64,000 nt of DNA from Crossiella sp. SN42. Lineage in GTDB: Bacteria; Actinomycetota; Actinomycetes; Mycobacteriales; Pseudonocardiaceae. Positions 1-64,000 of this stretch are shown here, piece by piece. Both the position numbers and the translations under genes were made by a program. Each line of letters begins with the position of its first letter. The first letter of the stretch is position 1. The notes below the pieces were generated by a model. That model ran no database searches. It was given only the letters and a program-made list of their open reading frames with translations, and was not told where the DNA came from. The DNA lies in NCBI RefSeq assembly GCF_023897065.1, contig NZ_JAMHIV010000001.1, positions 496,001-560,000 on the forward strand, in the 5' to 3' direction.

Positions 1-123
1 GGTGTGGAGATGGGCCGGACCTCGACCATGTACGCCACCGCGCATTTCGCGGAGGGCGGTGTGGACATGGTCGAGGTCGCGGGGTCCGCCGTGGTCGTCG
101 CCAGGGGCGTGTTCCTCGTCTGA
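1..123 (+). CDS. phzF: PhzF-family isomerase, C-terminal fragment (runs in from the left edge)
   Basis: The first 40 codons in frame 1 end at a TGA and read as the C-terminus of a PhzF/diaminopimelate-epimerase-fold protein: a GVEMGR motif followed by a strand pattern ending in VAGSAVVVARG, the usual PhzF tail. PhzF isomerises trans-2,3-dihydro-3-hydroxyanthranilate, the step before dimerisation to the phenazine core. It converges with phzG, whose stop lies 2 nt away. The start and active-site glutamate are outside the window. Identification rests on the short tail plus the neighbouring phzG, phzE and phzD. Confidence 0.8.
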   Translation, partial: GVEMGRTSTMYATAHFAEGGVDMVEVAGSAVVVARGVFLV

Positions 124-124
124 G

Positions 125-736
125 TTATGGCTGCAACCGGACCGTCGTCCAGCCCGGACCCGCCAGGTGGAAGCGCAGCCGCCGGTACAGCCCGTCGGGG
201 CTGCTCTGCCAGAACTCGACCTCGGTGAGCACCAGCTCGTAGGCGACCCAGGTACCGGGCCGGGCCAGTGGTGAGCCCAATGACCGGGCCCGGGCCAGCA
301 GCTCCTCCTCGTCGGCGAGCGGTTCGCTCTGCCGGGTGGCGACCGACATGGCGTTGGCCGCGGCGCTGCGCCGGGTCCACAGCGCGTCCGCCACGCTGTC
401 ACCCGCGTCTTCGACGGTGCCGCCGAAGGTGATCTGCTGGTTCGTCTCCCGCCAGTAGAGCACCCCCGAGCACCGCGCGGTCGCCTCGATCTCCCGCCCC
501 TTGCGGCTGCCCGCGTGCGTGGCGAAGACCAGGCCACGGTCGGTGATCCCGCTGAGCTGGATCATCCGGCTGGACGGGCGGCCGTCGGCGGCCACGGTGG
601 CCAGCGCGATCGCGCCGGGTTCGCGGACGCCACGTTCGGCCGCCAGCTCGCTCCAGCGGCGCAGCAACGGGATCGGGTCCGCGGGCGGCGTGCTGAACTC
701 GGGGCCGATCTCGGTGTGCACAACGTTCACTGCCAT
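125..736 (-). CDS. phzG: PhzG-like FMN-dependent pyridoxamine-phosphate-oxidase-fold oxidase
   Basis: This 203-aa protein has the PNPOx split-barrel signature: ALATVAADGRPSSRMIQL near residue 45, then FATHAGSRKG and YWRETNQQ, which form the FMN and phosphate pocket, and a C-terminal FWQSSPDGLYRRLRF similar to the PdxH tail. PhzG oxidises early tricyclic phenazine intermediates. The ATG at 736 was chosen because the family normally starts shortly before this point; an in-frame extension upstream is Arg-rich shadow sequence. The start overlaps the end of the upstream 103-aa gene by 10 nt, which suggests translational coupling in a phzD-phzE-X-phzG operon. Confidence 0.88.
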   Translation of the reverse strand: MAVNVVHTEIGPEFSTPPADPIPLLRRWSELAAERGVREPGAIALATVAADGRPSSRMIQLSGITDRGLVFATHAGSRKGREIEATARCSGVLYWRETNQQITFGGTVEDAGDSVADALWTRRSAAANAMSVATRQSEPLADEEELLARARSLGSPLARPGTWVAYELVLTEVEFWQSSPDGLYRRLRFHLAGPGWTTVRLQP

Positions 737-1038
737 GCTGGTTTCCCTTGTGGTGTCACGAAAGCCTCGACGTCGAAGGCGTGGCGGACGGTTGCCGGAT
801 GGCCGATCAGCTCGGCCGCCCGGTTCGGCGGCAGGCTCTGCCGGGCGGCCTCCTCGGACTCGAACACCATGACCGCGCCCCACCTGGCGCCGTCGGAGAT
901 CCAGAACTTGGTGACCAGGCCCGGCACCGCGGCCCAGGCACCGGTCCCCTCAGCCAGCAGTGACTCGCGGAGCGCGGGGATGTCGAGCGTGGGGACGGCG
1001 TCGCGGTCCCACCAGGCGATCACGGCCTTCACGGGCAT
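727..1038 (-). CDS. YdhR-like dimeric alpha/beta-barrel protein in the phenazine operon
   Basis: A 103-aa protein with the pattern of the YdhR/antibiotic-biosynthesis-monooxygenase barrel: PGLVTKFWI, then a WGAVMVFES strand, a helix with EEAARQSL, and a final HAFDVEAFV strand. No catalytic residues can be assigned. It overlaps phzE by 10 nt and phzG by 10 nt, so it is embedded in the phenazine operon. It could be a small oxygenase or a barrel helping late oxidation or aromatisation. It is unrelated by sequence to the ketosteroid-isomerase-like PhzA/PhzB. Function is inferred from fold and context only. Confidence 0.6.
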   Translation of the reverse strand: MPVKAVIAWWDRDAVPTLDIPALRESLLAEGTGAWAAVPGLVTKFWISDGARWGAVMVFESEEAARQSLPPNRAAELIGHPATVRHAFDVEAFVTPQGKPAWQ

Positions 1039-2897
1039 TGCACCTCGGGCACGCGGAGCATGGTGTCGAGCAGCCGGTGCAGGATGGCCGGGCCGTTGAG
1101 GGTCAGCACGGACTCGGCGTGGAACTGCATCGAGGCGAACCTATTGCCGCGCAACGCGTTCACCTCGCCGGTCAGCGGGTCGCGGCTGATCTCGACCAGG
1201 CCCGCCTCCGGGTGCTCCAGGCGATCATCGTCGCTGCGCGCGGCGAAGGTGTTGTAGAACCCGACGACCTCGCGCTCCCCGAACAGCTCGACCTCGCGCT
1301 GCACACCCTGGTTCGGCACCTCGCGCTGGTGGAGTTCGAGCCCCAGCACGCCGCAGAGCACCTGGTGGCTCAGGCACACCGCGAGGAACGGCTGACCTCC
1401 GCGCAGCAGCGACCGCACCGCCTCGGACAGCCGCGCGATCTTCGGATTCGCGTGGTCCCCGGGGTTGCCCGGCCCCGGGCCGAGCACCACGACGTCGTAG
1501 TCCTCGCTCCGGCACTCCTCGTCGAAGCGGCGGAGCACCACCTCCAGCCCGAGCGAGCGCAACAGGTGCGCGATCATGGCGGTGAAGGTGTCCTCGGCGT
1601 CGATCACGAGCGCGCGCTTGCCGGAGAGCCAGTTGTCCGGGCACGGCCCTGGGTCACGTTCGGCCAGCCAGAACGCGCCGAGCCGCGTGTTGCGCCGGTC
1701 CAGCGCCGCCCGCACGTCGGGATGTTCCTGCCAGCACACCGCGCGTTCCTGCAAGGCCGACAGCAACGTGGCGAGTTTGACGCGGGTCTCGGCTGCCTCC
1801 GACATCGGGTCGGAGTGGCGCACCAGCGTCGCGCCGACACCGATCTCCGCCCGGCCTGCCCGGTCGATCTCGGCCGTGCGGATCACGATGGCCGAGTCCA
1901 TGGTCTGCTGCCCGGTGTCGTCGTGGCCGATGAGCGCCATCACGCCGCCGTAGTAGCCGCGGCCACGGGACTCGTGGCGGGCGATCACCCGGCAGGCGTT
2001 CTCCACCGGGCTGCCCGTCACCGTGGGCGCGAACATCGTCTCGCGCAGGATCTCCCGCACGTCCCGGCGGGTAGGGCCCTCGATGAAGTACTCGGTGTGC
2101 GCGAGCCGGGCCATCTCCTTCAACCGCGGACCGACCACCCGCACCCCGTCCTCGCAGAAGCGCGACATCATCTTCAGTTCCTCGTCGAGGACCATGTACA
2201 GCTCGTCGATCTCCTTGTCGTCGGCGAGGAAGTCCAGCACCCCGGGCAGCGTCGGCCCGTCGGCCGGGTACCGGTAGGTGCCGCTGATCGGGTTCATCGT
2301 CGCCACGCCGTCGCCGACGGTGACGTGCCGTTCCGGGCTGGCGCCGACGAAGGTCCGGTCGCCGGTGTGCGCCACGAACGCCCAGTAGACCCCGGACTCC
2401 CGTTCGCACAGCCGCCGGAAGAACGCCAGCGCGAGCCCGGGGTGGTAGCCGCCGATCTCGGCCAGGAACGATCGCCGGATGACGAAGTTCGCGCCCTCGC
2501 CGGTGCCGATCTCGTCGGTGACGACCCGGCGGACGATCTCGGCGTAGGCGTCGTCGTCGACGTCGAAGTGGGCGCCGGACAGCTCGATCGGCTCATCGGG
2601 CAGCCGGTCCAGCGCGCTCCGCTTCGGCAGCACGGCGTGCTCGCGCACCCGCATCACCAGTAGTGGCGCGCCGTCGTCGATGTGGGCGAGTCCCCGTTCC
2701 CGGACCTGCCGGTGCGGAACCACCGCCAGCGTCTTCGGACCGGGCCCCTCGGCGATCGGGATGTCGGCGAGCGCGGACACCGACGTCACCTCGCCGGTGA
2801 GCACTTCCAGCTTTGTCGCACCGGTGGTGAGCGGCCGGTGCAGCACGGCGAAGGGGCGCTCGGGCGAGCTGAGCACCTCATCGAGCAGGTCTGTCAT
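1029..2897 (-). CDS. phzE: 2-amino-2-deoxyisochorismate synthase PhzE (anthranilate-synthase-like fusion)
   Basis: The 622-aa protein joins a chorismate-binding synthase half ([10 protein letters not shown], then [18 protein letters not shown] and [13 protein letters not shown]) to a class I glutamine amidotransferase half with [10 protein letters not shown], the nucleophile motif AVCLSHQ and the His/Glu motif QFHAES. PhzE converts chorismate and glutamine to 2-amino-2-deoxyisochorismate, the committed step to phenazines. Its length matches pseudomonad PhzE. The ATG at 2897 overlaps the phzD stop in ATGA; longer in-frame extension is shadow of phzD. It may be confused with anthranilate synthase, but adjacency to phzD and phzG argues for PhzE. 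Confidence 0.92.
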
Positions 2898-3517
2898 GGC
2901 AGCACCGCCTTGGCGCTGAGCACGACCGCGCAGCAGTCCGCCGCGTACCGCAGCGTCCGCCGGTGGTGCTCCTCGGAGAAGTCGGCGACGGCGTCGGCCA
3001 CCAGGAAGGTCTCGATGTCGTTGGTGAAGGAGTCGACGGCGGTCATCAGCACGCCGACGTGGGCGTACACGCCGCAGATCACCAGCTGGTCGCGGCCGTT
3101 CTCGCGCAGCTGTGCCAGCAGGTCGCTGCGGTGGAACGCGCTGTAGCGCCACTTGGTGAAAAGCCAGTCCCCTGGCTCAGGGGTCAGCGGCTCCACGATT
3201 TCCCGGTCCACCGGGTCCACGCGCATGCCAGGACCCCAGAGGTCCTTGAGCAGCCCGCGGTCCTCATCGGACATGTCACCGGGCTGGGCCGTGTAGGCGA
3301 TCGGCATCCCGGCGGCACGGCAGCGATCGCGCAGCCCCGCCACGTTCTGCACGAGTTCCCCGGCAAGGCCGGAGGGCAGCGGCCGCAGGAAGTACCGCTG
3401 CATGTCGTGGATCAGGAGCACCGCGCGGGCGGGGTCAATCGTCCACGAGGCGACCGAGGGGGGAAAGTCACCGAGGGCCGGCAACCGGTAGTGGGCGATG
3501 GGCGGGATACCGGGCAT
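2894..3517 (-). CDS. phzD: Isochorismatase PhzD
   Basis: Exactly 207 aa, the length of pseudomonad PhzD. Visible motifs are [13 protein letters not shown] with the catalytic Asp, FTKWRYSAF with the catalytic Lys, and [18 protein letters not shown], where the cysteine of ordinary isochorismatases is Gly, as in PhzD. It hydrolyses the enolpyruvyl ether of aminodeoxyisochorismate to dihydrohydroxyanthranilate. The ATG at 3517 has a GGAAGG ribosome site. It overlaps phzE by 4 nt downstream, and upstream its first 106 nt lie inside the reading frame of the regulator gene. Confidence 0.93.
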
Positions 3518-4146
3518 TCGGCAGCACCTTCCGTGTCGAGTTCGAGCCGGTCCGCGAACACTCGCCACACCGCGGCGTTCTGCCGGGCGAACTCGGCCAG
3601 CAGGCGCCGGCAGTGGACCGGGATGTGGTCGGCCATGTCGATCCAGGACGCCCGTGCGTGCTGTTGCAGGTGCAGCAGTCGCAGCAGCACACGGCCGTTG
3701 TGGCTGGACCTGACCGACGGATCGCGGCGCAGCCAGTGCAGTAACGCCGGGAGATCGGGCCGGGGTGAGTCGTCCACCGGCCGCGGCGTGGCAGGGGAAA
3801 CGCGCCGGGCCGAGGGGCGAGGGCCGCCGCGCAGCTCGCGGCGGACGGCGCGGGCGGTCTCCGGGGAGATGCCGACCGCGGCGGCGATCTGCCGCAGCGA
3901 CAGGTGTGGCTGGTCCGCCATCAGCTCCCTGGCCAGCAGACGTCGCTCGGCGCTGTTCGTCGGCCGGACGCGGCCATCCTGGCCCACCCTGGCGCCGGTG
4001 TGGCGGCCCAGGCGGTTCCGCTCCCGGCCGACGGTCTTCGCGGCCAGACCCGTTGCCGAACCGATCCGCCGGTCCGACCACTGCGGGCACTCCAGCAGGA
4101 GACGTGCCGCTGCGGCCTTGCGGTCGGGAAGAGTCTGCTGGCACAC
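3412..4146 (-). CDS. StrR-family-like cluster regulator lacking the ParB-type N-domain
   Basis: The 244-aa protein matches the DNA-binding half of StrR/NovG-type pathway activators: a first helix-turn-helix ([20 protein letters not shown]), the linker [10 protein letters not shown], a second helix-turn-helix ([20 protein letters not shown]) and the C-terminal [10 protein letters not shown]...GRVLLRLL block. The ParB-like domain that normally precedes these is absent; a stop lies in frame just upstream and the GTG at 4146 has an AAGGGCGG ribosome site, so the short form seems real. The last ~35 residues are read out of frame through the start of phzD. It is the likely regulator of the phenazine genes. 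Confidence 0.7.
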
Positions 4147-4336
4147 GAGATCCGCCCTTCAGCGCATCCGGGAGACTCACTGTCGGTAAACGCGAACAGA
4201 TGGTTGACACGGATACTACGTGCCCAATCTGGCATACGCCAAGGATATTTCGCAATTTTCTAACAAGTCTCCCTTTTTCTCGGAATCCTGGTAAGCGCGT
4301 GAACTCGGCGTCCGTTGGCGCGCGTGCGGTTAATCA

Positions 4337-4366
4337 TTGACAACGTTTCCACTGGTGTACTAAGAA
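4337..4366 (+). promoter_or_regulatory. Candidate promoter for the phzM-like gene
   Basis: In the AT-richer 256-bp divergent spacer, a perfect TTGACA (4337-4342) is followed after 18 nt by TAAGAA (4361-4366), with TACTAA at 4358 as an alternative -10. The GTG start at 4403 lies about 30 nt beyond the expected transcription start. Assignment is by consensus only. Confidence 0.4.
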
Positions 4367-4402
4367 CAGCGGGCACAAGGGGCGACAGAAAGGGGCTGGG
4401 CC

Positions 4403-5413
4403 GTGAAGGTCGACTTGAAGGCCGCCCAGGAAGTTGTCGAACTCGTCACCGGCGGGTGGCGTTCACAGTGCGTTTACACGGCGGTAAAACTCGGCGTTCC
4501 GGACCTGGTGGCAGCCGGGCGGACCACTGACGAGGAGCTCGCCGCGGCGACCGGGGCCGCCGCTGAGGGCGTGCACCGGCTGATGCGCCTGCTGGTGGCG
4601 ATGGGGGTATTCGAGGGCAATGGCACGGACGGGTACCGGAACACCGCTACCAGTACTTTGCTGACCGACACTCCGGATTCACTGCGCAACATGTGCTTGC
4701 TCTACGGCGAGGAATTCTACGTCACGTGGGGGCACGCGAAGGAGTCGATCAGCACGCTGACCGCAGGTTTCGAGATCGCCTTCGGCGAGCCGCTGTACCG
4801 CCGCCTCAGCCACCAGACCGACCTGAGCGAGCGCTTCCAGTTGGCGATGAAGGCGGGCAACCTCTTCTTCGACTACGTGCCCGAGGTCATCGACCTGTCC
4901 GGCAAGACGTTCGTGGACGTCGGCGCCGGTCCGGGCCAGCTCACCGCCGCGATTCTTGCTGCCGTGCCGGATGCCAGGGCCAAGGTGATGGACCGCGACC
5001 ACGTCATCCCGGTCGCCGCGCAGAACCTGGCCGCCACCGTCGGCCTGGACCGGGTCGAGCTCTCCGGCGGTGACATGATCGAGGCCGTTCCGGCAGGCGG
5101 TGACGTCTACTTCCTCTGCCGGGTGCTCGCCGGCTGGAGCGATGAGGACGTCGTGCGCGTCTTCCGGAACTGCCGAGCCGCGATGGCGGACCCCTCCGCC
5201 CGGCTGGCGATCCTGGAACGCGTCGTCTCCGACGAGGAGCCCACCGTGCTGCCCTCCCTGTGGGACCTGCACCTGCTCATGACGACCGGAGGCGGGCACC
5301 GGACGCTGGAGAAGTACACCGCCCTGCTGGAGCGGGCCGGCTTCACCGTGGACAACGTCGCCGCGCTGCCCAGCGAGACGACCGCGATCGTCGCGGCGCC
5401 CCAGGCTGACTAG
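4403..5413 (+). CDS. PhzM-like SAM-dependent phenazine methyltransferase
   Basis: The 336-aa protein has the two-domain plant-OMT-like layout: an N-terminal winged-helix dimerisation domain (about residues 10-95) and a Rossmann domain with VDVGAGPGQLTAAIL as SAM motif I. The C-terminal third (FRNCRAAM, LAILERVV, LWDLHLLM, HRTLEKYTALLERAGF, ETTAIVAA) closely follows the pattern of pseudomonad PhzM, the phenazine-1-carboxylate N-methyltransferase. The catalytic His of O-methyltransferases is replaced (VLAGW instead of VLHDW), as in PhzM. GTG start at 4403 with an AAAGGGG site. It probably decorates phenazine nitrogen or carboxylate; the exact acceptor is unknown. Confidence 0.75.
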   Translation: MKVDLKAAQEVVELVTGGWRSQCVYTAVKLGVPDLVAAGRTTDEELAAATGAAAEGVHRLMRLLVAMGVFEGNGTDGYRNTATSTLLTDTPDSLRNMCLLYGEEFYVTWGHAKESISTLTAGFEIAFGEPLYRRLSHQTDLSERFQLAMKAGNLFFDYVPEVIDLSGKTFVDVGAGPGQLTAAILAAVPDARAKVMDRDHVIPVAAQNLAATVGLDRVELSGGDMIEAVPAGGDVYFLCRVLAGWSDEDVVRVFRNCRAAMADPSARLAILERVVSDEEPTVLPSLWDLHLLMTTGGGHRTLEKYTALLERAGFTVDNVAALPSETTAIVAAPQAD

Positions 5414-6072
5414 CGGGAGCGGCGACGCCGGCGTAGTACCCAGCCACCGAGCCCCGGGGCCGGGGGCGTGCGCTGGTCGAGGACGGTCAGCTCCGGTTGG
5501 CGGAGCCGGGCCTGCCGGACGATCTCCTCGGCGGTCGCGGTCAGCCCCACCAGGCCGATGGTGTCCTTGGGTGGCTCACCGAAGGTCAGGAAGTCCCACG
5601 GCACCAACACCGGTCCCAGCCCACTTCCGTCATCGTCGGCGGGATCGAGGGTGGACAGGCGAACCGGGCCGGCCTCGCGCCACGGCACCAGGTGCGGGGT
5701 GGACCGCCACATGGCCGACTTGTAGATCCAGACGCCCTGCCCGTCCATGGCCAGCACGCGCCGGTGCAGCACGGCGTTGCCGGGGCGGCTTCCGGCGACC
5801 ACCGCCACCACCGCGGGCAGGCACAGGAAGAAGAGCGCGGCGAACAGCGCGATCAGCAACGAGCCAACGTCGTGCACGGACCGGAACACCTCGGGGATCC
5901 ACCACGGGATGGCCAGCACCACGAGCCCCAGCAAACCCAGGCCGGCGATCAGCAAGGCACCGCTCAGCAGACCACCGGCCCGCAGCCGCCACCGAACCAC
6001 GAACGTCCCGCGCCGGGCCGGCCCGCGCGCAACGGCGCCCGCCGCTGATCTCCTTCTGCCACGCCACTTCAC
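5410..6072 (-). CDS. Hypothetical membrane protein with two transmembrane segments
   Basis: A 220-aa protein with a basic N-terminus, two hydrophobic segments (about residues 32-57 and 68-92) and a soluble C-terminal domain containing GVWIYKSAMWRSTPHLVPW and an Arg-rich end. The pattern resembles small actinobacterial PH-like membrane proteins of unknown role, but no family can be assigned firmly. The GTG at 6072 has a GGGAAG site. It overlaps the end of the methyltransferase gene tail-to-tail by 4 nt and is probably not part of the phenazine pathway. Confidence 0.6.
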   Translation of the reverse strand: MKWRGRRRSAAGAVARGPARRGTFVVRWRLRAGGLLSGALLIAGLGLLGLVVLAIPWWIPEVFRSVHDVGSLLIALFAALFFLCLPAVVAVVAGSRPGNAVLHRRVLAMDGQGVWIYKSAMWRSTPHLVPWREAGPVRLSTLDPADDDGSGLGPVLVPWDFLTFGEPPKDTIGLVGLTATAEEIVRQARLRQPELTVLDQRTPPAPGLGGWVLRRRRRSR

Positions 6073-6218
6073 GCTTCCCGAGTCTGCGGGGAGTCACCGG
6101 GACCGGTCCCGGGTTCGGCACAACTCACCCGTCCGCGAGTCCGATCACGTGATCAACCTTGTCGACGAGGCTCGCGTGTCTCCCTGTGCTGGGCCCGCCC
6201 GGGTCCTCCCCGTCGAAA

Positions 6219-6257
6219 GGCCGGCCCGGTGCCAGTACCGCCGGCACCGGGCTGGCC
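6219..6257 (-). terminator. Hairpin terminator after the LPMO gene
   Basis: A 15-bp stem with one G-U pair (6219-6233 with 6243-6257) and a 9-nt loop lies 28 nt past the LPMO stop. There is no T-run, as is common in actinomycete terminators. Confidence 0.65.
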
Positions 6258-6285
6258 TTCGAATTCCGTTTGGCCGGCCGGAGTT

Positions 6286-6945
6286 CTAGCCGAAGTTCAC
6301 ATCGCTGCACCACATGTAGGTCTGGTCCAGGTGTGAAGCCTGCCAGATCGTGAACACGACGTGGTGTCCCCGGTAGGCGCCAGAGGTCTGGACGTTGAAG
6401 GTGATGTCCTTGGCCGGGGCGTACCTGCCGGTCTGGGTGATGAAGTCGAGATCGCCCCAACCGAGGCGCTGGGTGGTTGGGTCGAACCCGTTCTTGCTGA
6501 TGTAGACCCGGAAGTAGTCAGCACCGTGACTGGCCTGGTCGTACAGGCGCATCGCGAAGTTGCTGCCGACGTTGGTGGTCTTCCACCGGCCCGGGTTGTT
6601 CAGGGAGTTGTTGCGTGCAAGGCCGTTGCTGCAGAGCTGTCCGTCGGGGGTCGATCCCTGGAAGTTGCCGCGAAGCCCGTCCCGCAGGGCGCTCATCCAG
6701 TTCCACATGGTGTCCGCGTTGGCCTGGAAAGCCTGCCAGCACATGGGATCCTGCTGCTGCATGGCAGGGTTCGTGTGCTGACTGCCCCAGGTTTGCCAAC
6801 ACTGGTAGGCGCGGGTGGCGGGACTGACGATGGTGCCGTGCGCCGAGGCCGTCGGGGCCCAGACGAACATGCAGGCCAGCGCGATGATCACTGCGATGAT
6901 GCTCCGCCGTCTGGTAACGGGCCCCGAGGTACTGCGCATACGCAT
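6286..6945 (-). CDS. Secreted AA10 lytic polysaccharide monooxygenase
   Basis: The 219-aa precursor has a signal peptide ending in ASA, so the mature protein begins with His36 (HGTIVSPATR), the N-terminal copper histidine of AA10 enzymes. The second brace histidine is probably in YDQASHGADYFRVYIS, and the C-terminal SDVNFG supplies the usual axial aromatic. No carbohydrate-binding module follows, so it is a single-domain enzyme. AA10 enzymes oxidatively cleave cellulose or chitin. The ATG at 6945 follows a GGAGG site. The CebR-type box upstream favours cellulose as the inducing substrate. Confidence 0.93.
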   Translation of the reverse strand: MRMRSTSGPVTRRRSIIAVIIALACMFVWAPTASAHGTIVSPATRAYQCWQTWGSQHTNPAMQQQDPMCWQAFQANADTMWNWMSALRDGLRGNFQGSTPDGQLCSNGLARNNSLNNPGRWKTTNVGSNFAMRLYDQASHGADYFRVYISKNGFDPTTQRLGWGDLDFITQTGRYAPAKDITFNVQTSGAYRGHHVVFTIWQASHLDQTYMWCSDVNFG

Positions 6946-6986
6946 GGATGGGCCTCCATTCTCCGGATGATTGAGCGTTGATGATC

Positions 6987-7000
6987 TGGGAGCGCTCCCA
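6987..7000. promoter_or_regulatory. CebR-type operator upstream of the LPMO gene
   Basis: A perfect 14-bp palindrome TGGGAGCGCTCCCA sits 42 nt upstream of the LPMO start. It is identical to the published streptomycete CebR (LacI-family, cellobiose-responsive) operator consensus. No cebR gene is visible in the window, so the regulator would act from elsewhere. Confidence 0.8.
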
Positions 7001-7404
7001 GAACAATCGTTAGCGTATAGGTCACTCAGCGAAACTTCAACGAAACATGGAGTAATGGCTGCAATCACTTCCACAGCTCAGAAAACGATCTTTCCGCACC
7101 CGGCGCTGACCTGCTCCTTACCTGCCGACGTCGGCGCATGACGGCGATCGCGTCCGGCCTGGCGGGGAGCGCCGCCGACGCCAGGCCGGTCACCACCACC
7201 CAACCTGCGCCCGGCTCGCCGGGCCGCACAACATCGTGCGGCCGAGCACCCGGCTGAGCGCGATCTCGCCGGCCGGTGGAGATCCTGCGTGAGCTCAGCA
7301 CCACTCCTGCGAAGGAGCGGCCTCACTCTCGCGGGTGACCCCATGCCAGGCGGCCGGGGAGATGGTGAGCCAGTGACTGGTGACGAAGGCGAAAGGCATG
7401 GTCG
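7001..7404. other. Non-coding stretch between LPMO operator and molybdopterin gene
   Basis: No convincing gene in about 400 nt. Short open frames here have no recognisable motifs, ribosome site or homologous pattern. The part nearest 7000 probably holds the LPMO promoter and its upstream region. Confidence 0.5.
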
Positions 7405-8106
7405 ATGAGGCACGGCAACAAACTCCCGCCAGGACAGCGCCGGGTTGAGGGCTTTCCCCGGTTCGGCACCCACCTTTCCCGGCCCGCCCCGCCCGTTCCG
7501 CTCGATCCGCTGATCGAGGTGCGCGGGGCGGTGACCAAGGAGTTCGACCTGCCGCTCGCCTCGCTCTCATCCTTGCCCCGCAAGGAGATCACCGCCGACT
7601 TCCACTGTGTGGCCGGCTGGTCGGCAACCGGGCTGCGCTGGGAAGGCGTCTCGTTCGCGACGTTCTACCGCGCTGTCCTCGAACCGGCGTTGCCGACCGG
7701 GACATCGATCACCCACCTCACCTTTCGCGGACTCGACGGGTGGAAAGCCACGGCGGCGATCGAGGACCTCCTGGCCGAGGACGTGCTCATCGCGCAGAAC
7801 CTCAACGGCCGCCCGCTCGACAGCGACCACGGCGCACCGGTCCGCCTGGTCAGCCCCAGCCAGTACGGCTACATCAACGTCAAACACCTCGCCGGCATCG
7901 AGCTCCTGACCGCGGCCCCGGCAAATACCGAAGGCCCTCTGCTCAGGAGTCATCCCCGGGGCAGGGTCTGGGCGGAGGAGCGGCACGGGCTGCTTCCGGG
8001 GCGGGTGGTGCGGCCCTTCTACCGGGCGCTGATTCGTCCCATCAGGTTCCTCAGTGCCCGTGGCGCTCGCGACCGTCAGCCAGAGCGGCCCCGCTCCTCG
8101 AACTGA
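7405..8106 (+). CDS. Molybdopterin-dependent oxidoreductase (MsrP/sulfite-oxidase fold)
   Basis: A 233-aa protein that is essentially one Oxidored_molyb domain: FPRFGTHL near the start, IEVRGAV, then ADFHCVAGWSATGLRWEGV, whose cysteine is the expected molybdenum ligand, and DHGAPVRLVSPSQYGYINVKHL for cofactor binding. The tail after about residue 180 is basic and unlike the domain. No Tat signal is seen, so it is probably cytoplasmic. Substrate unknown; related small actinobacterial proteins have no defined role. The start ATG at 7405 has no strong ribosome site. Confidence 0.8.
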   Translation: MRHGNKLPPGQRRVEGFPRFGTHLSRPAPPVPLDPLIEVRGAVTKEFDLPLASLSSLPRKEITADFHCVAGWSATGLRWEGVSFATFYRAVLEPALPTGTSITHLTFRGLDGWKATAAIEDLLAEDVLIAQNLNGRPLDSDHGAPVRLVSPSQYGYINVKHLAGIELLTAAPANTEGPLLRSHPRGRVWAEERHGLLPGRVVRPFYRALIRPIRFLSARGARDRQPERPRSSN

Positions 8107-8134
8107 CGGCCGCGCACCCTCCACAGTGGACACT

Positions 8135-9778
8135 TCAAGTGCCGATGGTGGCCCAGAAGGCGCATTGATGCGCGCTCCAGGCGTCCACCGGCCCGACCCC
8201 GTCCGCGCCGGTGCGGAGCTCCTGGGAGCGCGGTGCGTCCCGGTCCACCGGCAGCCAGCGCGGGGCCTGGCCGTTGGGATCGCCGGTGCGCGCGAACCGG
8301 GTCCAGTAGCCGATCATGGTGGCGGCCAGTGCTCGCTGGGGTTCGGTGTGCGGCACCAGTTTTCCGTTCCAGTCCACGGGTTTCCCGGCCATGTCGAACA
8401 GGTAGGTCAGCTCCGCGCCGTGCCCGGCGCCGTCGGGCATCGAACCCGGCGGCAGTGGTGCGTACGGGGGTGCGGTGCGGTCGGCGAACTCGTAGGCGTA
8501 GGCAGGCATCCGCGCGGCGAACGCGCGGGCGTCACGCAGCTGCGGGCAGGCCATGCCGCGGTCGGTGTCCAACGCCGCCCAGGCCAGCGCGGGACTGCCG
8601 TGGTCTGTCAGCGGATAGCGTCGCCGGACGAGTTCTGCGTGTTCGCCGAAGGCCTGCTCGGTGAGGGCGTGGAACCGCTGCTCGGTGATCGGCTTGTCCG
8701 GCAGCTCGGACCAGGCGGTGACCAGCCGGGCCTCGTCGCGGGTGTGCCCGGTGAGCACCGGCACCCGGTGGAAGGCCCCGGCCGCGACCGCGTGACCGGG
8801 GTCCAGCGGCAGTGTGGCGGTGCCGGCGGCCGGTGCGCCGAACTCGGTCATCCTGCCCAGCAACGCTTCCGCCGGCAGTTCGCGCAGGCAGGCCAGCGCG
8901 TCGGGCCCGGCCGGGCAGCCCAGTTCGGTGGCCGCGTTGGCGCCGCTGGCCACCACCTCCTGCCGGGCTGGCCAGTACGAGCGCGCTGCGCCCCCAGCCC
9001 GGGCGGGTTCCGAGGTCGTGCCCCAGATCCCCGGCACGATCCCCCAGCCGGGGAATGAGCAGCTGCCGCTTTGCAGGATCACCTTGTCGAACAGGCCGCG
9101 TGCCCGCGGTGAGGTCAGCTGGGCGCAGCCGTCGATGCCGCCCGCGGACTCCCCGAACAGGGTCACGTTGCGCGGGTCGCCGCCGAAGGCCGCGGCGTTG
9201 TCCCGCACCCAGCGCAGCGCCGCCTGCTGGTCCAGCAGCCCGAAGGAGCCCGAGTCGGCCAGCCCGGGGTGACCGAAGAAACCGAACACGCCGAGCCGGT
9301 AGTTGATCGTCACCACCACGACGTCGCCGCTGGTGACCATCCGCCGGGCATCGACCTCGTTGCCGGTGCCGCCGAAGTTGCCGCCGCCGTGCAGCCACAC
9401 CATGACCGGCTTGGGCCAGCGCCCGCGCAGTGGTGTGGTCACGTTCAGGTGCAGGCAGTCCTCGCTGCTGTGCTGGATCTCGCCAACGGCCTGCCGGCAC
9501 GGCGGCGCGAACTTGCCGGCATCCCGTACGTCCGGCCACGGCCGCACTGGTTGCGGCGCTCGCCAGCGCAGCTGGCCGACCGGCGGCGCGGCGTAGGGCA
9601 CCCCGGAGAACCGGCGCACCTGGTCGTCCACCACGCCACGGACCAGCCCCGCGGTGGTGCGCACAGTGTCTCCGCCTGGGTGACCGGCAGCCGTCTGAAG
9701 TCCTGTCGGCAGCCCGGCCGCCAGTCCTGCCACCACCGTTGTGACCACCGCCGCGAGTCGCCACCTGACCATCGCCAT
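8135..9778 (-). CDS. Secreted type-B carboxylesterase
   Basis: A 547-aa alpha/beta hydrolase of the carboxylesterase/cholinesterase family. It has a cleavable signal peptide (about residues 1-32), the oxyanion-hole motif WLHGGGNFGG, and the nucleophile elbow LFGESAGG with the catalytic Ser. Conserved blocks FSGVPYAAPP, SEDCLHLNV and DQQAALRWVRDN are all present, with the late His in GHGAELTYLF. It probably hydrolyses extracellular esters; the substrate cannot be told. It converges with the molybdopterin gene, 28 nt apart, and may share a terminator region with it. Confidence 0.9.
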   Translation of the reverse strand: MAMVRWRLAAVVTTVVAGLAAGLPTGLQTAAGHPGGDTVRTTAGLVRGVVDDQVRRFSGVPYAAPPVGQLRWRAPQPVRPWPDVRDAGKFAPPCRQAVGEIQHSSEDCLHLNVTTPLRGRWPKPVMVWLHGGGNFGGTGNEVDARRMVTSGDVVVVTINYRLGVFGFFGHPGLADSGSFGLLDQQAALRWVRDNAAAFGGDPRNVTLFGESAGGIDGCAQLTSPRARGLFDKVILQSGSCSFPGWGIVPGIWGTTSEPARAGGAARSYWPARQEVVASGANAATELGCPAGPDALACLRELPAEALLGRMTEFGAPAAGTATLPLDPGHAVAAGAFHRVPVLTGHTRDEARLVTAWSELPDKPITEQRFHALTEQAFGEHAELVRRRYPLTDHGSPALAWAALDTDRGMACPQLRDARAFAARMPAYAYEFADRTAPPYAPLPPGSMPDGAGHGAELTYLFDMAGKPVDWNGKLVPHTEPQRALAATMIGYWTRFARTGDPNGQAPRWLPVDRDAPRSQELRTGADGVGPVDAWSAHQCAFWATIGT

Positions 9779-9882
9779 TCCCCCGTTCGATCGGCTCTTC
9801 CGGCCACCCAGCCTGCTGCGCGATGACCACCGGTCACCAGTGGCGAAGAGACAAGCCTGGTGTGCCGCTCGGTCAGCCTGGC

Positions 9883-9917
9883 GCGACGAAAGTCAGTGCC
9901 GGTGCGACGAAAGTCAG
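9883..9917. promoter_or_regulatory. Direct repeat upstream of the two-component operon
   Basis: The 14-mer GCGACGAAAGTCAG occurs at 9883-9896 and again at 9904-9917, 21 nt apart (two helical turns), 54 nt before the kinase start. Such in-phase repeats are typical binding sites for DesR/NarL-type regulators, so autoregulation by the downstream response regulator is a reasonable guess. Confidence 0.55.
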
Positions 9918-9970
9918 GACCTGCGGCGCGGACGGCACACCCGCGGCACCCGTCGACCTACCATCACGCG

Positions 9971-11161
9971 GTGGTCGAGAACCCCCGCCTGGTCCGCTGG
10001 CTGCCGCTGCTCATGACGCTGCTGGCCGTGCTCGGCGCGTGGTTCGGGCTCGTGGTGCTGCCCGGCCCGCCCAGCTCCCGGGCACTGCCGATCGCGCTCG
10101 GGCTGCTCGCGCAGCTGGCCGCGACCGCCGTGGTCACCCGGTTCCGCACCTCGCCCCACCTGGCCATGGCGGCGGTGACGGTGGTCGCGACCTCGTTGCT
10201 GCTGCTGGACTCCCCGTGGCGACCGCTGTTGATCGCCCAGGGGGTGCCGTGGGTCCCGCTCACCCTGACCTGGGCCACGGTGCTCACCGTGGCGCACGCG
10301 CGCACCCCGCGTCAGCTGCGGATCGCCGCGGTCTTCGCCGCCGGCTATCCGCTGGCCGCGGTCGTGCACACGATGCTGGCCGGCGCGGGCCCGTCCGTGC
10401 TGTCCACGCTGGCCAACACGACCACGCCAATCCTCGGTGGCGTGGCGGTCAGTCTGGCTGCCAGGCTGCGGCGCGCCCGGCGGGACCGGGTGGCCGCGCT
10501 TGCCAGGGACCGGGCCGAGGTGGCCAGGCGGGCCAGGGAACAGGAGCGGCAACGGCTGGCCGCGGAGATCCACGACAGCCTGGGGCACGTGCTGACCCTG
10601 CTGGTGTTGCACGCCAACGCCTTGACCGTCACCACCACCGACCCACCCGCCCGCGCCGCCGCCGAGAAGATGAGCCGGCTGGGCAACGACGGCCTGGCCG
10701 AGCTGCGCAAGCTGCTCGACCTGCTCAGCCCGCCCGAGCCGGCCACCCCGGCACCGCACACGCTGGTCGCCGAGGCGCGTGCCGCCGGGCAGGACGTGCG
10801 ACTGGACCTCACCGGTGACCTCGACCGGCTGCCCCCCGCCCTGGCCCGTACCGTGAACCAGGTGGTGCGGGAAGGACTGACCAACACCAGACGGCACGCC
10901 CCTGGCGCGCCCACGCAGGTGCGGATCACCATCGATGACACCGTGGAAGTGTTGGTGCGCAACGAAATCGGCACAGACGGCGCCGGCCCTGGCTCCGGTC
11001 GCGGACTGACCGGCCTGGGCCGGAGCGTGGCCGTGCTCGGCGGGACCTGCGCGCACGGGCCCACCCCGGAGGGTGGCTACGCTCTGCGCGTCAGCCTGCC
11101 CGCGGGCGGCGCTGCCGAGCCCGCTGAGCGAGACCCTGCGGGGACGGCGGACCAGCGGTGA
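9971..11161 (+). CDS. DesK/NarX-type sensor histidine kinase
   Basis: A 396-aa kinase with about five N-terminal membrane segments (residues 8-160) and no large sensor domain. A HisKA_3 domain with the phospho-acceptor in RLAAEIHDSLGHVL follows near residue 200, then a HATPase domain with the N-box-like NQVVREGLTNTRRHA and GRGLTGLG. GTG start at 9971, chosen because upstream codons carry the direct-repeat promoter region. It overlaps the response regulator by 4 nt. It probably senses a membrane or cell-envelope signal. Confidence 0.9.
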   Translation: MVENPRLVRWLPLLMTLLAVLGAWFGLVVLPGPPSSRALPIALGLLAQLAATAVVTRFRTSPHLAMAAVTVVATSLLLLDSPWRPLLIAQGVPWVPLTLTWATVLTVAHARTPRQLRIAAVFAAGYPLAAVVHTMLAGAGPSVLSTLANTTTPILGGVAVSLAARLRRARRDRVAALARDRAEVARRAREQERQRLAAEIHDSLGHVLTLLVLHANALTVTTTDPPARAAAEKMSRLGNDGLAELRKLLDLLSPPEPATPAPHTLVAEARAAGQDVRLDLTGDLDRLPPALARTVNQVVREGLTNTRRHAPGAPTQVRITIDDTVEVLVRNEIGTDGAGPGSGRGLTGLGRSVAVLGGTCAHGPTPEGGYALRVSLPAGGAAEPAERDPAGTADQR

Positions 11162-11808
11162 GCACGCATCCCGGACCGGTGCCGGTCGTGGTGGTGGACG
11201 ACGAGCCCATGGTCTGTGAGTTCCTGCGCACCATCCTCTCGGCCACCGGTGAGATCACCGTGGTCGCGGCGGCCCACGGCGGTACGGCGGGCATCGCGGC
11301 GGTCCGCAGGCACCGGCCCGCGGTGGTGCTGATGGACCTGCGCATGCCCGAGCCGGACGGGATCAGCGCGACCCGGGAGATCAGCGCGCTGCCCGATCCG
11401 CCCGTGGTGGTCGCGATGACCACCTTCGACACCGACGAGCACGTGCTGGCCGCGCTGGATGCCGGCGCGCACGGCTTCCTGCTCAAGACCACCCCGCCGG
11501 ACCAGCTCGTGCCGCTGGTGCTGGCCGCGGCGACCGGCGCGTCGGTGCTCTCCCCCGAAGCGCTGGACCGGTTGCGCCGGCATCGCTCCAGCGAACCACC
11601 GAGGCGCGCCGACCCGGAGCTGGACGCGCTCAGCGAACGGGAACGCGCCGTGCTCGCGCTGCTGGCCGAAGGACTGTCCAACGCCGACATCGCCACCCGG
11701 CTGTACCTGAGCGAGGGCACGGTGAAAGGACACGTCTCCCGGCTCATGACGCGGTTGCGGTGCGCCAACCGCACCCAGCTGGCGCTGCGCGCCGACCGGC
11801 CCAGGTGA
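11158..11808 (+). CDS. NarL/LuxR-family response regulator
   Basis: A 216-aa partner of the adjacent kinase. The receiver domain has the acidic pair VVVDDEP, the phospho-acceptor in VVLMDLRMPEPDG and the conserved Lys in GFLLKTT. A C-terminal GerE helix-turn-helix begins at LSERERAVLALLAEGLSN and continues through LSEGTVKGHVSRLMTRL. GTG start at 11158 inside the kinase stop. No obvious target operon sits next to it; the direct repeat before the kinase is a candidate binding site. Confidence 0.92.
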   Translation: MSTHPGPVPVVVVDDEPMVCEFLRTILSATGEITVVAAAHGGTAGIAAVRRHRPAVVLMDLRMPEPDGISATREISALPDPPVVVAMTTFDTDEHVLAALDAGAHGFLLKTTPPDQLVPLVLAAATGASVLSPEALDRLRRHRSSEPPRRADPELDALSERERAVLALLAEGLSNADIATRLYLSEGTVKGHVSRLMTRLRCANRTQLALRADRPR

Positions 11809-11818
11809 GCCCGCGCGG

Positions 11819-12262
11819 TCAGCTCTCGTGGCGCTGGGACTGGTTTCCGGCTGCCAGGGCTTCCTCGACGGTGTGGTACAGCCGGAGCAGCTCGTCCAGG
11901 CCGGTGAGCTCGATCGGCCGGATGACCGGGCGGTTGGAGTCCACCACGATGCGCAGCGGTTCCCGTCGCGCTTCCGCATGGGCGGTGGCCTCCACCAGGG
12001 CCGTGAGGCCTGCCGAGTTCAGGAAGCTGACCTCGGTCAGGTCCAGGACGCAGTCCTCGCCCGTGGTGTCGTCGATGGCGCTGGCGGCCGCGGCCTGCAG
12101 CGCAGGCGCGGTGTCGGTGTCGACGTCGCCGACAACCGAGATGACCACGGTTCCGGCCATGACATGGCGGACGATGTCCAGCCCCGGTGGTGACGGCTCA
12201 GCGTGCGGCGGATGACCCACGGCTGGACCATACCGGATCGATGCCCGGTCCCAGCAGGTCAC
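11819..12262 (-). CDS. STAS-domain anti-sigma-factor antagonist
   Basis: A 147-aa protein with one STAS domain: VISVVGDVDTDTAPALQ, then DLTEVSFLNSAGLTALVEA with the regulatory Ser in NSAGL. Such proteins release a sigma factor by binding its anti-sigma kinase. The start is uncertain: 12262, 12231 and 12220 all lack a clear ribosome site, and the domain begins only about residue 30. It lies 12 nt after the HATPase gene, its probable partner. Confidence 0.8.
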   Translation of the reverse strand: MTCWDRASIRYGPAVGHPPHAEPSPPGLDIVRHVMAGTVVISVVGDVDTDTAPALQAAAASAIDDTTGEDCVLDLTEVSFLNSAGLTALVEATAHAEARREPLRIVVDSNRPVIRPIELTGLDELLRLYHTVEEALAAGNQSQRHES

Positions 12263-12274
12263 AGCGCGATGAGA

Positions 12275-12742
12275 TCAACTCCGCCGAGGCCAGTCCGCGG
12301 CCGCGGCCAGGTGCGCGGCATGGCCGCTGCTGCCCGCACGATCCAGCGCCAGCTCAGCCCAGACGATCTTGTGGTGCGCGTGCGGCAACACGCCCCAGGC
12401 GGAGGCGAGCCGGTCGACCAGCACCAGCCCTCGCCCGCCGAAGCGGTCCGGAGTCCGGATCCTGGGCAGGTTCGGGGAGGTGTCGGCCACCTCGATCCGC
12501 AAGCGGCGGCCTTGGTTGACCAGGGCGATCCGGCAGGTGCGTGGGGCGTCACCGTGCCGGTGGGCGTTGCTGACCAGCTCGTCGGCCACCAGGACGGCGT
12601 CGTCGACGATGAGCCCGTTGTGGCCGGCCAACAGGCCGCGGACCAGGCGGCGGATGTCCCGGTTCGGAACCGCCTCCAGGTCGTGGGTCGCACCGCTGGG
12701 GTTCGGTCCAGTGGGAGCCGGGCTCCACGACTGTGATGACAT
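12275..12742 (-). CDS. RsbW-like ATP-binding anti-sigma kinase
   Basis: A 155-aa GHKL ATPase of the HATPase_c_2 family: VLVADELVSNAHRHGDAP is the N-box, VADTSPNLPRI the G1-type motif and FGGRGLVLVDRLASAWGV the G2 box. There is no sensor or His-phospho domain. It probably phosphorylates and is countered by the STAS protein next door; a sigma-factor gene is not visible. ATG at 12742 preceded by GAAGGCGGG. Confidence 0.82.
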   Translation of the reverse strand: MSSQSWSPAPTGPNPSGATHDLEAVPNRDIRRLVRGLLAGHNGLIVDDAVLVADELVSNAHRHGDAPRTCRIALVNQGRRLRIEVADTSPNLPRIRTPDRFGGRGLVLVDRLASAWGVLPHAHHKIVWAELALDRAGSSGHAAHLAAAADWPRRS

Positions 12743-12854
12743 CACCCACCCGCCTTCGTCGGTTTCGAGCACTGGAGTGAGCCTCCACGCTGCTCGACTA
12801 CCCGCTGCCCGGCCGGGCTACCCCCTGAGATCAGTACTACTGAAGTCGGCAGGG

Positions 12855-13409
12855 CTAACGGCCGAGGTGTTGACCAAGGCCTGGCGCGCGGGGATCGGGC
12901 CGGGCGAGGACGAAGAAGTAGAGGCGGACCGTGCGCGTGACGAAGACTTCGAGGGTGCCGTGAATGCCCCGGTAGACGTCGTCGATCACGCCGATGCCGT
13001 CGGGGTCGTGCCGGATCAGCTGAACGCGGTGCAGCTCTTCCCTGGGAAATGCGGCCACGCGCCGGAAGCTCAGTCCGGACCGTTGCCAGAACTCCAGGAG
13101 AGCCGGGTGCACGAGCAGGTAGGACCGCCGGCTGAGCGAGGCCAGCTCGGCGGCCGGTACCCCACAGAGGTCAACTCCGGGTCGCCTGCGGAGAAGAGAC
13201 AGGTCGAAGCGGTCTGCCGCGCCACCGGCCCCGGTGAGGCGGACCGGATGGACGAAGCGCGCGACCGTCCTGGTCAGGCGGAGGTAGTGGCCGATGCCGT
13301 CGTTGCGCATGGACGCGTGGGCGACCAGCATGCGGGTGATCCAGCGCCGGGCGAGCACCGCGAGCAGCAGCACCACCGCTGCCGCGCCGATGAACAGCCA
13401 CATGGTCAC
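12855..13409 (-). CDS. Hypothetical membrane-anchored protein
   Basis: A 184-aa protein with one N-terminal membrane segment (residues 3-22) and a soluble remainder rich in Arg and Leu, containing SRRSYLLVHPALLEFWQRSGL and VFVTRTVRLYFFVLA. No known family is recognised. Its start lies 3 nt after the stop of the upstream 161-aa gene, so both are probably co-transcribed. Confidence 0.55.
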   Translation of the reverse strand: MTMWLFIGAAAVVLLLAVLARRWITRMLVAHASMRNDGIGHYLRLTRTVARFVHPVRLTGAGGAADRFDLSLLRRRPGVDLCGVPAAELASLSRRSYLLVHPALLEFWQRSGLSFRRVAAFPREELHRVQLIRHDPDGIGVIDDVYRGIHGTLEVFVTRTVRLYFFVLARPDPRAPGLGQHLGR

Positions 13410-13412
13410 CGG

Positions 13413-13898
13413 TTAGTCCTGGTCACTTCGTCCCGGCACATAGAGGTTGGGAAAGAACTTGGTGCCGATCAAGCTTGGGTCCGGGTTCCTCATCCGCATG
13501 ATCTGCCCCTCAGCATTGCTTGCCGTACTGATATCTCGTTCGATCTCGCGGAATATCCGGCCCGGGTTGTGATGATTGAGCGACTTCCGCACGGCGTCGA
13601 AGGCCAGTCGCGACACCTCCGGATTATGGACCTTGCGCGCAATGGCCCCCACCAGGTCGACGTCGTCACGCGCCAAGGCGATGCGCAGCTGAATCGACTC
13701 GACGTGGTAGAGGCATATCTCCATTCTCGGCACGGTGGCAACAGGCTTCAAGTCTTCCTCGAGCACCCTCGCCAGGGCCAGCGCCTGATTCCACTTGCCC
13801 GCGACATAGGCCAAGATCAGCTCGGCCGTGAGGTCTTCCAGGGTGGCCATCAACTTCTCGAATGCCGCCCGCCGCCGCCTCCGCTTGCCGAACATCAT
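13413..13898 (-). CDS. Hypothetical helical protein
   Basis: A 161-aa basic-start protein (MMFGKRRRRR) predicted to be mostly alpha-helical, with repeats of the type WNQALALARVLEEDL that recall TPR-like helices. No family assigned. Longer in-frame extension past 13898 is Pro/Arg-rich shadow of the opposite strand, and the doublet ATG at 13898/13895 is preferred although its ribosome site is weak. It pairs with the membrane-anchored gene downstream. Confidence 0.5.
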   Translation of the reverse strand: MMFGKRRRRRAAFEKLMATLEDLTAELILAYVAGKWNQALALARVLEEDLKPVATVPRMEICLYHVESIQLRIALARDDVDLVGAIARKVHNPEVSRLAFDAVRKSLNHHNPGRIFREIERDISTASNAEGQIMRMRNPDPSLIGTKFFPNLYVPGRSDQD

Positions 13899-14114
13899 CG
13901 CTTGCTTGTACACCCACCAGCGTGGGCAGCGCCGGCGGTGGCAGCAACCTGCCAGCGCGGCCCCGCTCCTCGCGCGGACAGTGTCGGTATGCTCGCGGCG
14001 TCTTCTCACCGGAGGGCTCGCTGAGTCCTCAAGGGCTTTGGCCTCGCTGATGGGTTCCCGGCCGCACCGTGGCGGGGAGGTGGGAGTCGGTACTCGACTC
14101 TGGCGAGGTCTGTC

Positions 14115-15293
14115 TTGACTCAGCATGTGATCGTGATCGGCGCCGGTCTCGGCGGTCTTTGTCTGGCGCAGGGCTTGCGCCGCGCGGGAATCAGCGTGGC
14201 CGTCTATGAACGCGATGCCGCACCGGCGGTCCGCGCGCAGGGGCATCGGCTGCACCTCGACGCGCAGGGCCACCGGGCACTCGCGGCCTGCCTGCCGCCG
14301 GAGCTGTCCGCACTCATCGGGGCGGTCGCCGGCCGTCCGGCGCCGCGGGTGACCGGCTTCGACGAGCAGTTGCGGCAGACCGCGGTGTTCGAGCTGGCCG
14401 CGGATCCGGGCGTGCCGCCTGCGCACGTCGTGCTCGACCGGCAGGTGCTGCGCCAGGTGCTCCTGCGCGGCCTGGACGAGGTCGTGGAGTTCGGCCGCCG
14501 GTGTGTGGGCTACCGGGCCGACGAGGAGGGGGTCACGGCTCACTTCGAGGACGGCTCGGCCAGGCGGGGCACGGTGCTGGTGGGCGCGGACGGCATCGGG
14601 TCGGTGATCCGGGCGCAGCGCCTCCCGCAGGCCCGGGTGGTCGACTCGGGGGTGCGGTTGATCTACGGGCGAGTGCCGCTGACCCCGGCACTGCGCGCCG
14701 CCCTGCCGCCCGCGATGATCAGCGTCTTCAACTCCGTTTCCGGGCCGGGGCAACGGTTCCTCGGCATCGCGCCGGTGGAGTACCGGGCACGACCACGCGC
14801 GGCGGCGGCCCGGCTGGAGCTGGCGACGGACAGCCTCGCGGTCATGTTCGGGCGACGCCGCGAGTCGCTGGGCCTATCCGACGAGGACCTGCGCGCGGCG
14901 GCGGGCACCCGGCTGCGCGAGGTCGTGCTCGACCAGATCACCGGGTGGCATCCCCTGTTGCGGCGCATCGTCGCCGGATGGGACACCTCGACGCTGTACC
15001 CGATCACGGTGCGCGGCAGCGTTCCGCTCTCGCCCTGGGCCAGCTCCAACGTCACCCTGCTCGGCGACGCCGTCCACGCGATGAGTCCGGCGGCCGGCGC
15101 CGGGGCGAACATGGCGCTGCGGGACGCGGCCGCGCTCGCCGCCGCACTGGCGCACGCCGCGCCGAGCACCCCACTGGTGGACGTCGTGCGGGACTACGAG
15201 CGGCACCTGGTCGAGGAGGGCTTTGACGCGGTGCGACGCTCGTCGGCCAACGGAGTCCGGCTGCTCGGGGAGAGCCCCCTCCCCACGCCATGA
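14115..15293 (+). CDS. Class A FAD-dependent monooxygenase
   Basis: A 392-aa flavoprotein with VIVIGAGLGGLCLAQGL (dinucleotide-binding), the DRQVLRQVL helix, VGADGIGSVIR (DG motif) and LLGDAVHAMSPAAGAGANMALRDA (GD motif), in the order and spacing of PHBH-fold aromatic hydroxylases. It needs NAD(P)H and FAD and hydroxylates an unknown, probably aromatic or polycyclic, substrate. TTG start at 14115. It stands alone and converges with aztA, with abutting stops. Confidence 0.88.
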   Translation: MTQHVIVIGAGLGGLCLAQGLRRAGISVAVYERDAAPAVRAQGHRLHLDAQGHRALAACLPPELSALIGAVAGRPAPRVTGFDEQLRQTAVFELAADPGVPPAHVVLDRQVLRQVLLRGLDEVVEFGRRCVGYRADEEGVTAHFEDGSARRGTVLVGADGIGSVIRAQRLPQARVVDSGVRLIYGRVPLTPALRAALPPAMISVFNSVSGPGQRFLGIAPVEYRARPRAAAARLELATDSLAVMFGRRRESLGLSDEDLRAAAGTRLREVVLDQITGWHPLLRRIVAGWDTSTLYPITVRGSVPLSPWASSNVTLLGDAVHAMSPAAGAGANMALRDAAALAAALAHAAPSTPLVDVVRDYERHLVEEGFDAVRRSSANGVRLLGESPLPTP

Positions 15294-16004
15294 TCACCGG
15301 ACCTGCGGCACGCCCCACGCCGTGGCGACCCGCTCCGGGGTCAGCACCGTGCTCGGCGGACCCTCCGCGACGAGCGCGCCCGCCCCGAGCAGCAGGCAGT
15401 GGTCGGCGCGGCCGGCGGCGGTGAGGTCGTGGGTGACGCGCAGCACCGTCACCCCCTCGCGGCGGGCCTCCTCGAGCGCGTCCTCGATGCGGGCCTGGGC
15501 TTGCAGGTCCAGGCCCGCGGAGGGCTCGTCGAGCAGCAGCAGGTCGGACTGCTGGGCCAGGCCCTGGGCGACGAGCGCGCGCTGGCGCTGCCCGCCGGAG
15601 AGGGTGCCCAGCCTGCGGCCGGCGATCGCGGTGATGTCCAGCCGTGCCAGGCACTCCTCGACCACCTCCCGGTCCTGCTTGGTCAGCCGGTGCCAGGGCC
15701 GCCGGTGCGCCCACCGGCCCATGGTCACCGCGGCGCGCACGGTGATGGGCAGGGTGTCGGAGACCTCGCTGTGCTGGGTCACGTAGGCGGGGCGGCCGGA
15801 ACCGGTGGTCGCCACCTCGCCCGAGGTGGTGGGCAGCACGCCGGCGATCACGTTGAGCAGGGAGGACTTCCCGGCGCCGTTCGGGCCGACGATCGCGGTG
15901 ACCCGTGCCTCGGGCACCACCGCGGTGATGCCGCGCAGCACCTCCTGCCGCCCGTAACTGGCGCTGACTTCACGCAGTGTGACCGCCGTCGCGTACTCGT
16001 TCAT
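15294..16004 (-). CDS. aztA: Zinc ABC importer ATP-binding protein
   Basis: A 236-aa ATPase with Walker A GPNGAGKSS, the Q-loop region VTQHSEVSD, signature LSGGQRQRALVAQGL, Walker B LLLLDEP and the H-loop RVTHDL. The family is the ZnuC/AztA metal-importer branch. ATG at 16004 chosen over two GTGs at 16013 and 16010. It is divergent from the permease gene across a 47-bp spacer with a Zur-like box. The AztD-type genes nearby support the aztABCD name over znuABC. Confidence 0.87.
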   Translation of the reverse strand: MNEYATAVTLREVSASYGRQEVLRGITAVVPEARVTAIVGPNGAGKSSLLNVIAGVLPTTSGEVATTGSGRPAYVTQHSEVSDTLPITVRAAVTMGRWAHRRPWHRLTKQDREVVEECLARLDITAIAGRRLGTLSGGQRQRALVAQGLAQQSDLLLLDEPSAGLDLQAQARIEDALEEARREGVTVLRVTHDLTAAGRADHCLLLGAGALVAEGPPSTVLTPERVATAWGVPQVR

Positions 16005-16022
16005 GCCCACCACTCATCGGAA

Positions 16023-16037
16023 TGAAAATCATTCCCA
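16023..16037. promoter_or_regulatory. Zur-like operator between aztA and aztB
   Basis: TGAAAATCATTCCCA resembles the actinobacterial Zur box (TGAAAATCATTTTCA-like). It lies in the divergent aztA/aztB spacer. A TATAGT -10 (16039-16044) follows directly, so a bound repressor would block the aztB promoter. Confidence 0.65.
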
Positions 16038-16051
16038 CTATAGTGGCCGAC

Positions 16052-16873
16052 GTGGACTGGTTGCTCATCCCCTTCGAGGTGTCCTTCGTGCAGCGGGCGC
16101 TGGTGGCCGGGGTACTCGTCTCGGTGGCCTGCGCAATCGTTGGCACCTGGGTGGTGCTGCGCGGTATGGCCTTCATCGGCGACGCGCTCTCGCACGGGAT
16201 GCTGCCGGGGATCGCACTCGCCTCGCTGGCCGGGGTGAACCTGGTGATCGGGGCCCTGCTCAGCGCCGGGGTGATGGCGCTGGGGCTCACCGCGCTGGGC
16301 CGCTCCCGGCGGCTGTCCCAGGACACCGGCATCGGGCTGCTGTTCGTGGGCATGCTGGCCACCGGGGTGATCATCGTCTCGCACTCCCGGTCCTTCGCGG
16401 TCGACCTCACCGGGTTCCTCTTCGGCGACGTGCTCGCCGTCGGCGCGGGTGACCTGGCGGGCCTGGTCGCGGCGCTGGCGCTGGTGGCGGTGGTGGCCGC
16501 GCTGGGGCACCGGTCCTTCGTCGCGCTCACCTTCGACGCCCGCAAGGCGCGCACCCTGGGCCTGCGTCCGGGGCTGGCGAACGCGCTGCTGCTGGCGCTG
16601 GTGACGCTGACCATCGTCGCCTCCTTCCGGGTGGTCGGCACGCTGCTGGTCTTCGGCCTGCTCATCGCACCCGCGGCGGCCGCGACGTTCTGGGCTCGGC
16701 GGATCAGCACGATCATGCTGCTGGCCGCGCTGCTGGGCAGCCTGGCCACCCTCATCGGCCTGCTCGTCTCCTGGCACGGCGGCACCGCGGCCGGGGCGAG
16801 CATCGCGGTCAGCGCGGTCCTGCTGTTCTTCCTCTCCGCCGGGTTCTCCGCGCTCCGGCCCGCCCGCGGCTGA
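16052..16873 (+). CDS. aztB: Zinc ABC importer permease
   Basis: A 273-aa membrane protein of the ABC-3 (ZnuB/AztB) family, with about eight hydrophobic helices and the hallmark WVVLRGMAFIGDALSHGMLPGIA. The GTG at 16052 gives the usual family start (DWLLIPFEVSF) and lies 8 nt after a TATAGT -10, which suggests a leaderless transcript; an ATG at 16022 in frame is inside the Zur-like box and is unlikely. It is followed by aztD, aztC and a second aztD-type gene. Confidence 0.87.
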   Translation: MDWLLIPFEVSFVQRALVAGVLVSVACAIVGTWVVLRGMAFIGDALSHGMLPGIALASLAGVNLVIGALLSAGVMALGLTALGRSRRLSQDTGIGLLFVGMLATGVIIVSHSRSFAVDLTGFLFGDVLAVGAGDLAGLVAALALVAVVAALGHRSFVALTFDARKARTLGLRPGLANALLLALVTLTIVASFRVVGTLLVFGLLIAPAAAATFWARRISTIMLLAALLGSLATLIGLLVSWHGGTAAGASIAVSAVLLFFLSAGFSALRPARG

Positions 16874-16916
16874 GCCCGCACATCCGTTGTCCCCCAACCG
16901 AGATCGAGCGTTCACC

Positions 16917-18131
16917 ATGACACTGAGGACCTGCCGCAGCGCAGGCTTGCTCGCCGTCGCCGCCCTGCTGCTGGCAGCCTGCGGCGCGCGGCCGGAGAGC
17001 AACGAGCCCGCCGGGGACGTGCCGCACGGCTACGTCGAAGGCGCTGAGGAGACCGCCGAGGCGCAGTCCAGGCTGGTCGTGGCCGACGCGGACACCGGCG
17101 CGGTGCACGTGCTCGACCTGATCACCGAGAAGGTCGTGCCCGCCGGGCGGGTGGACGGGGTGCGCGGCGTCCTCGGCGACGGCCGGTTCGGTTACCTGAG
17201 CGGCCGGGACGAGTCGGTGCGGGTGGTCGACAGCGGTTCCTGGATGGTCGACCACGGCGACCACGTGCACTACTACCGCGCCCCGGCCCGCGAGGTCGGC
17301 GCGCTACCGGGCAAGGAGCCGCTGGCCGCGGTCAGCGATCCGGTGGTCTCGGCGGTGTCCTTCCCCGACGGCACAACGACTCTGCTCGACCGGGCGAAGC
17401 TGGACAAGGGCTCCGTGGCCGAGCTGGGCAAGATCGTCCGCCCCGCGCACCCGGGCACCGCGGTGCCCTACCGCGAGCGCGTGCTGGCCTCGGTGGCCGA
17501 GCCGGGGCAGCAGCACGCGCGCGGTGTCCGGGTGCACGACCGGCAGGGCAAGCCGGTCGCCGAGATCGCCACCCCCTGCCCGGAGCTCCAGGGGCAGGCG
17601 GTCACCCGGCGCGGGGTCGTCTTCGGCTGCGCGGACGGGGCGCTGCTGGTGACCGAGAAGGACGGCACGTTCACCGGCGAGAAGATCCCGTACCCGCGCC
17701 AGGTCGGCCCGGCCGAACGCGCCACCCGGTTCACCCACCGGCCGGGCAGCGCCACCCTCGCCGCCCCGGCCGGGGAGCGCGCCGTGTGGGTGCTCGACGC
17801 CGCCCGGCGGACCTGGCGGCACCTGGAAACCGGTCCACTGGCCGCGGTGAACGCCGTCGGCGAGGGCGCTCCGGTGCTGGCACTGACCAAGGACGGGGTG
17901 CTGCGCGCCTTCGACGCCGCCACCGGCGCGGAGCAGGCGCGCACCCAGCTGATGCCGCCGGAGGCGACCGCCCTGGCCACCCCGGGCATCCAGGTCGACA
18001 CCACCCGCGCCTACGTCAACAACCCGAGCTCGGGAGAGGTGTACGAGATCGACTACAACGACAACCTGCGCCGCGCCAGGACGCTGACCGTCAGCGGCAA
18101 GGCCAGCCACATCGTGGAGACGGGCCGATGA
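16917..18131 (+). CDS. aztD: AztD-like zinc metallochaperone lipoprotein (first copy)
   Basis: A 404-aa lipoprotein precursor (lipobox LLAAC at Cys22) followed by beta-propeller-type repeats. The segment VDHGDHVHYY carries the His/Asp-rich metal-binding loop expected of AztD, which delivers zinc to AztC. It overlaps aztC by 4 nt (ATGA). It is clearly related to the second copy at 19088 in the block before CPxxxG, yet the two differ widely. The start ATG at 16917 was chosen because it gives a proper signal peptide. Confidence 0.78.
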   Translation: MTLRTCRSAGLLAVAALLLAACGARPESNEPAGDVPHGYVEGAEETAEAQSRLVVADADTGAVHVLDLITEKVVPAGRVDGVRGVLGDGRFGYLSGRDESVRVVDSGSWMVDHGDHVHYYRAPAREVGALPGKEPLAAVSDPVVSAVSFPDGTTTLLDRAKLDKGSVAELGKIVRPAHPGTAVPYRERVLASVAEPGQQHARGVRVHDRQGKPVAEIATPCPELQGQAVTRRGVVFGCADGALLVTEKDGTFTGEKIPYPRQVGPAERATRFTHRPGSATLAAPAGERAVWVLDAARRTWRHLETGPLAAVNAVGEGAPVLALTKDGVLRAFDAATGAEQARTQLMPPEATALATPGIQVDTTRAYVNNPSSGEVYEIDYNDNLRRARTLTVSGKASHIVETGR

Positions 18132-19039
18132 GCCGCGCCCTGCTCTCCGCGGCCCTCGCGACGGTGCTGCTGCTCACCGGCTGCGCGAGCTCGGGCGGTG
18201 ACCGCTCCTCGGTGGTGGTGACCACGAACATCCTCGGCGACCTCACCCGCACCGTGGTGGGCGACCAGGCCGGGGTGACGGTGCTGATGAAACCGAACGC
18301 CGACCCGCACTCCTTCGGCATCTCCGCCCAGCAGGCGGCCCAGCTGGAGCGCGCGGGACTGGTCGTGCACAACGGACTCGGCCTGGAGGAGGGCGTGCTG
18401 CGCGCGGTGCAGGCGGCCGAACGCAGCGGAGTGGCCACCCTGCCGGTGGGCGAGCGGGTCAACCCGATCAGCTACTCCGGCGGCGAGAACGCCGGGCAGC
18501 CCGATCCGCACTTCTGGACCGACCCCGGCCGGGTGCGCGAGGCGGTGACGGTGATCGCCGACCAGGTCATCGCGCACGTGCGCGGGGTGGACGAGAAAGT
18601 GGTGCGCGCCAACGCCAACCGCCTCCGCGAGGAGATCGGCGCGGTGGAGACGACGATGAGCCGCCGGTTCGCCGAGATCCCGCCGCAGCGCCGGAAACTC
18701 GTGACCAACCACCACGTCTTCGGCTACCTCGCACAGCGGTTCGACTTCCAGATCATCGGCGCGGTCATCCCCGGCGGCACCACGCTCGCCTCACCCAGCG
18801 CCGCCGACCTCAAGGCACTGGCCGACGCCGTCCGCGCGGCAGGCGTGCCCGCGATCTTCGCCGACTCCTCCCAGCCGGACCGGCTCGCCCGGGTGCTGGC
18901 CGAGCAGGCCGGGCTGCACGTGGCGGTGACGCCGCTGTTCACCGAGTCGCTCACCGAACCGGGCCAGGGCGCGCCGACCTACCTGGACATGATGCGCGCC
19001 AACACCGAGGCGATCGCGACCAGCCTGACGCGGCCCTGA
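18128..19039 (+). CDS. aztC: Zinc-binding lipoprotein AztC (cluster A-I substrate-binding protein)
   Basis: A 303-aa lipoprotein (lipobox LLTGC) with the metal-site residues of the cluster A-I family in order: His in KPNADPHSF, His in PDPHFWTDP, His in TNHHVFGYL and Asp in IFADSS. The His-rich loop of ZnuA is missing, as in AztC, which instead relies on AztD. ATG at 18128 overlaps the upstream stop. It supplies zinc to AztAB at the outer face of the membrane. Confidence 0.88.
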   Translation: MSRALLSAALATVLLLTGCASSGGDRSSVVVTTNILGDLTRTVVGDQAGVTVLMKPNADPHSFGISAQQAAQLERAGLVVHNGLGLEEGVLRAVQAAERSGVATLPVGERVNPISYSGGENAGQPDPHFWTDPGRVREAVTVIADQVIAHVRGVDEKVVRANANRLREEIGAVETTMSRRFAEIPPQRRKLVTNHHVFGYLAQRFDFQIIGAVIPGGTTLASPSAADLKALADAVRAAGVPAIFADSSQPDRLARVLAEQAGLHVAVTPLFTESLTEPGQGAPTYLDMMRANTEAIATSLTRP

Positions 19040-19087
19040 CCACCGGAGACGGCAGAACAGATGGACCTGACGAAAGGTGCAAGGAAC

Positions 19088-20275
19088 ATGGCAACACCGC
19101 TTCTCCCCCGGCGATCGACCGCCCGGGGCGCCGCGCTCACCGCGGTGGCCGCGCTCGCCCTGTCGGCCTGCGGCGCCGAGCCCGCCGCGCCGCCGCAGAC
19201 CAACGCCGCGGCGCAGCCCGAGGCCGCGGTGACCGATCCGATCGCGGTCACCTACGACGGCGGGATCCAGCTGCTCGACGGCAAGACCCTCAAGGTGGCC
19301 AAGGACATCAAGCTGGAGGGCTTCAACCGGCTCAACCCCGCCGGGGACGACCGGCACGTGCTGGTCTCCACCGCCAGCGGCTTCCGGGTGCTCGACGCCA
19401 AGCGCGCGGTGCTGACCGACATCGAGGTCAAGGCGGCCAAGCCGGGCCACGTGGTGCGGCACGCGGGCAAGACCGTGCTCTTCGCCGACGGCACCGGCGA
19501 GGTCACCGTGGTCGAGCCCGCCGCACTGGGCGCCGGCAAGATCCCCGCACCGAAGCACCGGACCCCGCAGGCGCACCACGGCGTCGCGGTCCAGCTGGCC
19601 AACGGCGAGCTGGTCACCACCATCGGCAACGAGGACGCGCGTCCCGGGATCGTGGTGCTGGACAAGGACGGCAAGGAGATCGCCCGCAACGAGCAGTGCC
19701 CCGGCGTGCACGGCGAGGCGGCCGCACGCGGTGAGGCGGTGGTGATCGGCTGCCAGACCGGCGTGCTGATCTACCGCGACGGCGCCATCACCAAGGTCAG
19801 CAGCCCCGACCCGTACGGGCGCATCGGCAACCAGGCAGGCGCGGAGAACTCGCCGATCACCCTGGGCGACTACAAGGTGGACAAGGACGCCGAGCTGGAG
19901 CGCCCGACCAGGGTGTCGCTGATCGACACCGAGAAGGCCACGCTCCGGCACGTCGACCTCGGCGCGAGCTACTCCTTCCGCTCGCTGGCCCGCGGCCCGC
20001 AGGGCGAGGGCCTGGTGCTGGGCACCGACGGCCAGATCCACGTGATCGACCAGGTGGCCGGCACGGTGACCCGCAAGATCCCGGTGCTCGGGACCTGGCA
20101 GGAGCCGCTGGAGTGGCAGCAGCCGCGCCCGACCATCTTCGTCAGGGGCGGCACCGCCTACGTCACCGACCCCGGCAAGAAGGAGATCCACGCGGTCGAC
20201 CTCGCCTCGGGCGCGAAGACCGTCACCGGCGCGCTGCCTGCCGTGCCGAACGAGCTCACCGGCGTGCCCGCCTAA
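19088..20275 (+). CDS. AztD-like zinc metallochaperone lipoprotein (second copy)
   Basis: A 395-aa lipoprotein (lipobox LSAC) with propeller-type repeats and the typical AztD blocks HRTPQAHHGVAV, CPGVHGEAA and VIGCQTGVLIY. It lacks the DHGDHVH loop of the first copy but has the paired-His HHGV strand. ATG at 19088 is preferred for its compact signal peptide; 19061 is possible in frame. It ends the plus-strand zinc operon before a strong terminator. A duplicated metallochaperone may separate storage from delivery. Confidence 0.78.
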   Translation: MATPLLPRRSTARGAALTAVAALALSACGAEPAAPPQTNAAAQPEAAVTDPIAVTYDGGIQLLDGKTLKVAKDIKLEGFNRLNPAGDDRHVLVSTASGFRVLDAKRAVLTDIEVKAAKPGHVVRHAGKTVLFADGTGEVTVVEPAALGAGKIPAPKHRTPQAHHGVAVQLANGELVTTIGNEDARPGIVVLDKDGKEIARNEQCPGVHGEAAARGEAVVIGCQTGVLIYRDGAITKVSSPDPYGRIGNQAGAENSPITLGDYKVDKDAELERPTRVSLIDTEKATLRHVDLGASYSFRSLARGPQGEGLVLGTDGQIHVIDQVAGTVTRKIPVLGTWQEPLEWQQPRPTIFVRGGTAYVTDPGKKEIHAVDLASGAKTVTGALPAVPNELTGVPA

Positions 20276-20285
20276 CCAGCTGACC

Positions 20286-20314
20286 GCGGTCCCCGCCACC
20301 TCGGCGGGGACCGC
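20286..20314 (+). terminator. Terminator of the azt operon
   Basis: Perfect 12-bp GC-rich stem (20286-20297 with 20303-20314) and a 5-nt loop, 11 nt after the last azt stop. Confidence 0.85.
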
Positions 20315-20340
20315 ACTGGCCAGAAACGGATCATTACCTC

Positions 20341-21144
20341 ATGGCTGACACCCGGCAGAACAACTTCCGTGCCGCCTTCGACGCCGCCGGCGCGGACTTC
20401 ACCGCCCTCGGCCGGCACCTGTGGGACCCCATCGGCGCCGCCATGGTCGCCGTCGCCGCACCGGCCCCCGGCGAACGTGTGCTTGACGCGTGTTGCGGCA
20501 CCGGCGCTTCCGCCATTCCCGCCGCACGGGCGGTCGGACCGGAGGGCCTCGTCGACGCCATCGACGTCTCCGGTCCCCTGCTCGCCGAGCTCGGCAGGCT
20601 GGCCACCGGCCTGCCGCAGCTGCACCCCCACCAGGCGGACGTGACCACCTGGGCCACCGCGGACTACGACGTGGTCCAGTGCGCCCTGGGCATCTTCTTC
20701 TTCCCGGACATGACCGCCGGCACCGACCACCTGATCAGCCGAGCGCGTCCCGGCGGCCGGGTGGCCTTCACCATCTGGCGCGGCGATGCCATGGCCGCCG
20801 CCGGTCGCCATCTCGGCCGCGCCATCGCCGGGGCCACGAACACCGAACCCCCGGCGCCACGCCCGCCGCACCTGATCGACCGCGTCAACCAGGCCGACAG
20901 CTTCGCGGCCTGGCTGACCGAGCGCGGCCTGCGCGAGGTCGAGGTCACCACCCACGAGAAGCACCTGACGATGACTCCCGAGGTGGCCTGGCTGGTGATC
21001 CTGGGCTCGGGCTTCCGCGGTGCGCTGGGGAAGCTGTCTCCCGAGCTCGTGGAAGACGTCCGCGAGCGCTACCTGGCCTCGCTGCGCGCCGAGGGCGTGA
21101 CCGAGCTCGACGCCACGACGTTGATCGGCAGCGGTCGGCGGTAG
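20341..21144 (+). CDS. Class I SAM-dependent methyltransferase
   Basis: A 267-aa methyltransferase with LDACCGTGASAIPAAR as motif I, DAIDVSGPLL as motif II and the UbiE-like LISRARPGGRVAFTIW as motif IV/V. The resemblance is to menaquinone/cyclopropane-type small-molecule methyltransferases; the substrate cannot be read. It follows the azt terminator and converges with the alpha/beta hydrolase, 7 nt apart, so it stands alone. Confidence 0.83.
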   Translation: MADTRQNNFRAAFDAAGADFTALGRHLWDPIGAAMVAVAAPAPGERVLDACCGTGASAIPAARAVGPEGLVDAIDVSGPLLAELGRLATGLPQLHPHQADVTTWATADYDVVQCALGIFFFPDMTAGTDHLISRARPGGRVAFTIWRGDAMAAAGRHLGRAIAGATNTEPPAPRPPHLIDRVNQADSFAAWLTERGLREVEVTTHEKHLTMTPEVAWLVILGSGFRGALGKLSPELVEDVRERYLASLRAEGVTELDATTLIGSGRR

Positions 21145-21151
21145 CCCGCGT

Positions 21152-21934
21152 TCACCGGGCCGCGCGGCCGAGGAAGTCGGTGATCAGCTTCAGCCATTGC
21201 CCGGGCTGCTCGGCAAAAGGCAGGTGCCCGGTGGCGATCTCCTCGGTCCGCGCGCCCGGGATGCCGGCCGCCAGCTGGCGCTGGAGCGCGACCGGGACGA
21301 GGTCGTCGTCCACGGTGACGATCACGAGCGTCGGCACGGTGATCGCGGCGAGGTCCGCGCGCACGTCGGCGCGGCCGACCAGGTCGATCTGGGCGAGCAT
21401 GCCGCCGGAGATGCCCTGGGCGGTCTGGCCGGCGACGGCGCGGGCCTGCTCGAGGGTGAGGGAGTTCAGCGCGGGCGCGCCCAGGGCCAGCAGGGTCGCG
21501 TACTTGGCCACCAGGTGGTGCTGCCCGGTCGCCATGAGCTCGTGCCAGATGTCGATGGCCAGCTCGGTGCGGGTGTCGAGGTGGGCGAACGTGGCGCTCA
21601 GGACAACAGCGGTGACGCGTTCCGGATGGCGCGCGGCCACCCGGATGGCGACCGGGCCTCCCAGCGAGAACCCGGAGACGGCGAAGGTGTCCAGCCCTTC
21701 CGCGTCCGCCGCCGCGACCAGCTGGTCCGCCAGTTCGTCCAGCTCCAGCGGGTGCTGCGTGGCCGGCGTGGCTCCGGAACCGGGGTAGTCGACGCCGACA
21801 ACGGTGTGCCGGGCGGCGAGCCCGTCCAGGATCGGCCCGTAGTTGGCCTCGATGCCTCCGCTGGCGCCATGGGCGAGGAGCAGGCCGGGGCCGGAGCCGC
21901 GGACAGTGCGCGCGTACGAGGTCGCTGTGGTCAT
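21152..21934 (-). CDS. Alpha/beta hydrolase
   Basis: A 260-aa hydrolase with an N-terminal LLLAHGASGG oxyanion motif, nucleophile elbow VSGFSLGGP with Ser, acid in VTVDDDLVP and His in ATGHLPF. The layout is that of small esterases and lactonases. It is transcribed away from the TetR gene, and two identical palindromic boxes fill the spacer, so it is the probable target of that repressor. Substrate unknown. Confidence 0.88.
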   Translation of the reverse strand: MTTATSYARTVRGSGPGLLLAHGASGGIEANYGPILDGLAARHTVVGVDYPGSGATPATQHPLELDELADQLVAAADAEGLDTFAVSGFSLGGPVAIRVAARHPERVTAVVLSATFAHLDTRTELAIDIWHELMATGQHHLVAKYATLLALGAPALNSLTLEQARAVAGQTAQGISGGMLAQIDLVGRADVRADLAAITVPTLVIVTVDDDLVPVALQRQLAAGIPGARTEEIATGHLPFAEQPGQWLKLITDFLGRAAR

Positions 21935-21944
21935 GAAGGAGTCC

Positions 21945-21960
21945 TTTAGCGATCGCTACA
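21945..21960. promoter_or_regulatory. Operator 1 for the TetR regulator
   Basis: TTTAGCGATCGCTACA, with the 12-bp palindromic core TAGCGATCGCTA, lies 10 nt before the hydrolase start. An identical copy lies 47 nt away. Confidence 0.75.
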
Positions 21961-21991
21961 ACTGGGAACGACGCAGACCGTAGCACGGATC

Positions 21992-22007
21992 TTTAGCGAT
22001 CGCTACA
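21992..22007. promoter_or_regulatory. Operator 2 for the TetR regulator
   Basis: A second, identical TTTAGCGATCGCTACA box, 19 nt before the GTG start of the TetR gene. Its place suggests that the regulator represses both itself and the hydrolase. Confidence 0.75.
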
Positions 22008-22026
22008 GTCCGGCTACCATGTCCCT

Positions 22027-22632
22027 GTGACCCAGAACCGCCCCTCCGCCACGCGGTCCCGCCGCGCCTTCGACCGCGACAAGGCCCTGGCCACGGCGCT
22101 GCGCGAGTTCTGGTCGCACGGGTACGAGGCGACCTCGGTGGCCGCGCTGACCAAGGCCATGGGCATCAACCCACCCAGCCTGTACGCGGCCTTCGGCGAC
22201 AAGCGGCGGCTGTTCGAGGAAGCGGTGCGGCTGTACCAGCGCACCCACGGCCGAGTGCTGTCCCCAGAGGCCCCGGACGCGCGCACGGCGATCCAGGACA
22301 TGCTCCGCCAGCTGGCGACGGACTACACCGACGCCCGCCACCCGCCGGGCTGCATGATCGTCACCGCGGCGACCAACTGCGGGCCCGACTCGCACGAGGT
22401 GGAGCTGGAGCTCCGCGCGATGCGCGAGGCGGCGAAGGCGGCCATCGCGGCCCGCATCCGCCAGGACGTCGAGGCGCGACGCCTGCCCCCGGAGACGGAC
22501 GCGGCAGGTCTCGCGACCTTCTACGCGTCCATCATCCAAGGCATGAGCCAGCAGGCGCGGGATGGCGCCTCGTGCAGCGAACTGGAGCAGGTCGTGGACT
22601 GCGCCATGCGAGCTTGGCCAGACCCGGTCTAG
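22027..22632 (+). CDS. TetR/AcrR-family repressor
   Basis: A 201-aa regulator with the N-terminal HTH block FWSHGYEATSVAALTKAMGINPPSLYAAFGDKRRLF split over residues 24-60 and a helical ligand domain with a Cys in HPPGCMIVTAATNCG. The pattern fits the AcrR-like group that responds to electrophiles or toxic compounds. GTG start at 22027. It is divergent from the hydrolase and overlaps the GrpB gene tail-to-tail by 4 nt. Confidence 0.9.
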   Translation: MTQNRPSATRSRRAFDRDKALATALREFWSHGYEATSVAALTKAMGINPPSLYAAFGDKRRLFEEAVRLYQRTHGRVLSPEAPDARTAIQDMLRQLATDYTDARHPPGCMIVTAATNCGPDSHEVELELRAMREAAKAAIAARIRQDVEARRLPPETDAAGLATFYASIIQGMSQQARDGASCSELEQVVDCAMRAWPDPV

Positions 22633-23198
22633 GACTCCGCGGGCTCCTGCCAGCCCGCCGCGGCCAGCACCTCGAAGATCACCGGGCGCTTGGCCTCGGC
22701 GTAGTAGTTCATGTCGCGCCACTCCCGCTGGGCCAGCTCACGCTTGACCGCCTCGTAGCGCTCCCGGTCGGCCGCGCTCGCGCGCAGCCGGTCGCGGAAG
22801 GCGAGGCACCGCGCCAGCTCCACGTGCCCTGGCGCGTAGACGTGCAGGTTCACCGGCTCCTCCGGGTCGAACCCGCGCAGGCACCGGTGCCCGGGTTCGC
22901 GCGCGCTCAGCCGGTAGCCCAGCGCGGTCAGCTCGGCCAGGTAGGCGGCTTCGTCCTCGGGGTCGGCGACGCTGACCATGATGTCCACGACCGGCTTGGC
23001 GGCCAGTCCCGGCACCGAGGTCGAGCCGATGTGGTCAACGGAAAGCAGCCTGTCCCCCAACGCTTCCCGGAGTTCGCCAGCCCGTCGTTCATAACGCCGC
23101 GGCCAGTCCGGGTCGTACTCGGCCAGCGTCACCTGGGCCGGTTGCAGGGGACGGAGCAGCACGGCAGCCAACGTGGCGTCGTCAAGCGGCTTGGACAT
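22629..23198 (-). CDS. GrpB-family (UPF0157) nucleotidyltransferase-fold protein
   Basis: A 189-aa protein with the family signature VDHIGSTSVPGLAAKPVVDIMVSV, EPVNLHVY and FRDRLRASAADRERYEAVKREL. GrpB proteins share a polymerase-beta nucleotidyltransferase fold, but their biological role is not well defined; some are fused to dephospho-CoA kinase. It converges with the TetR gene and appears to be a single-gene unit. Confidence 0.88.
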   Translation of the reverse strand: MSKPLDDATLAAVLLRPLQPAQVTLAEYDPDWPRRYERRAGELREALGDRLLSVDHIGSTSVPGLAAKPVVDIMVSVADPEDEAAYLAELTALGYRLSAREPGHRCLRGFDPEEPVNLHVYAPGHVELARCLAFRDRLRASAADRERYEAVKRELAQREWRDMNYYAEAKRPVIFEVLAAAGWQEPAES

Positions 23199-23235
23199 GG
23201 TGGGTCCCTTCCAGTGGGCATCAGACCAACGTACC

Positions 23236-23988
23236 TCAGCCCCGGCAGCTGACCCGGTACTCCGTCGGGGTGCGACCGGTCAGCTCCAGGAAGGCCGCGT
23301 TGAACGCCGACAGGGACGCGTAGCCGACCCGGAACGCCACCTCGGTCACCGGGTCGTCACCGGCCACCAGCTCCTCGATCGCGCGCGCCAGCCGCATCCG
23401 CCGCAGCACCGCCCGCCAGGTCGTCCCGGTCTCCTCGGCGAAGCGACGGGCCAGCGACCGAGGCGCCAGCCCGACCTGCGCCGCCACCTCCTCGAAGCGC
23501 ACCTCCTCGGCCAGCCGCGCCTCGGTCAGCCGCAACGCCAGCCGCAGCTCCGGCGAACGCCCGGCCGGGATGGTGACCGGACTCGGCTGCTCGGCCAGCC
23601 GCCAGGTCACCGCAGCCAGCGCGGCGAACATGGTCTCCGCGTAGGGCGAGAGCACCTGGCCGGGATCGCCCCACGCGCCGCACTCGGCCACCAGGCACCG
23701 GGCCAGTGGGTTGAGGTCGAACACGGTCAGCGGCGCGGGCGGGGGCGGGGCGAACCCGGTGTCGAAGAGCACCGAGGCCGTCCGGACCGGCCGCGGAATG
23801 CTCACCTGGATGGGCCGCCCCGCCGCCACCAGCGCGGCCCTGGCCGGCGGCAGCAGCCACACCTGGCCTTCCGCGGTCAGCCGCAAGGCCCCGGCCGAGG
23901 CGTACAGCAGGTAGTGCCGATCGGTGCGCAGTTCCCGTTCGGGCCCCGCCTCGACCTCCCGCACGAAGCTGTACGCCTTGGCCGTCAT
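23236..23988 (-). CDS. AraC-family transcriptional regulator
   Basis: A 250-aa regulator with an N-terminal cupin-like ligand domain (RTDRHYLLYASAGALRLT) and two C-terminal helix-turn-helices: FEEVAAQVGLAPRSLARRF and VTEVAFRVGYASLSAFNAAF, ending in the typical GRTPTEYR. It overlaps the stop of the upstream monooxygenase-like gene by 4 nt, so the two are co-transcribed. The effector is unknown. Confidence 0.9.
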   Translation of the reverse strand: MTAKAYSFVREVEAGPERELRTDRHYLLYASAGALRLTAEGQVWLLPPARAALVAAGRPIQVSIPRPVRTASVLFDTGFAPPPPAPLTVFDLNPLARCLVAECGAWGDPGQVLSPYAETMFAALAAVTWRLAEQPSPVTIPAGRSPELRLALRLTEARLAEEVRFEEVAAQVGLAPRSLARRFAEETGTTWRAVLRRMRLARAIEELVAGDDPVTEVAFRVGYASLSAFNAAFLELTGRTPTEYRVSCRG

Positions 23989-24284
23989 CCGATCTCGACC
24001 GGCTCGGCCAGGAACCGCCTGCTCACCGGCGCCCCCACGGTCAGCGGCCGGACCACCGCGCCGAAGCTGGCGAAGGACTCCGAGGCCAGGTAGCCACGGA
24101 AGGACTCCTCATCCACCCACTCGTGCAGCACGGTGATCTGCCCTTCGTCCTCCCGCGAGGCGAAGATCCGGAAGTCGCGGTTGCCCGGCATGGCCCGCAC
24201 CCGCTCCTGTTCGGCGTCGAAGTGGGCGAGCGCGGCGGCCCGGTCGGCGGGCGCGGTGCTGAAGTCTACGGTGGCGATCAACAT
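23985..24284 (-). CDS. Antibiotic-biosynthesis-monooxygenase-fold protein
   Basis: A 99-aa ABM-domain protein with the strands MLIATVDFST, NRDFRIFASREDEGQITVLHEW split by a turn, and the conserved helix DEESFRGYLAS. The ATG at 24284 follows a GGAG-rich site; upstream codons are not coding-like. ABM proteins are small dimeric barrels; some are cofactor-free oxygenases, others detoxify quinones. Coupling to an AraC regulator by a 4-nt overlap suggests a small stress module. Confidence 0.83.
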   Translation of the reverse strand: MLIATVDFSTAPADRAAALAHFDAEQERVRAMPGNRDFRIFASREDEGQITVLHEWVDEESFRGYLASESFASFGAVVRPLTVGAPVSRRFLAEPVEIG

Positions 24285-24404
24285 GTGGCGTCTCCTCTGT
24301 CGTGGTTGCTGAGAAGATCCTCGCCCGAGCACCACATGGCACGCCGCCGTCAGTCGGACAGCTTCACGCTCCTATCGGACAACCCCGAGACCAGCAACGC
24401 GGGG

Positions 24405-24962
24405 CTACTGGAACCAGTGCTGATAGGTCTGGCCGAGGCAACCCTGCTGGACCACCGGCGCGCCGTCACCGACACTGCCATCGCGAACGGTGACGCACTT
24501 GCCGGTGACCCGGTTGCGCATCTCGAAGGTGTCCTCGCTGACGGCATTGGACTTCCAGTGCTGGTCAGTCCACTCCTCGTGGCACTCGAACTGGATGACC
24601 GGAACCCCGTCGGCCGGATTGCCCTGCGCGATCGCCAGACACTTGTTCGTGAGCTCGTTGCGCAGCATCGTGTACCCGTCCGGGGCCGGATCGAAGAACC
24701 AGTACTTGTCGGTTCCCGCCTGGTCACAGGGATACTGGATCGCGCCGAGCCCGTCCGCGGGACTTCCGTTCGGGATGGCGATGCACTGCCCGCTGTTCAC
24801 GTTCCTCAGCCACGGGGGCGCCTTCGTGCCCCGGGTGGGCGGATGCGCCGCGGTCGTGCTCGCATCGCTGGTGAAAGCAACGGAAGTCGGAGCGGTCAGT
24901 AACGCGAGCGCAACGGCCGCGGACATGGTGACCGCGGACAGCGGCACGCTGACTAATGACAC
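24405..24962 (-). CDS. Secreted ricin-type beta-trefoil lectin
   Basis: A 185-aa precursor with a signal peptide (about 1-30) and one beta-trefoil made of three subdomains. Each shows the ricin pattern of a KCL or QCI strand, a G-D-G turn and a Q-x-W end: DKYWFF, DQHWKS and YQHWFQ. No catalytic domain is attached, so it is a lone carbohydrate-binding module. GTG start at 24962 has a GGGGGA site. It may bind cell-wall or plant polysaccharide. Confidence 0.85.
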   Translation of the reverse strand: MSLVSVPLSAVTMSAAVALALLTAPTSVAFTSDASTTAAHPPTRGTKAPPWLRNVNSGQCIAIPNGSPADGLGAIQYPCDQAGTDKYWFFDPAPDGYTMLRNELTNKCLAIAQGNPADGVPVIQFECHEEWTDQHWKSNAVSEDTFEMRNRVTGKCVTVRDGSVGDGAPVVQQGCLGQTYQHWFQ

Positions 24963-25293
24963 TCTATCCCCCTAGGACAAAACATCCGTTATTCGCCACG
25001 GAATGGCACTCGTAGCGACAATCAAACGTTCACTTCCCACAGGACGCGCCATCTAGGCGCCTGGGAAGTGGCGAACAATGACGGGGGCGCGCTGATCAGA
25101 TTTCATGGTTCACACAGCGGACGCAATGGTGCGCTCCGCCTAGCCTGCTCCCCGTACCCCCATTATGCCGCATTTCTTCTTCAAGGAAGCAACTATTTCT
25201 ATCGTTGCCGTCACAACAAAGTCAAGGGCTGTCTGCGGTGTCACTAATTCGGAGCAGCAAGGTCAAGTTCGCTCGCTCCGGCCGGGCGGGCAC
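24963..25293. other. Non-coding spacer between lectin and amidase genes
   Basis: About 330 nt with lower GC than its surroundings and no supported gene. The part next to the lectin start probably contains its promoter. No hairpin, repeat or operator stands out. Confidence 0.5.
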
Positions 25294-26688
25294 TCAGGAC
25301 AACGCCGCCAAGGCGCACCAGCCCGCCCGCGCCCGCTGGTAGCCGTCAGCCACCTGCAACAACACCGGCTCCCCCAGCGGCGGGCCGATGAGCTGCAACC
25401 CGATCGGCAACCCGAAGCCGTCCAGCCCGACCGGCACCGACACCGCGGGCAACCCCGCCAGGTTCGCCGCCGCCGTCAGCCTGGTGTAGGCGGAGCTGAC
25501 CGGCTCCGTGGTCCCGTCCGGCCAGTCGATCGCGTCCGTCCCGGTGCGGACGGCGGTGGCCGGCACCGTTGGTGTGGCCACCAGGTCGACCTGGGTGAAC
25601 AGCTCCAGCCAGGCCGCCCGCATCAACGTCCGGACCCGTTGGGCCCGCAGGTAGTCCGTGGCCAGGGCGAACGAACCGGCCTCCAGCATCCGGCGAACCC
25701 CCTCGCCGTACCGGTCCGGCACCTGGCGCACGGTCTCATCGTGGTAGGCGCTGGCCTCCGGCACCATCAGCCCCCACAGCACCGGCAGCACCAGCTCCGC
25801 CATGGGCGCGCGCACCGGCACCACCGTGGCGCCCAGCTCCGCCAGCGCGCCGATCGCGGTGCGCACCGCGTGCTCCACCTCCGGTCGCGCCCGGTCGAAG
25901 TAGTGGTTCTCCGGCACCCCGATGCGCAGCCGGTGCAGGTCCTGGCCGAGCAGACGGCCGTAGTCCTCCCCCGGTGCGGCCAGGGAGGCCGTGTCGCGCT
26001 GGTCGTGCCCGGCGAGCATGCCCAGCACCAGCGCCGCGTCCGCCGCGGTCCTGGTCAGCACGCCGACGTGGTCAAGCGACCAGGACAGCGGCGTGATCCC
26101 GTAGCGGGGCAGCAGCCCCGCGGTCGGTTTCAGCCCGGTCACCCCGCTCAACGCCGCCGGGATGCGGGTGGAGCCCGCGGTGTCGGTGCCCAGAGCGAAG
26201 GTGGCCATGCCCGTCGCGACCGCGGCCGCGGACCCGCCGCTGGAGCCACCGGGGCTGTGTCCGGACAGCCAGGGGTTGTTCGTCTGCGGAGTGGTGACGC
26301 CGTAGGCGAACTCATCGGTGTGCGTCTTGCCGACCAGCACCGCCCCGGCCCAGGAAAGCCGTCGCACCACGGTGGCGTCGTGTTCGGGCACCCGGCCGGC
26401 GCGCACCCGCGAGCCGGAGGTGGTCGGCACCCCGGCGGTGTCGATGATGTCCTTCACCCCCACCGGGATGCCGTGCAGCGGCCCCAGGTGCCTGCCCTGG
26501 GCGAGGTCCTGTTCGGCCTGCCGGGCGGCGTGCCGGGCCTGCTCCGCGGTCCGGGTGGCGAAGGCGTTGATCCTGCCCTCGACCTGCTCGGTGCGCGCCA
26601 GCACGGACTCCAGCAACGCCACCGGGGACAGCTCCCCGCCCGCGATGGCCGCCGATGCCTCGGCGAGGGTCAGCTCATAGGCGTGCAC
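25294..26688 (-). CDS. Amidase-signature hydrolase (GatA-like)
   Basis: A 464-aa amidase with the Ser-cisSer-Lys triad context: Lys in HGIPVGVKDIIDTAGVPT, the cis-Ser in SGHSPGGSSGGSAAAVA, and nucleophile region LGTDTAGSTRIPAALSG. Length and order fit GatA/AtzF-like enzymes. The GTG at 26688 is preceded by GGGGAGA. A 59-codon GatC-like frame overlaps its start by 19 nt, so the amidase may act with a small subunit. The substrate is not evident; no amidotransferase subunit B is nearby, so a tRNA role is unlikely. Confidence 0.9.
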   Translation of the reverse strand: MHAYELTLAEASAAIAGGELSPVALLESVLARTEQVEGRINAFATRTAEQARHAARQAEQDLAQGRHLGPLHGIPVGVKDIIDTAGVPTTSGSRVRAGRVPEHDATVVRRLSWAGAVLVGKTHTDEFAYGVTTPQTNNPWLSGHSPGGSSGGSAAAVATGMATFALGTDTAGSTRIPAALSGVTGLKPTAGLLPRYGITPLSWSLDHVGVLTRTAADAALVLGMLAGHDQRDTASLAAPGEDYGRLLGQDLHRLRIGVPENHYFDRARPEVEHAVRTAIGALAELGATVVPVRAPMAELVLPVLWGLMVPEASAYHDETVRQVPDRYGEGVRRMLEAGSFALATDYLRAQRVRTLMRAAWLELFTQVDLVATPTVPATAVRTGTDAIDWPDGTTEPVSSAYTRLTAAANLAGLPAVSVPVGLDGFGLPIGLQLIGPPLGEPVLLQVADGYQRARAGWCALAALS

Positions 26689-26849
26689 GGTGTCTCCCCT
26701 GAGCCGGCGGTGTCGGGCTCGGTCTCCCCGAGCTGGAGGTCCCGCAACGTTGCCAGCACCGCGTCGAGCTGGTCCACCAGCGGTGCGATCAGGCGTCTGC
26801 GTTCCTCGGTGAGCGGCAGCCGGGTGCGGCCGCATTCGGTGACTGGCAT
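26670..26849 (-). CDS. GatC-like small subunit of the amidase (59 aa)
   Basis: A short gene preceded by GGAAGGACG and overlapping the amidase start by 19 nt. Residues 11-44 (LPLTEERRRL, VDQLDAVLATL, LGETEPDT) follow the pattern of GatC/AtzG helices and the GatC-like TEPxT turn. Small subunits of this kind wrap round amidase-signature enzymes. The assignment is by pattern and position; a search against GatC and DUF4089 profiles would decide it. Confidence 0.55.
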   Translation of the reverse strand: MPVTECGRTRLPLTEERRRLIAPLVDQLDAVLATLRDLQLGETEPDTAGSGETPCTPMS

Positions 26850-26867
26850 GGTCGTCCTTCCTTACCC

Positions 26868-26909
26868 GGGACCGCGCCCCCGCCCCCAAATCTCCAGGGG
26901 CGCGGTCCC
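26868..26909. terminator. Strong hairpin upstream of the GatC-like gene
   Basis: Perfect 13-bp stem (26868-26880 with 26897-26909) with a 16-nt loop, between the secreted-miniprotein genes and the amidase operon, both on the minus strand. It probably insulates the two, or acts as a leader attenuator for the amidase operon. Confidence 0.65.
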
Positions 26910-26964
26910 AGTGCTGCCCGTACCCGCGACGTCAGGCAGCGCTCCTCATTCGCAGGCAGGGGCA

Positions 26965-27005
26965 GGTGTCCCGCCGGGGCTTCCGGGGCCAGCCGACGGG
27001 ACACC
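26965..27005 (-). terminator. Hairpin after the SH3-like miniprotein gene
   Basis: A 9-bp stem (26965-26973 with 26997-27005) begins 9 nt after the stop at 27015. With the next hairpin it forms a tandem terminator. Confidence 0.5.
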
Positions 27006-27014
27006 GGTCCTAGG

Positions 27015-27308
27015 TCAGCAGGTGAGGAAGTCCGCGCGGATCCACACGTTCCGCAGCCCGCCCCACAGGTCCCCGTGCCGCCAGTTCTGCCCGTCGGTGC
27101 CGCGGGCAGTGACCGGCGGCGTGAGCGTCAGCCGCTGGCCCCGGTTCGCCTGGCCGAGTGAGATCCAGATCGGCCCTGGACCGGCCCGGTAGTTCACGTT
27201 GTCGGCCTTGACTGTGCACCAGTAGCTCGGCGCGGCCTGGGCCGGCGTGGCGGCGCAGGTGACCACCGCGGCGGCGGCCAGCAGGACGCCGGTGATCGTC
27301 TTCCCCAT
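27015..27308 (-). CDS. Secreted SH3-like miniprotein A
   Basis: A 97-aa precursor: signal peptide to about residue 28 (AQAAPS), then a single bacterial-SH3-like unit with two Cys and the signature WCTVKADNVNYRAGPG and RHGDLWGGLRNVWIRADFL. It is a paralogue of the next gene: both end in GDLWGG-x-NVWI-AD-L-C. Proteins of this type are common in actinomycetes and have no known function; wall binding or protease inhibition are guesses. Confidence 0.7.
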   Translation of the reverse strand: MGKTITGVLLAAAAVVTCAATPAQAAPSYWCTVKADNVNYRAGPGPIWISLGQANRGQRLTLTPPVTARGTDGQNWRHGDLWGGLRNVWIRADFLTC

Positions 27309-27324
27309 CGCTCCCCCTGGCTCG

Positions 27325-27684
27325 TCAGTCGCACACGAGCTTGTCGGCTTTGATCCACACATTGCTCCAGCCGCCCCAGAGGTCGCCCTTGTACCAGAGC
27401 TCGTTGCTCACGGGTGCGGTAGCGCGCGACCAACCCTTGTAGACCAGTCCTTGACCGGCATTGACCAGCGTGACAAAGCGGTGGGCGTCCCCAGGACCCC
27501 ACCGAACCGTGGTCTGGTTGAAGCGCACGAAGCAGTTTGCGCGCTGCTGCTCCGTGCCAGCCCGCACGGCGGTGCCGGCCTCGGGAGAGGCCACAGCCGG
27601 GGCGGCGAGCAGGCCAACCCCCAGACCGGCCACGGCCAATGCGGACAGGGCGGTGCGGGTTAGCCGGGTCATCGTCGAGTTCAT
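27325..27684 (-). CDS. Secreted SH3-like miniprotein B
   Basis: A 119-aa precursor with a signal peptide (to about AVASPEA) and an SH3-like unit containing NCFVRFNQTTVRWGPG and the C-terminal KGDLWGGWSNVWIKADKLVCD. It has two Cys, placed as in its neighbour, probably one disulfide. The ATG at 27684 has an AGGAAGG site at good spacing; 27690 is also possible. It lies 16 nt upstream of the paralogous gene, so the two form an operon. Confidence 0.7.
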   Translation of the reverse strand: MNSTMTRLTRTALSALAVAGLGVGLLAAPAVASPEAGTAVRAGTEQQRANCFVRFNQTTVRWGPGDAHRFVTLVNAGQGLVYKGWSRATAPVSNELWYKGDLWGGWSNVWIKADKLVCD

Positions 27685-27854
27685 GTGCATTTACCTTCCT
27701 GATTTCGCGAATGAGCCGATCGGGTTGTTCACCGGAATGCGGCCCATTTCCCCTCTAATCTGTCGGGCAACACCGACACTGCCGGGCAACCAGGGGTGTG
27801 GGGAGGGGTTGTCCGTCGTCACCGGGGAAGACAACGGCGAACGCAGGGGGAACT

Positions 27855-29126
27855 GTGCCGGAGATGTCGAAGATGTTCGGGGCGGAGCTGCGCGGCCGCA
27901 GGCTGGCCGCGGGCCTCTCGCTCACCGATCTGGCCCGGCAGGTGCACTACAGCAAGGGGCATCTCAGCCGGGTCGAGACCGGGCACAAGCCGCCGGGGGC
28001 GGACCTGGCCCGGCGGTGTGACGCCGTGTTCCAGGCCGACGGGGAGCTGGCCGCGCTGGCCGGGTCAAAACCGGCGGAGGACGCGGTGCCGGTGGACGGG
28101 GACGGGGAGGTGTGGCTGATGAGTCTTGGACCTGGCGGGGACAGCTGGTTCGCCCCGGTGTCCCGGCGGGAGGCGATGACCACCGGCGCGGCGGCGCTGC
28201 TCGGCGCGCGGCTGCCCGAGGTGGTGGCGCAGCGGGAGTCCACGGTCGCGGTGTTCGAGGCGATGTTCGTCCAGTACCGGCGCCTGGGCATGGTCGCGGG
28301 GCCGTCCACGGTGCTGCCCTCGGTGATCACGCAGACGCACACCCTGCGCGAGCTGGCCCGCGCCACCCCTGGCGAGACGGGCAAACGGCTGACGCTGCTG
28401 GCCGCGCGCTTCGCCGAGTACGCGGGCTGGATGGCGCAGGAAGCCGGGGACGACCGGCTGGCCATGTGGTGGACCCGCGCCTCGATGAAGCTGGCCGGCC
28501 ACCTCGGCGGCGCCGACCTCGCCGCCAACGGCCTGATCCGGCAGGCCCTGGTCACGCTCTACCGCGACGACGCGGTGCGCACCATCGACCTCGCCCGGCA
28601 AGCCCAGGCCAACGCGGACGCCTCGCCCCGCATCCACGGGCTGGCCGCGCTGCGGGAGGCGCAGGGGCACGCGCTCGCGGGGGCCTACGACGACTGCCGC
28701 CGCGCGCTGGACCGGGGCAGGCCGCTGCTGGCCGGCGCCGATGACACCGACGGGCTCAGCCTCGGCCCGGCCTCGGTCACCGACTTCACCGAGGTCATCA
28801 CCGGCTGGTGCCTGCACGACCTGGGCCGTCCGGCCGAGGCCGCCGAGGTGCTCGACCGCGCGCTGACCGCCATCCCGGCCGGTTCGCACCGCCCCAGGGC
28901 CCGCTTCGGCGCACGCCGGGCGCTCGCGCACGCCGCGGCAGGCGAGGTCGAGCACGCCTGCGCGCTCACCGCCGGTGTGCTCGACGAGGCGGCGCTGGTG
29001 GACTCCGCGACGATCCGCCAGGACCTGCGCCGGATCAGCCGTACCCTGGCCCGCTGGCACACCCACCCGCCGGTGCGCGAGCTCCAGCCCCGGCTGGCCG
29101 CGGCGCTGCAGGCCCCGCTGCCCTGA
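27855..29126 (+). CDS. XRE-family regulator with TPR-like C-domain
   Basis: A 423-aa protein. Residues 5-60 form an XRE helix-turn-helix (LRGRRLAAGLSLTDLARQV, KGHLSRVETG). The rest is alpha-solenoid of TPR type, with repeating AxxxA patterns such as DLARQAQANADASPRIHGL and PAEAAEVLDRALTAIP, similar to actinomycete regulators that bind peptides or small ligands. GTG at 27855 has a GCAGGGGG site. It precedes the TIR-STAND gene by only 34 nt and is probably its partner or regulator. Confidence 0.85.
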   Translation: MPEMSKMFGAELRGRRLAAGLSLTDLARQVHYSKGHLSRVETGHKPPGADLARRCDAVFQADGELAALAGSKPAEDAVPVDGDGEVWLMSLGPGGDSWFAPVSRREAMTTGAAALLGARLPEVVAQRESTVAVFEAMFVQYRRLGMVAGPSTVLPSVITQTHTLRELARATPGETGKRLTLLAARFAEYAGWMAQEAGDDRLAMWWTRASMKLAGHLGGADLAANGLIRQALVTLYRDDAVRTIDLARQAQANADASPRIHGLAALREAQGHALAGAYDDCRRALDRGRPLLAGADDTDGLSLGPASVTDFTEVITGWCLHDLGRPAEAAEVLDRALTAIPAGSHRPRARFGARRALAHAAAGEVEHACALTAGVLDEAALVDSATIRQDLRRISRTLARWHTHPPVRELQPRLAAALQAPLP

Positions 29127-29160
29127 CCGTCACTTCGCGCACGCCTTCTGGGGGAGCCAC

Positions 29161-32100
29161 ATGGGTGGCATTTTCATCAACTACCGCACCGGTGACGGTG
29201 ACTGGGCCGCCACGCTGATCGCCCGCGAGCTGACCACCCGCTTCGGCGCGGACAACGTGTTCTTCGCCAGCCGCTCCATCCGGCTGGGCGAGGACTTCGC
29301 CGAGAGCATCGTCGAGGGCCTGCTGCGCAGCGATGTGCTGCTGGCCGTCATCGGCCACCGGTGGGCCACGATCACCGGGCCGGACGGCCGTCCACGCGTG
29401 CAGGACCCCGAGGACTGGGTGCACCGGGAGATCGCCGAGTCCTTCAAGCGCGACATCCGGGTCATCCCGGTGTTCCTCGACGGGCGCGGCCGACTGTCCG
29501 AAGAGGACCTTCCGGCGGCCATCTCCAGGCTGGCGCGCTGCCAGTACCTGCGGCTGCACCACCGCAACGACGACCATGACATCGCCCGCCTGCTCGACGA
29601 GCTGACCGGCCTGGTGCCCGCGGTCGCCGCCACGGCCCCCGCCTCCCCGGCAGTCGCCGAGCCGCGGCCGCTGGGCGAGTGCCCCTACCGCGGCCTGCAA
29701 CCCTTCCGGGAACAGGACGCCGGGATCTTCCACGGCCGCGACCGCGAGCTGGACCGCCTGGCACAGCTGACCGCCCACCGCGACACGGTGCTGGTCGCGG
29801 GACCGTCCGGCTCTGGCAAGTCCTCCCTGGTGCGGGCCGGGCTGTGGCCGAGGCTGCGCGCGGAGGGCGCCGCGCTGGCGGTGTTCCGCCCGATCGCGGG
29901 CGTGCCGGCCCGGCAACTGCTGGCCGCGGCGATGAAACCGGTGCTCGGCCCGGACTGGGAGGACCGCCTCGCCGAGTCCGACCCCGCGGTGCTGGCCGGG
30001 TCGATCACCGCCGAGGCCGGGGACCTGGTGCTGTGCGTCGACCAGTTCGAGGAGCTGGCCGCCACCGACCCGGCTGCCGCCACCGAGCTGTTCGACCTGA
30101 TCACCCGCTTCGTCCGCGCGGCCCCGTCGCGTCCCGGCGGCGCGCCCGCGTTGCGCGCGGTCTACACGGTGCGCTCGGCGCAGCTCGACCAGCTCCGCTC
30201 CCCCGGCCTCACCCAGGCGCTGGAGGAGGCGACCGTGCACGTGCGCCCGATGACGCCGGAGCAGCTGCACGCCGTGATCACCAAGCCGGCCGAGACCGCG
30301 GGCGCGTCGTTCGAACCGGGCCTGGCCGAGCGGATCAGCACCGACGCCGCCGACGCGCCAGGACAACTCCCGCTGGTGGAGTTCACCCTGACCCGCCTGT
30401 GGGAAAGCGGCGCGCTGACCCACCAGGCCTACGACGAGCTGGGCGGCGTTGCGGGCGCGCTCGCCGGTTACGCCGAAGAGGTCTACACCCAACGCCTCTC
30501 ACCAGAGTCGCGTGCCCTGACCGAAGGCCTGCTCACCCAGCTGGCCCGTCCCGCCCCGGACGGCGGTTTCCGCCTGTCCCCGGCCCGCTTCGACCAGCTC
30601 ACCGAACCCCAGCAAGCCCTCGCCGCCGAGCTCGCCGCCGCCCGCCTGGTGGTCATCCGCCAGGACGTCGACCAGCCGGAAGTCGTTGCCCTGGCCCACG
30701 AAACCCTGGTGCACGCCTGGCAACGCCTGCACACCTGGCTACTGGCCGCCGCCGAGTTCCGCACCTGGCAGGAACAACTCCGCGTCACCCTGGCCCAGTG
30801 GCAGGACGGCCGCGACCCGGGCAGCCTGCTGCGCGGCGCCCCGCTGGCGACCGCCGAGCAGTGGTTGACAGAGACGCCGGAACGGTTGGCTGCGGTGGAA
30901 CGGGAGTACATCGCGACCAGCCGCACCTACCAGCGGCGGGGAATCCGGCGGTTGCGGGTCATCACGGCGGTGGCAGTGACCGCGGCCTTGGTCGCCGGAC
31001 TGCTGGCGGTGGTGGTGCAGCGCCGGGGCAGCGAACTGGCGCACCGCCTCGACGACGCCAACGCGACCCTGTTGGCGCAACTGGCCCGGCGGGTGGCCAA
31101 GAGCGACCCGATGACCGCGTTGCAGGCCGCCCAGGCAGCGTGGCGCACGAGGCCGGGCAATGACGAGGCCTACGGCGCGCTGCTGGAGCAGTTCCTGCCG
31201 TGGCAGCACGTCGAGAAGGTCTACCCGCCCAGGCCAGGGTTCGCCCCGGACAAGCCGCGGGCCAGCGCGGATGGCCGCGTGGTCGCGGTGGTCAACTCCG
31301 CAGGCAAGGACCAGGTCGTGGTGTGGCCGGAGGGCGATCCCGGACGTCCGTGGGTCGTGCGGACGGGGCCGGTGACCGAGCACCGGGTCAGCCCGGACGG
31401 GCGGCTGCTGGTCGTGATGACACACGATGGCGCGCTGAACGTCTGGAACATCGCCGAGAGAACCGGACCGCTGCCACTGCGGCCCGCCACACCGCACACC
31501 ACCAGCAGCGTCCGGATCAGCTCTGACAACACCACCGTCACCGTGCTGAACGGCTTCCGGCACGATCCACAAACCCTCTTCCGCTACGACCTCCGCACCC
31601 GCCAGGCCCTGCCCGGCGACCAGTTCCGTCCTTCCGAGGTCAACGACCTGCTGCCCATGGAAGGAGGGGTAGCGGTCCTCACCTCCGAGGGCCGCTACGA
31701 CATCACCCGCGTGGTGCTCCGCGATGTACGAACCGGCGCGGCGATCCGGACCTATCCGCCCAGTGTCGTACTCGGCAACGGTGCGGCCCTGGCGACCTGT
31801 GAAGCCGGGACAGTCCGGATCGTGGACACCGCATCGGGCGAGCGGCACAACTCCGGCGCGATGCCGAACTGCAAGGACCTACAGCTCATCCCGGACGCCT
31901 CCGGTGAGTTCCTGCGCATCGCCAAGTCCAGCATCGCGACGGACAGTGCGCTGCCAGCCGCCACGCGAAACGATCTGTTCCACTGGCGCAGCGGGCAGCT
32001 CAGCACGGTGCGCGCGCCAATGCTGGTCAGCGGCCTCACCGGTCCCACCTTCGTCGCGCACAAGGAGACCAGCGGCGCGGCGCGGCTGCTCGCTGTTGAC

Positions 32101-33138
32101 CGGGACATCGCGGCCCGCATCGCCGTGCCCCGACCATCTCAGCCGCCCGCGCCGATCACCGCCAGTCCGATAGCGACCGACCTGGCGATCCGCCCTGGAG
32201 CCCAGTCCTACATCCGCGCGATCACAGTGCCAAAGGGGTGGGAGCTGACTTCTTTCGACGCGAGCACCGGCGCGGTACGGGGCACTCGCCCGATCACCGA
32301 GAAGAGCCCCTCTCCCACCAGGTTCACACCGGATGGCAGCCGGGTCCTGTCCTCCGACGGCACGGCACTACACGTCCTGGACGGCGGTGACCTCGCCCTG
32401 CAGCGGAGCATCGCCCTGCCGAAGCCACCGGTGCCCGCGACACCATCCACATCAACCACCGTGGCCGTGCTGTCCAACTCCGAGGCGGTGGTGTCCCACG
32501 GCGGTCAGCTGACCCGCTGGAACCTCGACTCCGGCGAACGGATAGGCGATCCACTGCCACTGGCCGGGAACGACGCCGACCTGCGTCGGTACGCCACCCA
32601 GGCTCTGATCGAGCTCCGGCCCCAGCATCCTGGCCAGGTCGTGCTCCAAACCCACACCGCGATAGAGGTGTGGGATCTCGGGCAGCGGCGGCGGATCCGC
32701 GAACTGCCCGTGCGGACCAACGGCTTCGCCGTAGTGGATCCCACTGGCACGAAGGTGTTGGCACGCAACGACCTCAGGAAAGCCCTCGGCATCTGGGACC
32801 TCGACCGGGCGGAGGCGGTGGCGACTCTGGAGACCGAGGCGAGGAGCGTGGCCGGGTTCGACGGTCCGGTGCTCGTCACCACGGGGAGCGGCTCGATCCA
32901 GGCGTGGCGCTGGGAAAACTCGCAACTGATCGCCGAGACCCGCACGAACTTCGACAACGGCATCGTCGAGCACCGCAAACTGCACTACCTCGAACAGAAG
33001 GACGCCGTCCTGCTGACCCTCGACCTGGATCCCGACTCCTGGTTCCGGCGCCTGTGTCAGGTCAACGACCGCGAGTTCACCGAACGCGAAAGGTTATGGC
33101 TGCCCGTAGGCGCCAACACCGAACGTCCCTGCGGCTAG
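29161..33138 (+). CDS. TIR - nSTAND1 NTPase - transmembrane - beta-propeller protein
   Basis: A 1325-aa multidomain protein. A TIR domain (about 1-150) has GIFINYRTGD, VFFASRSI and WVHREIAES, the last placing a Glu where TIR NADases have theirs. The nSTAND1 block follows with CPYRGLQPF, Walker A GPSGSGKSS (about 215-225), Walker B VLCVDQFEEL and a winged-helix tail. One membrane helix (about 598-620) leads to about 650 residues of WD40-like propeller repeats. STAND proteins are switch NTPases that couple a sensor to an effector; here the propeller would sense and the TIR act. GGGGGAG precedes the ATG. Role in immunity is inferred. Confidence 0.88.
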   Translation: MGGIFINYRTGDGDWAATLIARELTTRFGADNVFFASRSIRLGEDFAESIVEGLLRSDVLLAVIGHRWATITGPDGRPRVQDPEDWVHREIAESFKRDIRVIPVFLDGRGRLSEEDLPAAISRLARCQYLRLHHRNDDHDIARLLDELTGLVPAVAATAPASPAVAEPRPLGECPYRGLQPFREQDAGIFHGRDRELDRLAQLTAHRDTVLVAGPSGSGKSSLVRAGLWPRLRAEGAALAVFRPIAGVPARQLLAAAMKPVLGPDWEDRLAESDPAVLAGSITAEAGDLVLCVDQFEELAATDPAAATELFDLITRFVRAAPSRPGGAPALRAVYTVRSAQLDQLRSPGLTQALEEATVHVRPMTPEQLHAVITKPAETAGASFEPGLAERISTDAADAPGQLPLVEFTLTRLWESGALTHQAYDELGGVAGALAGYAEEVYTQRLSPESRALTEGLLTQLARPAPDGGFRLSPARFDQLTEPQQALAAELAAARLVVIRQDVDQPEVVALAHETLVHAWQRLHTWLLAAAEFRTWQEQLRVTLAQWQDGRDPGSLLRGAPLATAEQWLTETPERLAAVEREYIATSRTYQRRGIRRLRVITAVAVTAALVAGLLAVVVQRRGSELAHRLDDANATLLAQLARRVAKSDPMTALQAAQAAWRTRPGNDEAYGALLEQFLPWQHVEKVYPPRPGFAPDKPRASADGRVVAVVNSAGKDQVVVWPEGDPGRPWVVRTGPVTEHRVSPDGRLLVVMTHDGALNVWNIAERTGPLPLRPATPHTTSSVRISSDNTTVTVLNGFRHDPQTLFRYDLRTRQALPGDQFRPSEVNDLLPMEGGVAVLTSEGRYDITRVVLRDVRTGAAIRTYPPSVVLGNGAALATCEAGTVRIVDTASGERHNSGAMPNCKDLQLIPDASGEFLRIAKSSIATDSALPAATRNDLFHWRSGQLSTVRAPMLVSGLTGPTFVAHKETSGAARLLAVDRDIAARIAVPRPSQPPAPITASPIATDLAIRPGAQSYIRAITVPKGWELTSFDASTGAVRGTRPITEKSPSPTRFTPDGSRVLSSDGTALHVLDGGDLALQRSIALPKPPVPATPSTSTTVAVLSNSEAVVSHGGQLTRWNLDSGERIGDPLPLAGNDADLRRYATQALIELRPQHPGQVVLQTHTAIEVWDLGQRRRIRELPVRTNGFAVVDPTGTKVLARNDLRKALGIWDLDRAEAVATLETEARSVAGFDGPVLVTTGSGSIQAWRWENSQLIAETRTNFDNGIVEHRKLHYLEQKDAVLLTLDLDPDSWFRRLCQVNDREFTERERLWLPVGANTERPCG

Positions 33139-33140
33139 GG

Positions 33141-33157
33141 TCAGCGGAGTCCGCTGA
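33141..33157 (+). terminator. Short hairpin after the TIR-STAND gene
   Basis: An inverted repeat (33141-33146 with 33152-33157, 5-nt loop) starts 3 nt after the stop. The stem is short, so confidence is modest. Confidence 0.4.
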
Positions 33158-33245
33158 TCTCCAGTCTCCACACGATGGTGCTCGCCAGGTCGGCGAGTTG
33201 CGGGTCGGGGCACGGGGACAGGGTGGTGGTGCCGTCCACTGGGTG

Positions 33246-33434
33246 TCAGCGAGCTTGTCCACGCCCGCGCACTCCGAGCGCGTCGCGGGGCGGGATGCTG
33301 TCGACAAGGTAGCGATTGACCGTGGTGTCCACACAGGTGCTGCCGCTGCCGTAATGGCCGTGTTCGCCGTCGTTGGGGACGCTGATCAGGCGGGGGCGCA
33401 GGGTTTCCGCAATCGCCGCGCCGTTGGGTAGCAG
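33246..33434 (-). pseudogene. Remnant of a TAP-like alpha/beta hydrolase, C-terminal piece only
   Basis: About 62 codons ending at a stop at 33246 read NGAAIAETLRPRLISV, NDGEHGHYGSGSTCVDTTV and NRYLVDSIPPRD, the classic C-terminus of tripeptidyl-aminopeptidase-like hydrolases with the catalytic His in DGEHGHYG. No upstream hydrolase sequence follows in this frame; the lipoprotein gene begins 48 nt beyond. It is a decayed fragment, probably left by recombination. Confidence 0.6.
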
Positions 33435-33482
33435 GCCCAGGCGACGGCCGGAACCAGCCGCCGAGGATGAGGAAGAAGAACT

Positions 33483-34109
33483 GTGGCAGGGAATCAAGTG
33501 GGAGTGAGCGCGACCGTCGCGAGCCTGGTGGTGCTCTGCCTGGGCGCGGCCGCCTGTGGCGGCAGGCCGATGCCGGAACTGACCTGGACCGCCTCGACGA
33601 CTCCCTCGGCCGCTGCCGCCCAGGACAAGTATGTCGAGGTCTTTCCCGGCTGCCAGGAGATCGCCGGAAAAGTTCCGGGACTGCCGCCGTTGCTGAAAGG
33701 CAGTGATGTCCCCGCGGGCGCGGACCGGGATGTCCGGTGCGAGTTCGCCCCTCCGCCCACCGGGCCGTTCGTGACGGTGCAACTGTTCTCCTGGCACAGC
33801 GATCCGAACGATCCCCGCTACCGGGCCGATGTGGGCAGGGGCCGGCACCTGGCCAGGGAGCGGTTCGCCACGAACACCGATCCCGCTGACGACGGGGTGA
33901 TCCCGGACCTGGGGTTCGGCGAGCAGGCGAAGTGGCAGCGGCCCGGCAACGGCGACGGCTGCTACCTGACCGTCCTGGACGCCAACGCCGTGTTCCTCCT
34001 CCAGTACTCGATCCTCGGCGGCACCCGGCTTGATCCGAAGTCCGAGCAGTGCCGGGGACCGCTGCGCGCACTGGCCAAACCGGTCTACGACGCGGTCCAG
34101 CCGCGGTGA
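33483..34109 (+). CDS. Lipoprotein of unknown function
   Basis: A 208-aa precursor with lipobox LGAAAC and a mature part containing four Cys and the pattern FPGCQEIAGKVPGLPPLL, reminiscent of DUF3558-type actinobacterial lipoproteins. No enzymatic motif is seen. GTG at 33483 has an AGGAAG site. It sits between the hydrolase remnant and the HIT gene without clear partners. Confidence 0.7.
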   Translation: MAGNQVGVSATVASLVVLCLGAAACGGRPMPELTWTASTTPSAAAAQDKYVEVFPGCQEIAGKVPGLPPLLKGSDVPAGADRDVRCEFAPPPTGPFVTVQLFSWHSDPNDPRYRADVGRGRHLARERFATNTDPADDGVIPDLGFGEQAKWQRPGNGDGCYLTVLDANAVFLLQYSILGGTRLDPKSEQCRGPLRALAKPVYDAVQPR

Positions 34110-34191
34110 CCCAGCCGAATCCCTACCCACCCCACTGCGTACCGGGCATTCTTGATCTCCACGACCGGGACCGCACAAGGAGTGGTGAACC

Positions 34192-34596
34192 TTGCCCACC
34201 ATCGAACTGGGCTCCTTCGGCGCGCAGCGCCCGGCGGACTGCTCCTTCTGCGCCATCGCGCAAGGCCGCGCCCGCGCCCTGATCATCCGGGAGTGGCCGG
34301 ACACCCTGGCGATCAGGCCCCGCAGCGGGGGCGTGTCCGAAGGGCACCTCCTGGTGCTCCCCCGGGCGCACGTCCGGGACGCCGGTGTGGATCCGGTGAT
34401 CACCGCGGCGGTGATGGCCCGTGCCGCCGAGCTGATGGCCGAGCACCCGCACGCCAACCTGATCACCAGCCGCGGCGCGCACGCCACCCAGACCCAGTTC
34501 CACCTGCACGTGCACGTGGTTCCGCGCGAACCCGGCGACGGCCTGCCCTTGCCGTGGACACCGCGGCAGGCCGCACCGGAGCTCCACCATGGGTGA
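34192..34596 (+). CDS. HIT-family nucleotide hydrolase
   Basis: A 134-aa histidine-triad protein with CSFC-type zinc ligands near residue 17, GHLLVLPRAHVRD, and the triad QFHLHVHVVPRE. HIT proteins hydrolyse nucleoside phosphoramidates or dinucleotides. TTG start at 34192 after AAGGAG. It overlaps the following deoxyribosyltransferase-like gene by 8 nt, so the two likely work on a common nucleotide substrate or metabolite. Confidence 0.9.
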   Translation: MPTIELGSFGAQRPADCSFCAIAQGRARALIIREWPDTLAIRPRSGGVSEGHLLVLPRAHVRDAGVDPVITAAVMARAAELMAEHPHANLITSRGAHATQTQFHLHVHVVPREPGDGLPLPWTPRQAAPELHHG

Positions 34597-35080
34597 GGTC
34601 AACCTGGTCATGGCACGCGAGGAGATCCCGAGCGGGTCGAGCGTGTTCCTGGCCGGTCCGACGCCGGAGCGCGGGTCCGGGGTGCCGTCCTGGCGGCCGG
34701 ACGCGGTGGCCGAGCTGGCGGCGCAGTGGCGCGGCGCCGGAGCGTTGGCCGTGCTCTCCCCGGAGTCGCGGGGTGGCGTGCGGGCCGAGCGGTACGAGGA
34801 CCAGGTGGCCGCCGAGCTGGCGATGATCGAGGCGGCGACCGCGGTGTTGTTCTGGATTCCCCGCTGCGTGCGCACGATGCCCGGCTTCACCACCAACGTC
34901 GAATACGGCCTCGTCGCGGGCAGCAGGCCGGAGCGCGCGGTGCTGGGCTGTCCGCCCTGCCCCAGTCCGGAGCGCAACCGGTACCTCATCTGGCATGCCC
35001 GGCGGCTGGGCATCCCGGTGTGCGACAACCTGTCCGAGGCCGTGGCCGCCGCGCTGGAGCTGGTGGCGCGAACGGGCTGA
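34589..35080 (+). CDS. Nucleoside 2-deoxyribosyltransferase-like protein
   Basis: A 163-aa protein with VFLAGPTPERGS, WRPDAVAEL, YEDQVAAELAMIEAATAVLFWIPR split over two elements, and PGFTTNVEYGLVAGSRPERAVLG. This is the pattern of the Nuc_deoxyrib_tr/DUF4406 fold with the nucleophile Glu expected in the TNVEYG motif. Such enzymes exchange or hydrolyse nucleoside bases. Operon with the HIT gene suggests nucleotide salvage or damage control. Confidence 0.8.
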   Translation: MGEVNLVMAREEIPSGSSVFLAGPTPERGSGVPSWRPDAVAELAAQWRGAGALAVLSPESRGGVRAERYEDQVAAELAMIEAATAVLFWIPRCVRTMPGFTTNVEYGLVAGSRPERAVLGCPPCPSPERNRYLIWHARRLGIPVCDNLSEAVAAALELVARTG

Positions 35081-35083
35081 CGA

Positions 35084-35473
35084 TCAGCAACCTGGTCCTG
35101 TGCCGCGATCGTCCAGGCTGGCCAACGTGTTCAGGTGACTCAGCGCGGTGTAGACGTTCTGGGCGGCGTGCCTGGCCTCGTCCAGGGCGCGGCGCAGGGT
35201 GGTGAGGTCGCGGCAGGCGTGGGCGAGGTGCCGGGTGGGATCGGCGCCGTCGTGGGCGTGCAACAGGTGACGCCGGGGGTAGGCGCCGACCTGGGGCGCC
35301 AGTGCGGTGGCCAGTTCGCCGAGCGCGCCGAGCAGGTGGATCAGCTGCCAGGTCTCCGCGCACGCGGTGGCGGGGCCCGGTGCCCGGTGTGGGTCCAGGT
35401 AGCGGTGGGTGGCCTCGGCGATGGTGCGGCCTGCCTCCTCCAGCGCGGTCGCGAGTGGGCTGGCGGCGCTCAT
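35084..35473 (-). CDS. Hypothetical helical protein
   Basis: A 129-aa, largely alpha-helical protein rich in Ala, His and Leu, with no recognised domain. Its start overlaps the upstream gene's stop by 4 nt. It shares a general pattern (AETWQLIHLLGALGELATAL, ACRDLTTLRRALDEA) with the next gene, so the two may form a hetero-complex. Confidence 0.55.
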   Translation of the reverse strand: MSAASPLATALEEAGRTIAEATHRYLDPHRAPGPATACAETWQLIHLLGALGELATALAPQVGAYPRRHLLHAHDGADPTRHLAHACRDLTTLRRALDEARHAAQNVYTALSHLNTLASLDDRGTGPGC

Positions 35474-35874
35474 GGCCGCACCTCGGTCGCGGCCGTGCCG
35501 AGGTGCAGGTCGTCGAGAGCGGGCGCGAGCAGCAGCGTGCCGGTGGTCAGGCAGCGGTGCACCGCCCGCAGGTCGGCGAGGACTTCGGTGCTGACCTCGG
35601 CGCCGTGCGTGCCGGCGAGGACGGGCGTGTGCTCCATCGCCGCCTCGACCAGACTGGCCAGCGCGCTGGTGACCTCATGCGCGCCGGTCACCACGGCTGA
35701 CACCTCGCCCGCATCCGGTGTCCCGGCGCGCAGGGCGGTTTCCGCCTCGGTGAGCTGGCGGCGAGCCTCGGCCAGTGCGCCGGTCACCCGCGCCGCGCCG
35801 TCATGCCTGGGTGCCACATCGCGCATCGGTGTCTCCCGGGCATCGCCGCGGCACGGGTCGGTACACATCAACAT
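35470..35874 (-). CDS. Hypothetical helical protein
   Basis: A 134-aa protein, helical after residue 25, with EARRQLTEAETALRAG, HEVTSALASLVEAAMEH and LRAVHRCLTTGTLLLAPAL. No family recognised. ATG at 35874 (GGAGA site) and 35826 (GGGAGA site) are both plausible starts. Its 4-nt overlap with the downstream helical gene indicates a two-gene unit. Confidence 0.5.
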   Translation of the reverse strand: MLMCTDPCRGDARETPMRDVAPRHDGAARVTGALAEARRQLTEAETALRAGTPDAGEVSAVVTGAHEVTSALASLVEAAMEHTPVLAGTHGAEVSTEVLADLRAVHRCLTTGTLLLAPALDDLHLGTAATEVRP

Positions 35875-35980
35875 CTCGCAGTCTCCTGCCACACCGGTCG
35901 GGTCAACGCGATGCCCGCCACGGCAACGCACGCCGTGGCGGGCAGGACGGACTCAGCTGTCGAGAGGAAGCAAAGGGGAG

Positions 35981-36475
35981 TCACACCGGCACCAGAGGCA
36001 TCGACGGCCACCGCCGCGAGCGCTGCTGGGTACCTCGCCTGGTCACGTCGCGAGACGCCGGGCCGGCCTCCTCGCGGGTGGATGCCGGCGAACGAAGCGG
36101 GGCAGAGGCTGCCACCGCAGGCTCGCGGGCCGGCTCCGTCTCACCTCCCGGCACCACCTCCTTTCGCTGGCCGATCGCTGACTCCGGCGGCCACACCGCG
36201 CGCGGCGGAGGAGATCGCTCCCGAGCCGTGACCCGGCGCGCCGGCCGCGCGAGGGCACCGGGGCACGACCGCGCGTCCGGACCGCGCCACCGGGTCTTCT
36301 CACCAGGTCGGTCGCGGGCCCGCGGTGCGGGAGGGGGTGACCGGCGCACCGGCGGATGTCCTGCCGTGGCACCGAAGTTGGCGGCGATGATGGCGTCGAA
36401 CTCCGCGTGCAGCCAGACCTCGTCGGCACAGACGAGGTCGGCGAATCCGGCCCCTCCGGTGCTCACGCCACGCAT
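35981..36475 (-). CDS. Small protein with conserved N-terminus, basic Pro-rich tail
   Basis: A 164-aa product. The first 40 residues carry a conserved-looking element (DEVWLHAEFDAIIAANF), similar to small actinobacterial proteins found next to MerR/helix-turn-helix genes. The remainder is rich in Pro, Arg and Ala and may be disordered or partly spurious. ATG at 36475 has a GGGAGTG site and a well-formed promoter upstream. Divergent from the MerR gene across a palindrome. Confidence 0.5.
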   Translation of the reverse strand: MRGVSTGGAGFADLVCADEVWLHAEFDAIIAANFGATAGHPPVRRSPPPAPRARDRPGEKTRWRGPDARSCPGALARPARRVTARERSPPPRAVWPPESAIGQRKEVVPGGETEPAREPAVAASAPLRSPASTREEAGPASRDVTRRGTQQRSRRWPSMPLVPV

Positions 36476-36524
36476 CTCGATCACTCCCAGCTCACCATCA
36501 CCAGGTCTCTGACCGAATACTTTT

Positions 36525-36553
36525 CTTATAGTCACCACTGTAGATTGTGTCAA
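36525..36553 (-). promoter_or_regulatory. Consensus-like promoter for the 36475 gene
   Basis: Read on the minus strand: TTGACA (36553-36548), a 17-nt spacer and TATAAG (36530-36525). The expected transcription start is about 43 nt before the ATG. It is the clearest sigma70-type promoter in the window. Confidence 0.7.
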
Positions 36554-36560
36554 GTACGTG

Positions 36561-36577
36561 CTGGAGATAATCTCCAG
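36561..36577. promoter_or_regulatory. Palindromic operator overlapping the MerR start region
   Basis: CTGGAGATAATCTCCAG is a perfect 17-bp palindrome that ends 2 nt before the MerR GTG and 8 nt upstream of the divergent -35 box. It could be the binding site of the MerR protein. Confidence 0.65.
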
Positions 36578-36579
36578 GC

Positions 36580-36894
36580 GTGGCCACGAGCGACCTCGAC
36601 AACGTCGACTACCCCACGTACACCACCGGGCAGGCCGCCCAACTGCTCGGCGTGCAGCAGGCGTTCCTGCGCAGCCTGGACACCGCCAACCTGCTGCGCC
36701 CGCACCGCTCCGACGGCGGGCACCGCCGCTACAGCCGCCGCCAGCTCGACCTCGCCGCCCGCATCCGCACCCTGTTCGACGAGGGCCACAGCCTGGCCGC
36801 CACCGCCCGGATCATCGAGCTGCAGGACGAGCTCACCGCCACCCACGCGGAGCTCGCCGAACTGCGCAGCCGGCTCGGCCCCGAACGGGCCTGA
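36580..36894 (+). CDS. MerR-family regulator (HspR/BldC-like size)
   Basis: A 104-aa regulator with a winged helix-turn-helix (YTTGQAAQLLGVQQAFLRSL, HRSDGGHRRYSRRQLDLAAR) and a short C-terminal coiled coil (ELQDELTATHAELAELRSRL) but no ligand domain or metal-binding Cys. GTG start at 36580, directly after the palindrome. It probably controls itself and the divergent small gene. Confidence 0.87.
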   Translation: MATSDLDNVDYPTYTTGQAAQLLGVQQAFLRSLDTANLLRPHRSDGGHRRYSRRQLDLAARIRTLFDEGHSLAATARIIELQDELTATHAELAELRSRLGPERA

Positions 36895-36909
36895 CCGCCA
36901 CGCACAAGG

Positions 36910-36948
36910 CCGGAGCGGGCCCGCCGTCCCTCGGCGGGCCCGCTCCGG
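36910..36948. terminator. Bidirectional terminator between MerR and PL3 genes
   Basis: Perfect 17-bp GC stem (36910-36926 with 36932-36948) and 5-nt loop between two convergent genes, 16 nt from each stop. It ends both the MerR transcript and the long pectin operon. Confidence 0.88.
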
Positions 36949-36963
36949 TTCAGCTGGCCGACT

Positions 36964-37755
36964 TTACTTGTAGGTGATGTCCGAGGGCTGGTACAGGCAG
37001 TGCGTGCCGTCCGCACCCGAACCGATCTTCTTGGACGAGCCCTCGCCCTTGATCACACCCTTGTACTTCTCGCACACCGCCATCTTCTTCTTGCTGTCAC
37101 CGACGATGGTGATGTTGCGGAAGCGCGCGGTGTCACCGTAGTTGGTGTTGATGCCGACCAGGGCCTTGCCCGGCACGGCCGCGGTGATGTTCTCCAGCAC
37201 CACCGAGCGCTTGTGCTGCGCCCGGCAGTCGCCGCAGGACCGGTACAGCTTGCCGAAGTCCTCGACCTGGAAGTTGCGGATGATCATCGTGCCGGGACCG
37301 TTGTGCTGGAAGACCTTGTCCGAGGCCTTGCGCGCGCCGCCGCCGTCGATGGTCATCGTCTGGTTGGCCGAGGTGCCCTTGAAGGTCGCGGCGTCCTCGC
37401 CGACGTCCTCCCACCACACGTTCTGCAGCGTGCACGTGCCGAGGCAGTGCACGCCGTCGGCGGCCGGGCTGCCGAGCACGACGTTCTTCAGCACCGACCC
37501 GTCGGCCAGCTCGAAGATCGCGCCCTGGTTCTCGCTGCCGCCGCCGGTACCGAGCTCGCCGGTGCCGTAGAACCGCTTGAGACCACCGTCGAACGGGCCG
37601 TTGACCTTGATCGTCTTCGGCACGGCCTGGGAGCTGGTGGGCTTGGGCCACGGCGCGGCCGACGCGATCGCGGGCAGGGAGAGCGAGACCGCGGCGGCCA
37701 TGGCGACCGCCGAAGCGGCCACAGTGGACAGTTTCTTGAGTGTTGCAGGGAACAC
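36964..37755 (-). CDS. Secreted PL3-family pectate lyase
   Basis: A 263-aa precursor with a signal peptide to about residue 33 and a right-handed beta-helix of the PL3 family: ENQGAIFELADGSVLKNVVL, CLGTCTLQNVWWEDVGEDA, and RNFQVEDFGKLYRSCGDC. Numerous Cys fit disulfide-stabilised PL3 enzymes. PL3 cleaves polygalacturonate by calcium-dependent beta-elimination. GTG start at 37755 after a near-perfect AAAGGAGGT, which lies in a small hairpin. It is the last gene of the pectin operon, 30 nt from PL1. Confidence 0.92.
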   Translation of the reverse strand: MFPATLKKLSTVAASAVAMAAAVSLSLPAIASAAPWPKPTSSQAVPKTIKVNGPFDGGLKRFYGTGELGTGGGSENQGAIFELADGSVLKNVVLGSPAADGVHCLGTCTLQNVWWEDVGEDAATFKGTSANQTMTIDGGGARKASDKVFQHNGPGTMIIRNFQVEDFGKLYRSCGDCRAQHKRSVVLENITAAVPGKALVGINTNYGDTARFRNITIVGDSKKKMAVCEKYKGVIKGEGSSKKIGSGADGTHCLYQPSDITYK

Positions 37756-37758
37756 CGT

Positions 37759-37776
37759 AGTACCTCCTTTGGTACT
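37759..37776 (-). promoter_or_regulatory. Hairpin presenting the PL3 Shine-Dalgarno
   Basis: AGTACC and GGTACT (37759-37764 and 37771-37776) can pair in the mRNA and leave AAAGGA, the core of the PL3 ribosome site, in a 6-nt loop. It may modulate translation or protect the 5' end of the last cistron. Confidence 0.4.
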
Positions 37777-37785
37777 GGTGGGTTT

Positions 37786-39042
37786 TCAGTTCCGGCCGAC
37801 ACCCGCCTTGTCCCGCACCACGCGGGGGACGGATCCGACCGGGTCCAGGTGGGCGACGAGGGTGGGCCTCCACCCCACGTCGGTGCCCAGATCAGGGTCA
37901 TAGGCGGCGTTGTGCGCCGCGACCACGTCGACCGCCCGCCCGTTGGCCACGGTTCCGGTGGCGTGCAACGCGGTTCCCTTCCACCACTTGGCGAAGGTGG
38001 CCGGGGACACCGCGCGGGCGGTCTCGAAGTAGTTGTTCTCCGCGTAGATCCTGGACTCCACGCCGACGCCCCAGGAGTACTCGTAGCTGGCCGACTCCGG
38101 GATGACGTAGAGGTTGTTGTGCAGGTGGACCTGTCCGTAGCGGACCCGGGGGGCGCGGGAACCGAGGTTCTCGAACAGGTTGTGGTGCAAGGTGACCCGC
38201 AGCTTGCCGGCATCCTGCGCCGGGCGGTCGGTGTTGCCGATCAGCAGGGACTTGTCGTGGTCGTGGAAGTGGTTGTACGACAGGGTCACCAGGTCCGCGC
38301 CGTTGACCACGTCCAACAGGCCGTCGTGCACCTCGTACCGGCGGCCGAAGTAAGTGGGCTTGGCGGTGTTGCCGCCGTCGCTGAACTCGCAGCGGTCCAC
38401 CCAGACCCGGGTGGCGCCGGCGAGCACCAGGTTGTCGTACTCGGAGTTCCAGTTGCCGGTGGGCCCGTCGGCCGGATCCCATTGCGGGAAGCAGTCGTGC
38501 GCGTCCTCGAACCGCAGGTTGCGGATGATCACGTTGTGCGCACCGGAGACGCGCAGGGTGAGCCCGCGCAGGGTGGCGTCGTCGCCGAGCCCGATGATCG
38601 TGGTGTTGGATCCCACCGGCACCACCACCCGGCGGGCCTGGTTGGCCTGGGAGCGTGCCCTGGCTTCCTCCAGCGGTCCGGAGGGTTCGACCCGGCCCCA
38701 GGTCGCCGGGTCGTACTGCTTGAGGTAGGCGGGCAGGCTGTAGCCCGGATCGGCGTACTGCTCGCAGCTGATCGAGCGGCCCGCGTCGTCGGTGTTGCCG
38801 TCGATCGTGCCGCGGACGTAGACGATCTTGCTCTGGCCACCGGCCAGCGCGGCCACGAGTTCGGCCCGGCTGTCCACGTACGCGACCTGGTCCCGGGTGG
38901 CGGCCGAACCGCCGGTGGTGCCCGCGCCCCAGCCGTCGCGCGGACCGGCCACCTGCCTGCCGAGGTGTTCGAAATCGCCGGCCACGGCCGGCACGGGTAA
39001 CAGCATCAGGGCGGTCACGACCGCCAGCAGCCGGTTGCGCAT
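37786..39042 (-). CDS. Secreted PL1-family pectate lyase
   Basis: A 418-aa precursor: signal peptide to about residue 21, then a beta-helix with the Pec_lyase_C pattern, including NTTIIGLGDDATLRGLTLRV, HNVIIRNLRFEDAHDCFPQW, TRVWVDRCEFSDG and HLHNNLYVIPES. Calcium-binding Asp in WDPADGP and the catalytic Arg region SRAPRVRYG are visible. It depolymerises pectate outside the cell. TGATG overlap with the DUF6807 gene shows tight coupling. Confidence 0.92.
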   Translation of the reverse strand: MRNRLLAVVTALMLLPVPAVAGDFEHLGRQVAGPRDGWGAGTTGGSAATRDQVAYVDSRAELVAALAGGQSKIVYVRGTIDGNTDDAGRSISCEQYADPGYSLPAYLKQYDPATWGRVEPSGPLEEARARSQANQARRVVVPVGSNTTIIGLGDDATLRGLTLRVSGAHNVIIRNLRFEDAHDCFPQWDPADGPTGNWNSEYDNLVLAGATRVWVDRCEFSDGGNTAKPTYFGRRYEVHDGLLDVVNGADLVTLSYNHFHDHDKSLLIGNTDRPAQDAGKLRVTLHHNLFENLGSRAPRVRYGQVHLHNNLYVIPESASYEYSWGVGVESRIYAENNYFETARAVSPATFAKWWKGTALHATGTVANGRAVDVVAAHNAAYDPDLGTDVGWRPTLVAHLDPVGSVPRVVRDKAGVGRN

Positions 39043-40076
39043 CAGGCGTTCTCCTTGTCCCAGCGGGGAACCACCCGCAGCGCGAGGTAGCGCTCGATCC
39101 GCTCGGGTTCCCAGTGGCCGTCGGCGACGATCGCGTGGTGGGTCAGTGCGAGCGTGGCGCCGGGTTCGATGAACAGTGGTTCGTGGAAGGTGGTGGCGAA
39201 GCTGACCACCGGGAACGGTTGGGTGCGCACGTACCAGGGCGTCGGGTAGCGGATGTTGGCCGGGCAGTCGACGAAGACCACCGTGGACTGCCGCAGGCTC
39301 ACGTCGTGCCTGCCGGTGAAGGCCAGCCACGGCGCCCGCACGCCCATGGCCTCGTCGTCGTGCACACCGGTGGCCGTGACCACGGAACCACCGGTGAAGG
39401 ACCGCGGGCCACGCCAGAACAATCCGCCGTAGCCCGCGGTCGGCCTGCCCTCGGTCACCGGACTGCCCCACCGCAGCCGCCGCCCGCTGGTGTTGTGCAA
39501 CCGGGTCCGCCAGGTGAGCAGCCAGGAACCGTCGAGCGGGTCGACCTCGTCCACCTCGATGGACCGGTCCTCCACCAGCCAGCACTCGCCACGCCGGGTC
39601 AGCCACTCCAGCCGGTGCGCAAGCTCCGCGCGGCCGTCCTGGCAGCCGGTCTCGTGCCAGCGGATGTGCTGGATGGAGCCGTTGTTGTCCAGGTCGGTGT
39701 AGCCCTGGCCGCGGACGAAGGTGCGGCCGCCCCAGAAGTTCTCGCCGGAGAGGTTGGCCGCGGTGAACTGGAGGCCGTTGTGCCAGGTGTGGTCGTGCGG
39801 ACGGAAAGCGCTTACCACTTCGCCGGCGGTGGTGCGCAGGGGATGCAGATAGGGCTTGGGTGAGTCGGCGCGGGGGCTGGTGGGGACGACCACGTACTCG
39901 GCGAGGTCGATCGCGCCCGCCCGGACGCGCACCAGGCCGTCGTCGACGACGAGCCGCACGACTTCCGCCGCGCTGGCGGCCGTGGCGGTGTCGGCCGCGA
40001 TCACCTCGATTACCCCGGCCGCTTCGGCCCTCACCGTCGCCGCGGCCACCTCCGCCGCCTCGTTCACCCCGCCCAT
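39042..40076 (-). CDS. DUF6807 (PmoA-like) family protein
   Basis: A 344-aa protein of a beta-rich family often found with sugar-oxidoreductase genes: PYLHPLRTTAGEVVSAFRPHDHTWHNGLQF, NFWGGRTFV and FWRGPRSFTGG appear in short blocks. Proteins named PmoA in databases are unrelated to particulate methane monooxygenase. The role is unknown; position between a Gfo/Idh dehydrogenase and a lyase suggests handling of a pectin-derived sugar. It overlaps the upstream gene by 13 nt. Confidence 0.75.
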   Translation of the reverse strand: MGGVNEAAEVAAATVRAEAAGVIEVIAADTATAASAAEVVRLVVDDGLVRVRAGAIDLAEYVVVPTSPRADSPKPYLHPLRTTAGEVVSAFRPHDHTWHNGLQFTAANLSGENFWGGRTFVRGQGYTDLDNNGSIQHIRWHETGCQDGRAELAHRLEWLTRRGECWLVEDRSIEVDEVDPLDGSWLLTWRTRLHNTSGRRLRWGSPVTEGRPTAGYGGLFWRGPRSFTGGSVVTATGVHDDEAMGVRAPWLAFTGRHDVSLRQSTVVFVDCPANIRYPTPWYVRTQPFPVVSFATTFHEPLFIEPGATLALTHHAIVADGHWEPERIERYLALRVVPRWDKENA

Positions 40077-41179
40077 GGCACCCCCTGCTCCGAGAACAGC
40101 CGCAGCCGCTCGGCCGCGGACTCGATCGCCTCGCCGATCCCGCGCACCGCGTAGCGCCGCTCCGGCCCGCGCTCCAGCTGCTCGGCCCACTCCGCCGCGA
40201 TGGCCTTGGGCTCCGGCGCGTCCCGCACCGCCTGCACGAACGCGGTGAAGGCCCTGGTCTGCTCCAGCGGCGCCGCCAGTGGCGTGCCCTCGCCGAGGTG
40301 CCACACCAGGTCGCGCAACAGGTCGACCGGCGTGCCCAGTGGCACGCGTTCGCCGTTGAGCTCCAACAGGTCCGTCTTGTACCACCACCTGGCCGTGCCC
40401 CTGCTGCCGTGCAGCACCACGCGGGGCGCGCTCTCCAGCTCCGCGCACAGGGTGGCCGCGGCGACCACGGGAGGGCCGCCGGGCAGCAGGACCCGGGCGC
40501 AGGCGGTGTCATCGGCCTCGATCGGGCGGGCGTGGTGCAGCTCGACCTCGATCTCGGCAGGCAGCTGGTCGGCCCGGCCGGTCAGCAGCAGCGCGGTGGC
40601 GACGGCGTGCGCGAACGGGTTGGTCAGCGCACCGTCCACAACGGACACCCCGTTCAGCCGCCTGCGACCCGCCCACGGGTTGCGCGTGTAGTAGGCGTCA
40701 CGGCGGATCCACGCGCCCGCCGTGCCGATGCCGATCAGCTCGCCGAGTGCCCCGGCGCCGATCGCCTCGCGCAGCACGGGCAGTGCCCTGGACCCGAAGC
40801 TCTGGAAACCGACCTGGACCCGCACGCCCGCGCGCTCGGCCCTGGCGGTCAACTCGCCGAACCCGGCCAGGTCCAGCACGGGTGGTTTCTCCACCAGCAG
40901 GTGGCAGCCTGCCGCCACCGCGGTCAGCGCGAGCGGCAGGTGGGTGTGCGGCGGGGTGGCCACCACCGCGATGTCCGGGGTGGTGCGCCGGAGCAGTTCC
41001 GCCGCCTCGGCCGCGAACACCGCGCCGGGTGGCAGCAGCTCCCTGGCCTCCGGCGCGGGCTCCCGCACGTCGCAGGCGCCGGCCAGCACGAGCTCGCCCG
41101 CCTCGTGCATGGCCCTGGCCCGGCGCAGGTGTGTGGTGGCGTATCCCGCGGTGCCGAAGACCACCACCCGGGGCGTCAT
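40064..41179 (-). CDS. Gfo/Idh/MocA-family oxidoreductase 1
   Basis: A 371-aa NAD(P)-dependent dehydrogenase with N-terminal Rossmann motif VVVFGTAGYATTHLRRA, PDIAVVATPPHTHLPLA, and the EKP motif LLVEKPPVLDL with its catalytic Lys. The C-terminal sheet domain contains AGAWIRRDAYYTRNPWAGRR. It likely oxidises or epimerises a sugar released from pectin. ATG at 41179 overlaps the DUF624-like gene by 4 nt. It has a close paralogue at 45964. Confidence 0.88.
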   Translation of the reverse strand: MTPRVVVFGTAGYATTHLRRARAMHEAGELVLAGACDVREPAPEARELLPPGAVFAAEAAELLRRTTPDIAVVATPPHTHLPLALTAVAAGCHLLVEKPPVLDLAGFGELTARAERAGVRVQVGFQSFGSRALPVLREAIGAGALGELIGIGTAGAWIRRDAYYTRNPWAGRRRLNGVSVVDGALTNPFAHAVATALLLTGRADQLPAEIEVELHHARPIEADDTACARVLLPGGPPVVAAATLCAELESAPRVVLHGSRGTARWWYKTDLLELNGERVPLGTPVDLLRDLVWHLGEGTPLAAPLEQTRAFTAFVQAVRDAPEPKAIAAEWAEQLERGPERRYAVRGIGEAIESAAERLRLFSEQGVPWAG

Positions 41180-41715
41180 CGGGTGGTCCCCACGGCGGCC
41201 AGCGTCAGCGGCCCGCCGACCAGCAGCAGCATCAGCGGTTGCAGCCACACCAGCACCCCCGCGGTGGCCACCGCGGCGGCCAGCAGCAGGGATCCCTTGG
41301 GGTTCAGGCTGAAGTCGGCCGCCGCACGCGCCGCGGCCAGCCAGCCCCGCTGGGCGCCGACCAGGGCGCAGGTGCGCACCGCGACCACCAGGAGCACCGC
41401 CAGCAGCACCGGCAGGGCGACGGAGAAGAACCGCGCGCCGGGCAGGCCGTGGCCCAGCAGCGCCAGGTCCACGCTCAGCGCCAGCACCACCGCGAGCACC
41501 CCGGCGGTGAACGGGATCCCGCCGCCTGCCTGGCGGCGGAACTCCGCGGCGAAGGTGCGCAGCAGCGGCGGCGAGTCACCGTCCCGCCAGCGGCGGACCA
41601 CCTGGCAGCCCGCCGCCAGCGACGGCCCGATGGTGACCACCGGGACGGCCGCCACGCACACCAGGATGCCGAGTTGCAGGCAGTCGGCGAACTCGGTCAG
41701 CCGGTCCCGCCACAT
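41176..41715 (-). CDS. DUF624-like membrane protein
   Basis: A 179-aa protein with four to five hydrophobic segments and an N-terminal pattern (FADCLQLGILVCVAAVPVVT) of the DUF624/YesL group. YesL-type proteins accompany pectin and rhamnogalacturonan uptake genes in Gram-positives. AAGGGGTG precedes the ATG at 41715. It lies 5 nt after the permease gene in the operon. Confidence 0.7.
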   Translation of the reverse strand: MWRDRLTEFADCLQLGILVCVAAVPVVTIGPSLAAGCQVVRRWRDGDSPPLLRTFAAEFRRQAGGGIPFTAGVLAVVLALSVDLALLGHGLPGARFFSVALPVLLAVLLVVAVRTCALVGAQRGWLAAARAAADFSLNPKGSLLLAAAVATAGVLVWLQPLMLLLVGGPLTLAAVGTTR

Positions 41716-41720
41716 CGCAC

Positions 41721-42551
41721 TCACCCCTTCAAACCGCTGGTGCTCACGCCCTGCACCAGCAACCGCTGGAAGGCCAGGAAGAACAACACGATCGGCACCA
41801 GCGCGAGTGCCGACATGGCGAACATGGCGCCGAAGTTGGACTGGCTGCTGGTGTCCACGAACAGCCGCAGTCCCAGCGGGACGGTGAACTTCTCCGCGTC
41901 GTTGAGGTAGACCATCTGCGTGAAGAAGTCGTTCCAGGTCCAGATGAAGGTGAAGATCGAGGTGGTGACCAGCGCCGGTTTGGCCAGTGGCAGCACGATG
42001 TGCCAGAAGGTGCGGTAGACCCCGCAGCCGTCGATGGTGGCCGCCTCGTCCAGCTCGCGCGGGATGCCACGCATGAACTGCACGATCAAGAACACGAAGA
42101 ACGCCTCGGTGGCCAGCAGTTTCGGCAGCACCAGCGGGACGAAGGTGTTCACCAGCCCGAACTGCTGGAAGATCACGTAGTGCGGGATCAGGGTGACGTG
42201 GTGCGGCAGCATCAGCGTCGCGATCATGAACACGAACAGCGGCCCGGCGAGCCGGAAGCGCAGCCGGGCGAAGGCGTAGGCGGCCAGCGTGCAGGAGAAC
42301 ACGTTGGCCAGCACGGAGGCGAAGGCCACGATGAAGGAGTTCAGGAAGAACGTGCCGAACCCGATCCCGGCCGCGCCCTCCCAGCCCTGCCGGTAGCCGT
42401 CCAGCACGAACCGGCTGGGCAGCAGGGACAGGCTGGAGAGCACCTCCTCCGGCGGTTTCACCGACGCGAAGGCCAGCCACACCAACGGGTACAGCACCAC
42501 CGCGACCGCGGCCAGGCACACCAGGTGCCAGAGCACCGCCTTGGCCCTCAT
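41721..42551 (-). CDS. Sugar ABC importer permease (MalG-type)
   Basis: A 276-aa permease with six predicted membrane helices and the EAA-loop motif ELDEAATIDGCGVYRTFWHIVLPL. It belongs to the CUT1 carbohydrate importers. Start at 42551 overlaps the first permease by 4 nt. With the upstream permease and binding protein it makes an oligosaccharide importer; no ATPase is present, so a shared MsiK-type ATPase is likely. Confidence 0.92.
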   Translation of the reverse strand: MRAKAVLWHLVCLAAVAVVLYPLVWLAFASVKPPEEVLSSLSLLPSRFVLDGYRQGWEGAAGIGFGTFFLNSFIVAFASVLANVFSCTLAAYAFARLRFRLAGPLFVFMIATLMLPHHVTLIPHYVIFQQFGLVNTFVPLVLPKLLATEAFFVFLIVQFMRGIPRELDEAATIDGCGVYRTFWHIVLPLAKPALVTTSIFTFIWTWNDFFTQMVYLNDAEKFTVPLGLRLFVDTSSQSNFGAMFAMSALALVPIVLFFLAFQRLLVQGVSTSGLKG

Positions 42552-43513
42552 GCCCGGTCTCCGTAGAACACCCACAGCTTCGCGCTGCGGAAGATCACCG
42601 CGGTGATGATCGCGATCACCACGAGCAGCACCCAGGCCATCGCCGAGGCGTAGCCCATCTCGAAGTCCTCGAACCCGGCCTGGTACAGGTAGAGCGTGTA
42701 GACCAGCGCCGAGTCCGCCGGTCCGCCGCGGCCGCCGCCGATGACGAAGGCCGGGGTGAACACCTGGAAGGCGTGGATGGCCTCCAGCACCAGGTTGAAG
42801 AAGATCACCGGGGACAGCATCGGCAGCGTGATGTGCCAGAACCGGCGCACCGCACTGGCCCCGTCCACCTCGGCCGCCTCGTACAGCTCACGCGGGATCT
42901 GCTTGAGCCCGGCCAGGAAGATCACCATCGGCGCGCCGAACTGCCACACCGCGAGCAGGATGATCGCCCAGATCGTGTAGCCCGGATCGTCCACCCAGCT
43001 CGGCGTCTCCAGGCCGATCGAGTCCAGCAGCTCGTTGACCGTGCCGCCCTCGGCGAACATCGCCCGCCACACCAGCGCGGCCGCCACACTGGCGCCCAGC
43101 AGCGAGGGCGCGTAGAACGCGGCGCGGTAGAAGCCGCTGGAGGCCACCTTGGTGTTCAGCGCCATGGCCACCAACAGGGAGACGATCATCTTCAGCGGCA
43201 CCGCGACCAGCACGTAGACCAGCGTCACCTGGACCGAGCGGAGGTAGCGCTCGTCCTCGGTGAACATCCGGACGTAGTTGTCCAGGCCGATCCACCGGGG
43301 CTCGCTGAACAGGTCGTACTCGGTGAAGGACAGGTACAGCGAGACGATCATCGGCCCGACGGTGAGCCCGATGGCGCCGATCAGCCAGGGGGTGAGGAAG
43401 ACGTAGGCCTGCGGCTGGTGACTCCGGCTCCGGCCGGCCGCACGGGGACGGCGGCTCCGTGCGGGCGGCGGCGCGCCGGCACTGGGCGGTGGCGTTTCCT
43501 GCAGGAGCGACAT
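42548..43513 (-). CDS. Sugar ABC importer permease (MalF-type)
   Basis: A 321-aa CUT1 permease with a basic Pro-rich N-tail (1-35), six helices and the loop ELYEAAEVDGASAVRRFWHITLP. It partners the MalG-type permease and follows the binding-protein gene by 3 nt. It forms half of the membrane channel for pectin oligosaccharides. Confidence 0.92.
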   Translation of the reverse strand: MSLLQETPPPSAGAPPPARSRRPRAAGRSRSHQPQAYVFLTPWLIGAIGLTVGPMIVSLYLSFTEYDLFSEPRWIGLDNYVRMFTEDERYLRSVQVTLVYVLVAVPLKMIVSLLVAMALNTKVASSGFYRAAFYAPSLLGASVAAALVWRAMFAEGGTVNELLDSIGLETPSWVDDPGYTIWAIILLAVWQFGAPMVIFLAGLKQIPRELYEAAEVDGASAVRRFWHITLPMLSPVIFFNLVLEAIHAFQVFTPAFVIGGGRGGPADSALVYTLYLYQAGFEDFEMGYASAMAWVLLVVIAIITAVIFRSAKLWVFYGDRA

Positions 43514-43516
43514 GGG

Positions 43517-44800
43517 CTACTTCAGGTCCTTCTGCGCTTCGGACATGAACCGGGTGACCGCCTCGTCCAGGCTGAGGCGCCCGAAGGCGATCTCCTCGTA
43601 GGAACGCTGCAGCAGCTTCTGGATCGCGCCCGCGCCCTTGGGCGGCACCGCGGGCGCCGGGCCGAGCTGGCTCTCAAGGCGGGCCTCGTAGTCGTAGACC
43701 GTCTTGTTGGTGCCGGTGGCCTCCGCGGCCAGCTGCGCCCGGATCTTCAGGTTCGGTGGCAGGCCGCGGTCGGTGCCGAGGATCTTGCCCGCTTCCGGGT
43801 CGTTGATCAGGAAGTGCACCAGCTTGGCCGAGGCTTCCTGGGCCTTGCCCCTGGCCGAGACGGACAGGAACATCGCCGGGCGGCGGTACTGCCCGGTGTC
43901 GGCCGGGTTGTCGGTGGGGTAGCCGGTGACCATCAGCGGTGAGCCGTGCGCCTTCTCGAAGCTGGGGTACACGCTGTCGTAGGCGAACTCGGCGCTGGTG
44001 AGCTTCTTGCCGAGCGGGGACTGCTCGGGCGAGGTGTTGTGGGAGGCGGTGACCTCGGCGGTGGAACCGGCCTTGCTGGTGCGGAACTGGCTCGCCAGCT
44101 GCCAGAACCGGCGCAGGTCCTCGGCGCCGAAGCCGAGCTTGCCGTCCTGGGTGTAGAAGGACTTGCCGTTCTGCCGCAGCCAGATCTCCAGCGCGCTGTC
44201 CAGGATGCCGAAGTCGGTCACCCCACGCCGGTTGAACCCGTTGGCCGCGCTGACCTTCTCGGCCGCGGCGCGGAACTGCTCCCAGGTCATCGGCTTGCTC
44301 ATGTCCACCCCGGCCGCCTGGTAGGCCGCCGGGTCGTAGACCAGCGAGGAGGTGTTCTGCGCCCACGGCACCGCGTACCGCTTGCCGTTGAGGGTGCCGG
44401 TGGCGGCCAGCTCCGGGTTGATCTCGGCCAGCGAGACCTGCTTGCCCGCGCCCTCGTTGAGGTCCAGCAGCACCCGCCGCTCGCCGTACTCGGACAGGTA
44501 GCGGGAGTCCATGGTCATCACGTCCGGCGGGTTGCCGCCCGCGGTCTGCGTGGCGACCTTGTCCCAGTAGGCGTTGTAGGCGGCGAAGGTGGTGTTCACC
44601 TTGATGCCGGGGTTGCGCCGCTCGAACAGTTCCACGGCCTGCTTGGTGATGGTGGCCCGGCCGTCACTGCCCCACCAGGCGAAGGAGATGGTGACCTCAC
44701 CGCCGGCGCCCCCACCCGCCGCCCCGCCGCACGCGGCCAGCAGCGGTGCCACCGCCAGCGCGGCGACCACCGTCCGCCACCTGAGTCCTGCAGCGACCAT
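43517..44800 (-). CDS. Sugar ABC importer binding lipoprotein
   Basis: A 427-aa lipoprotein (lipobox LLAAC) of the CUT1 extracellular binding-protein family 1: VTISFAWWGSDGRATITKQ, FERRNPGIKVNTTFAAYNAYWDKV, and PPDVMTMDSRYLSEYG. ATG at 44800 has a GGAG site; GTG at 44803 is possible. It is the first gene of the operon and carries a palindromic motif between its start and the divergent LacI gene. Substrate inferred to be a pectin oligosaccharide. Confidence 0.92.
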   Translation of the reverse strand: MVAAGLRWRTVVAALAVAPLLAACGGAAGGGAGGEVTISFAWWGSDGRATITKQAVELFERRNPGIKVNTTFAAYNAYWDKVATQTAGGNPPDVMTMDSRYLSEYGERRVLLDLNEGAGKQVSLAEINPELAATGTLNGKRYAVPWAQNTSSLVYDPAAYQAAGVDMSKPMTWEQFRAAAEKVSAANGFNRRGVTDFGILDSALEIWLRQNGKSFYTQDGKLGFGAEDLRRFWQLASQFRTSKAGSTAEVTASHNTSPEQSPLGKKLTSAEFAYDSVYPSFEKAHGSPLMVTGYPTDNPADTGQYRRPAMFLSVSARGKAQEASAKLVHFLINDPEAGKILGTDRGLPPNLKIRAQLAAEATGTNKTVYDYEARLESQLGPAPAVPPKGAGAIQKLLQRSYEEIAFGRLSLDEAVTRFMSEAQKDLK

Positions 44801-44833
44801 CACGTGGCTCCGTTCGCTTGCATGATTTGTGGA

Positions 44834-44845
44834 TTTTCAGCAAAC
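44834..44845. promoter_or_regulatory. Operator-like motif before the pectin operon
   Basis: TTTTCAGCAAAC matches the motif CTTTCTGCAAAC at the Gfo/Idh 2 promoter in 10 of 12 positions. It lies 34 nt upstream of the binding-protein start. Confidence 0.5.
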
Positions 44846-44913
44846 TCTGGCATTGGCTCGAAACGGTAAGACCCAGCTTCCTTGCCTGTCAACGGTTAGT
44901 CAGCGGCCGTGTA

Positions 44914-44925
44914 CTTTCTGAAAAC
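44914..44925. promoter_or_regulatory. Operator-like motif before LacI 1
   Basis: CTTTCTGAAAAC matches the Gfo/Idh 2 motif in 11 of 12 positions and lies 14 nt upstream of the LacI 1 start. It suggests autoregulation. Confidence 0.5.
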
Positions 44926-44939
44926 GATGCGAGGTGGGC

Positions 44940-45971
44940 ATGCGCGGGGATCACAGCCGGGCGGCGACGGTGGTCGACGTGGCCACCAGGGCCGGGGTCT
45001 CCACCGCCACGGTGTCCCGGGTGCTCAACCAGAGCGCACCGGTCTCCCCCGAGGTCCGGGAGCGCGTCGAACAGGCGATCGCCGAGCTCAGGTACGTGGT
45101 CAACGGCCACGCCCGTGCCCTGGCGGCCGCCACCTCGGACCTGATCGGCGTGCTGGTCGGCGACCTGACCGACCCGTTCTTCCCGCACATCGTGGCCGGG
45201 GTGCAGGAGGAGACGATGACCTCCGGCCAGCTGGCGCTGGTGTGCGGCACCGGCGGCGACCCGCACCGGGAGATCGAACAGCTGGAGCAGCTGCGCAGGC
45301 TGCGTGCCCACGGGGTGATCCTGGTCGGCGGGGCGCTGCGCGAGGCCGCGCACCAGGCGGAGCTGAACCGCCAGCTCGGCGAGTTCCTCCGGCGCGGCGC
45401 GCGCGTGGTGCTGTGTGGGCGGCCGCCGATCCCTGGTGTGCCGGAGGCGACCGCGATCACCTTCGACAACACCGGTGGCACGGTCCGGCTGGTCGAGCAC
45501 CTGATCGATCTCGGCCACCGGCGCATCGGTTACATCGCCGGGCCCGCGCCGCGCAGCATCGCCTGGGAACGGCGGCACGGCTTCCGGCTGGCCGCCAAGG
45601 GGCTGGCGCGCAGGCTGATCATCGAGGGCTCCTTCACCAGGGAGTCCGGCTACGCGGCAGGCCTGGAGTTGTTGCGGCAGGAGGACATCACCGCGATCGT
45701 GGCGGCCAACGACCTGATGGCCGCGGGCGCGCTCGCCGCCGCCACGGCCCAGCGCCGCCGGGTGCCCGCCCAGCTGTCCGTGGCCGGGTTCGGCGACACG
45801 CAGTTCTGCCAGGACACCAATCCGCCGCTGACCACGGTCCGGCTGCCGCTGCGCGAGGCGGGCGCGCTGGCCGGCCGGATCGCCTGCGGCCGGGACACAC
45901 CACCGGCCGCGGGCCGCATCGCACTCGGCGCGGAACTGGTGGTGCGCGAGACCACCGGACGGGTCAGGTGA
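44940..45971 (+). CDS. LacI-family regulator 1 (pectin regulon)
   Basis: A 343-aa repressor with the LacI headpiece VVDVATRAGVSTATVSRVLNQ, hinge region YVVNGHARALAAA, and a periplasmic-binding-protein-like core with HRRIGYIAGP and DLMAAGALAAA. ATG at 44940 after GAGG; a GTG at 44934 is less likely. It is divergent from the pectin operon and overlaps the second Gfo/Idh gene by 8 nt. Its operators are probably the three related motifs nearby. Confidence 0.88.
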   Translation: MRGDHSRAATVVDVATRAGVSTATVSRVLNQSAPVSPEVRERVEQAIAELRYVVNGHARALAAATSDLIGVLVGDLTDPFFPHIVAGVQEETMTSGQLALVCGTGGDPHREIEQLEQLRRLRAHGVILVGGALREAAHQAELNRQLGEFLRRGARVVLCGRPPIPGVPEATAITFDNTGGTVRLVEHLIDLGHRRIGYIAGPAPRSIAWERRHGFRLAAKGLARRLIIEGSFTRESGYAAGLELLRQEDITAIVAANDLMAAGALAAATAQRRRVPAQLSVAGFGDTQFCQDTNPPLTTVRLPLREAGALAGRIACGRDTPPAAGRIALGAELVVRETTGRVR

Positions 45972-47136
45972 CCGCGGGCTGGCTGGGCGACCCGCGCCGC
46001 CTGCGGTGCGGACCGGCCCAGGGCACACCGATCTCGGAGAACAGCGCCAGGCGTTCGGCGGCCACCGCCACCTCCTCGCCGATCCCGCGGACCACCGGAT
46101 GACGCCCGGGGCCCACGCCCACAGTGCGGATCCAGCCCTCCGGGATGGGCACCGGTTCCGGGGCGTCCCGCACCGCCTGCGCCAGGCAGGTGAAGGCCCT
46201 GGTGCGGCTCAGCGGCGCGAGCAGCGGGACGGTGTCCGGATCGGCGCGGTGCGCCAGCAGGTTGCGCAGCAGATCCGCGGGCGGGGCAACCGGAATCCGC
46301 TCGTCGTTGATCTCCAGCCGGTGTGTCTTGTACCAGAACTTCGCCCGGCCCTCGGTGCCGTGCACCACGACGTAGGGCTCGTGGTCCTGTTCCGCGCACA
46401 GCGAAGCCGCCACCACGACCTCGGGTCCGGTCTCGAAGCACAGCCGCACGCAGGCGGTGTCGTCGGCCTCCAGGTCCCTGGTGCCGAACAGCTCGACCGC
46501 GATGTCCGCGGGCTCGGACTCGGCGACCCCGGCCACCAGCAGGGCGGTGGCCACCGCGTGCGAGAACGGGTTGGTCAGCGCCCCGTCCACCACGGCCTGG
46601 CCGTCCAGCCAGCGCCGCCCGGCCCAGGGGTTGCGCGCGTAGTAGGCGTCGGTGCGGATCCACGCGCCCGCGGCGCCGACCCCGGTCACCACGCCGAGCT
46701 CACCGCGCTCGATCGCCTGGGCCAGCACCGGGATCGCCGCGGACCCGAAGCTCTGGAAGCCGGTCTGGCAGACCCGGCCGGTCTCGGCGGCCAGCCGGGT
46801 GAGCTCGGTGTGCCCGGCCAGATCGAGCACCGGCGGGGTCTCCACCAGCACGTCCGCGCCGGCTCGCAGCGCCGCGCCGGCCAGCGGCACGTGCGCGTGC
46901 GGCGGCGTGGCCACCACGACCACATCCGGTCTCGCCCCGCGCAGCAACGCCTCGACGTCGCGGTACACCCCGGCGCCCGGTGGCAGCAGCGCGCCGGCCT
47001 CGGCCGAGGGCTCCCGGATGTCGCACCCGCCCACGAACTCGGCGCGGCCCTCATCGTGCAGTTCCCGCGCCCGCCGCAGGTAGGTGAAGGCGTACCCGGC
47101 CATGCCGATCACGGCAAGACGTGCGGTACCCGCCAT
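45964..47136 (-). CDS. Gfo/Idh/MocA-family oxidoreductase 2
   Basis: A 390-aa paralogue of the gene at 40064, with the same blocks VIGMAGYAFTYLRRARELHDEG, ATPPHAHVPLAG, AGAWIRTDAYYARNPWAGRR and VVDGALTNPFSHAVATALL. The EKP motif is changed to ETP (VLVETPPVLDL), so the conserved catalytic Lys is Thr here. It may bind sugars without normal catalysis, or use another residue. It is preceded by two operator-like motifs and is a single-gene unit. Confidence 0.88.
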   Translation of the reverse strand: MAGTARLAVIGMAGYAFTYLRRARELHDEGRAEFVGGCDIREPSAEAGALLPPGAGVYRDVEALLRGARPDVVVVATPPHAHVPLAGAALRAGADVLVETPPVLDLAGHTELTRLAAETGRVCQTGFQSFGSAAIPVLAQAIERGELGVVTGVGAAGAWIRTDAYYARNPWAGRRWLDGQAVVDGALTNPFSHAVATALLVAGVAESEPADIAVELFGTRDLEADDTACVRLCFETGPEVVVAASLCAEQDHEPYVVVHGTEGRAKFWYKTHRLEINDERIPVAPPADLLRNLLAHRADPDTVPLLAPLSRTRAFTCLAQAVRDAPEPVPIPEGWIRTVGVGPGRHPVVRGIGEEVAVAAERLALFSEIGVPWAGPHRRRRGSPSQPAVT

Positions 47137-47145
47137 TGGGTCTCC

Positions 47146-47178
47146 GATCCTGCAAACGTCCGGCTACTTTCTGCAAAC
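47146..47178. promoter_or_regulatory. Tandem operator-like motifs before Gfo/Idh 2
   Basis: GATCCTGCAAAC (47146-47157) and CTTTCTGCAAAC (47167-47178) are spaced 21 nt apart in front of the gene. They share the sequence seen before the pectin operon and LacI 1. Confidence 0.5.
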
Positions 47179-47331
47179 GACGCTAAGTGCGCACCGGAAC
47201 CGCTGTCAAGAACAAAGGGGCAGGTAGAAGCCTGATCGTAGGCAGCGCGAAGTCAGCGTTCCGGGCGCGTTGAATTGACAGGAAAGCAGACGGTTTACAT
47301 GATGAGCGCAAGTGCGCGCCGGAGGAGCCCT

Positions 47332-48312
47332 GTGACTGTCACCATCCACGATGTCGCCAGCCGGGCGAAGGTCTCCATCTCCACGGTCTCCCGCGCGTTC
47401 ACCTCGCCCGAGGTGGTCAAGCCCGAGACCCGCCGTCGCATCCTGGTCGCGGCGGAAGAGCTCGGGTACCAGCCGCCCGGCGGGCCGCGCAAGCTCACCA
47501 GTCGCACCGGGCACATCGGGATCATCGTCTCCGACCTGGACAACCCGTTCTTCACCGGCGTGCTCAACGGGGTCCAGGCGCGGGCCAGGCAGGACGATGT
47601 CGCGGTGCTGTTCGCCAACAGCGACGAGGACCCGGTCGTCGAGGAGAACCTGGCCCGCAACATGGCCAAGCAGGTGGACGGGCTGGTGCTGTGCAGCCCG
47701 AGCATGTCCGACGAGCAGGTGCACGACCTGGCCCGGCAGACCTTCCTGGTGCTGCTCAACCGCGAGATCGAGGACATCCCGTCGGTGGTGATGGACAGCC
47801 CGGGCGCGATGCGCCAGGCCGTGCAGCACCTGGCCGCGCTGGGCCACCGGCGCTGCGCGTTCATCGGCGGTCCCAGGGACTCCTGGCCCAACGAGGCCCG
47901 GCTGAGCGGGTTGCGGCCCGCGGCCGAGGAGTACGGCATCGAACTGGTGGAGTTCGGGCCGTTCCCGCCCCGGTTCGAAGGCGGGTTGCAGGGGGCCGAT
48001 CTGGCGCTGGCCGCCGGGGTCACCGCGATCATCGCGTACAACGACCTGGTCGCCTTCGGCGTGCTGGCCAGGCTCAACGCCCGCGGCGTGCCGGTGCCGG
48101 AGGAGGTCAGCCTGGTGGGTTCGGACGACCTGGTCTTCGCCGCGGTCTCCGCGCCACCGTTGACCACGGTGGCCATGCCCGCGGAGGCGGCCGGCCGCGC
48201 CGCGGTCAACGTCCTGCTCGCGCAGCTGGACGGCGAGCACCGGGTGAGCATGCACCAGTCACTGGACACATACCTCATCGTGCGCGCCACCACCGCCCCT
48301 CCCACCGCCTAG
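47332..48312 (+). CDS. LacI-family regulator 2
   Basis: A 326-aa regulator with headpiece TIHDVASRAKVSISTVSRAF and the core pattern GIIVSDLDNPFF, GHRRCAFIGGP, and ITAYNDL-like AIIAYNDLVAFGVL. GTG at 47332 has a GGAGGAG site; longer starts are weaker. It is divergent from Gfo/Idh 2. Two LacI proteins in one regulon suggest separate inducers for uptake and for the second dehydrogenase. Confidence 0.88.
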   Translation: MTVTIHDVASRAKVSISTVSRAFTSPEVVKPETRRRILVAAEELGYQPPGGPRKLTSRTGHIGIIVSDLDNPFFTGVLNGVQARARQDDVAVLFANSDEDPVVEENLARNMAKQVDGLVLCSPSMSDEQVHDLARQTFLVLLNREIEDIPSVVMDSPGAMRQAVQHLAALGHRRCAFIGGPRDSWPNEARLSGLRPAAEEYGIELVEFGPFPPRFEGGLQGADLALAAGVTAIIAYNDLVAFGVLARLNARGVPVPEEVSLVGSDDLVFAAVSAPPLTTVAMPAEAAGRAAVNVLLAQLDGEHRVSMHQSLDTYLIVRATTAPPTA

Positions 48313-48438
48313 CCGTCCCCGTCCTCGGGAATCGAGCATCGGGAAAGCCGAGAGCGCTCCCACTCTGCACTGTAGTCACTGACGGCCTGCTGTGAACCCG
48401 CTGACCGGCGGGCTGCCGGCACCGGTGCGCGGGCCGGG

Positions 48439-49629
48439 TCAGGGTTGGTCCTCGCTCTCGGCCGGGTCGCGCCGCAGCCGGTGCAGCGCGAGGGCGGCGA
48501 GGAGGCGGGCGCCGTCGGCGAGGACGGTGTCGTCGAAGACCGCCTCCGGTGCGTGGTTGTGCGCCGCGCTGGCCGGATCCCGGTCGGCCGGGCAGGCGCC
48601 CAGCACCAGGTACGCGCCGGGAACCCGTTGCAGCACATAGGAGAAGTCCTCCGCCGCCGGCAGTGGACGGGGGGCACGCAGGTACCGGCCGGCACCGAAG
48701 AGCGTGCCCACCACCCCGGCCGCGAACGCCTCCTCTGCCGGGTGGTTCACCGTGGCCGGGTAGCCGAGCGCCTCCTCGACCTCCACCGTGGCGCCGTGCG
48801 CGGCGGCGATCCCGTGCAGCAGCCGGGTGATCCGCTCGATCAGGCCGGTGCGGGCGGCAGCGGAGAAGGCGCGGACGGAGACGGTGAACCGGGCCTGCTC
48901 CGGGATGACGTTGCCCGCGTGCCCGGCCGCGAACGCGGTGGGGGTGACGACCACCGGGTCGAAGGCGTCCATCGTGTTGCCCGGCAACGCTTCCAGGGCG
49001 GCGACCAGCGCGCACGCCACCGGTATCGGGTTGCGCGCCAGGTGGGGCATGGCGCTGTGTCCGGCGCGGCCCCGCACCGTGACCCGCAGGGTGTCGGCCG
49101 AGCCGAGGATCGGGCCAGGGCGGCTCACGAAGATCCCGCGCGGCAGCAGGGCGGAGAGCACGTGCAGCGCGTAGGCCGCCACGGGCGGTTCGCCCGCGGC
49201 GGCCAGCACGCCTTCCTCGATCATGATCCGGGCGCCGCCGTGGTGTTCCTCCCCCGGCTGGAACATGAGGATCACGTTGCCGTGGAAGGATTCCCGGTGC
49301 AGCAGCCGGGCCGCTCCCACCAGCATCGCGGTGTGCAGGTCGTGTCCGCAGGTGTGCGCGGGGACGCCGTCAGGGCCGGGCAGCGCGTCCATGTCCGCCC
49401 GCAGCAGCACGGTCGGTCCAGGACCCTGCCCACGCCGGACGGCGGTCACCGAGCTCAGCCCGGTCCCGGTGCCGACCTCCAGGTCCAGCCCGGCCAGCGC
49501 GTCCAGCACCGCCCGCTGGGTCCGCGGCAGGTGCAGCCCGGCCTCCGGCTCCGCGTGCAGCTGGGCGCGCAGGCGCCGCAGGCCGGGCAGCAGGTCGCCG
49601 TCGGGGGTCAGCGGGGCGGGTGCAGGCAC
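48439..49629 (-). CDS. M20-family amidohydrolase (aminoacylase-like)
   Basis: A 396-aa metallohydrolase with LLRADMDALPG, AHTCGHDLHTAMLVGAARLL, MFQPGEEHHGGARIMIEEG and the dimerisation motif GRAGHSAMPHLARNPI, in the M20D order. Metal ligands Asp, His and Glu are in place. GTG start at 49629 overlaps the LuxR gene by 22 nt. These enzymes hydrolyse N-acyl amino acids or peptides. In a peptide cluster it could trim, deacylate or self-protect, but this is inference. Confidence 0.87.
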   Translation of the reverse strand: MPAPAPLTPDGDLLPGLRRLRAQLHAEPEAGLHLPRTQRAVLDALAGLDLEVGTGTGLSSVTAVRRGQGPGPTVLLRADMDALPGPDGVPAHTCGHDLHTAMLVGAARLLHRESFHGNVILMFQPGEEHHGGARIMIEEGVLAAAGEPPVAAYALHVLSALLPRGIFVSRPGPILGSADTLRVTVRGRAGHSAMPHLARNPIPVACALVAALEALPGNTMDAFDPVVVTPTAFAAGHAGNVIPEQARFTVSVRAFSAAARTGLIERITRLLHGIAAAHGATVEVEEALGYPATVNHPAEEAFAAGVVGTLFGAGRYLRAPRPLPAAEDFSYVLQRVPGAYLVLGACPADRDPASAAHNHAPEAVFDDTVLADGARLLAALALHRLRRDPAESEDQP

Positions 49630-50279
49630 ACCGACTCCGTCCCGGTGCAGTCGCAGGGCTCGAGCCGGCCGGTGAGGTTCATCGCGGTCATGACCGCCAT
49701 CGTGCGGTCGTGCACGTCGAGCTTCCGGAAGATCCGCTGCCAGTAGGTCTTCACGGTGGCCTCGCTCAACGACAGCGCCCGCGCGATGTGCGAGTTGGTC
49801 TGCCCGTCGGCGGCGCGCAGCACCACCTGGATCTCCCGCGAGCTGAGCCTGGCCGCGTTCGGCCGCGCCGCCCGCAGTTCGGGCCGCTCCGGCCCGCCGG
49901 CGGCCAGCACCGCGGTGGTGACCTGTTCCGCGGTGGCCTGCCACGGGATCGTGCCGCTCACCCCCGCGGACTGCGCGGCCAGGGTGAGCAGGTCCCGCTC
50001 GCCCACGGTGAGGAGGGTGACCGGCGGTGGCGCCAGCGCGAGCACCTCCTCCACCAGTGGCCGGATGTCCCCGCGGGTACTGGTGATCACCACCCGTGGC
50101 CGGGTGCGGCGGATCGCCTCCACCGCCTCGGCCGGGGTGCCAACGGTGCCGACCAGGTCCACCCCGGCACACCGGGACAGCGCCTGGATCACGCCGCTGG
50201 TCGCTATCGATCCGTCGTCCACCACGAACACCCGGGTGCCCGGGTCCTCGTACTCCTCCTCCACCACTGAGTCCCCCAT
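49608..50279 (-). CDS. Atypical LuxR-type response regulator
   Basis: A 223-aa regulator with a receiver-like N-domain (TRVFVVDDGSIATSGV) and a GerE helix-turn-helix (LSSREIQVVLRAADGQTN, LSEATVKTYWQRIFRKL). The phospho-acceptor Asp position is occupied by Thr/Ser in RPRVVITSTRGD, so ordinary phosphorylation is unlikely. No kinase is adjacent. It overlaps the M20 gene and probably regulates the cluster. ATG at 50279 has a weak ribosome site. Confidence 0.82.
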   Translation of the reverse strand: MGDSVVEEEYEDPGTRVFVVDDGSIATSGVIQALSRCAGVDLVGTVGTPAEAVEAIRRTRPRVVITSTRGDIRPLVEEVLALAPPPVTLLTVGERDLLTLAAQSAGVSGTIPWQATAEQVTTAVLAAGGPERPELRAARPNAARLSSREIQVVLRAADGQTNSHIARALSLSEATVKTYWQRIFRKLDVHDRTMAVMTAMNLTGRLEPCDCTGTESVCLHPPR

Positions 50280-50293
50280 TCGCCACGCGTCGA

Positions 50294-51013
50294 TCAGGAA
50301 AGGAACACGTGCCACACGTTCGGCGTCGCAGCACTGTCCACTTCGGACATCACAGCCAGCTCGGCGAAGCCGCGGAACAGCAGGCGCGCGGACCGCCCGC
50401 TCCGGCGGCCCACCGCCGCCACGAGGGCGGCCGCCTCCTCCCGGCTCGGCCACAGCGCCAGCTGCTCCCGCACGTACCTGGCCTCGGCCGGACCGGTGGC
50501 CGGGGCGAGGCAGGCCGCGAGCGCCACCTCGTCGGCCGGGCGCAACAGCTCCAGCACGTAGCAGAGGCCACCGGGGGCCAGCCGGTCCAGCACCGCGCAC
50601 AGCCCGTCCACCGGATCGGGCCACAGCGCGAGGGTGAGGTGGACGAGGGCGAGGTCGAACTGACCCGCCTGAGCCCCGGCGCCGGCCGGCCCCAGATCCT
50701 CAGCGCCCGCTTCGAGCACGGTGACCCGGTGGTCGAGGGCGAACCGGTCCCTGGTCGCGGCGACCGCCGCGGCGGCGGGATCGACGCCGACGAGCTCCGC
50801 CGCGGGAAGTTGCCTGCGCAGGATGTCCAGCACCTCGCCGTGACCACAGCCCACGTCGAGCACCCTGGACGGCGTCCGGCCCAGTTCGGCCAGCGCCAGT
50901 GCCACCGCGGTGGCGCCGAGAACCCGGCCGAAACGCCGGTCGCAGGCCGAACTGACCCGGACCAGATCCGGATTGACAAACCATTCTTGCGCGCGGAATC
51001 TCGCGGATTCCAT
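50294..51013 (-). CDS. SAM-dependent methyltransferase
   Basis: A 239-aa class I methyltransferase with LDVGCGHGEVLDILRRQ, ELVGVDPAAAAVAATRDRF, FDLALVHLTLALWPDP and LAPGGLCYVLELLRP. ATG at 51013 follows GGGGGAC; a TTG at 51025 is less likely. It lies 14 nt upstream of the LuxR gene and is probably in one operon with it. A terminal-amine methyltransferase is part of plantazolicin biosynthesis, so this is a candidate, but it is not close in sequence pattern to any known one. Confidence 0.82.
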   Translation of the reverse strand: MESARFRAQEWFVNPDLVRVSSACDRRFGRVLGATAVALALAELGRTPSRVLDVGCGHGEVLDILRRQLPAAELVGVDPAAAAVAATRDRFALDHRVTVLEAGAEDLGPAGAGAQAGQFDLALVHLTLALWPDPVDGLCAVLDRLAPGGLCYVLELLRPADEVALAACLAPATGPAEARYVREQLALWPSREEAAALVAAVGRRSGRSARLLFRGFAELAVMSEVDSAATPNVWHVFLS

Positions 51014-51254
51014 TAAGTCCCCCAACCCCCAGGCTGGTCACATGCTCTCCATGCCGCATGCCCAAGGCCAGCGTACCGGAAAGCGGCAATAGTCCGACCA
51101 GACCAGCCTTGCCCTGCCAATGAGCTAGCTCGTGGGAGCGACCGGAATTGTGCGCAAATTTGCGCCGAGTGCGACGGATTGACCCCTAGAACTTTCGTCG
51201 CTAGGTTCTGCGCATCTTATCGCGAAAAGATTATGATCCAAAATGGGGGAAAAG

Positions 51255-51671
51255 ATGTTGTGGAGGTGTGCCGCGCTGGCCGCGGTGTTGTCGCTGAGCG
51301 GGCTGCCCACCGCCGAGGCGGCGCCCAAGCCCGCGGTCTCGGCCAAACCGGCGAAGAAGCTGCGGGACGGGGACACCATCGCCGTCTCGGTGCGCCACTT
51401 CGCACCGGAGAAACTGCTGGTCGTCGCCCAGTGCGCGGTGGTGGAGCAAGGCGCGCTGGCCTGCAACCTCGCCGAGTGGAGCGGGATCTCCACCGACCCG
51501 CACGGCGCGGGCGAGACCACGATCCCGGCCCGCCGCACCTTCGCCGGGGTGGTCGGCGACCACAAGCCCTGGGGCACCGTGGACTGCACCACGATCAAGG
51601 GCGGCTGCCTGGTGGTGGCCTCCAACCAGGTCGACCTGACGGCCAGGACGGCCATCTCCTTCCACCACTGA
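51255..51671 (+). CDS. Neocarzinostatin-family secreted apoprotein
   Basis: A 138-aa precursor: signal peptide to about residue 24 (PTAEA), then a seven-strand Ig-like domain. VVAQCAVVEQGALACNLAEW matches the first disulfide of neocarzinostatin (same 10-residue spacing), and WGTVDCTTIKGGCLV the second, with a 2-residue insertion. RRTFAGVVGDHKPWGTVDC and TAISFHH complete the family pattern. Such proteins bind enediyne or other aromatic ligands. No enediyne PKS lies in the window. The ATG at 51255 follows GGGGGAAAAG; 51243 has no site. Confidence 0.88.
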   Translation: MLWRCAALAAVLSLSGLPTAEAAPKPAVSAKPAKKLRDGDTIAVSVRHFAPEKLLVVAQCAVVEQGALACNLAEWSGISTDPHGAGETTIPARRTFAGVVGDHKPWGTVDCTTIKGGCLVVASNQVDLTARTAISFHH

Positions 51672-51688
51672 CCCACCGATCGGTGGGT
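51671..51688 (+). terminator. Palindromic terminator of the apoprotein gene
   Basis: ACCCACCGATCGGTGGGT, starting inside the stop codon, folds into a 7-bp stem with a 4-nt loop. Confidence 0.6.
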
Positions 51689-51746
51689 TCGGCCGCCCAC
51701 CGTTGGATGCTCCCGGGGTCCGTGCGCGACGCGGGAGGCTTCCGGC

Positions 51747-52595
51747 ATGACCACCAACACCGCGGTCCTCGTACGGGACCTGCGCAAGACCTACCGGGGC
51801 AACCTCGCGGTCGACGGGGTCGGCCTGGACATCGCGCACGGCGAGATCTTCGCCCTGCTCGGTCCCAACGGCGCCGGGAAGACCTCGGTCGTGGAGATCC
51901 TCAACGGCCACCGCCGGCGGGACTCGGGCACCGTGCAGGTGCTCGGCGCCGATCCCGGCTCGGCCGGTCCGGCCTGGCGGGCCAGGGTCGGCATCGTCTC
52001 CCAGGAAGAGCTGGCGTTCCCGGAGCTGCCGGTCGTGGATCTGTTGCGGCACTTCGCCGGGTACTACCCGCGACCGCGAGATCCCGACCAGCTGGTCGAG
52101 GCGGTCGGGCTGACCGAGAAACGCACCGCGCGGGTGCAGCAGCTCTCCGGCGGGCAGCGGCGGCGCCTGGACGTGGCGCTGGGCATCGTCGGCGGGCCCG
52201 ACCTGTTGTTCCTCGACGAACCGACCACCGGGTTCGACGCCGAGGCGCGCAGGCAGTTCTGGGAGCTGATCAAGGGACTCGCCGCGGCAGGCACCACGAT
52301 CCTGCTGACCACGCACTACCTGGAGGAGGCCGAGTACCTCGCGGACCGGATCGGCCTGATGGCGGGCGGGAAGCTGGTCGACATCGGCCCGGCCGACCGG
52401 GTCGGCCGCACCGGGCAGGACCTGGCGCGGGTCAGCTGGGACGCGCCCTCAGGGGCGAAGCACGTGGACACCGACACGCCCACCGGCACCGTGCTGGAGC
52501 TGGCCGAACGCTACGGCGGCGAGGTGCCCGGCCTCATCGTGCGCCAGCCCACCCTGGAGGACGCCTACCTGCGCCTGATCGGAGAACAGCGATGA
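51747..52595 (+). CDS. ABC exporter ATP-binding protein (DrrA-like)
   Basis: A 282-aa ATPase with Walker A GPNGAGKTSVVEIL, signature LSGGQRRRLDVALGIVGGP, Walker B LLFLDEPTTGFD and the drug-exporter C-terminal tail PTLEDAYLRLIGE. It overlaps the permease gene by 4 nt. In polyketide and peptide clusters such pairs export the product or confer self-resistance. Confidence 0.9.
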   Translation: MTTNTAVLVRDLRKTYRGNLAVDGVGLDIAHGEIFALLGPNGAGKTSVVEILNGHRRRDSGTVQVLGADPGSAGPAWRARVGIVSQEELAFPELPVVDLLRHFAGYYPRPRDPDQLVEAVGLTEKRTARVQQLSGGQRRRLDVALGIVGGPDLLFLDEPTTGFDAEARRQFWELIKGLAAAGTTILLTTHYLEEAEYLADRIGLMAGGKLVDIGPADRVGRTGQDLARVSWDAPSGAKHVDTDTPTGTVLELAERYGGEVPGLIVRQPTLEDAYLRLIGEQR

Positions 52596-53419
52596 CCAGC
52601 CCATCCACCCGGCCCGCGCCCCACCAGCCCTCGACACTGGCGATCGGCCTGCGCCGGGGAGGCGTGGAGATCCGCCAGATCCTGCGGCAGAAGGACACGC
52701 TGATCTTCACCTTCACCTTCCCGGTGATCATCATGTTGACCTTCGGCGCGGTGTTCAACCGGGAGATCCCCGGCACCGGCGTGGACTTCCGGCAGTACTT
52801 CATGGCCGGGATGATCGCCACCGGCGTGATGGCGGCGGCCTTCATCACCCTCGGCGTCGGCATCGCGATCGAGCGGGACGACGGCACGCTCAAGCGGCTG
52901 CGCGGCACGCCCATGCGCGCGAGCTCGTACTTCATCGGCAAGTTCGTCATGGTGTTCGCGCTGTGCCTCGGGCAGGTGGTGCTGCTGCTCGGGGTGGCCA
53001 CGCTGTTCCTGGGACTGAGCCTGCCGGAGACCGGCGCGCGCTGGCTCACCTTCGCCTGGGTGATGGCGCTCGGCGTGCTCGCCTGCACCGTGCTGGGCAT
53101 CGCGATCAGCGCGGTGCCCAGGAGCGGGCGCAGCGCGGCGGGTGTGGTGGTGCTGCCGTTCATGGTGCTGCAGTTCGTCTCCGGCGTGTTCTTCGTCTTC
53201 ACCCAGATGCCTGCCGGTGTGCAGCAGGTCGGGGCGCTGTTCCCGCTCAAGTGGATGGGCCAGGGCCTGCGCTCGGCGTTCCTGCCGGACGTGCTGCAGC
53301 GGGTGGAGGCAGCCGGATCCTGGGACCACGGCACCACCGCGCTGGTGCTCGGCGCGTGGGTGGTCGGCGGCACGCTGGTCTCGTTGCTGACTTTCCGCTG
53401 GTACCGGCAGGCTGTGTGA
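52592..53419 (+). CDS. ABC-2-type exporter permease
   Basis: A 275-aa membrane protein with six predicted helices and the ABC-2 pattern FPVIIMLTFGAVFNREIPG, LKRLRGTPM and SGVFFVFTQMPAGVQ. It partners the ATPase. It lies just upstream of a two-component system (7 nt), so exporter and sensor form one operon, as in antibiotic-responsive detox modules. Confidence 0.9.
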   Translation: MTSPSTRPAPHQPSTLAIGLRRGGVEIRQILRQKDTLIFTFTFPVIIMLTFGAVFNREIPGTGVDFRQYFMAGMIATGVMAAAFITLGVGIAIERDDGTLKRLRGTPMRASSYFIGKFVMVFALCLGQVVLLLGVATLFLGLSLPETGARWLTFAWVMALGVLACTVLGIAISAVPRSGRSAAGVVVLPFMVLQFVSGVFFVFTQMPAGVQQVGALFPLKWMGQGLRSAFLPDVLQRVEAAGSWDHGTTALVLGAWVVGGTLVSLLTFRWYRQAV

Positions 53420-53426
53420 GACTGGC

Positions 53427-54587
53427 GTGGTGAACGCGGGGACGGGGGGCGACGCGCACGCGTTGCACGTCGCCTCGGCTGTCGCGGTGGCCCTGGTGGC
53501 CGTGCTGTCGGCCGTCTGGGGCGCACCGTGGCACGCTTACCCGCTGCTCATCGCGCTTGTCCTCTGGTACGTGACGCTGGCCAGGCCGCTGGTGGGCCGC
53601 AGCACGGCGACCGCGCCAGGGGTCCGGGCCATCGGGTACCTGGCCGGGGCGATCGCGCTGGTCACCGCACTCGTGCTGGCCTCCCCGCCGGCCGTGGTGC
53701 TGGTCGTGGTGCTCTACACGCACACGTTCTGGCTGCTCGACCGGCTCTGGCTGGCCACCCTGGTCATCGCGGTGGCCACCACCGCGACGGCGCTGGCGGT
53801 GGCCGCCCAGTTCGGCGGCTCCGGGCTGATCGGGCTGGCCGTGACCGGCGGCGCGGTCAGCACCTTCCTCATCGGCACCGGGGTGGGGTTGCTGGTACGG
53901 CGGCAGGTCGAGCAGGAACGACAGCGCGACCTGCTGATCCGCGACCTGGAAAGCGCGCGGGCGGAGCTGGCCGCGGTCTACCGCAGGGAGGGGGCGCGGG
54001 CCGAGCGCGAGCGGATGGCCCGCGACATCCACGACACCCTGGCCCAGGGCTTCACCAGCCTGGTCATGCTGGTGCAGACCGCCAAGGCGGCCTTGGACCG
54101 CGACCTGGACCTGGCCAGGCGGCAGCTCGCGATGGCCGAGCACACCGCGCGGGACAACCTGGCCGAGGCCAGGGCCCTGGTACACGCCTCCCAGCCGGAC
54201 GGGCTGCGGCACTCCGGGCTGGCCGGCGCGGTGCGCAGGCTCGCCGAGCAGCTCGGCGCGCTGGCGAGCCTGACCTGCGTGGTGCGCGCCGACGGCTTCA
54301 CCGGGGCGCTGACGGCCAACGAGGAGGTCGCGATCATGCGCGCGGTGCAGGAGGCCTTCGCCAACATCCACAAGCACGCCGGGGCCACGGCCGCCTCGGT
54401 GACGCTCACCTCGCGGGCAGGCGGCACCGCGCTGGAGATCACCGACAACGGTCGCGGCTTCCGGCCTGCCGAGGCCGACGGGTACGGACTCAGCGGCATG
54501 CGCGCGCGGATCGAGGAGATCGGGGGCTCGGTGGTGGTGACCAGTGCGCCCGGCGAGGGCACCAGGGTCAAGGTGTGGCTGCCATGA
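53427..54587 (+). CDS. NarX/DesK-type sensor histidine kinase
   Basis: A 386-aa kinase with about five N-terminal helices, a short linker coiled coil and HisKA_3 motif RERMARDIHDTLAQGFTSL, then N-box VQEAFANIHKHAGA and G boxes NGRGF and YGLSGMRARIEEIGG. It overlaps the response regulator by 4 nt. Being in the same operon as the exporter, it may sense its substrate. Confidence 0.9.
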   Translation: MVNAGTGGDAHALHVASAVAVALVAVLSAVWGAPWHAYPLLIALVLWYVTLARPLVGRSTATAPGVRAIGYLAGAIALVTALVLASPPAVVLVVVLYTHTFWLLDRLWLATLVIAVATTATALAVAAQFGGSGLIGLAVTGGAVSTFLIGTGVGLLVRRQVEQERQRDLLIRDLESARAELAAVYRREGARAERERMARDIHDTLAQGFTSLVMLVQTAKAALDRDLDLARRQLAMAEHTARDNLAEARALVHASQPDGLRHSGLAGAVRRLAEQLGALASLTCVVRADGFTGALTANEEVAIMRAVQEAFANIHKHAGATAASVTLTSRAGGTALEITDNGRGFRPAEADGYGLSGMRARIEEIGGSVVVTSAPGEGTRVKVWLP

Positions 54588-55219
54588 CGGCCGCGCTGCG
54601 GGTGGTGATCGCCGACGACCACCCGGTGGTGCGGGAGGGCCTGCGCGGCATGCTCACCCTGGACGGCGCCATCACCGTCGTCGGCGAGGCCGCCTCCGGA
54701 CGCGAGGCGGTCGAGCTCGGCGAGCGGCTGCGCCCGGATGTGGTGCTGATGGACCTGCGCATGCCGGACACCGACGGCGCGACCGCCACGGCGCAGCTGG
54801 CCCGGCGGGCGCCCGGCGTGCGGGTGCTCATCCTGACCACCTACGACTCCGACAGCGACATCCTGCGCGCGGTGGAGGCCGGCGCCGCGGGCTACCTGCT
54901 CAAGGACACCCCGCGCCAGGACCTGGTGGCCGCGGTGCGCGCCGCGGCACGCGGGGAGACGGTGTTCGCGCCGATGGTGATGGACAAGCTGCTGAGCCGG
55001 GTGCGGATGCCGAAGGTGGAGCCGCTGACGCCGAGAGAGGTCCAGGTGCTGCGGCTGGTGGCAAGGGGGCTGACCAATGCCGAGATCGGCGGTGAGCTGG
55101 CCATCGGCGAGACGACGGTGAAGAGCCACCTGCTGAAGATCTTCGCCAAGCTCGGGGTGTCGGACCGCACCGCGGCGGTGACCACCGCGCTCGTGCAGGG
55201 CGTGCTGACCCTGCCCTGA
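54584..55219 (+). CDS. NarL-family response regulator
   Basis: A 211-aa regulator: receiver with VVIADDHPVVREG, phospho-acceptor in VVLMDLRMPDTDG, Lys in YLLKDTPRQ, and a GerE HTH (LTPREVQVLRLVARGLTNAEI). The standard phosphorylation residues are intact, in contrast to the LuxR protein at 49608. It ends 5 nt before the stop of the CPBP protease gene on the other strand. Confidence 0.92.
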   Translation: MTAALRVVIADDHPVVREGLRGMLTLDGAITVVGEAASGREAVELGERLRPDVVLMDLRMPDTDGATATAQLARRAPGVRVLILTTYDSDSDILRAVEAGAAGYLLKDTPRQDLVAAVRAAARGETVFAPMVMDKLLSRVRMPKVEPLTPREVQVLRLVARGLTNAEIGGELAIGETTVKSHLLKIFAKLGVSDRTAAVTTALVQGVLTLP

Positions 55220-55224
55220 GCGGG

Positions 55225-55896
55225 CTACCAGTCCCGGCTGGGCGGCAGCTCCGGCACGGTTGCGGGCGCGGGCGCCGCCTCGGGCGGAGGTCGTGCCGCG
55301 AGCACGGCGTTGTGCGCCACGTGCGCGGCCGCCGCCGCGAGCAGGCCCGCGGACTCGGCCAGCGCGGTCAGCACGAGGGCCAGCACCAGCAGGTAGGGCA
55401 AGCCGCGCCGGCCGTGCCGGGGCAGGTGCAGCACGGTGAAGCCCGCCACGGACAGCGCCGCGGCGACCAGCCAGGGCAGGCCGGCGGCGGTGAGCGCGAG
55501 GACCGCGGCCGCTCGCCAGAGCAGCTCTTCGGCCACCGCGGCGGCGGCCTGCAACGGCAGGCCGGACAGCCGTGGCCGCCAGCGCCTGCCGGCCGCGCCG
55601 GAACGCCTGCGGGCCAGGGCCGAGGCCAGCAGCGGCAGTCCGGCGCCGACCACCAGCCCGGCTCCGGCCGCGGCCACCGGGTGTGCGGCGGGCGGCCACG
55701 CCCGCGCCGCGGTGAGCACCACGGCCGCGGCGGCGCCGAGGGCGGTGGTGGCCAGGCCGTACACCCGCACCGGCGCGCGGCGCACCGCCAGGGTGAGTCC
55801 CGCGGCCCGGCCGCGCGCGAGCAGGCCGAGGCACCAGGGCAGCGCGAGATGGGCCGCCACGAGCACCGCCAGCAGCCCCACCGCGGCCGGGTGCAC
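55225..55896 (-). CDS. CPBP/CAAX-type membrane protease (candidate leader peptidase)
   Basis: A 223-aa, strongly hydrophobic protein with about six helices. The CPBP hallmarks are present in order: VAEELLWRAAAVLAL with the EExxxR motif, FTVLHLPRHG with the second-motif His, and AAHVAHNAVLA with the third. Plantazolicin clusters encode a protease of this family (PznE) that is proposed to remove the leader. GTG at 55896 lies 6 nt after the dehydrogenase gene, the last in the modification operon. Confidence 0.83.
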   Translation of the reverse strand: MHPAAVGLLAVLVAAHLALPWCLGLLARGRAAGLTLAVRRAPVRVYGLATTALGAAAAVVLTAARAWPPAAHPVAAAGAGLVVGAGLPLLASALARRRSGAAGRRWRPRLSGLPLQAAAAVAEELLWRAAAVLALTAAGLPWLVAAALSVAGFTVLHLPRHGRRGLPYLLVLALVLTALAESAGLLAAAAAHVAHNAVLAARPPPEAAPAPATVPELPPSRDW

Positions 55897-55902
55897 GGCG
55901 GG

Positions 55903-56760
55903 TCAGCCCGCGGGGGCGGCCGGCGCGGGCGGGCCACCCGGAGTGCCGATCAGCAGGGCGTAGAGCGGGGCGTCGTCCACCCCGTTGTGGTCGGGCAGCA
56001 GCGCGGTCAGGCCGGCGTCCAGGAAGCCGCCGACCGGACGGCCGGCCAGGCCGTAGGCGGTGGCCAGCAACAGGATGTTCTGCGCGAGGTGCCCGGCCTC
56101 CATCAGGGCGAACCGCAGCGCACGCTGCCCGTACTTGAAACGCGAGCGCCAGAAGGAGGCGGAGAGCACGAGCGTCACCGAGGCCGAGGGCGGCAGGCCC
56201 GGCGGGTTCAGGCACTCGCCCAGCGCCGTGGGCGAGACCGCGCCCAGGTCGGCGAGCACGTTGCGGAAGGGGTCGAAGTGGTACAGCCCGTTCGCGGTCA
56301 GACCGGGCACGCGCTGGGCGATGACGAAGACGTCCAGGGGGTAGAGCGCGCCACCGGAGGGCGTGGGCCGCAGCGGACGCTCGCCCTCCTGCCCGGAGAT
56401 GCCGTAGCTGTGGCGCAGCAGGCCGGCGAGCACCGGCAGCCCGACTGGACCAGCCCCGAACGACATCGCGCTGCGGCGGCCGGTCAGCACGGTGACCAGG
56501 TCGGCGGCCAATGGTTCCGGCTCGGCCAGGGCCAGCGCCGGTCTGCTGCCGTACCGCCTGCCCGCACGGGTGGTCATGGTGCGCAGGGCGGCCGAGCGTT
56601 CCAGCGCCTGCGCGCCGGGCACGTCCCACTGGGCGCTGCTGAGGTACAGCTTGGACGCCTCGAAGTAGTCCTCCGCCGGGTCGCCCGCGCCGGGCAGCCC
56701 GCCACCGGAGTAGACGACGTCAACCAGGTTCGCGCTGTCGACCACGATCTGGTCGCTCAT
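55903..56760 (-). CDS. SagB-type azoline dehydrogenase (B protein)
   Basis: A 285-aa FMN-dependent nitroreductase-fold enzyme: RRSAMSFGAGPVGLPVLAGLL, PTPSGGALYPLDVFVIAQ and ALMEAGHLAQNILLLATAYGL follow the SagB/ThcOx pattern with the FMN-binding Arg-Arg-Ser. It oxidises azolines to aromatic azoles. It lies 13 nt after the YcaO gene. Residues in the N-terminal region (DYFEASKLYLSS) are also typical of the family. Confidence 0.9.
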   Translation of the reverse strand: MSDQIVVDSANLVDVVYSGGGLPGAGDPAEDYFEASKLYLSSAQWDVPGAQALERSAALRTMTTRAGRRYGSRPALALAEPEPLAADLVTVLTGRRSAMSFGAGPVGLPVLAGLLRHSYGISGQEGERPLRPTPSGGALYPLDVFVIAQRVPGLTANGLYHFDPFRNVLADLGAVSPTALGECLNPPGLPPSASVTLVLSASFWRSRFKYGQRALRFALMEAGHLAQNILLLATAYGLAGRPVGGFLDAGLTALLPDHNGVDDAPLYALLIGTPGGPPAPAAPAG

Positions 56761-56773
56761 ACCGGTGCTCCTG

Positions 56774-58141
56774 TCAGGGGAAGGGATGCGGAAGCGGGTT
56801 GAGCTCCGCCGCTTGCGCCGGGGTGCGCAGGCCGAGCCGCACCGGCAGCTCGCGCAGCCGCCTGGTGCCGAGGAAACGCCTGCGGTATCCGCAGTCCAGG
56901 GGTTGCAGTTGCGGGGAGAAGACCTTGACCACGTGCCCGCCCGCCTCGGCCACGTCCGGGCTGGTGACGTTGACCGCGATGAGGTCCACCCCCTGCCGGC
57001 GCAGGCGGTCGACCAGGGCGTCGCGCAGCACCCCCGGCGTGTCGTCGGGCAGGGCGGGCAGGTCGGCCAGATCGCTGCGCCGGCGGCTGCCGTCGAGGAA
57101 CTCGGTGGCGGGGATGTGCGTGGGGTGCGCGTAGAGGGAGATGTGGTCGTCGAAGGTGCGCACGGTCTCGTCGAAGTCCCCGTGCGGGTCGACGACCTGG
57201 CCGTCGCGCTGTTTGAACACCACCCAGCCGCGGGTGCTGACCGCCTCGCACACCGCCTTGGTCACCGCGCGCAGCGGGGTGGCGCCCGCGGCGGCGCCCA
57301 GGCCCAGCGGAGCCAGCGGCGAGCTGCGGTTGCGCACCACGGCCAGCACCGTCGGCACGCCGCTGACCGTGCTGAGGTCGACCGCGGAGACCTCGATGCC
57401 CGCTGGGCGCACGTGCCGGTGGAAGAACTCCGCGAGGTCCGGATCCGACTCGACCGCGACCAGCGGCATGGACAGCCGCTGGTACCAGGTGATCATCACC
57501 GCGTCCCGTTCGACGAGCTCGAGGATCCCGCTGACCAGCGCCTCGTCCACCGTGCTGCCGTAGGCCAGGCCGTTGCTGGTCGGATAGCCCACCGGATTGA
57601 CGTCCATGAGATCCGCGCGCAGGTAGACCAGCTGCGCCGGCACCTGCACCAGCGCCCCGTCGGCCAGCCGTCTGCCTTCGGCCCACGGCAGCGGGGTGTC
57701 CTCGCCGAAGGGCACGAACGGCGCGCCCTCCCGCGCGTACTGCCAGTCGGCGAAGGGGGTGAACTCCGCGGGGGACACGCACACCAGGCCCCGCGCGGTC
57801 AGTTCGCGGTAGCTGCCGTGGCGGAGCTGCTCGAACGGGACCCAGGCGCCGCTGTAGCGCTCGACGGTTTCCCCGATCGCGCCCAGCCGGGCGCTGAGCC
57901 TGCTGGTGCCGCATCCCCCGTTCGACCGGTTGGTCATGGTGCCGACCAGCATCCGGGCGTCGCACGCCTCGCCGCCGGTGGAGAAGGCGTACAGCTCGTC
58001 CATGTCGTGCATGCGCTCGTAGAGCCTGCGCACGATGCCCACGGCAGGGGACAGGAACGCCGACATGACCCGCTCGGACTCCGTCTTCGGCGTCCACGCG
58101 GTGGCCCCGGCCAGCGCCAGCTCGCCGATCGCGGTGCTCAT
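56774..58141 (-). CDS. YcaO-domain cyclodehydratase (D protein)
   Basis: A 455-aa YcaO protein: GGCGTSRLSARLGAIGETVERYSG, LVSGILELVERDAVMITWYQ and KAVCEAVSTRGW contain the ATP/Mg-binding Glu and Arg residues of the family. The C-terminus ends in PLPHPFP, the PxPxP tail that marks azoline-forming YcaO enzymes. It activates backbone amides of Cys and Ser with ATP and cyclises them with the help of the C protein. ATG overlaps the C-protein stop by 4 nt. Confidence 0.93.
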   Translation of the reverse strand: MSTAIGELALAGATAWTPKTESERVMSAFLSPAVGIVRRLYERMHDMDELYAFSTGGEACDARMLVGTMTNRSNGGCGTSRLSARLGAIGETVERYSGAWVPFEQLRHGSYRELTARGLVCVSPAEFTPFADWQYAREGAPFVPFGEDTPLPWAEGRRLADGALVQVPAQLVYLRADLMDVNPVGYPTSNGLAYGSTVDEALVSGILELVERDAVMITWYQRLSMPLVAVESDPDLAEFFHRHVRPAGIEVSAVDLSTVSGVPTVLAVVRNRSSPLAPLGLGAAAGATPLRAVTKAVCEAVSTRGWVVFKQRDGQVVDPHGDFDETVRTFDDHISLYAHPTHIPATEFLDGSRRRSDLADLPALPDDTPGVLRDALVDRLRRQGVDLIAVNVTSPDVAEAGGHVVKVFSPQLQPLDCGYRRRFLGTRRLRELPVRLGLRTPAQAAELNPLPHPFP

Positions 58142-59136
58142 CGGCCGGCCTCCACCGAGCGCCCGAACCAGACCTGCGGGTAGCCGACGCCGCGGGCGGG
58201 GGAACACCGCGGGCACCTCGGCACCCGCAGCACGCGGTGGTGCGCCACCGCGACGCCCTCGGGGCCCGCCGTGACGGTGGTGAGCCCGCCGGGCACCGAC
58301 TGCCACGCCTGCGACTCCAGTCCGGCGCGCTCAGCCAGGCGGTCCACCACCAGACCGGCCTGGACCAGGTTCAGCCCGGGGTGCCGGGTGGAGTGGTCGG
58401 GGGCCGGGCCGAGCAGGACGGCCTCGGCGAGCCGGTCCGCGATCGACTCGTCCGGGAACACCGAGGCGCGGCGCAGCCGGAAGCAGTGGTAGCAGGCGGA
58501 CTCCCCCGGCACGATCCAGGGACCGACGGTGGCGTGCTGGCCGTCGTAGGGCAGCACGGCCAGCCAGGGCCGCCCGCGCGGCTCGGCCAGCGCGCGCTCG
58601 TTCCACTCCGCGAGCAGCGGATCCTCCTCCTGCGCGCCGACCACGACGGCGATCCCACCGGGGTCCTCGCCGACGGTGGCGGTGACGCGCAGCCCGCTGT
58701 CCCGGCACTGCTCCCGCAGGAGTTCGGCGAGCCTGCCCGCACCCAGCACGGTGACCGCCCGCTCGCGCAGGCGCCGGGCGATCTCCGCCCTGGCCACCGT
58801 GCCACCCGCCCGCCGCCACAGGCCCACCGGCACCGGCGCTGCCTGCTCGTCCTCGACCAGCTCCACCAGCAGCCCGGCCTCGGTCAGCCGGGCGAGCAGG
58901 GCCTCGATGCCGGGCCTGCGCTCGGCGGCCACCTCCGCCAGGTCCAGGGTCACGGCCCCGTCCCTGGCGCCTGCCAGGAACGCGGCGAGGAAGGCACGCA
59001 CCCCCGCTCCGGCGCAGCGGGTGACCACGCCACCCCGGCGGATCAGCACCTCCTCCCCCGCCGCCAGCACGCGGGCCTGCCCATCCACCAGCCAGGTCCG
59101 CCGCGCGGGCGCCACCGGTCCTCGGGTTGTGGTCAC
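58138..59136 (-). CDS. E1-like/ThiF-type C protein of azole synthetase
   Basis: A 332-aa protein. The N-terminal 90 residues look like a winged-helix recognition domain for leader peptide (AGEEVLIRRGGVVTRC, IEALLARLTEAGLLVEL). A degenerate Rossmann-like middle follows, and two CxxC pairs (ESACYHCFRLR and VPRCPRCSP) give the structural zinc site of E1-like TOMM proteins. It presents the precursor to the YcaO enzyme. GTG at 59136 follows AAGGGGAA. C and D are separate genes, as in plantazolicin and thiopeptide clusters. Confidence 0.88.
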   Translation of the reverse strand: MTTTRGPVAPARRTWLVDGQARVLAAGEEVLIRRGGVVTRCAGAGVRAFLAAFLAGARDGAVTLDLAEVAAERRPGIEALLARLTEAGLLVELVEDEQAAPVPVGLWRRAGGTVARAEIARRLRERAVTVLGAGRLAELLREQCRDSGLRVTATVGEDPGGIAVVVGAQEEDPLLAEWNERALAEPRGRPWLAVLPYDGQHATVGPWIVPGESACYHCFRLRRASVFPDESIADRLAEAVLLGPAPDHSTRHPGLNLVQAGLVVDRLAERAGLESQAWQSVPGGLTTVTAGPEGVAVAHHRVLRVPRCPRCSPARGVGYPQVWFGRSVEAGR

Positions 59137-59150
59137 GTCGGTTCCCCTTC

Positions 59151-59927
59151 TCACTCGGCGTGGGCCAGGCACGCGCGGGCGGCCTGCACGAGGTAGTCCG
59201 CCAGCGGACGGGCCGGGCGGCCCAGCGCGCCGGCGAGCACCGGCGAGACCTCACGGTTGCCCGCCGAGGTGCACCAGGTCATGTACCCGGCCCGATGGGC
59301 GGCGGAGGTGGGGTCGAACCCGACCTGGGTCATCGCGGAGGCGAGCATCTCCTCGTCCAGCCCCACGTACACCAGCGGCCGCCCGTGCAGGTCGCCGAGC
59401 AGCTCACACGCCTGTTTCATGGACACCACCGCGGGGCCGGTCACCTCGTAGGCGGCCTGTCGCCGCGCCGGCTCCTCGGCCAGCCGGACCACCAGGTCCA
59501 GCACATCGGCGGCGTCCACCCACGGCGCGCCTGCCGACTGCCAGGCGGTGTACATCGCGCCGCCGGTCTCGTAACGGGAGTTCCAGGCGAGCTCCTGCCC
59601 CAGCGGCGCGCACCGCAGCACGCACCAGTCGGCCGCGCCCTCGATCACGGCCGCCTCCCTGGCCGCGACCAGGGCGGGGAAGGAGCCCGGCGGCGCCTGC
59701 GCGGCGTTGCGGACCGACAGCACGAACGTGGGCAGACCGCACTCCGGCAGGCTCGCCGCGAACTCGGCGACGAGGTCGCCCGGTTCGAAGGTCGCGGCGT
59801 CGATGAGGACCACCTCGGCCTCGGCCAGGTCCTCGACCGGGGTGAGGCGCGGCGAGGACCGCAGTGCGGCCAGCACACTGCGACGGAGACCGAAATGCAG
59901 CACACGGAATGCCTTTTCGCGCGACAT
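59151..59927 (-). CDS. NmrA/SDR-like protein, first gene of the azole operon
   Basis: A 258-aa protein of atypical-SDR (NmrA-like) layout: DAADVLDLVVRLAEEPARR, YEVTGPAVVSMKQACELLGDL and a C-terminal cap. The nucleotide-binding glycine motif is degenerate (RVLHFGLRRSV), so NAD(P) use is doubtful. ATG at 59927 after AGAGG; 59942 lacks a site. As first gene of the operon it may be a tailoring or scaffold protein. Its precise role is unknown. Confidence 0.7.
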   Translation of the reverse strand: MSREKAFRVLHFGLRRSVLAALRSSPRLTPVEDLAEAEVVLIDAATFEPGDLVAEFAASLPECGLPTFVLSVRNAAQAPPGSFPALVAAREAAVIEGAADWCVLRCAPLGQELAWNSRYETGGAMYTAWQSAGAPWVDAADVLDLVVRLAEEPARRQAAYEVTGPAVVSMKQACELLGDLHGRPLVYVGLDEEMLASAMTQVGFDPTSAAHRAGYMTWCTSAGNREVSPVLAGALGRPARPLADYLVQAARACLAHAE

Positions 59928-60037
59928 CAGGCCTCTTTTCATAATTCGGGGTGCGATGCCACAACCGATGGTCGCGGACTCCACTGGCCGGGGCAATAAC
60001 GATCGAGGAGATCCGCTGTCGTCTCTTTGGTGGACGT

Positions 60038-60064
60038 TTGGAGAACGCGGGACCCACTTAGGCT
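60038..60064 (+). promoter_or_regulatory. Candidate promoter of the precursor gene
   Basis: TAGGCT (60059-60064) fits the actinomycete -10 and TTGGAG (60038-60043) a -35, with a short 15-nt spacer. It lies about 50 nt upstream of the precursor start in the divergent spacer. Confidence 0.35.
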
Positions 60065-60113
60065 GGGCCCGCCGGGTGAATCCGGCATTGCTATTTGTGA
60101 AGGGAGGGATCCT

Positions 60114-60242
60114 GTGGAGAAGTTGTTCATCGAGACCGATGTTCCGGTCATCGAGTTCAGTACGCATGGTGAGGCCATGACCTACTTCGAACCGGTCGCG
60201 GCCTACTGCAGCAGCATCGTCTGTTGTTGTTGCAGCAGCTGA
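60114..60242 (+). CDS. Precursor peptide of a putative polyazole (LAP/TOMM) natural product
   Basis: A 42-codon gene with a strong AGGGAGG site 6 nt before its GTG start. The leader (1-30) is acidic and Phe/Val-rich (LFIETDVPVIEF). The core is YCSSIVCCCCSS: nine of its twelve residues are Cys or Ser, arranged as C-S-S, a hydrophobic Ile-Val pair, and C-C-C-C-S-S. The architecture recalls plantazolicin (Cys/Thr block, Ile-Ile, Ser/Thr block). It is divergent from the C/D/B/protease operon, the expected place for the substrate. Confidence 0.88.
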   Translation: MEKLFIETDVPVIEFSTHGEAMTYFEPVAAYCSSIVCCCCSS

Positions 60243-60254
60243 TCACCTTTTCCT

Positions 60255-60273
60255 GTCGGCGGTGATCGCCGAC
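60255..60273 (+). terminator. Attenuator-type hairpin after the precursor gene
   Basis: GTCGGCG and CGCCGAC form a 7-bp stem with a 5-nt loop, 12 nt past the stop. A second 9-bp hairpin lies at 60289-60320. Partial termination would give excess precursor over the downstream enzymes, a common RiPP arrangement. Confidence 0.55.
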
Positions 60274-60288
60274 CCGGCGGGACGGCCC

Positions 60289-60320
60289 GGGCGGGGCGCG
60301 ACCGCCGTCATGCCCCGCCC
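60289..60320 (+). terminator. Second hairpin between precursor and glycosyltransferase genes
   Basis: A 9-bp GC stem (60289-60297 with 60312-60320) and 14-nt loop, extendable by a further imperfect GCCCGG/CCGGGC pairing. Confidence 0.45.
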
Positions 60321-60358
60321 GTGGCCGGGCACGCCCGACTCTGTCTGCGGAGACCGCT

Positions 60359-62350
60359 ATGCGCGTACTGTTCACCACCTTCGCCGCGCCCTCGCACCTG
60401 AACCTGATGGTGCCGCTGGCCTGGGCGCTGCGCTGCGCCGGACACGAGGTGCGGGTGGCGAGCCAGCCCAACCTGGCCCCGGCCATCACCGAAGCCGGGC
60501 TCACCGCCGTGCCGGTCGGCCTGGAGCTGGACATGGCCGCGCACGTGCGGGCCACCGGGCGCATCCCCGGCGGGCGGTCCGTGCTCGACCTCGCCGAGAC
60601 CCGCCCGGACCGGCTGGACTGGCACTACGTGCGTGGGGCGCTGGCCCTCTACAGCACCGGGGTCTCGGCCTTCCTCGCCGATGACCGCATGCTGGCCGAG
60701 CTGGTGGACTTCGCGCGCTCGTGGCGGCCGGACCTGGTGGTGTGGGACGCCTTCACCTTCCCCGGCGCCATCGCCGCCAGGGCCTGTGGCGCCGCGCACG
60801 CGCGCTTTTTGTTCGGGCCGGACCACTTCGGCCGGATGCGCGCCCGGCTGCGCGAGCTGGCGGGGCAGCGCGCCCCCGAGGAGCGGGACGACCCGATGGC
60901 GGCGTGGCTGGCGGCCAGGGCCGGGCGCTTCGGCTGCTCCTTCGACGAGGAGCTCGCCCTCGGCCAGCTCACCCTCGACCCGATGCCAGCCTGGACCCAC
61001 GAGGTGGCCACCGCGAACCGGGCAGGCCTCCGGTTCCTGCCCTACGGTGGCGCGCTGGAGTGTCCACAGTGGATTCGCCAGCCACCCCCGCGGCCACGGG
61101 TGTGCCTCACCCTCGGCCTAGCCGCGCTGGCCTACGGGCTGCCCACTCCCCCGGTCGCCGAGATCCTGGCCGGGCTGGGCCGGCTGGACGTGGAGGTGGT
61201 GGCCACGCTCGACCGGGAGCAGGTGCCCGGCCCAGTGCCGGACAACGTCCGCCTGAGCGGTCCGGTGTCCCTGCCGGACCTGCTGCCGACCTGCTCGGCG
61301 GTGGTGCACCACTTCGGCGTCGGCACCATCGGCGCCGCGATGACCTACGGCGTGCCGCAGCTGCGGGTGCCGGACGGGGTGAACGTGTGGGGCGAGGCGG
61401 AGCTGACCCGCAGGCTCGTCGACCGCGGTATCGCGCTCGCGGTCGAGCCGGCGGAGTTCTCCCCGGCGGCGGTGGCCGAGCGGGTGACCCGGTTGCTGCG
61501 TGAACCCGCCTTCCGGCAGTCGGCGGAGCAGGTGCGCGGGGAACTGGCCGGCACCCCGAGCCCACACGACCTGGTGCCCCGGCTGGAGGAGCTGGCCGCG
61601 CGGCGGCGGCCGGGACCGGCGCCCGCGCCCGCCCTCCGGTACGGGCCGGCGGCCGCGCGCGTCTACGACCTCGTGCACCGGCACCGCGGGCGCGATCGCG
61701 CGGCCGAGGCGCGACAGGTCCTCCGGCTGGCGCGCTCGCGGCTGCCGTCGGCGAGCTCCCTGCTGGACGTGGCCTGCGGCACCGGCGCCCACCTGCGCAC
61801 CTTCGGCGAGGAGTGCGCGGAGGTGCATGGGCTCGACCTGTCCCCGGCGATGCTGGCCCACGCCGGCCGGGTGCCGGGCGTCACCGTGCACACCGGTGAC
61901 ATGCGCGCCTTCGACCTCGGCCGCACCTTCGACGTGGTGTGCTGCATGTTCGCCTCGGTCGCCTACCTGCGCGACACCGGTGAACTGGCCGCGGCCCTGG
62001 CCTCGATGGCCCGCCACCTGTCCCCCGGCGGGGTGCTGGTGCTGGAGCCGTGGTGCTTCCCCGAACGCTTCATCGACGGCTACGTGGGCGCCGACCTGTG
62101 CCAGGAGGAGGACCTGACCGTGGTCAGGGTGTCGCACTCGGCGCGGACCGGCGACCAGGTCGACATGCGGGTCCGGTTCGTCACGGCTGACGCGGGCGGT
62201 CTCACCGAGTTCGCCGAGGTGCACACCATGACCCTGTTCAGCCGCGCGGAGTACACCGAGGCGCTCACCGCGGCCGACTGCACCGCGGAGTACCTCGAGG
62301 ACGGGATGCCGGGCAGCACCTGCGGGGTTTTCCTGGGCGTGCGCAAGTGA
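60359..62350 (+). CDS. Glycosyltransferase fused to aminosugar N-methyltransferase
   Basis: A 663-aa single frame. Residues 1 to about 405 form a GT-B glycosyltransferase of the EryCIII/DesVII group, with SHLNLMVPLAWALRCAGHEV and the donor-site HHFGVGTIGAAMTYGVPQL. After a Pro/Arg-rich linker, residues ~423-663 match NDP-aminosugar N-methyltransferases (DesVI/TylM1 type): YDLVHRHRGRD, LLDVACGTGAHLRTFG, GDMRAFDLG and VLEPWCFPERFIDGYVGADL. It would attach and N-methylate an amino sugar. ATG at 60359 after GGAGA. No start or stop interrupts the fusion. Confidence 0.88.
   Translation: MRVLFTTFAAPSHLNLMVPLAWALRCAGHEVRVASQPNLAPAITEAGLTAVPVGLELDMAAHVRATGRIPGGRSVLDLAETRPDRLDWHYVRGALALYSTGVSAFLADDRMLAELVDFARSWRPDLVVWDAFTFPGAIAARACGAAHARFLFGPDHFGRMRARLRELAGQRAPEERDDPMAAWLAARAGRFGCSFDEELALGQLTLDPMPAWTHEVATANRAGLRFLPYGGALECPQWIRQPPPRPRVCLTLGLAALAYGLPTPPVAEILAGLGRLDVEVVATLDREQVPGPVPDNVRLSGPVSLPDLLPTCSAVVHHFGVGTIGAAMTYGVPQLRVPDGVNVWGEAELTRRLVDRGIALAVEPAEFSPAAVAERVTRLLREPAFRQSAEQVRGELAGTPSPHDLVPRLEELAARRRPGPAPAPALRYGPAAARVYDLVHRHRGRDRAAEARQVLRLARSRLPSASSLLDVACGTGAHLRTFGEECAEVHGLDLSPAMLAHAGRVPGVTVHTGDMRAFDLGRTFDVVCCMFASVAYLRDTGELAAALASMARHLSPGGVLVLEPWCFPERFIDGYVGADLCQEEDLTVVRVSHSARTGDQVDMRVRFVTADAGGLTEFAEVHTMTLFSRAEYTEALTAADCTAEYLEDGMPGSTCGVFLGVRK
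60373..60420 (+). repeat. 48-nt exact repeat shared by the two glycosyltransferase genes (copy 1)
   Basis: Identical over 48 nt to 62891-62938, within the N-terminal coding region of both genes; after one mismatch a further 20 nt are identical. It points to a recent duplication or gene conversion. Confidence 0.9.
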
Positions 62351-62487
62351 TCCAGGCGCCTGCCGTGGACGTGCGCGCGGAGTCGCTCCGGGACTTGGGG
62401 AACTCCTCTGGAGAACCAGCCGGATGCGCTGGAACGGGGGACTCCGGAACGACCACTCCCCCGGCGCCGACTCGGTAGCATTGACCC

Positions 62488-62790
62488 ATGGACCCGATCA
62501 CCCTTGCTGTCGGTGGGGGCCTGCTGATCATCGGATACCTCACCGGCCGGCTCACCCGGCGCAAGCGCCCGCCGGAGCCGGTCACCGCCGTGTGCGGGTG
62601 CGGTCACTCCCTTGCCCTGCACGACGTCGCCGACGGCGCGTGCCACGGGGAGAACGCCCGGCCCAAGTCCTACAACAAGAAGGGCGACTACGTCGGCACC
62701 GTGTACACCCGGTGCCCCTGCCGACGCTACGTCGGGCCCCAGCCGCTGGAGGACATCATCACCACGCGCTACCTCCCGCCCGCGCCCTGA
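62488..62790 (+). CDS. Small membrane-anchored Cys/His protein
   Basis: A 100-aa protein with an N-terminal membrane segment (residues 5-20), a basic stop-transfer (RLTRRKR) and a short domain with CGCGHSLALHD, a central Cys and CPC, a possible zinc site of the type seen in small actinobacterial proteins. Function unknown. It lies between the two glycosyltransferase genes, so it may be an intruder or an accessory of the cluster. Confidence 0.65.
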   Translation: MDPITLAVGGGLLIIGYLTGRLTRRKRPPEPVTAVCGCGHSLALHDVADGACHGENARPKSYNKKGDYVGTVYTRCPCRRYVGPQPLEDIITTRYLPPAP

Positions 62791-62876
62791 AGCGTTGTCC
62801 ACCCAAGAGATGACGGGTCAACGCCCATCCCCGTGGCTAGCCTGAACTTGTTGATCAGGAAGCCGCGGAGGCCCGA

Positions 62877-64000
62877 ATGCGTGTCCTGTGCACCACCTTC
62901 GCCGCGCCCTCGCACCTGAACCTGATGGTGCCGCTGGCGTGGGCGCTGCGCTGCGCCGGTCACCAGGTGCGGGTGGCCAGCCAGCCCAACCTGGCCGAGG
63001 CGATCAAGGACGCCGGGCTCACCGCGGTCCCGGTCGGCGCCGAGCTCGACCTGGCGGGGCAGGCCCGCGCCTGGGGCGGCGCACCGGCGGACGGGACCCT
63101 GTACCGCAGCGGGCTCCGGCTGGACGAAACCCGTCCCTCGGTGCTGGACGCGGACTACGTGCGCGGCGCGCTGGCCTTGTACGGCACCGCGATCTCCGGC
63201 TACCTCGCCGATGAGCTGATGCTGGCCGAGCTGGTCGGGCACGCCCGTTCCTGGCGGCCGGACCTGGTGCTGTGGGACGCGCTCACCTACGCGGGCCCCA
63301 TCGCCGCCCGGGTCTGCGGAGCGGCCCACGCCCGCGTGCTGTTCGGTCCGGACCACCTCGGCCGGATGCACCGTCTGCTGGGCAGCCGCCGGGACGATCC
63401 GCTGACGGCCTGGCTCACCGCGCGGGCCCAGCGCCACGGCTGCGACTACCACGACGAGCTCGCCGTCGGGGCGCTCACCCTCGACCCGATGCCTGCCTGG
63501 ATGCGCCAGCCCACCGGCTTGCCGCAGCTGGCCGTGCGGTTCGTGCCCTACAGCGGTCGCGGCGACCTGCCGGACTGGCTGGCGCGCCCGCCCGCCCGGC
63601 CACGGGTGTGCCTGACCCTGGGGCTGGCCAGCAGGGCGGGCGCGCTGACCGCGCTGCCGGTGGCCGACCTGCTCGCCGCGGTGGCCGGCCTGGACGTCGA
63701 GGTTGTGGCCACTTTGGACAGTCAGCAGCTCGCGGCGGTGCCCGAGGTGCCGGACAACGTGCGGCTGGTCGACTTCGTGCCACTGGAGGCGCTGCTGCCC
63801 AGCTGTGCCGCGATCGTGCACCACCTGGGCGCGGGCACCATGGCCACGGCCGTGCTGTGCGGGGTGCCGCAGCTGTGCGTGGTGGAGGACAACACCATCT
63901 GGGGCGAGCCGGGCCAGGCTCGCCAGCTGGTGGCCAGGGGCGCCGCGCTGGCCGTGCGCGCGCGGGAGCTCACCCCCGGGACGCTCGCGCGGCAGCTGAG
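62877..64000 (+). CDS. Second EryCIII-type glycosyltransferase, cut by the right edge
   Basis: The first 374 codons of a glycosyltransferase closely related to the first domain of the gene at 60359 (SHLNLMVPLAWALRCAGHQV, LLFGPDHLGR-like VLFGPDHLGRMHRLL, and HHLGAGTMATAVLCGVPQL). The frame is open to position 64000, so length and any fusion are unknown. The family often needs a P450-like activator protein, which might lie beyond the window. ATG at 62877. Confidence 0.85.
   Translation, partial: MRVLCTTFAAPSHLNLMVPLAWALRCAGHQVRVASQPNLAEAIKDAGLTAVPVGAELDLAGQARAWGGAPADGTLYRSGLRLDETRPSVLDADYVRGALALYGTAISGYLADELMLAELVGHARSWRPDLVLWDALTYAGPIAARVCGAAHARVLFGPDHLGRMHRLLGSRRDDPLTAWLTARAQRHGCDYHDELAVGALTLDPMPAWMRQPTGLPQLAVRFVPYSGRGDLPDWLARPPARPRVCLTLGLASRAGALTALPVADLLAAVAGLDVEVVATLDSQQLAAVPEVPDNVRLVDFVPLEALLPSCAAIVHHLGAGTMATAVLCGVPQLCVVEDNTIWGEPGQARQLVARGAALAVRARELTPGTLARQL
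62891..62938 (+). repeat. 48-nt exact repeat (copy 2)
   Basis: Partner of 60373-60420 in the second glycosyltransferase gene. Confidence 0.9.

Follow-up and report, generated by a model that had tools for sequence, protein, structure and literature searches.

A plantazolicin-type peptide locus of Crossiella sp. SN42 with linked aminosugar and glycosyltransferase genes

The window, a 64,000-nucleotide stretch of the genome of Crossiella sp. SN42, carries a gene cluster that extends from about 49.6 kb to about 70.4 kb, past the right end of the window, and that, as judged from its genes, probably makes a plantazolicin-type linear azol(in)e peptide bearing an aminosugar. It is also fairly likely, if somewhat less so, that the cluster and its relatives represent a lineage derived from plantazolicin whose products would be the first linear azol(in)e peptides found to be glycosylated, a monooxygenase and a dedicated clade of glycosyltransferases adding N,N-dimethylvancosamine-type sugars to a run of thiazoles and the tailoring genes being gained and lost along with core residues. 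The original prediction, made from the precursor and its nearest genes, was incomplete and not wrong: the aminosugar, glycosyltransferase, monooxygenase, methyltransferase and exporter genes had gone unseen. The features are as follows; genes past the window end are given in L003 coordinates, which equal window coordinates minus 58000.

49608..50291 (start approximate), − strand: orphan LuxR-type response regulator, 27-47% identity to nine others
50294..51010, − strand: plantazolicin-type SAM N-methyltransferase, BamL/BpumL-like (PDB BpumL E 4e-16, BamL E 1e-12)
51243..51671, + strand: neocarzinostatin-family chromoprotein-type protein, secreted as judged by eye (PF00960; NF040680 109.5 bits, cut-off 86)
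51747..52595, + strand: ABC transporter ATPase (PF00005; 63-64% identity in G001, G002, G584)
52592..53419, + strand: ABC-2 permease (PF01061; 61-66% identity in the same three)
53427..54587, + strand: sensor histidine kinase (48-52% identity in the same three)
54584..55219, + strand: response regulator (74% identity in the same three)
55225..55896, − strand: CPBP/Rce1-like membrane protease (PF02517, 36.8 bits, cut-off 22.4)
55903..56760, − strand: B, SagB-family FMN dehydrogenase, azoline to azole (TIGR03605, 95.5 bits, cut-off 78.4)
56774..58141, − strand: D, YcaO cyclodehydratase (TIGR03604, 292.7 bits, cut-off 219.25; PF02624)
58138..59136, − strand: C, E1-like TOMM precursor leader-binding protein (TIGR03882, 53.0 bits, cut-off 36.9)
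59151..59927, − strand: atypical NmrA-like SDR protein between C and the precursor, conserved in the subgroup
60114..60203, + strand: precursor leader, 30 aa, ending FEPVAA at the putative cleavage site
60204..60239, + strand: precursor core YCSSIVCCCCSS, Cys/Ser at 9 of 12 residues; stop codon at 60240-60242
60243..60358, + strand: strong hairpin between the precursor and the next gene (−69.8 kcal/mol, z −3.4)
60359..62350, + strand: fusion of a glycosyltransferase and an aminosugar N,N-dimethyltransferase (TIGR04516, 464 bits, cut-off 440)
62488..62790, + strand: 100-aa protein with an N-terminal membrane helix by eye, no family match
62877..64000, running on to 64145, + strand: second glycosyltransferase (TIGR04516, 486 bits)
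L003 6145-7089, beyond the window: ketoreductase/epimerase
L003 7086-8309, beyond the window: 3-C-methyltransferase
L003 8282-8893, − strand, beyond the window: RmlC-like epimerase
L003 8907-10226, − strand, beyond the window: 2,3-dehydratase
L003 10234-11343, − strand, beyond the window: aminotransferase
L003 11353-12381, − strand, beyond the window: flavin monooxygenase

Precursor and ring-forming enzymes

The 42-aa precursor VEKLFIETDVPVIEFSTHGEAMTYFEPVAAYCSSIVCCCCSS is encoded at 60114-60242 (+ strand) from a GTG codon, divergently from the C, D, B and CPBP genes, all four of which lie on the − strand, just as first described. A Shine-Dalgarno-like AAGGGAGG stands six bases 5' of the GTG; the frame is also open further upstream, with 71 aa if begun at a TTG, and GTG is the probable start because of this ribosome-binding site and of the precursors of relatives. 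The hairpin 3' of the gene is possibly a partial terminator or a processing site. Against the plantazolicin model TIGR04218 the precursor gave 24.4 bits (E 2e-5), below the curated cut-off of 45 bits; going by its sequence, it is a divergent plantazolicin-type peptide and no strict member of that family. The core begins with Tyr-Cys and not with the Arg-Cys typical of the plantazolicin family, and its layout, CSS-IV-CCCCSS, places a nonpolar pair between two Cys/Ser/Thr blocks; the block sizes are 3 + 6, versus 5 + 5-6 in the family definition given in the passage of PMC4603692 on these clusters.

As for the enzymes, the PxPxP tail ascribed to D was borne out by its C-terminal NPLPHPFP. The match of C to LynD/TruD (E 2e-6) is confined to residues 78-223; its AlphaFold model is poor (pLDDT 38) and too weak to judge an RRE, and a profile of its N-terminus, built from seven sequences only, matched no RRE protein in the PDB. 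The CPBP protein is a candidate leader peptidase or immunity protein, with homologues in nine of the ten other clusters and none seen in the stretch from a Corynebacterium plasmid. The NmrA-like gene occurs in all ten cluster genomes (window included) and is absent from the Corynebacterium stretch; a fold search with its modest model (pLDDT 60) led to SDR proteins such as SimC7 and QOR2. This gene was missing from the first description, as was all that lies to the left of 55225 or to the right of 60242. Neither a lantibiotic-type dehydratase nor a pyridine synthase, the mark of thiopeptides, was present among the scanned proteins of the window cluster.

Relatives and the pairing of tailoring genes with core residues

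A search of 394 genomes of the class with TIGR04218 gave none above the cut-off and 11 at E <= 0.01; a motif scan covered the short locus of each of these, along with a wider stretch for five of the ten foreign ones, and among these 11 a foreign precursor of this kind was found only in G342 and G283. In ten other genomes or plasmids the precursors share the FEPxxA leader end and have cores rich in Ser, Thr and Cys. This leader end recurs near homologous C, D and B, or in the same genome as them, in all ten, for which reason the precursor is held to be beyond chance. A precursor accompanies each of the ten further clusters that were studied (in G629 on another contig than C, D and B), so none of these operons stood without one. 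G294 gave a weak match, 15 bits, in a profile of nine precursors; the D matches in G083, G093 and a second copy in G013, with no convincing precursor by motif search, were set aside as other YcaO loci.

It is hardly credible that the 42-codon ORF is no real gene and that the YcaO/SagB operon serves a non-peptide role: such a reading can point to the shortness of the ORF, its GTG start and its score under the TIGR04218 cut-off, and against it stand the good ribosome-binding site, the two precursor copies per cluster in three genomes, and an alignment of 13 precursors from ten genomes or plasmids, in which the leader residues G, F, E, P and A and one core Cys are invariant and which found a fourteenth precursor in G629 (E 2e-13). 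The reading as a plantazolicin-like polyazole locus thus holds, by the sub-cut-off TIGR04218 match, the C, D and B scores above their cut-offs, the BamL/BpumL-like enzyme and the related precursors; the locus reads as new, and its core belongs to a family in which CCCC or CCCCC blocks occur. Over 19 kb, G655, which carries the same species label, aligns only in scattered patches of 65-87% identity, too little to define an empty site.

In the left arm, homologues of the LuxR-type regulator lie near the cluster in nine other compared genomes; regulators of this type are common and the orthology is putative. The ABC ATPase is a probable exporter or immunity component. Membership of the chromoprotein-type gene in the cluster is uncertain; its homologues in G584, G629 and G013 sit away from the cluster, and a conserved role for it was dropped. 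The N-methyltransferase, predicted from its family to dimethylate the core N-terminus, is 45-47% identical to the enzyme adjoining the Arg-first precursors of G001 and G002; Arg-Cys starts the core in these two, in G013, in G848 and in the Corynebacterium plasmid.

Part of the reading as a glycosylated lineage is that the methyltransferase pairs with Arg or Tyr at position 1 and the monooxygenase with an aliphatic core pair. The methyltransferase accompanies Arg/Tyr-first cores in six of six genomes searched whole, plus an annotated copy on the Corynebacterium plasmid, and Ala/Gly-first cores in none of four at E 1e-15. The plasmid was scored positive by annotation and alignment, the window enzyme giving no match there at E 1e-4; a Ser-to-Trp change in DQxxAS shows among the aligned methyltransferases. 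For the monooxygenase, the Ile-Pro cores of G001 and G002 were not counted as an aliphatic pair, and G629, which likewise has no such pair, was scored as lacking the enzyme. The co-occurrence tests gave P 0.003-0.005 for the methyltransferase and 0.002-0.004 for the monooxygenase, values that are only indicative because shared ancestry was handled only by merging G001 with G002.

Copies of the flavin monooxygenase lie next to four other clusters and share 54-61% identity with it. A role for it as aminosugar N-oxygenase was dropped, as G283, G342 and G909 have copies but no sugar genes in the compared DNA; none of its nine PDB matches is labelled a nitrososynthase.

Aminosugar and glycosyltransferase genes

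The sugar genes of the window cluster sit between the precursor and the flavin monooxygenase. The fusion protein matches PDB 3wad (E 2e-103), the NDP-forosamyltransferase 4ldp (E 5e-97) and the N,N-dimethyltransferase 3bxo (E 1e-70). The window cluster has no recognisable gene for a TDP-glucose synthase or a 4,6-dehydratase, and these may come from elsewhere; no P450-like partner for the glycosyltransferases was recognised among the scanned proteins, TIGR04516 being named activator-dependent.

Aminosugar and glycosyltransferase genes accompany three of the 11 clusters (window, G584 and G629), from two genera, and the three sets share the aminotransferase (72-73% identity), the 3-C-methyltransferase (64-65%) and the 2,3-dehydratase (59-60%); the RmlC-like epimerase was not found in the compared DNA of G629. 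They could belong to another pathway, the polyazole peptide being real and unglycosylated, a reading judged unlikely. In its favour, the other eight clusters lack sugar genes in the compared DNA (none within the 36-56 kb compared in four clusters of the Nocardiopsis family), and in G584 the sugar genes flank the RiPP genes on one side instead of standing among them. The chromoprotein-type gene, of a kind known from enediyne clusters, points the same way, as do an ammonia-lyase/aminomutase-type enzyme, an AMP-ligase and a small ACP-like gene (by eye) in G584, which recall enediyne side-chain genes. The genome is also rich in polyketide synthases, with 67 ketosynthase matches elsewhere in it, and sugar genes are common in it for that reason.

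Against a separate pathway, no ketosynthase lies near any of the three sugar clusters: on the window contig, none in about 263 kb leftwards or in the 150 kb rightwards to the contig end, and none in 80 kb of G584 or 68 kb of G629 by tblastn with two queries, which also matched G002 and G283, both without the sugar set. The linkage holds across three genomes and two genera with differing gene orders, and the precursor is in each case followed directly, on its own strand, by a sugar gene: the fusion in the window, a glycosyltransferase in G584 and an aminosugar N-methyltransferase on contig C11 of G629. In G629 a glycosyltransferase also begins 12 bases past CPBP, in line with C-D-B-CPBP. Moreover, with the second glycosyltransferase as query in ten genomes, the six best of 47 matches (query included) all come from the three sugar-bearing clusters, and these six form one clade of their own (support 100/95).

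Another explanation is self-protection after the manner of macrolide glycosyltransferases: glycosylation would keep the peptide inactive inside the cell, and the sugar would come off during export. The enzymes are distantly related to the macrolide-inactivating ones, by weak matches far below the cut-off; a pathway that makes a C- and N-methylated aminosugar far exceeds such needs, and no glycosidase was recognised among the window cluster proteins, with one in G584 just above the PF02449 cut-off. This explanation is quite improbable, and glycosylation of the final peptide is preferred. Regarding the acceptor, Tyr1 as the sole site was dropped, as the core of G584 contains no Tyr; with G629 having no flavin monooxygenase in 68 kb, neither Tyr nor a new hydroxyl fits all three clusters.

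Proposed product and its relation to known peptides

In the proposed pathway, C would bind the 30-aa leader and present the core to D, which would cyclise up to nine Cys/Ser residues to thiazolines and oxazolines, and B would oxidise these to azoles. Cleavage after FEPVAA would expose Tyr1, whose amine the BamL-like enzyme would dimethylate, as its family and its co-occurrence with Arg or Tyr at position 1 suggest. The HsaA/Rv3094c-type flavin-dependent monooxygenase may oxidise the peptide, perhaps at the Ile-Val spacer, to which co-occurrence with an aliphatic core pair is the one pointer, and possibly makes the hydroxyl that is glycosylated. The dehydratase, aminotransferase, C-methyltransferase, epimerase, ketoreductase and N,N-dimethyltransferase domain would yield a TDP-3-amino-3-C-methyl-2,3,6-trideoxyhexose of the N,N-dimethylvancosamine type. 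Given the conserved linkage, the two glycosyltransferases would link this sugar to Tyr or to the new hydroxyl of the peptide, and the ABC pair would export the product under control of the two-component system. By analogy, the product would most likely be a narrow-spectrum antibacterial.

The cluster resembles that of plantazolicin in the short precursor, the core of two blocks around a nonpolar pair, C, D and B, and the BamL-type N-methyltransferase; the leader end FEPxAA, a CPBP gene and an ABC exporter are also common to both. It differs in Tyr at core position 1 in place of Arg, in a second block that opens with four Cys, and in the added NmrA-like, flavin monooxygenase and aminosugar/glycosyltransferase genes. 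Nocathiacin I is an azole-rich ribosomal peptide with a vancosamine-like dimethylaminosugar, as proposed for the window product; it has a thiopeptide macrocycle with a pyridine core, for which no genes were recognised in the window cluster. It is called a glycosylated thiopeptide in a reference title in PMC3917276.

Plantazolicin, from Bacillus amyloliquefaciens, is described in PMC4603692, where the core starts with Arg in 10 of 13 clusters of the family in the passage concerned. The gallolytisin TOMMs of the same source share four-Cys runs and a discrete cyclodehydratase with the window, their D being described as most similar to that of plantazolicin; they are likened here by description, not sequence, their core is Cys4-X-Cys4, and the passage on them mentions no methyltransferase or sugar genes, unlike the window cluster. 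Cacaoidin, a glycosylated lanthipeptide, has an N,N-dimethylated N-terminus and an O-glycosylated Tyr, as proposed here from genes, but made by lanthipeptide and not azol(in)e chemistry, and its methyltransferase CaoSC is described in the relevant passage as quite distant from BamL/BpumL (PMC11447909).

In conclusion, aminosugar decoration would, if true, be of a new kind for this antibiotic class. Plantazolicin-type polyazoles are flat and poorly soluble, with very selective activity; natural aminosugar polyazoles would show an evolutionary answer to this flatness and poor solubility, and would be a source of enzymes for polyazole glycosylation. The 11 related clusters, with their matched changes in core and tailoring, are a natural experiment on two substrate rules: the N-terminal residue that goes with the methyltransferase, and the spacer that goes with the monooxygenase.

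Precursor, maturases and relatives

The 42-codon precursor gene of the original prediction was confirmed, as was its position divergent from the genes for C (E1-like protein), D (YcaO cyclodehydratase), B (SagB-type dehydrogenase) and a CPBP/Rce1-like membrane protease (CPBP), each matching a curated model; an NmrA-like gene sits between C and the precursor.

Features of the peptide locus
55225-59136: C, D, B and CPBP genes
59151-59927: NmrA-like atypical SDR
60114-60242 (+): precursor, GTG start, leader VEKLFIETDVPVIEFSTHGEAMTYFEPVAA, core YCSSIVCCCCSS

The leader/core boundary was set after FEPxxA by analogy with plantazolicin. TIGR04218 (plantazolicin family) was the sole NCBIfam match of the precursor, with 24.4 bits (E 2e-5) against a cut-off of 45, and the precursor is not a strict member of this family.

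As for relatives, D matches at E ≤ 1e-60 occurred in 6 of 390 genomes of the window's family, 4 of 297 of the family of G342 (a genome with a related cluster) and 3 of 394 of the class, these three sets overlapping. Among the named genomes searched, Nocardiopsis xinjiangensis had the one D relative (62% identity), and two precursors lie divergent from it.

Core sequences of the related precursors
Window: YCSSIVCCCCSS
G584: ASSSIVCCCCS
G629: YCSSSSSHGSCA
N. xinjiangensis (apparently G283): ASSSSLISCCCCS and ASSSSVVCCCCCA
G342: ACSSSVISCCCCA and GSSSSLVCCCCCS
G909: GCSSSVISCCCS and GCCSSSLVCCCCCS
G001: RCTTTIPCCCCSGG
G002: RCTSTIPCCCCSGG
G013: RCTTTTSTCSTCCCSS
G848: RCSSSSTCTCCCTG
Corynebacterium tuberculostearicum plasmid NZ_CP073097: RCSCSSSTCCVLCVKK

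In a 13-row alignment from 10 genomes or plasmids, G629 being left out, the leader residues G, F, E, P and A and one core Cys are invariant in every row; a search with this alignment recovered the G629 precursor (E 2e-13). At the sequence level, the precursor is a real gene belonging to a family.

The precursor on NZ_CP073097.1 (L051 9187-9357), from the skin species C. tuberculostearicum, is not listed in the gene table given for the plasmid; its annotated neighbours include methyltransferase and ABC genes as well as C, D and B. In G909, an apparent frameshift divides the D gene (L059 17893-19235) between two frames, although two precursors and the remaining cluster genes are present; a weak match to the precursor profile (15 bits) was seen in another actinomycete, G294 (L033 7942-8136).

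Extent of the cluster

The cluster exceeds the extent first assigned to it. Left of the maturases, an exporter and two-component block has 48-74% identity to the matching block of G001, G002 and G584, and to its left lies a methyltransferase that has the N-methyltransferases of plantazolicin, BpumL and BamL, among its best PDB matches; in G001 and G002, the gene directly 3' of the precursor is a homologue of this methyltransferase. All nine other genomes compared have, close to the cluster, a homologue of the orphan regulator that adjoins the methyltransferase. In G013, contig C51 carries the methyltransferase, a CPBP gene, exporter and regulators, and contig C56 the remainder of the cluster.

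Features left of the maturases
49608-50291: orphan LuxR-type regulator
50294-51010: BamL-like methyltransferase
51243-51671 (+): neocarzinostatin/enediyne-chromoprotein family protein
51747-55219: ABC ATPase, permease, histidine kinase, response regulator

No ketosynthase was found near the chromoprotein-family gene, which could be a stray or could encode a protein that binds the polyazole. The gap between precursor and glycosyltransferase holds a very stable hairpin (60243-60358, z -3.4), with no T-run by eye. In G655, which bears the same species label as the window's genome, a D relative was not found at E 1e-60, and comparison with 40-59 kb of the window gave scattered 65-87% matches only; either this stretch is peculiar to the strain or the species has been labelled loosely.

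Aminosugar genes

A 663-aa glycosyltransferase-N,N-dimethyltransferase fusion starts 116 bases 3' of the precursor; its glycosyltransferase part exceeds the TIGR04516 cut-off (best PDB match 3wad), and its methyltransferase domain is closest to 3bxo. Further genes follow, in part on L003, the stretch that passes the window's right end (L003 coordinate + 58000 = window coordinate).

Sugar and associated genes
62877-64145: second glycosyltransferase, after the fusion
Past window end: ketoreductase/epimerase
Past window end: 3-C-methyltransferase, close to TcaB9 (E 6e-160)
Past window end: RmlC-like epimerase, below the RmlC cut-off
Past window end: NDP-hexose 2,3-dehydratase (PF03559)
Past window end: aminotransferase, nearest 7b0d, 2oga and QdtB
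L003 11353-12381: flavin monooxygenase, HsaA/Rv3094c type, at the far end of the cluster

This set is what a TDP-3-amino-3-C-methyl-2,3,6-trideoxyhexose with N,N-dimethylation requires, TDP-glucose formation and 4,6-dehydration excepted. Right of the cluster end, L003 13654-15138 encodes a rifampicin-monooxygenase-like FAD enzyme, under the family cut-off.

The sugar set appears to be part of the peptide cluster because the association recurs in G584 and G629, because six glycosyltransferases of these clusters form their own clade, and because ketosynthases were not found nearby. G584 and G629, with 66% and 62% identity in D, come from a second genus within the window's family; they share with the window the aminotransferase (72-73% identity), 3-C-methyltransferase (64-65%), 2,3-dehydratase (59-60%) and ketoreductase (50-53%); of the two, only G584 had the epimerase (57%). 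On its own strand, the precursor is immediately followed by the fusion gene in the window and by a glycosyltransferase gene in G584; in G629, the gene in this place encodes an aminosugar N-methyltransferase with 48% identity to the domain of the window. The G629 genes are spread over two contigs: the precursor shares C11 with a second NmrA-like gene and the third glycosyltransferase, and C32 carries the maturases C, D and B along with CPBP and the other two glycosyltransferases, one of which follows CPBP after 12 bases. The precursor and monooxygenase flank the sugar genes in the window; in G584, these lie right of the RiPP genes, with the monooxygenase on the left.

When the window's second glycosyltransferase was searched in 10 genomes, the best 6 of 47 matches (query included) all came from the three sugar-bearing clusters, and in a tree of the 30 of these 47 with DNA available, these six form one clade (support 100/95), the other three of G584 falling elsewhere. 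As for ketosynthases, the window's genome has 67 matches, the nearest on its contig ~263 kb leftward and none rightward to the contig end; two queries gave no match in the stretches of the window's genome (118 kb), G584 (80 kb) and G629 (48 + 20 kb), and did match in G002 and G283. Against membership counts the failure to find the sugar set in the other eight clusters (14-59 kb stretches). The maturase tree separates the window, G584 and G629, together with the Nocardiopsis-type clusters, from all the others (support 92); therefore, the set was lost in the Nocardiopsis-type clusters or gained more than once.

Core residues, tailoring and predicted products

Tailoring enzymes appear to track the core sequence, in counts that are small and phylogenetically linked. 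A BamL-like methyltransferase (E ≤ 1e-15) was present in six of ten genomes searched whole (the window's, G001, G002, G013, G629 and G848), exactly those with Arg or Tyr as first core residue, and was not found in G584, G283, G342 and G909, whose cores start with Ala or Gly. The Arg-first cluster of the Corynebacterium plasmid adjoins an annotated methyltransferase too distant to be matched by the window's enzyme. The motif DQxxAS occurs in 5/5 methyltransferases of Arg-first clusters, as in BamL and BpumL; in the enzymes of the two Tyr-first clusters, DQMAAW and EQLALW stand in its place. The flavin monooxygenase adjoins all five clusters with an Ile/Val/Leu pair in the core (window, G584, G283, G342, G909) and was not found in the examined stretches of the other six.

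Near its cluster (L039 896-14988), G584 also encodes an ammonia-lyase/aminomutase-family enzyme, an AMP-ligase, a TylF-type O-methyltransferase and extra glycosyltransferases, with RmlA over cut-off and, by eye, an ACP-like protein and an ABC exporter. Its glycosyltransferases number four. These extras suggest a product even more decorated than that predicted for the window, possibly an aryl-acylated, multiply glycosylated relative.

PMC4603692 describes 13 plantazolicin clusters; a methyltransferase is present in 12 of them, the core starts with Arg in 10, and the main text of the paper does not use the word glycosyltransferase. In the open-licence literature, no description of a glycosylated plantazolicin or linear azole peptide was found, which does not prove absence, and a search of it for the motif strings of these cores returned no paper.

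In conclusion, the prediction of a new plantazolicin-like locus held: curated-model matches, related precursors and the BamL-like methyltransferase make a divergent plantazolicin-type locus well supported and nearly certain, and its product is probably decorated with an aminosugar.
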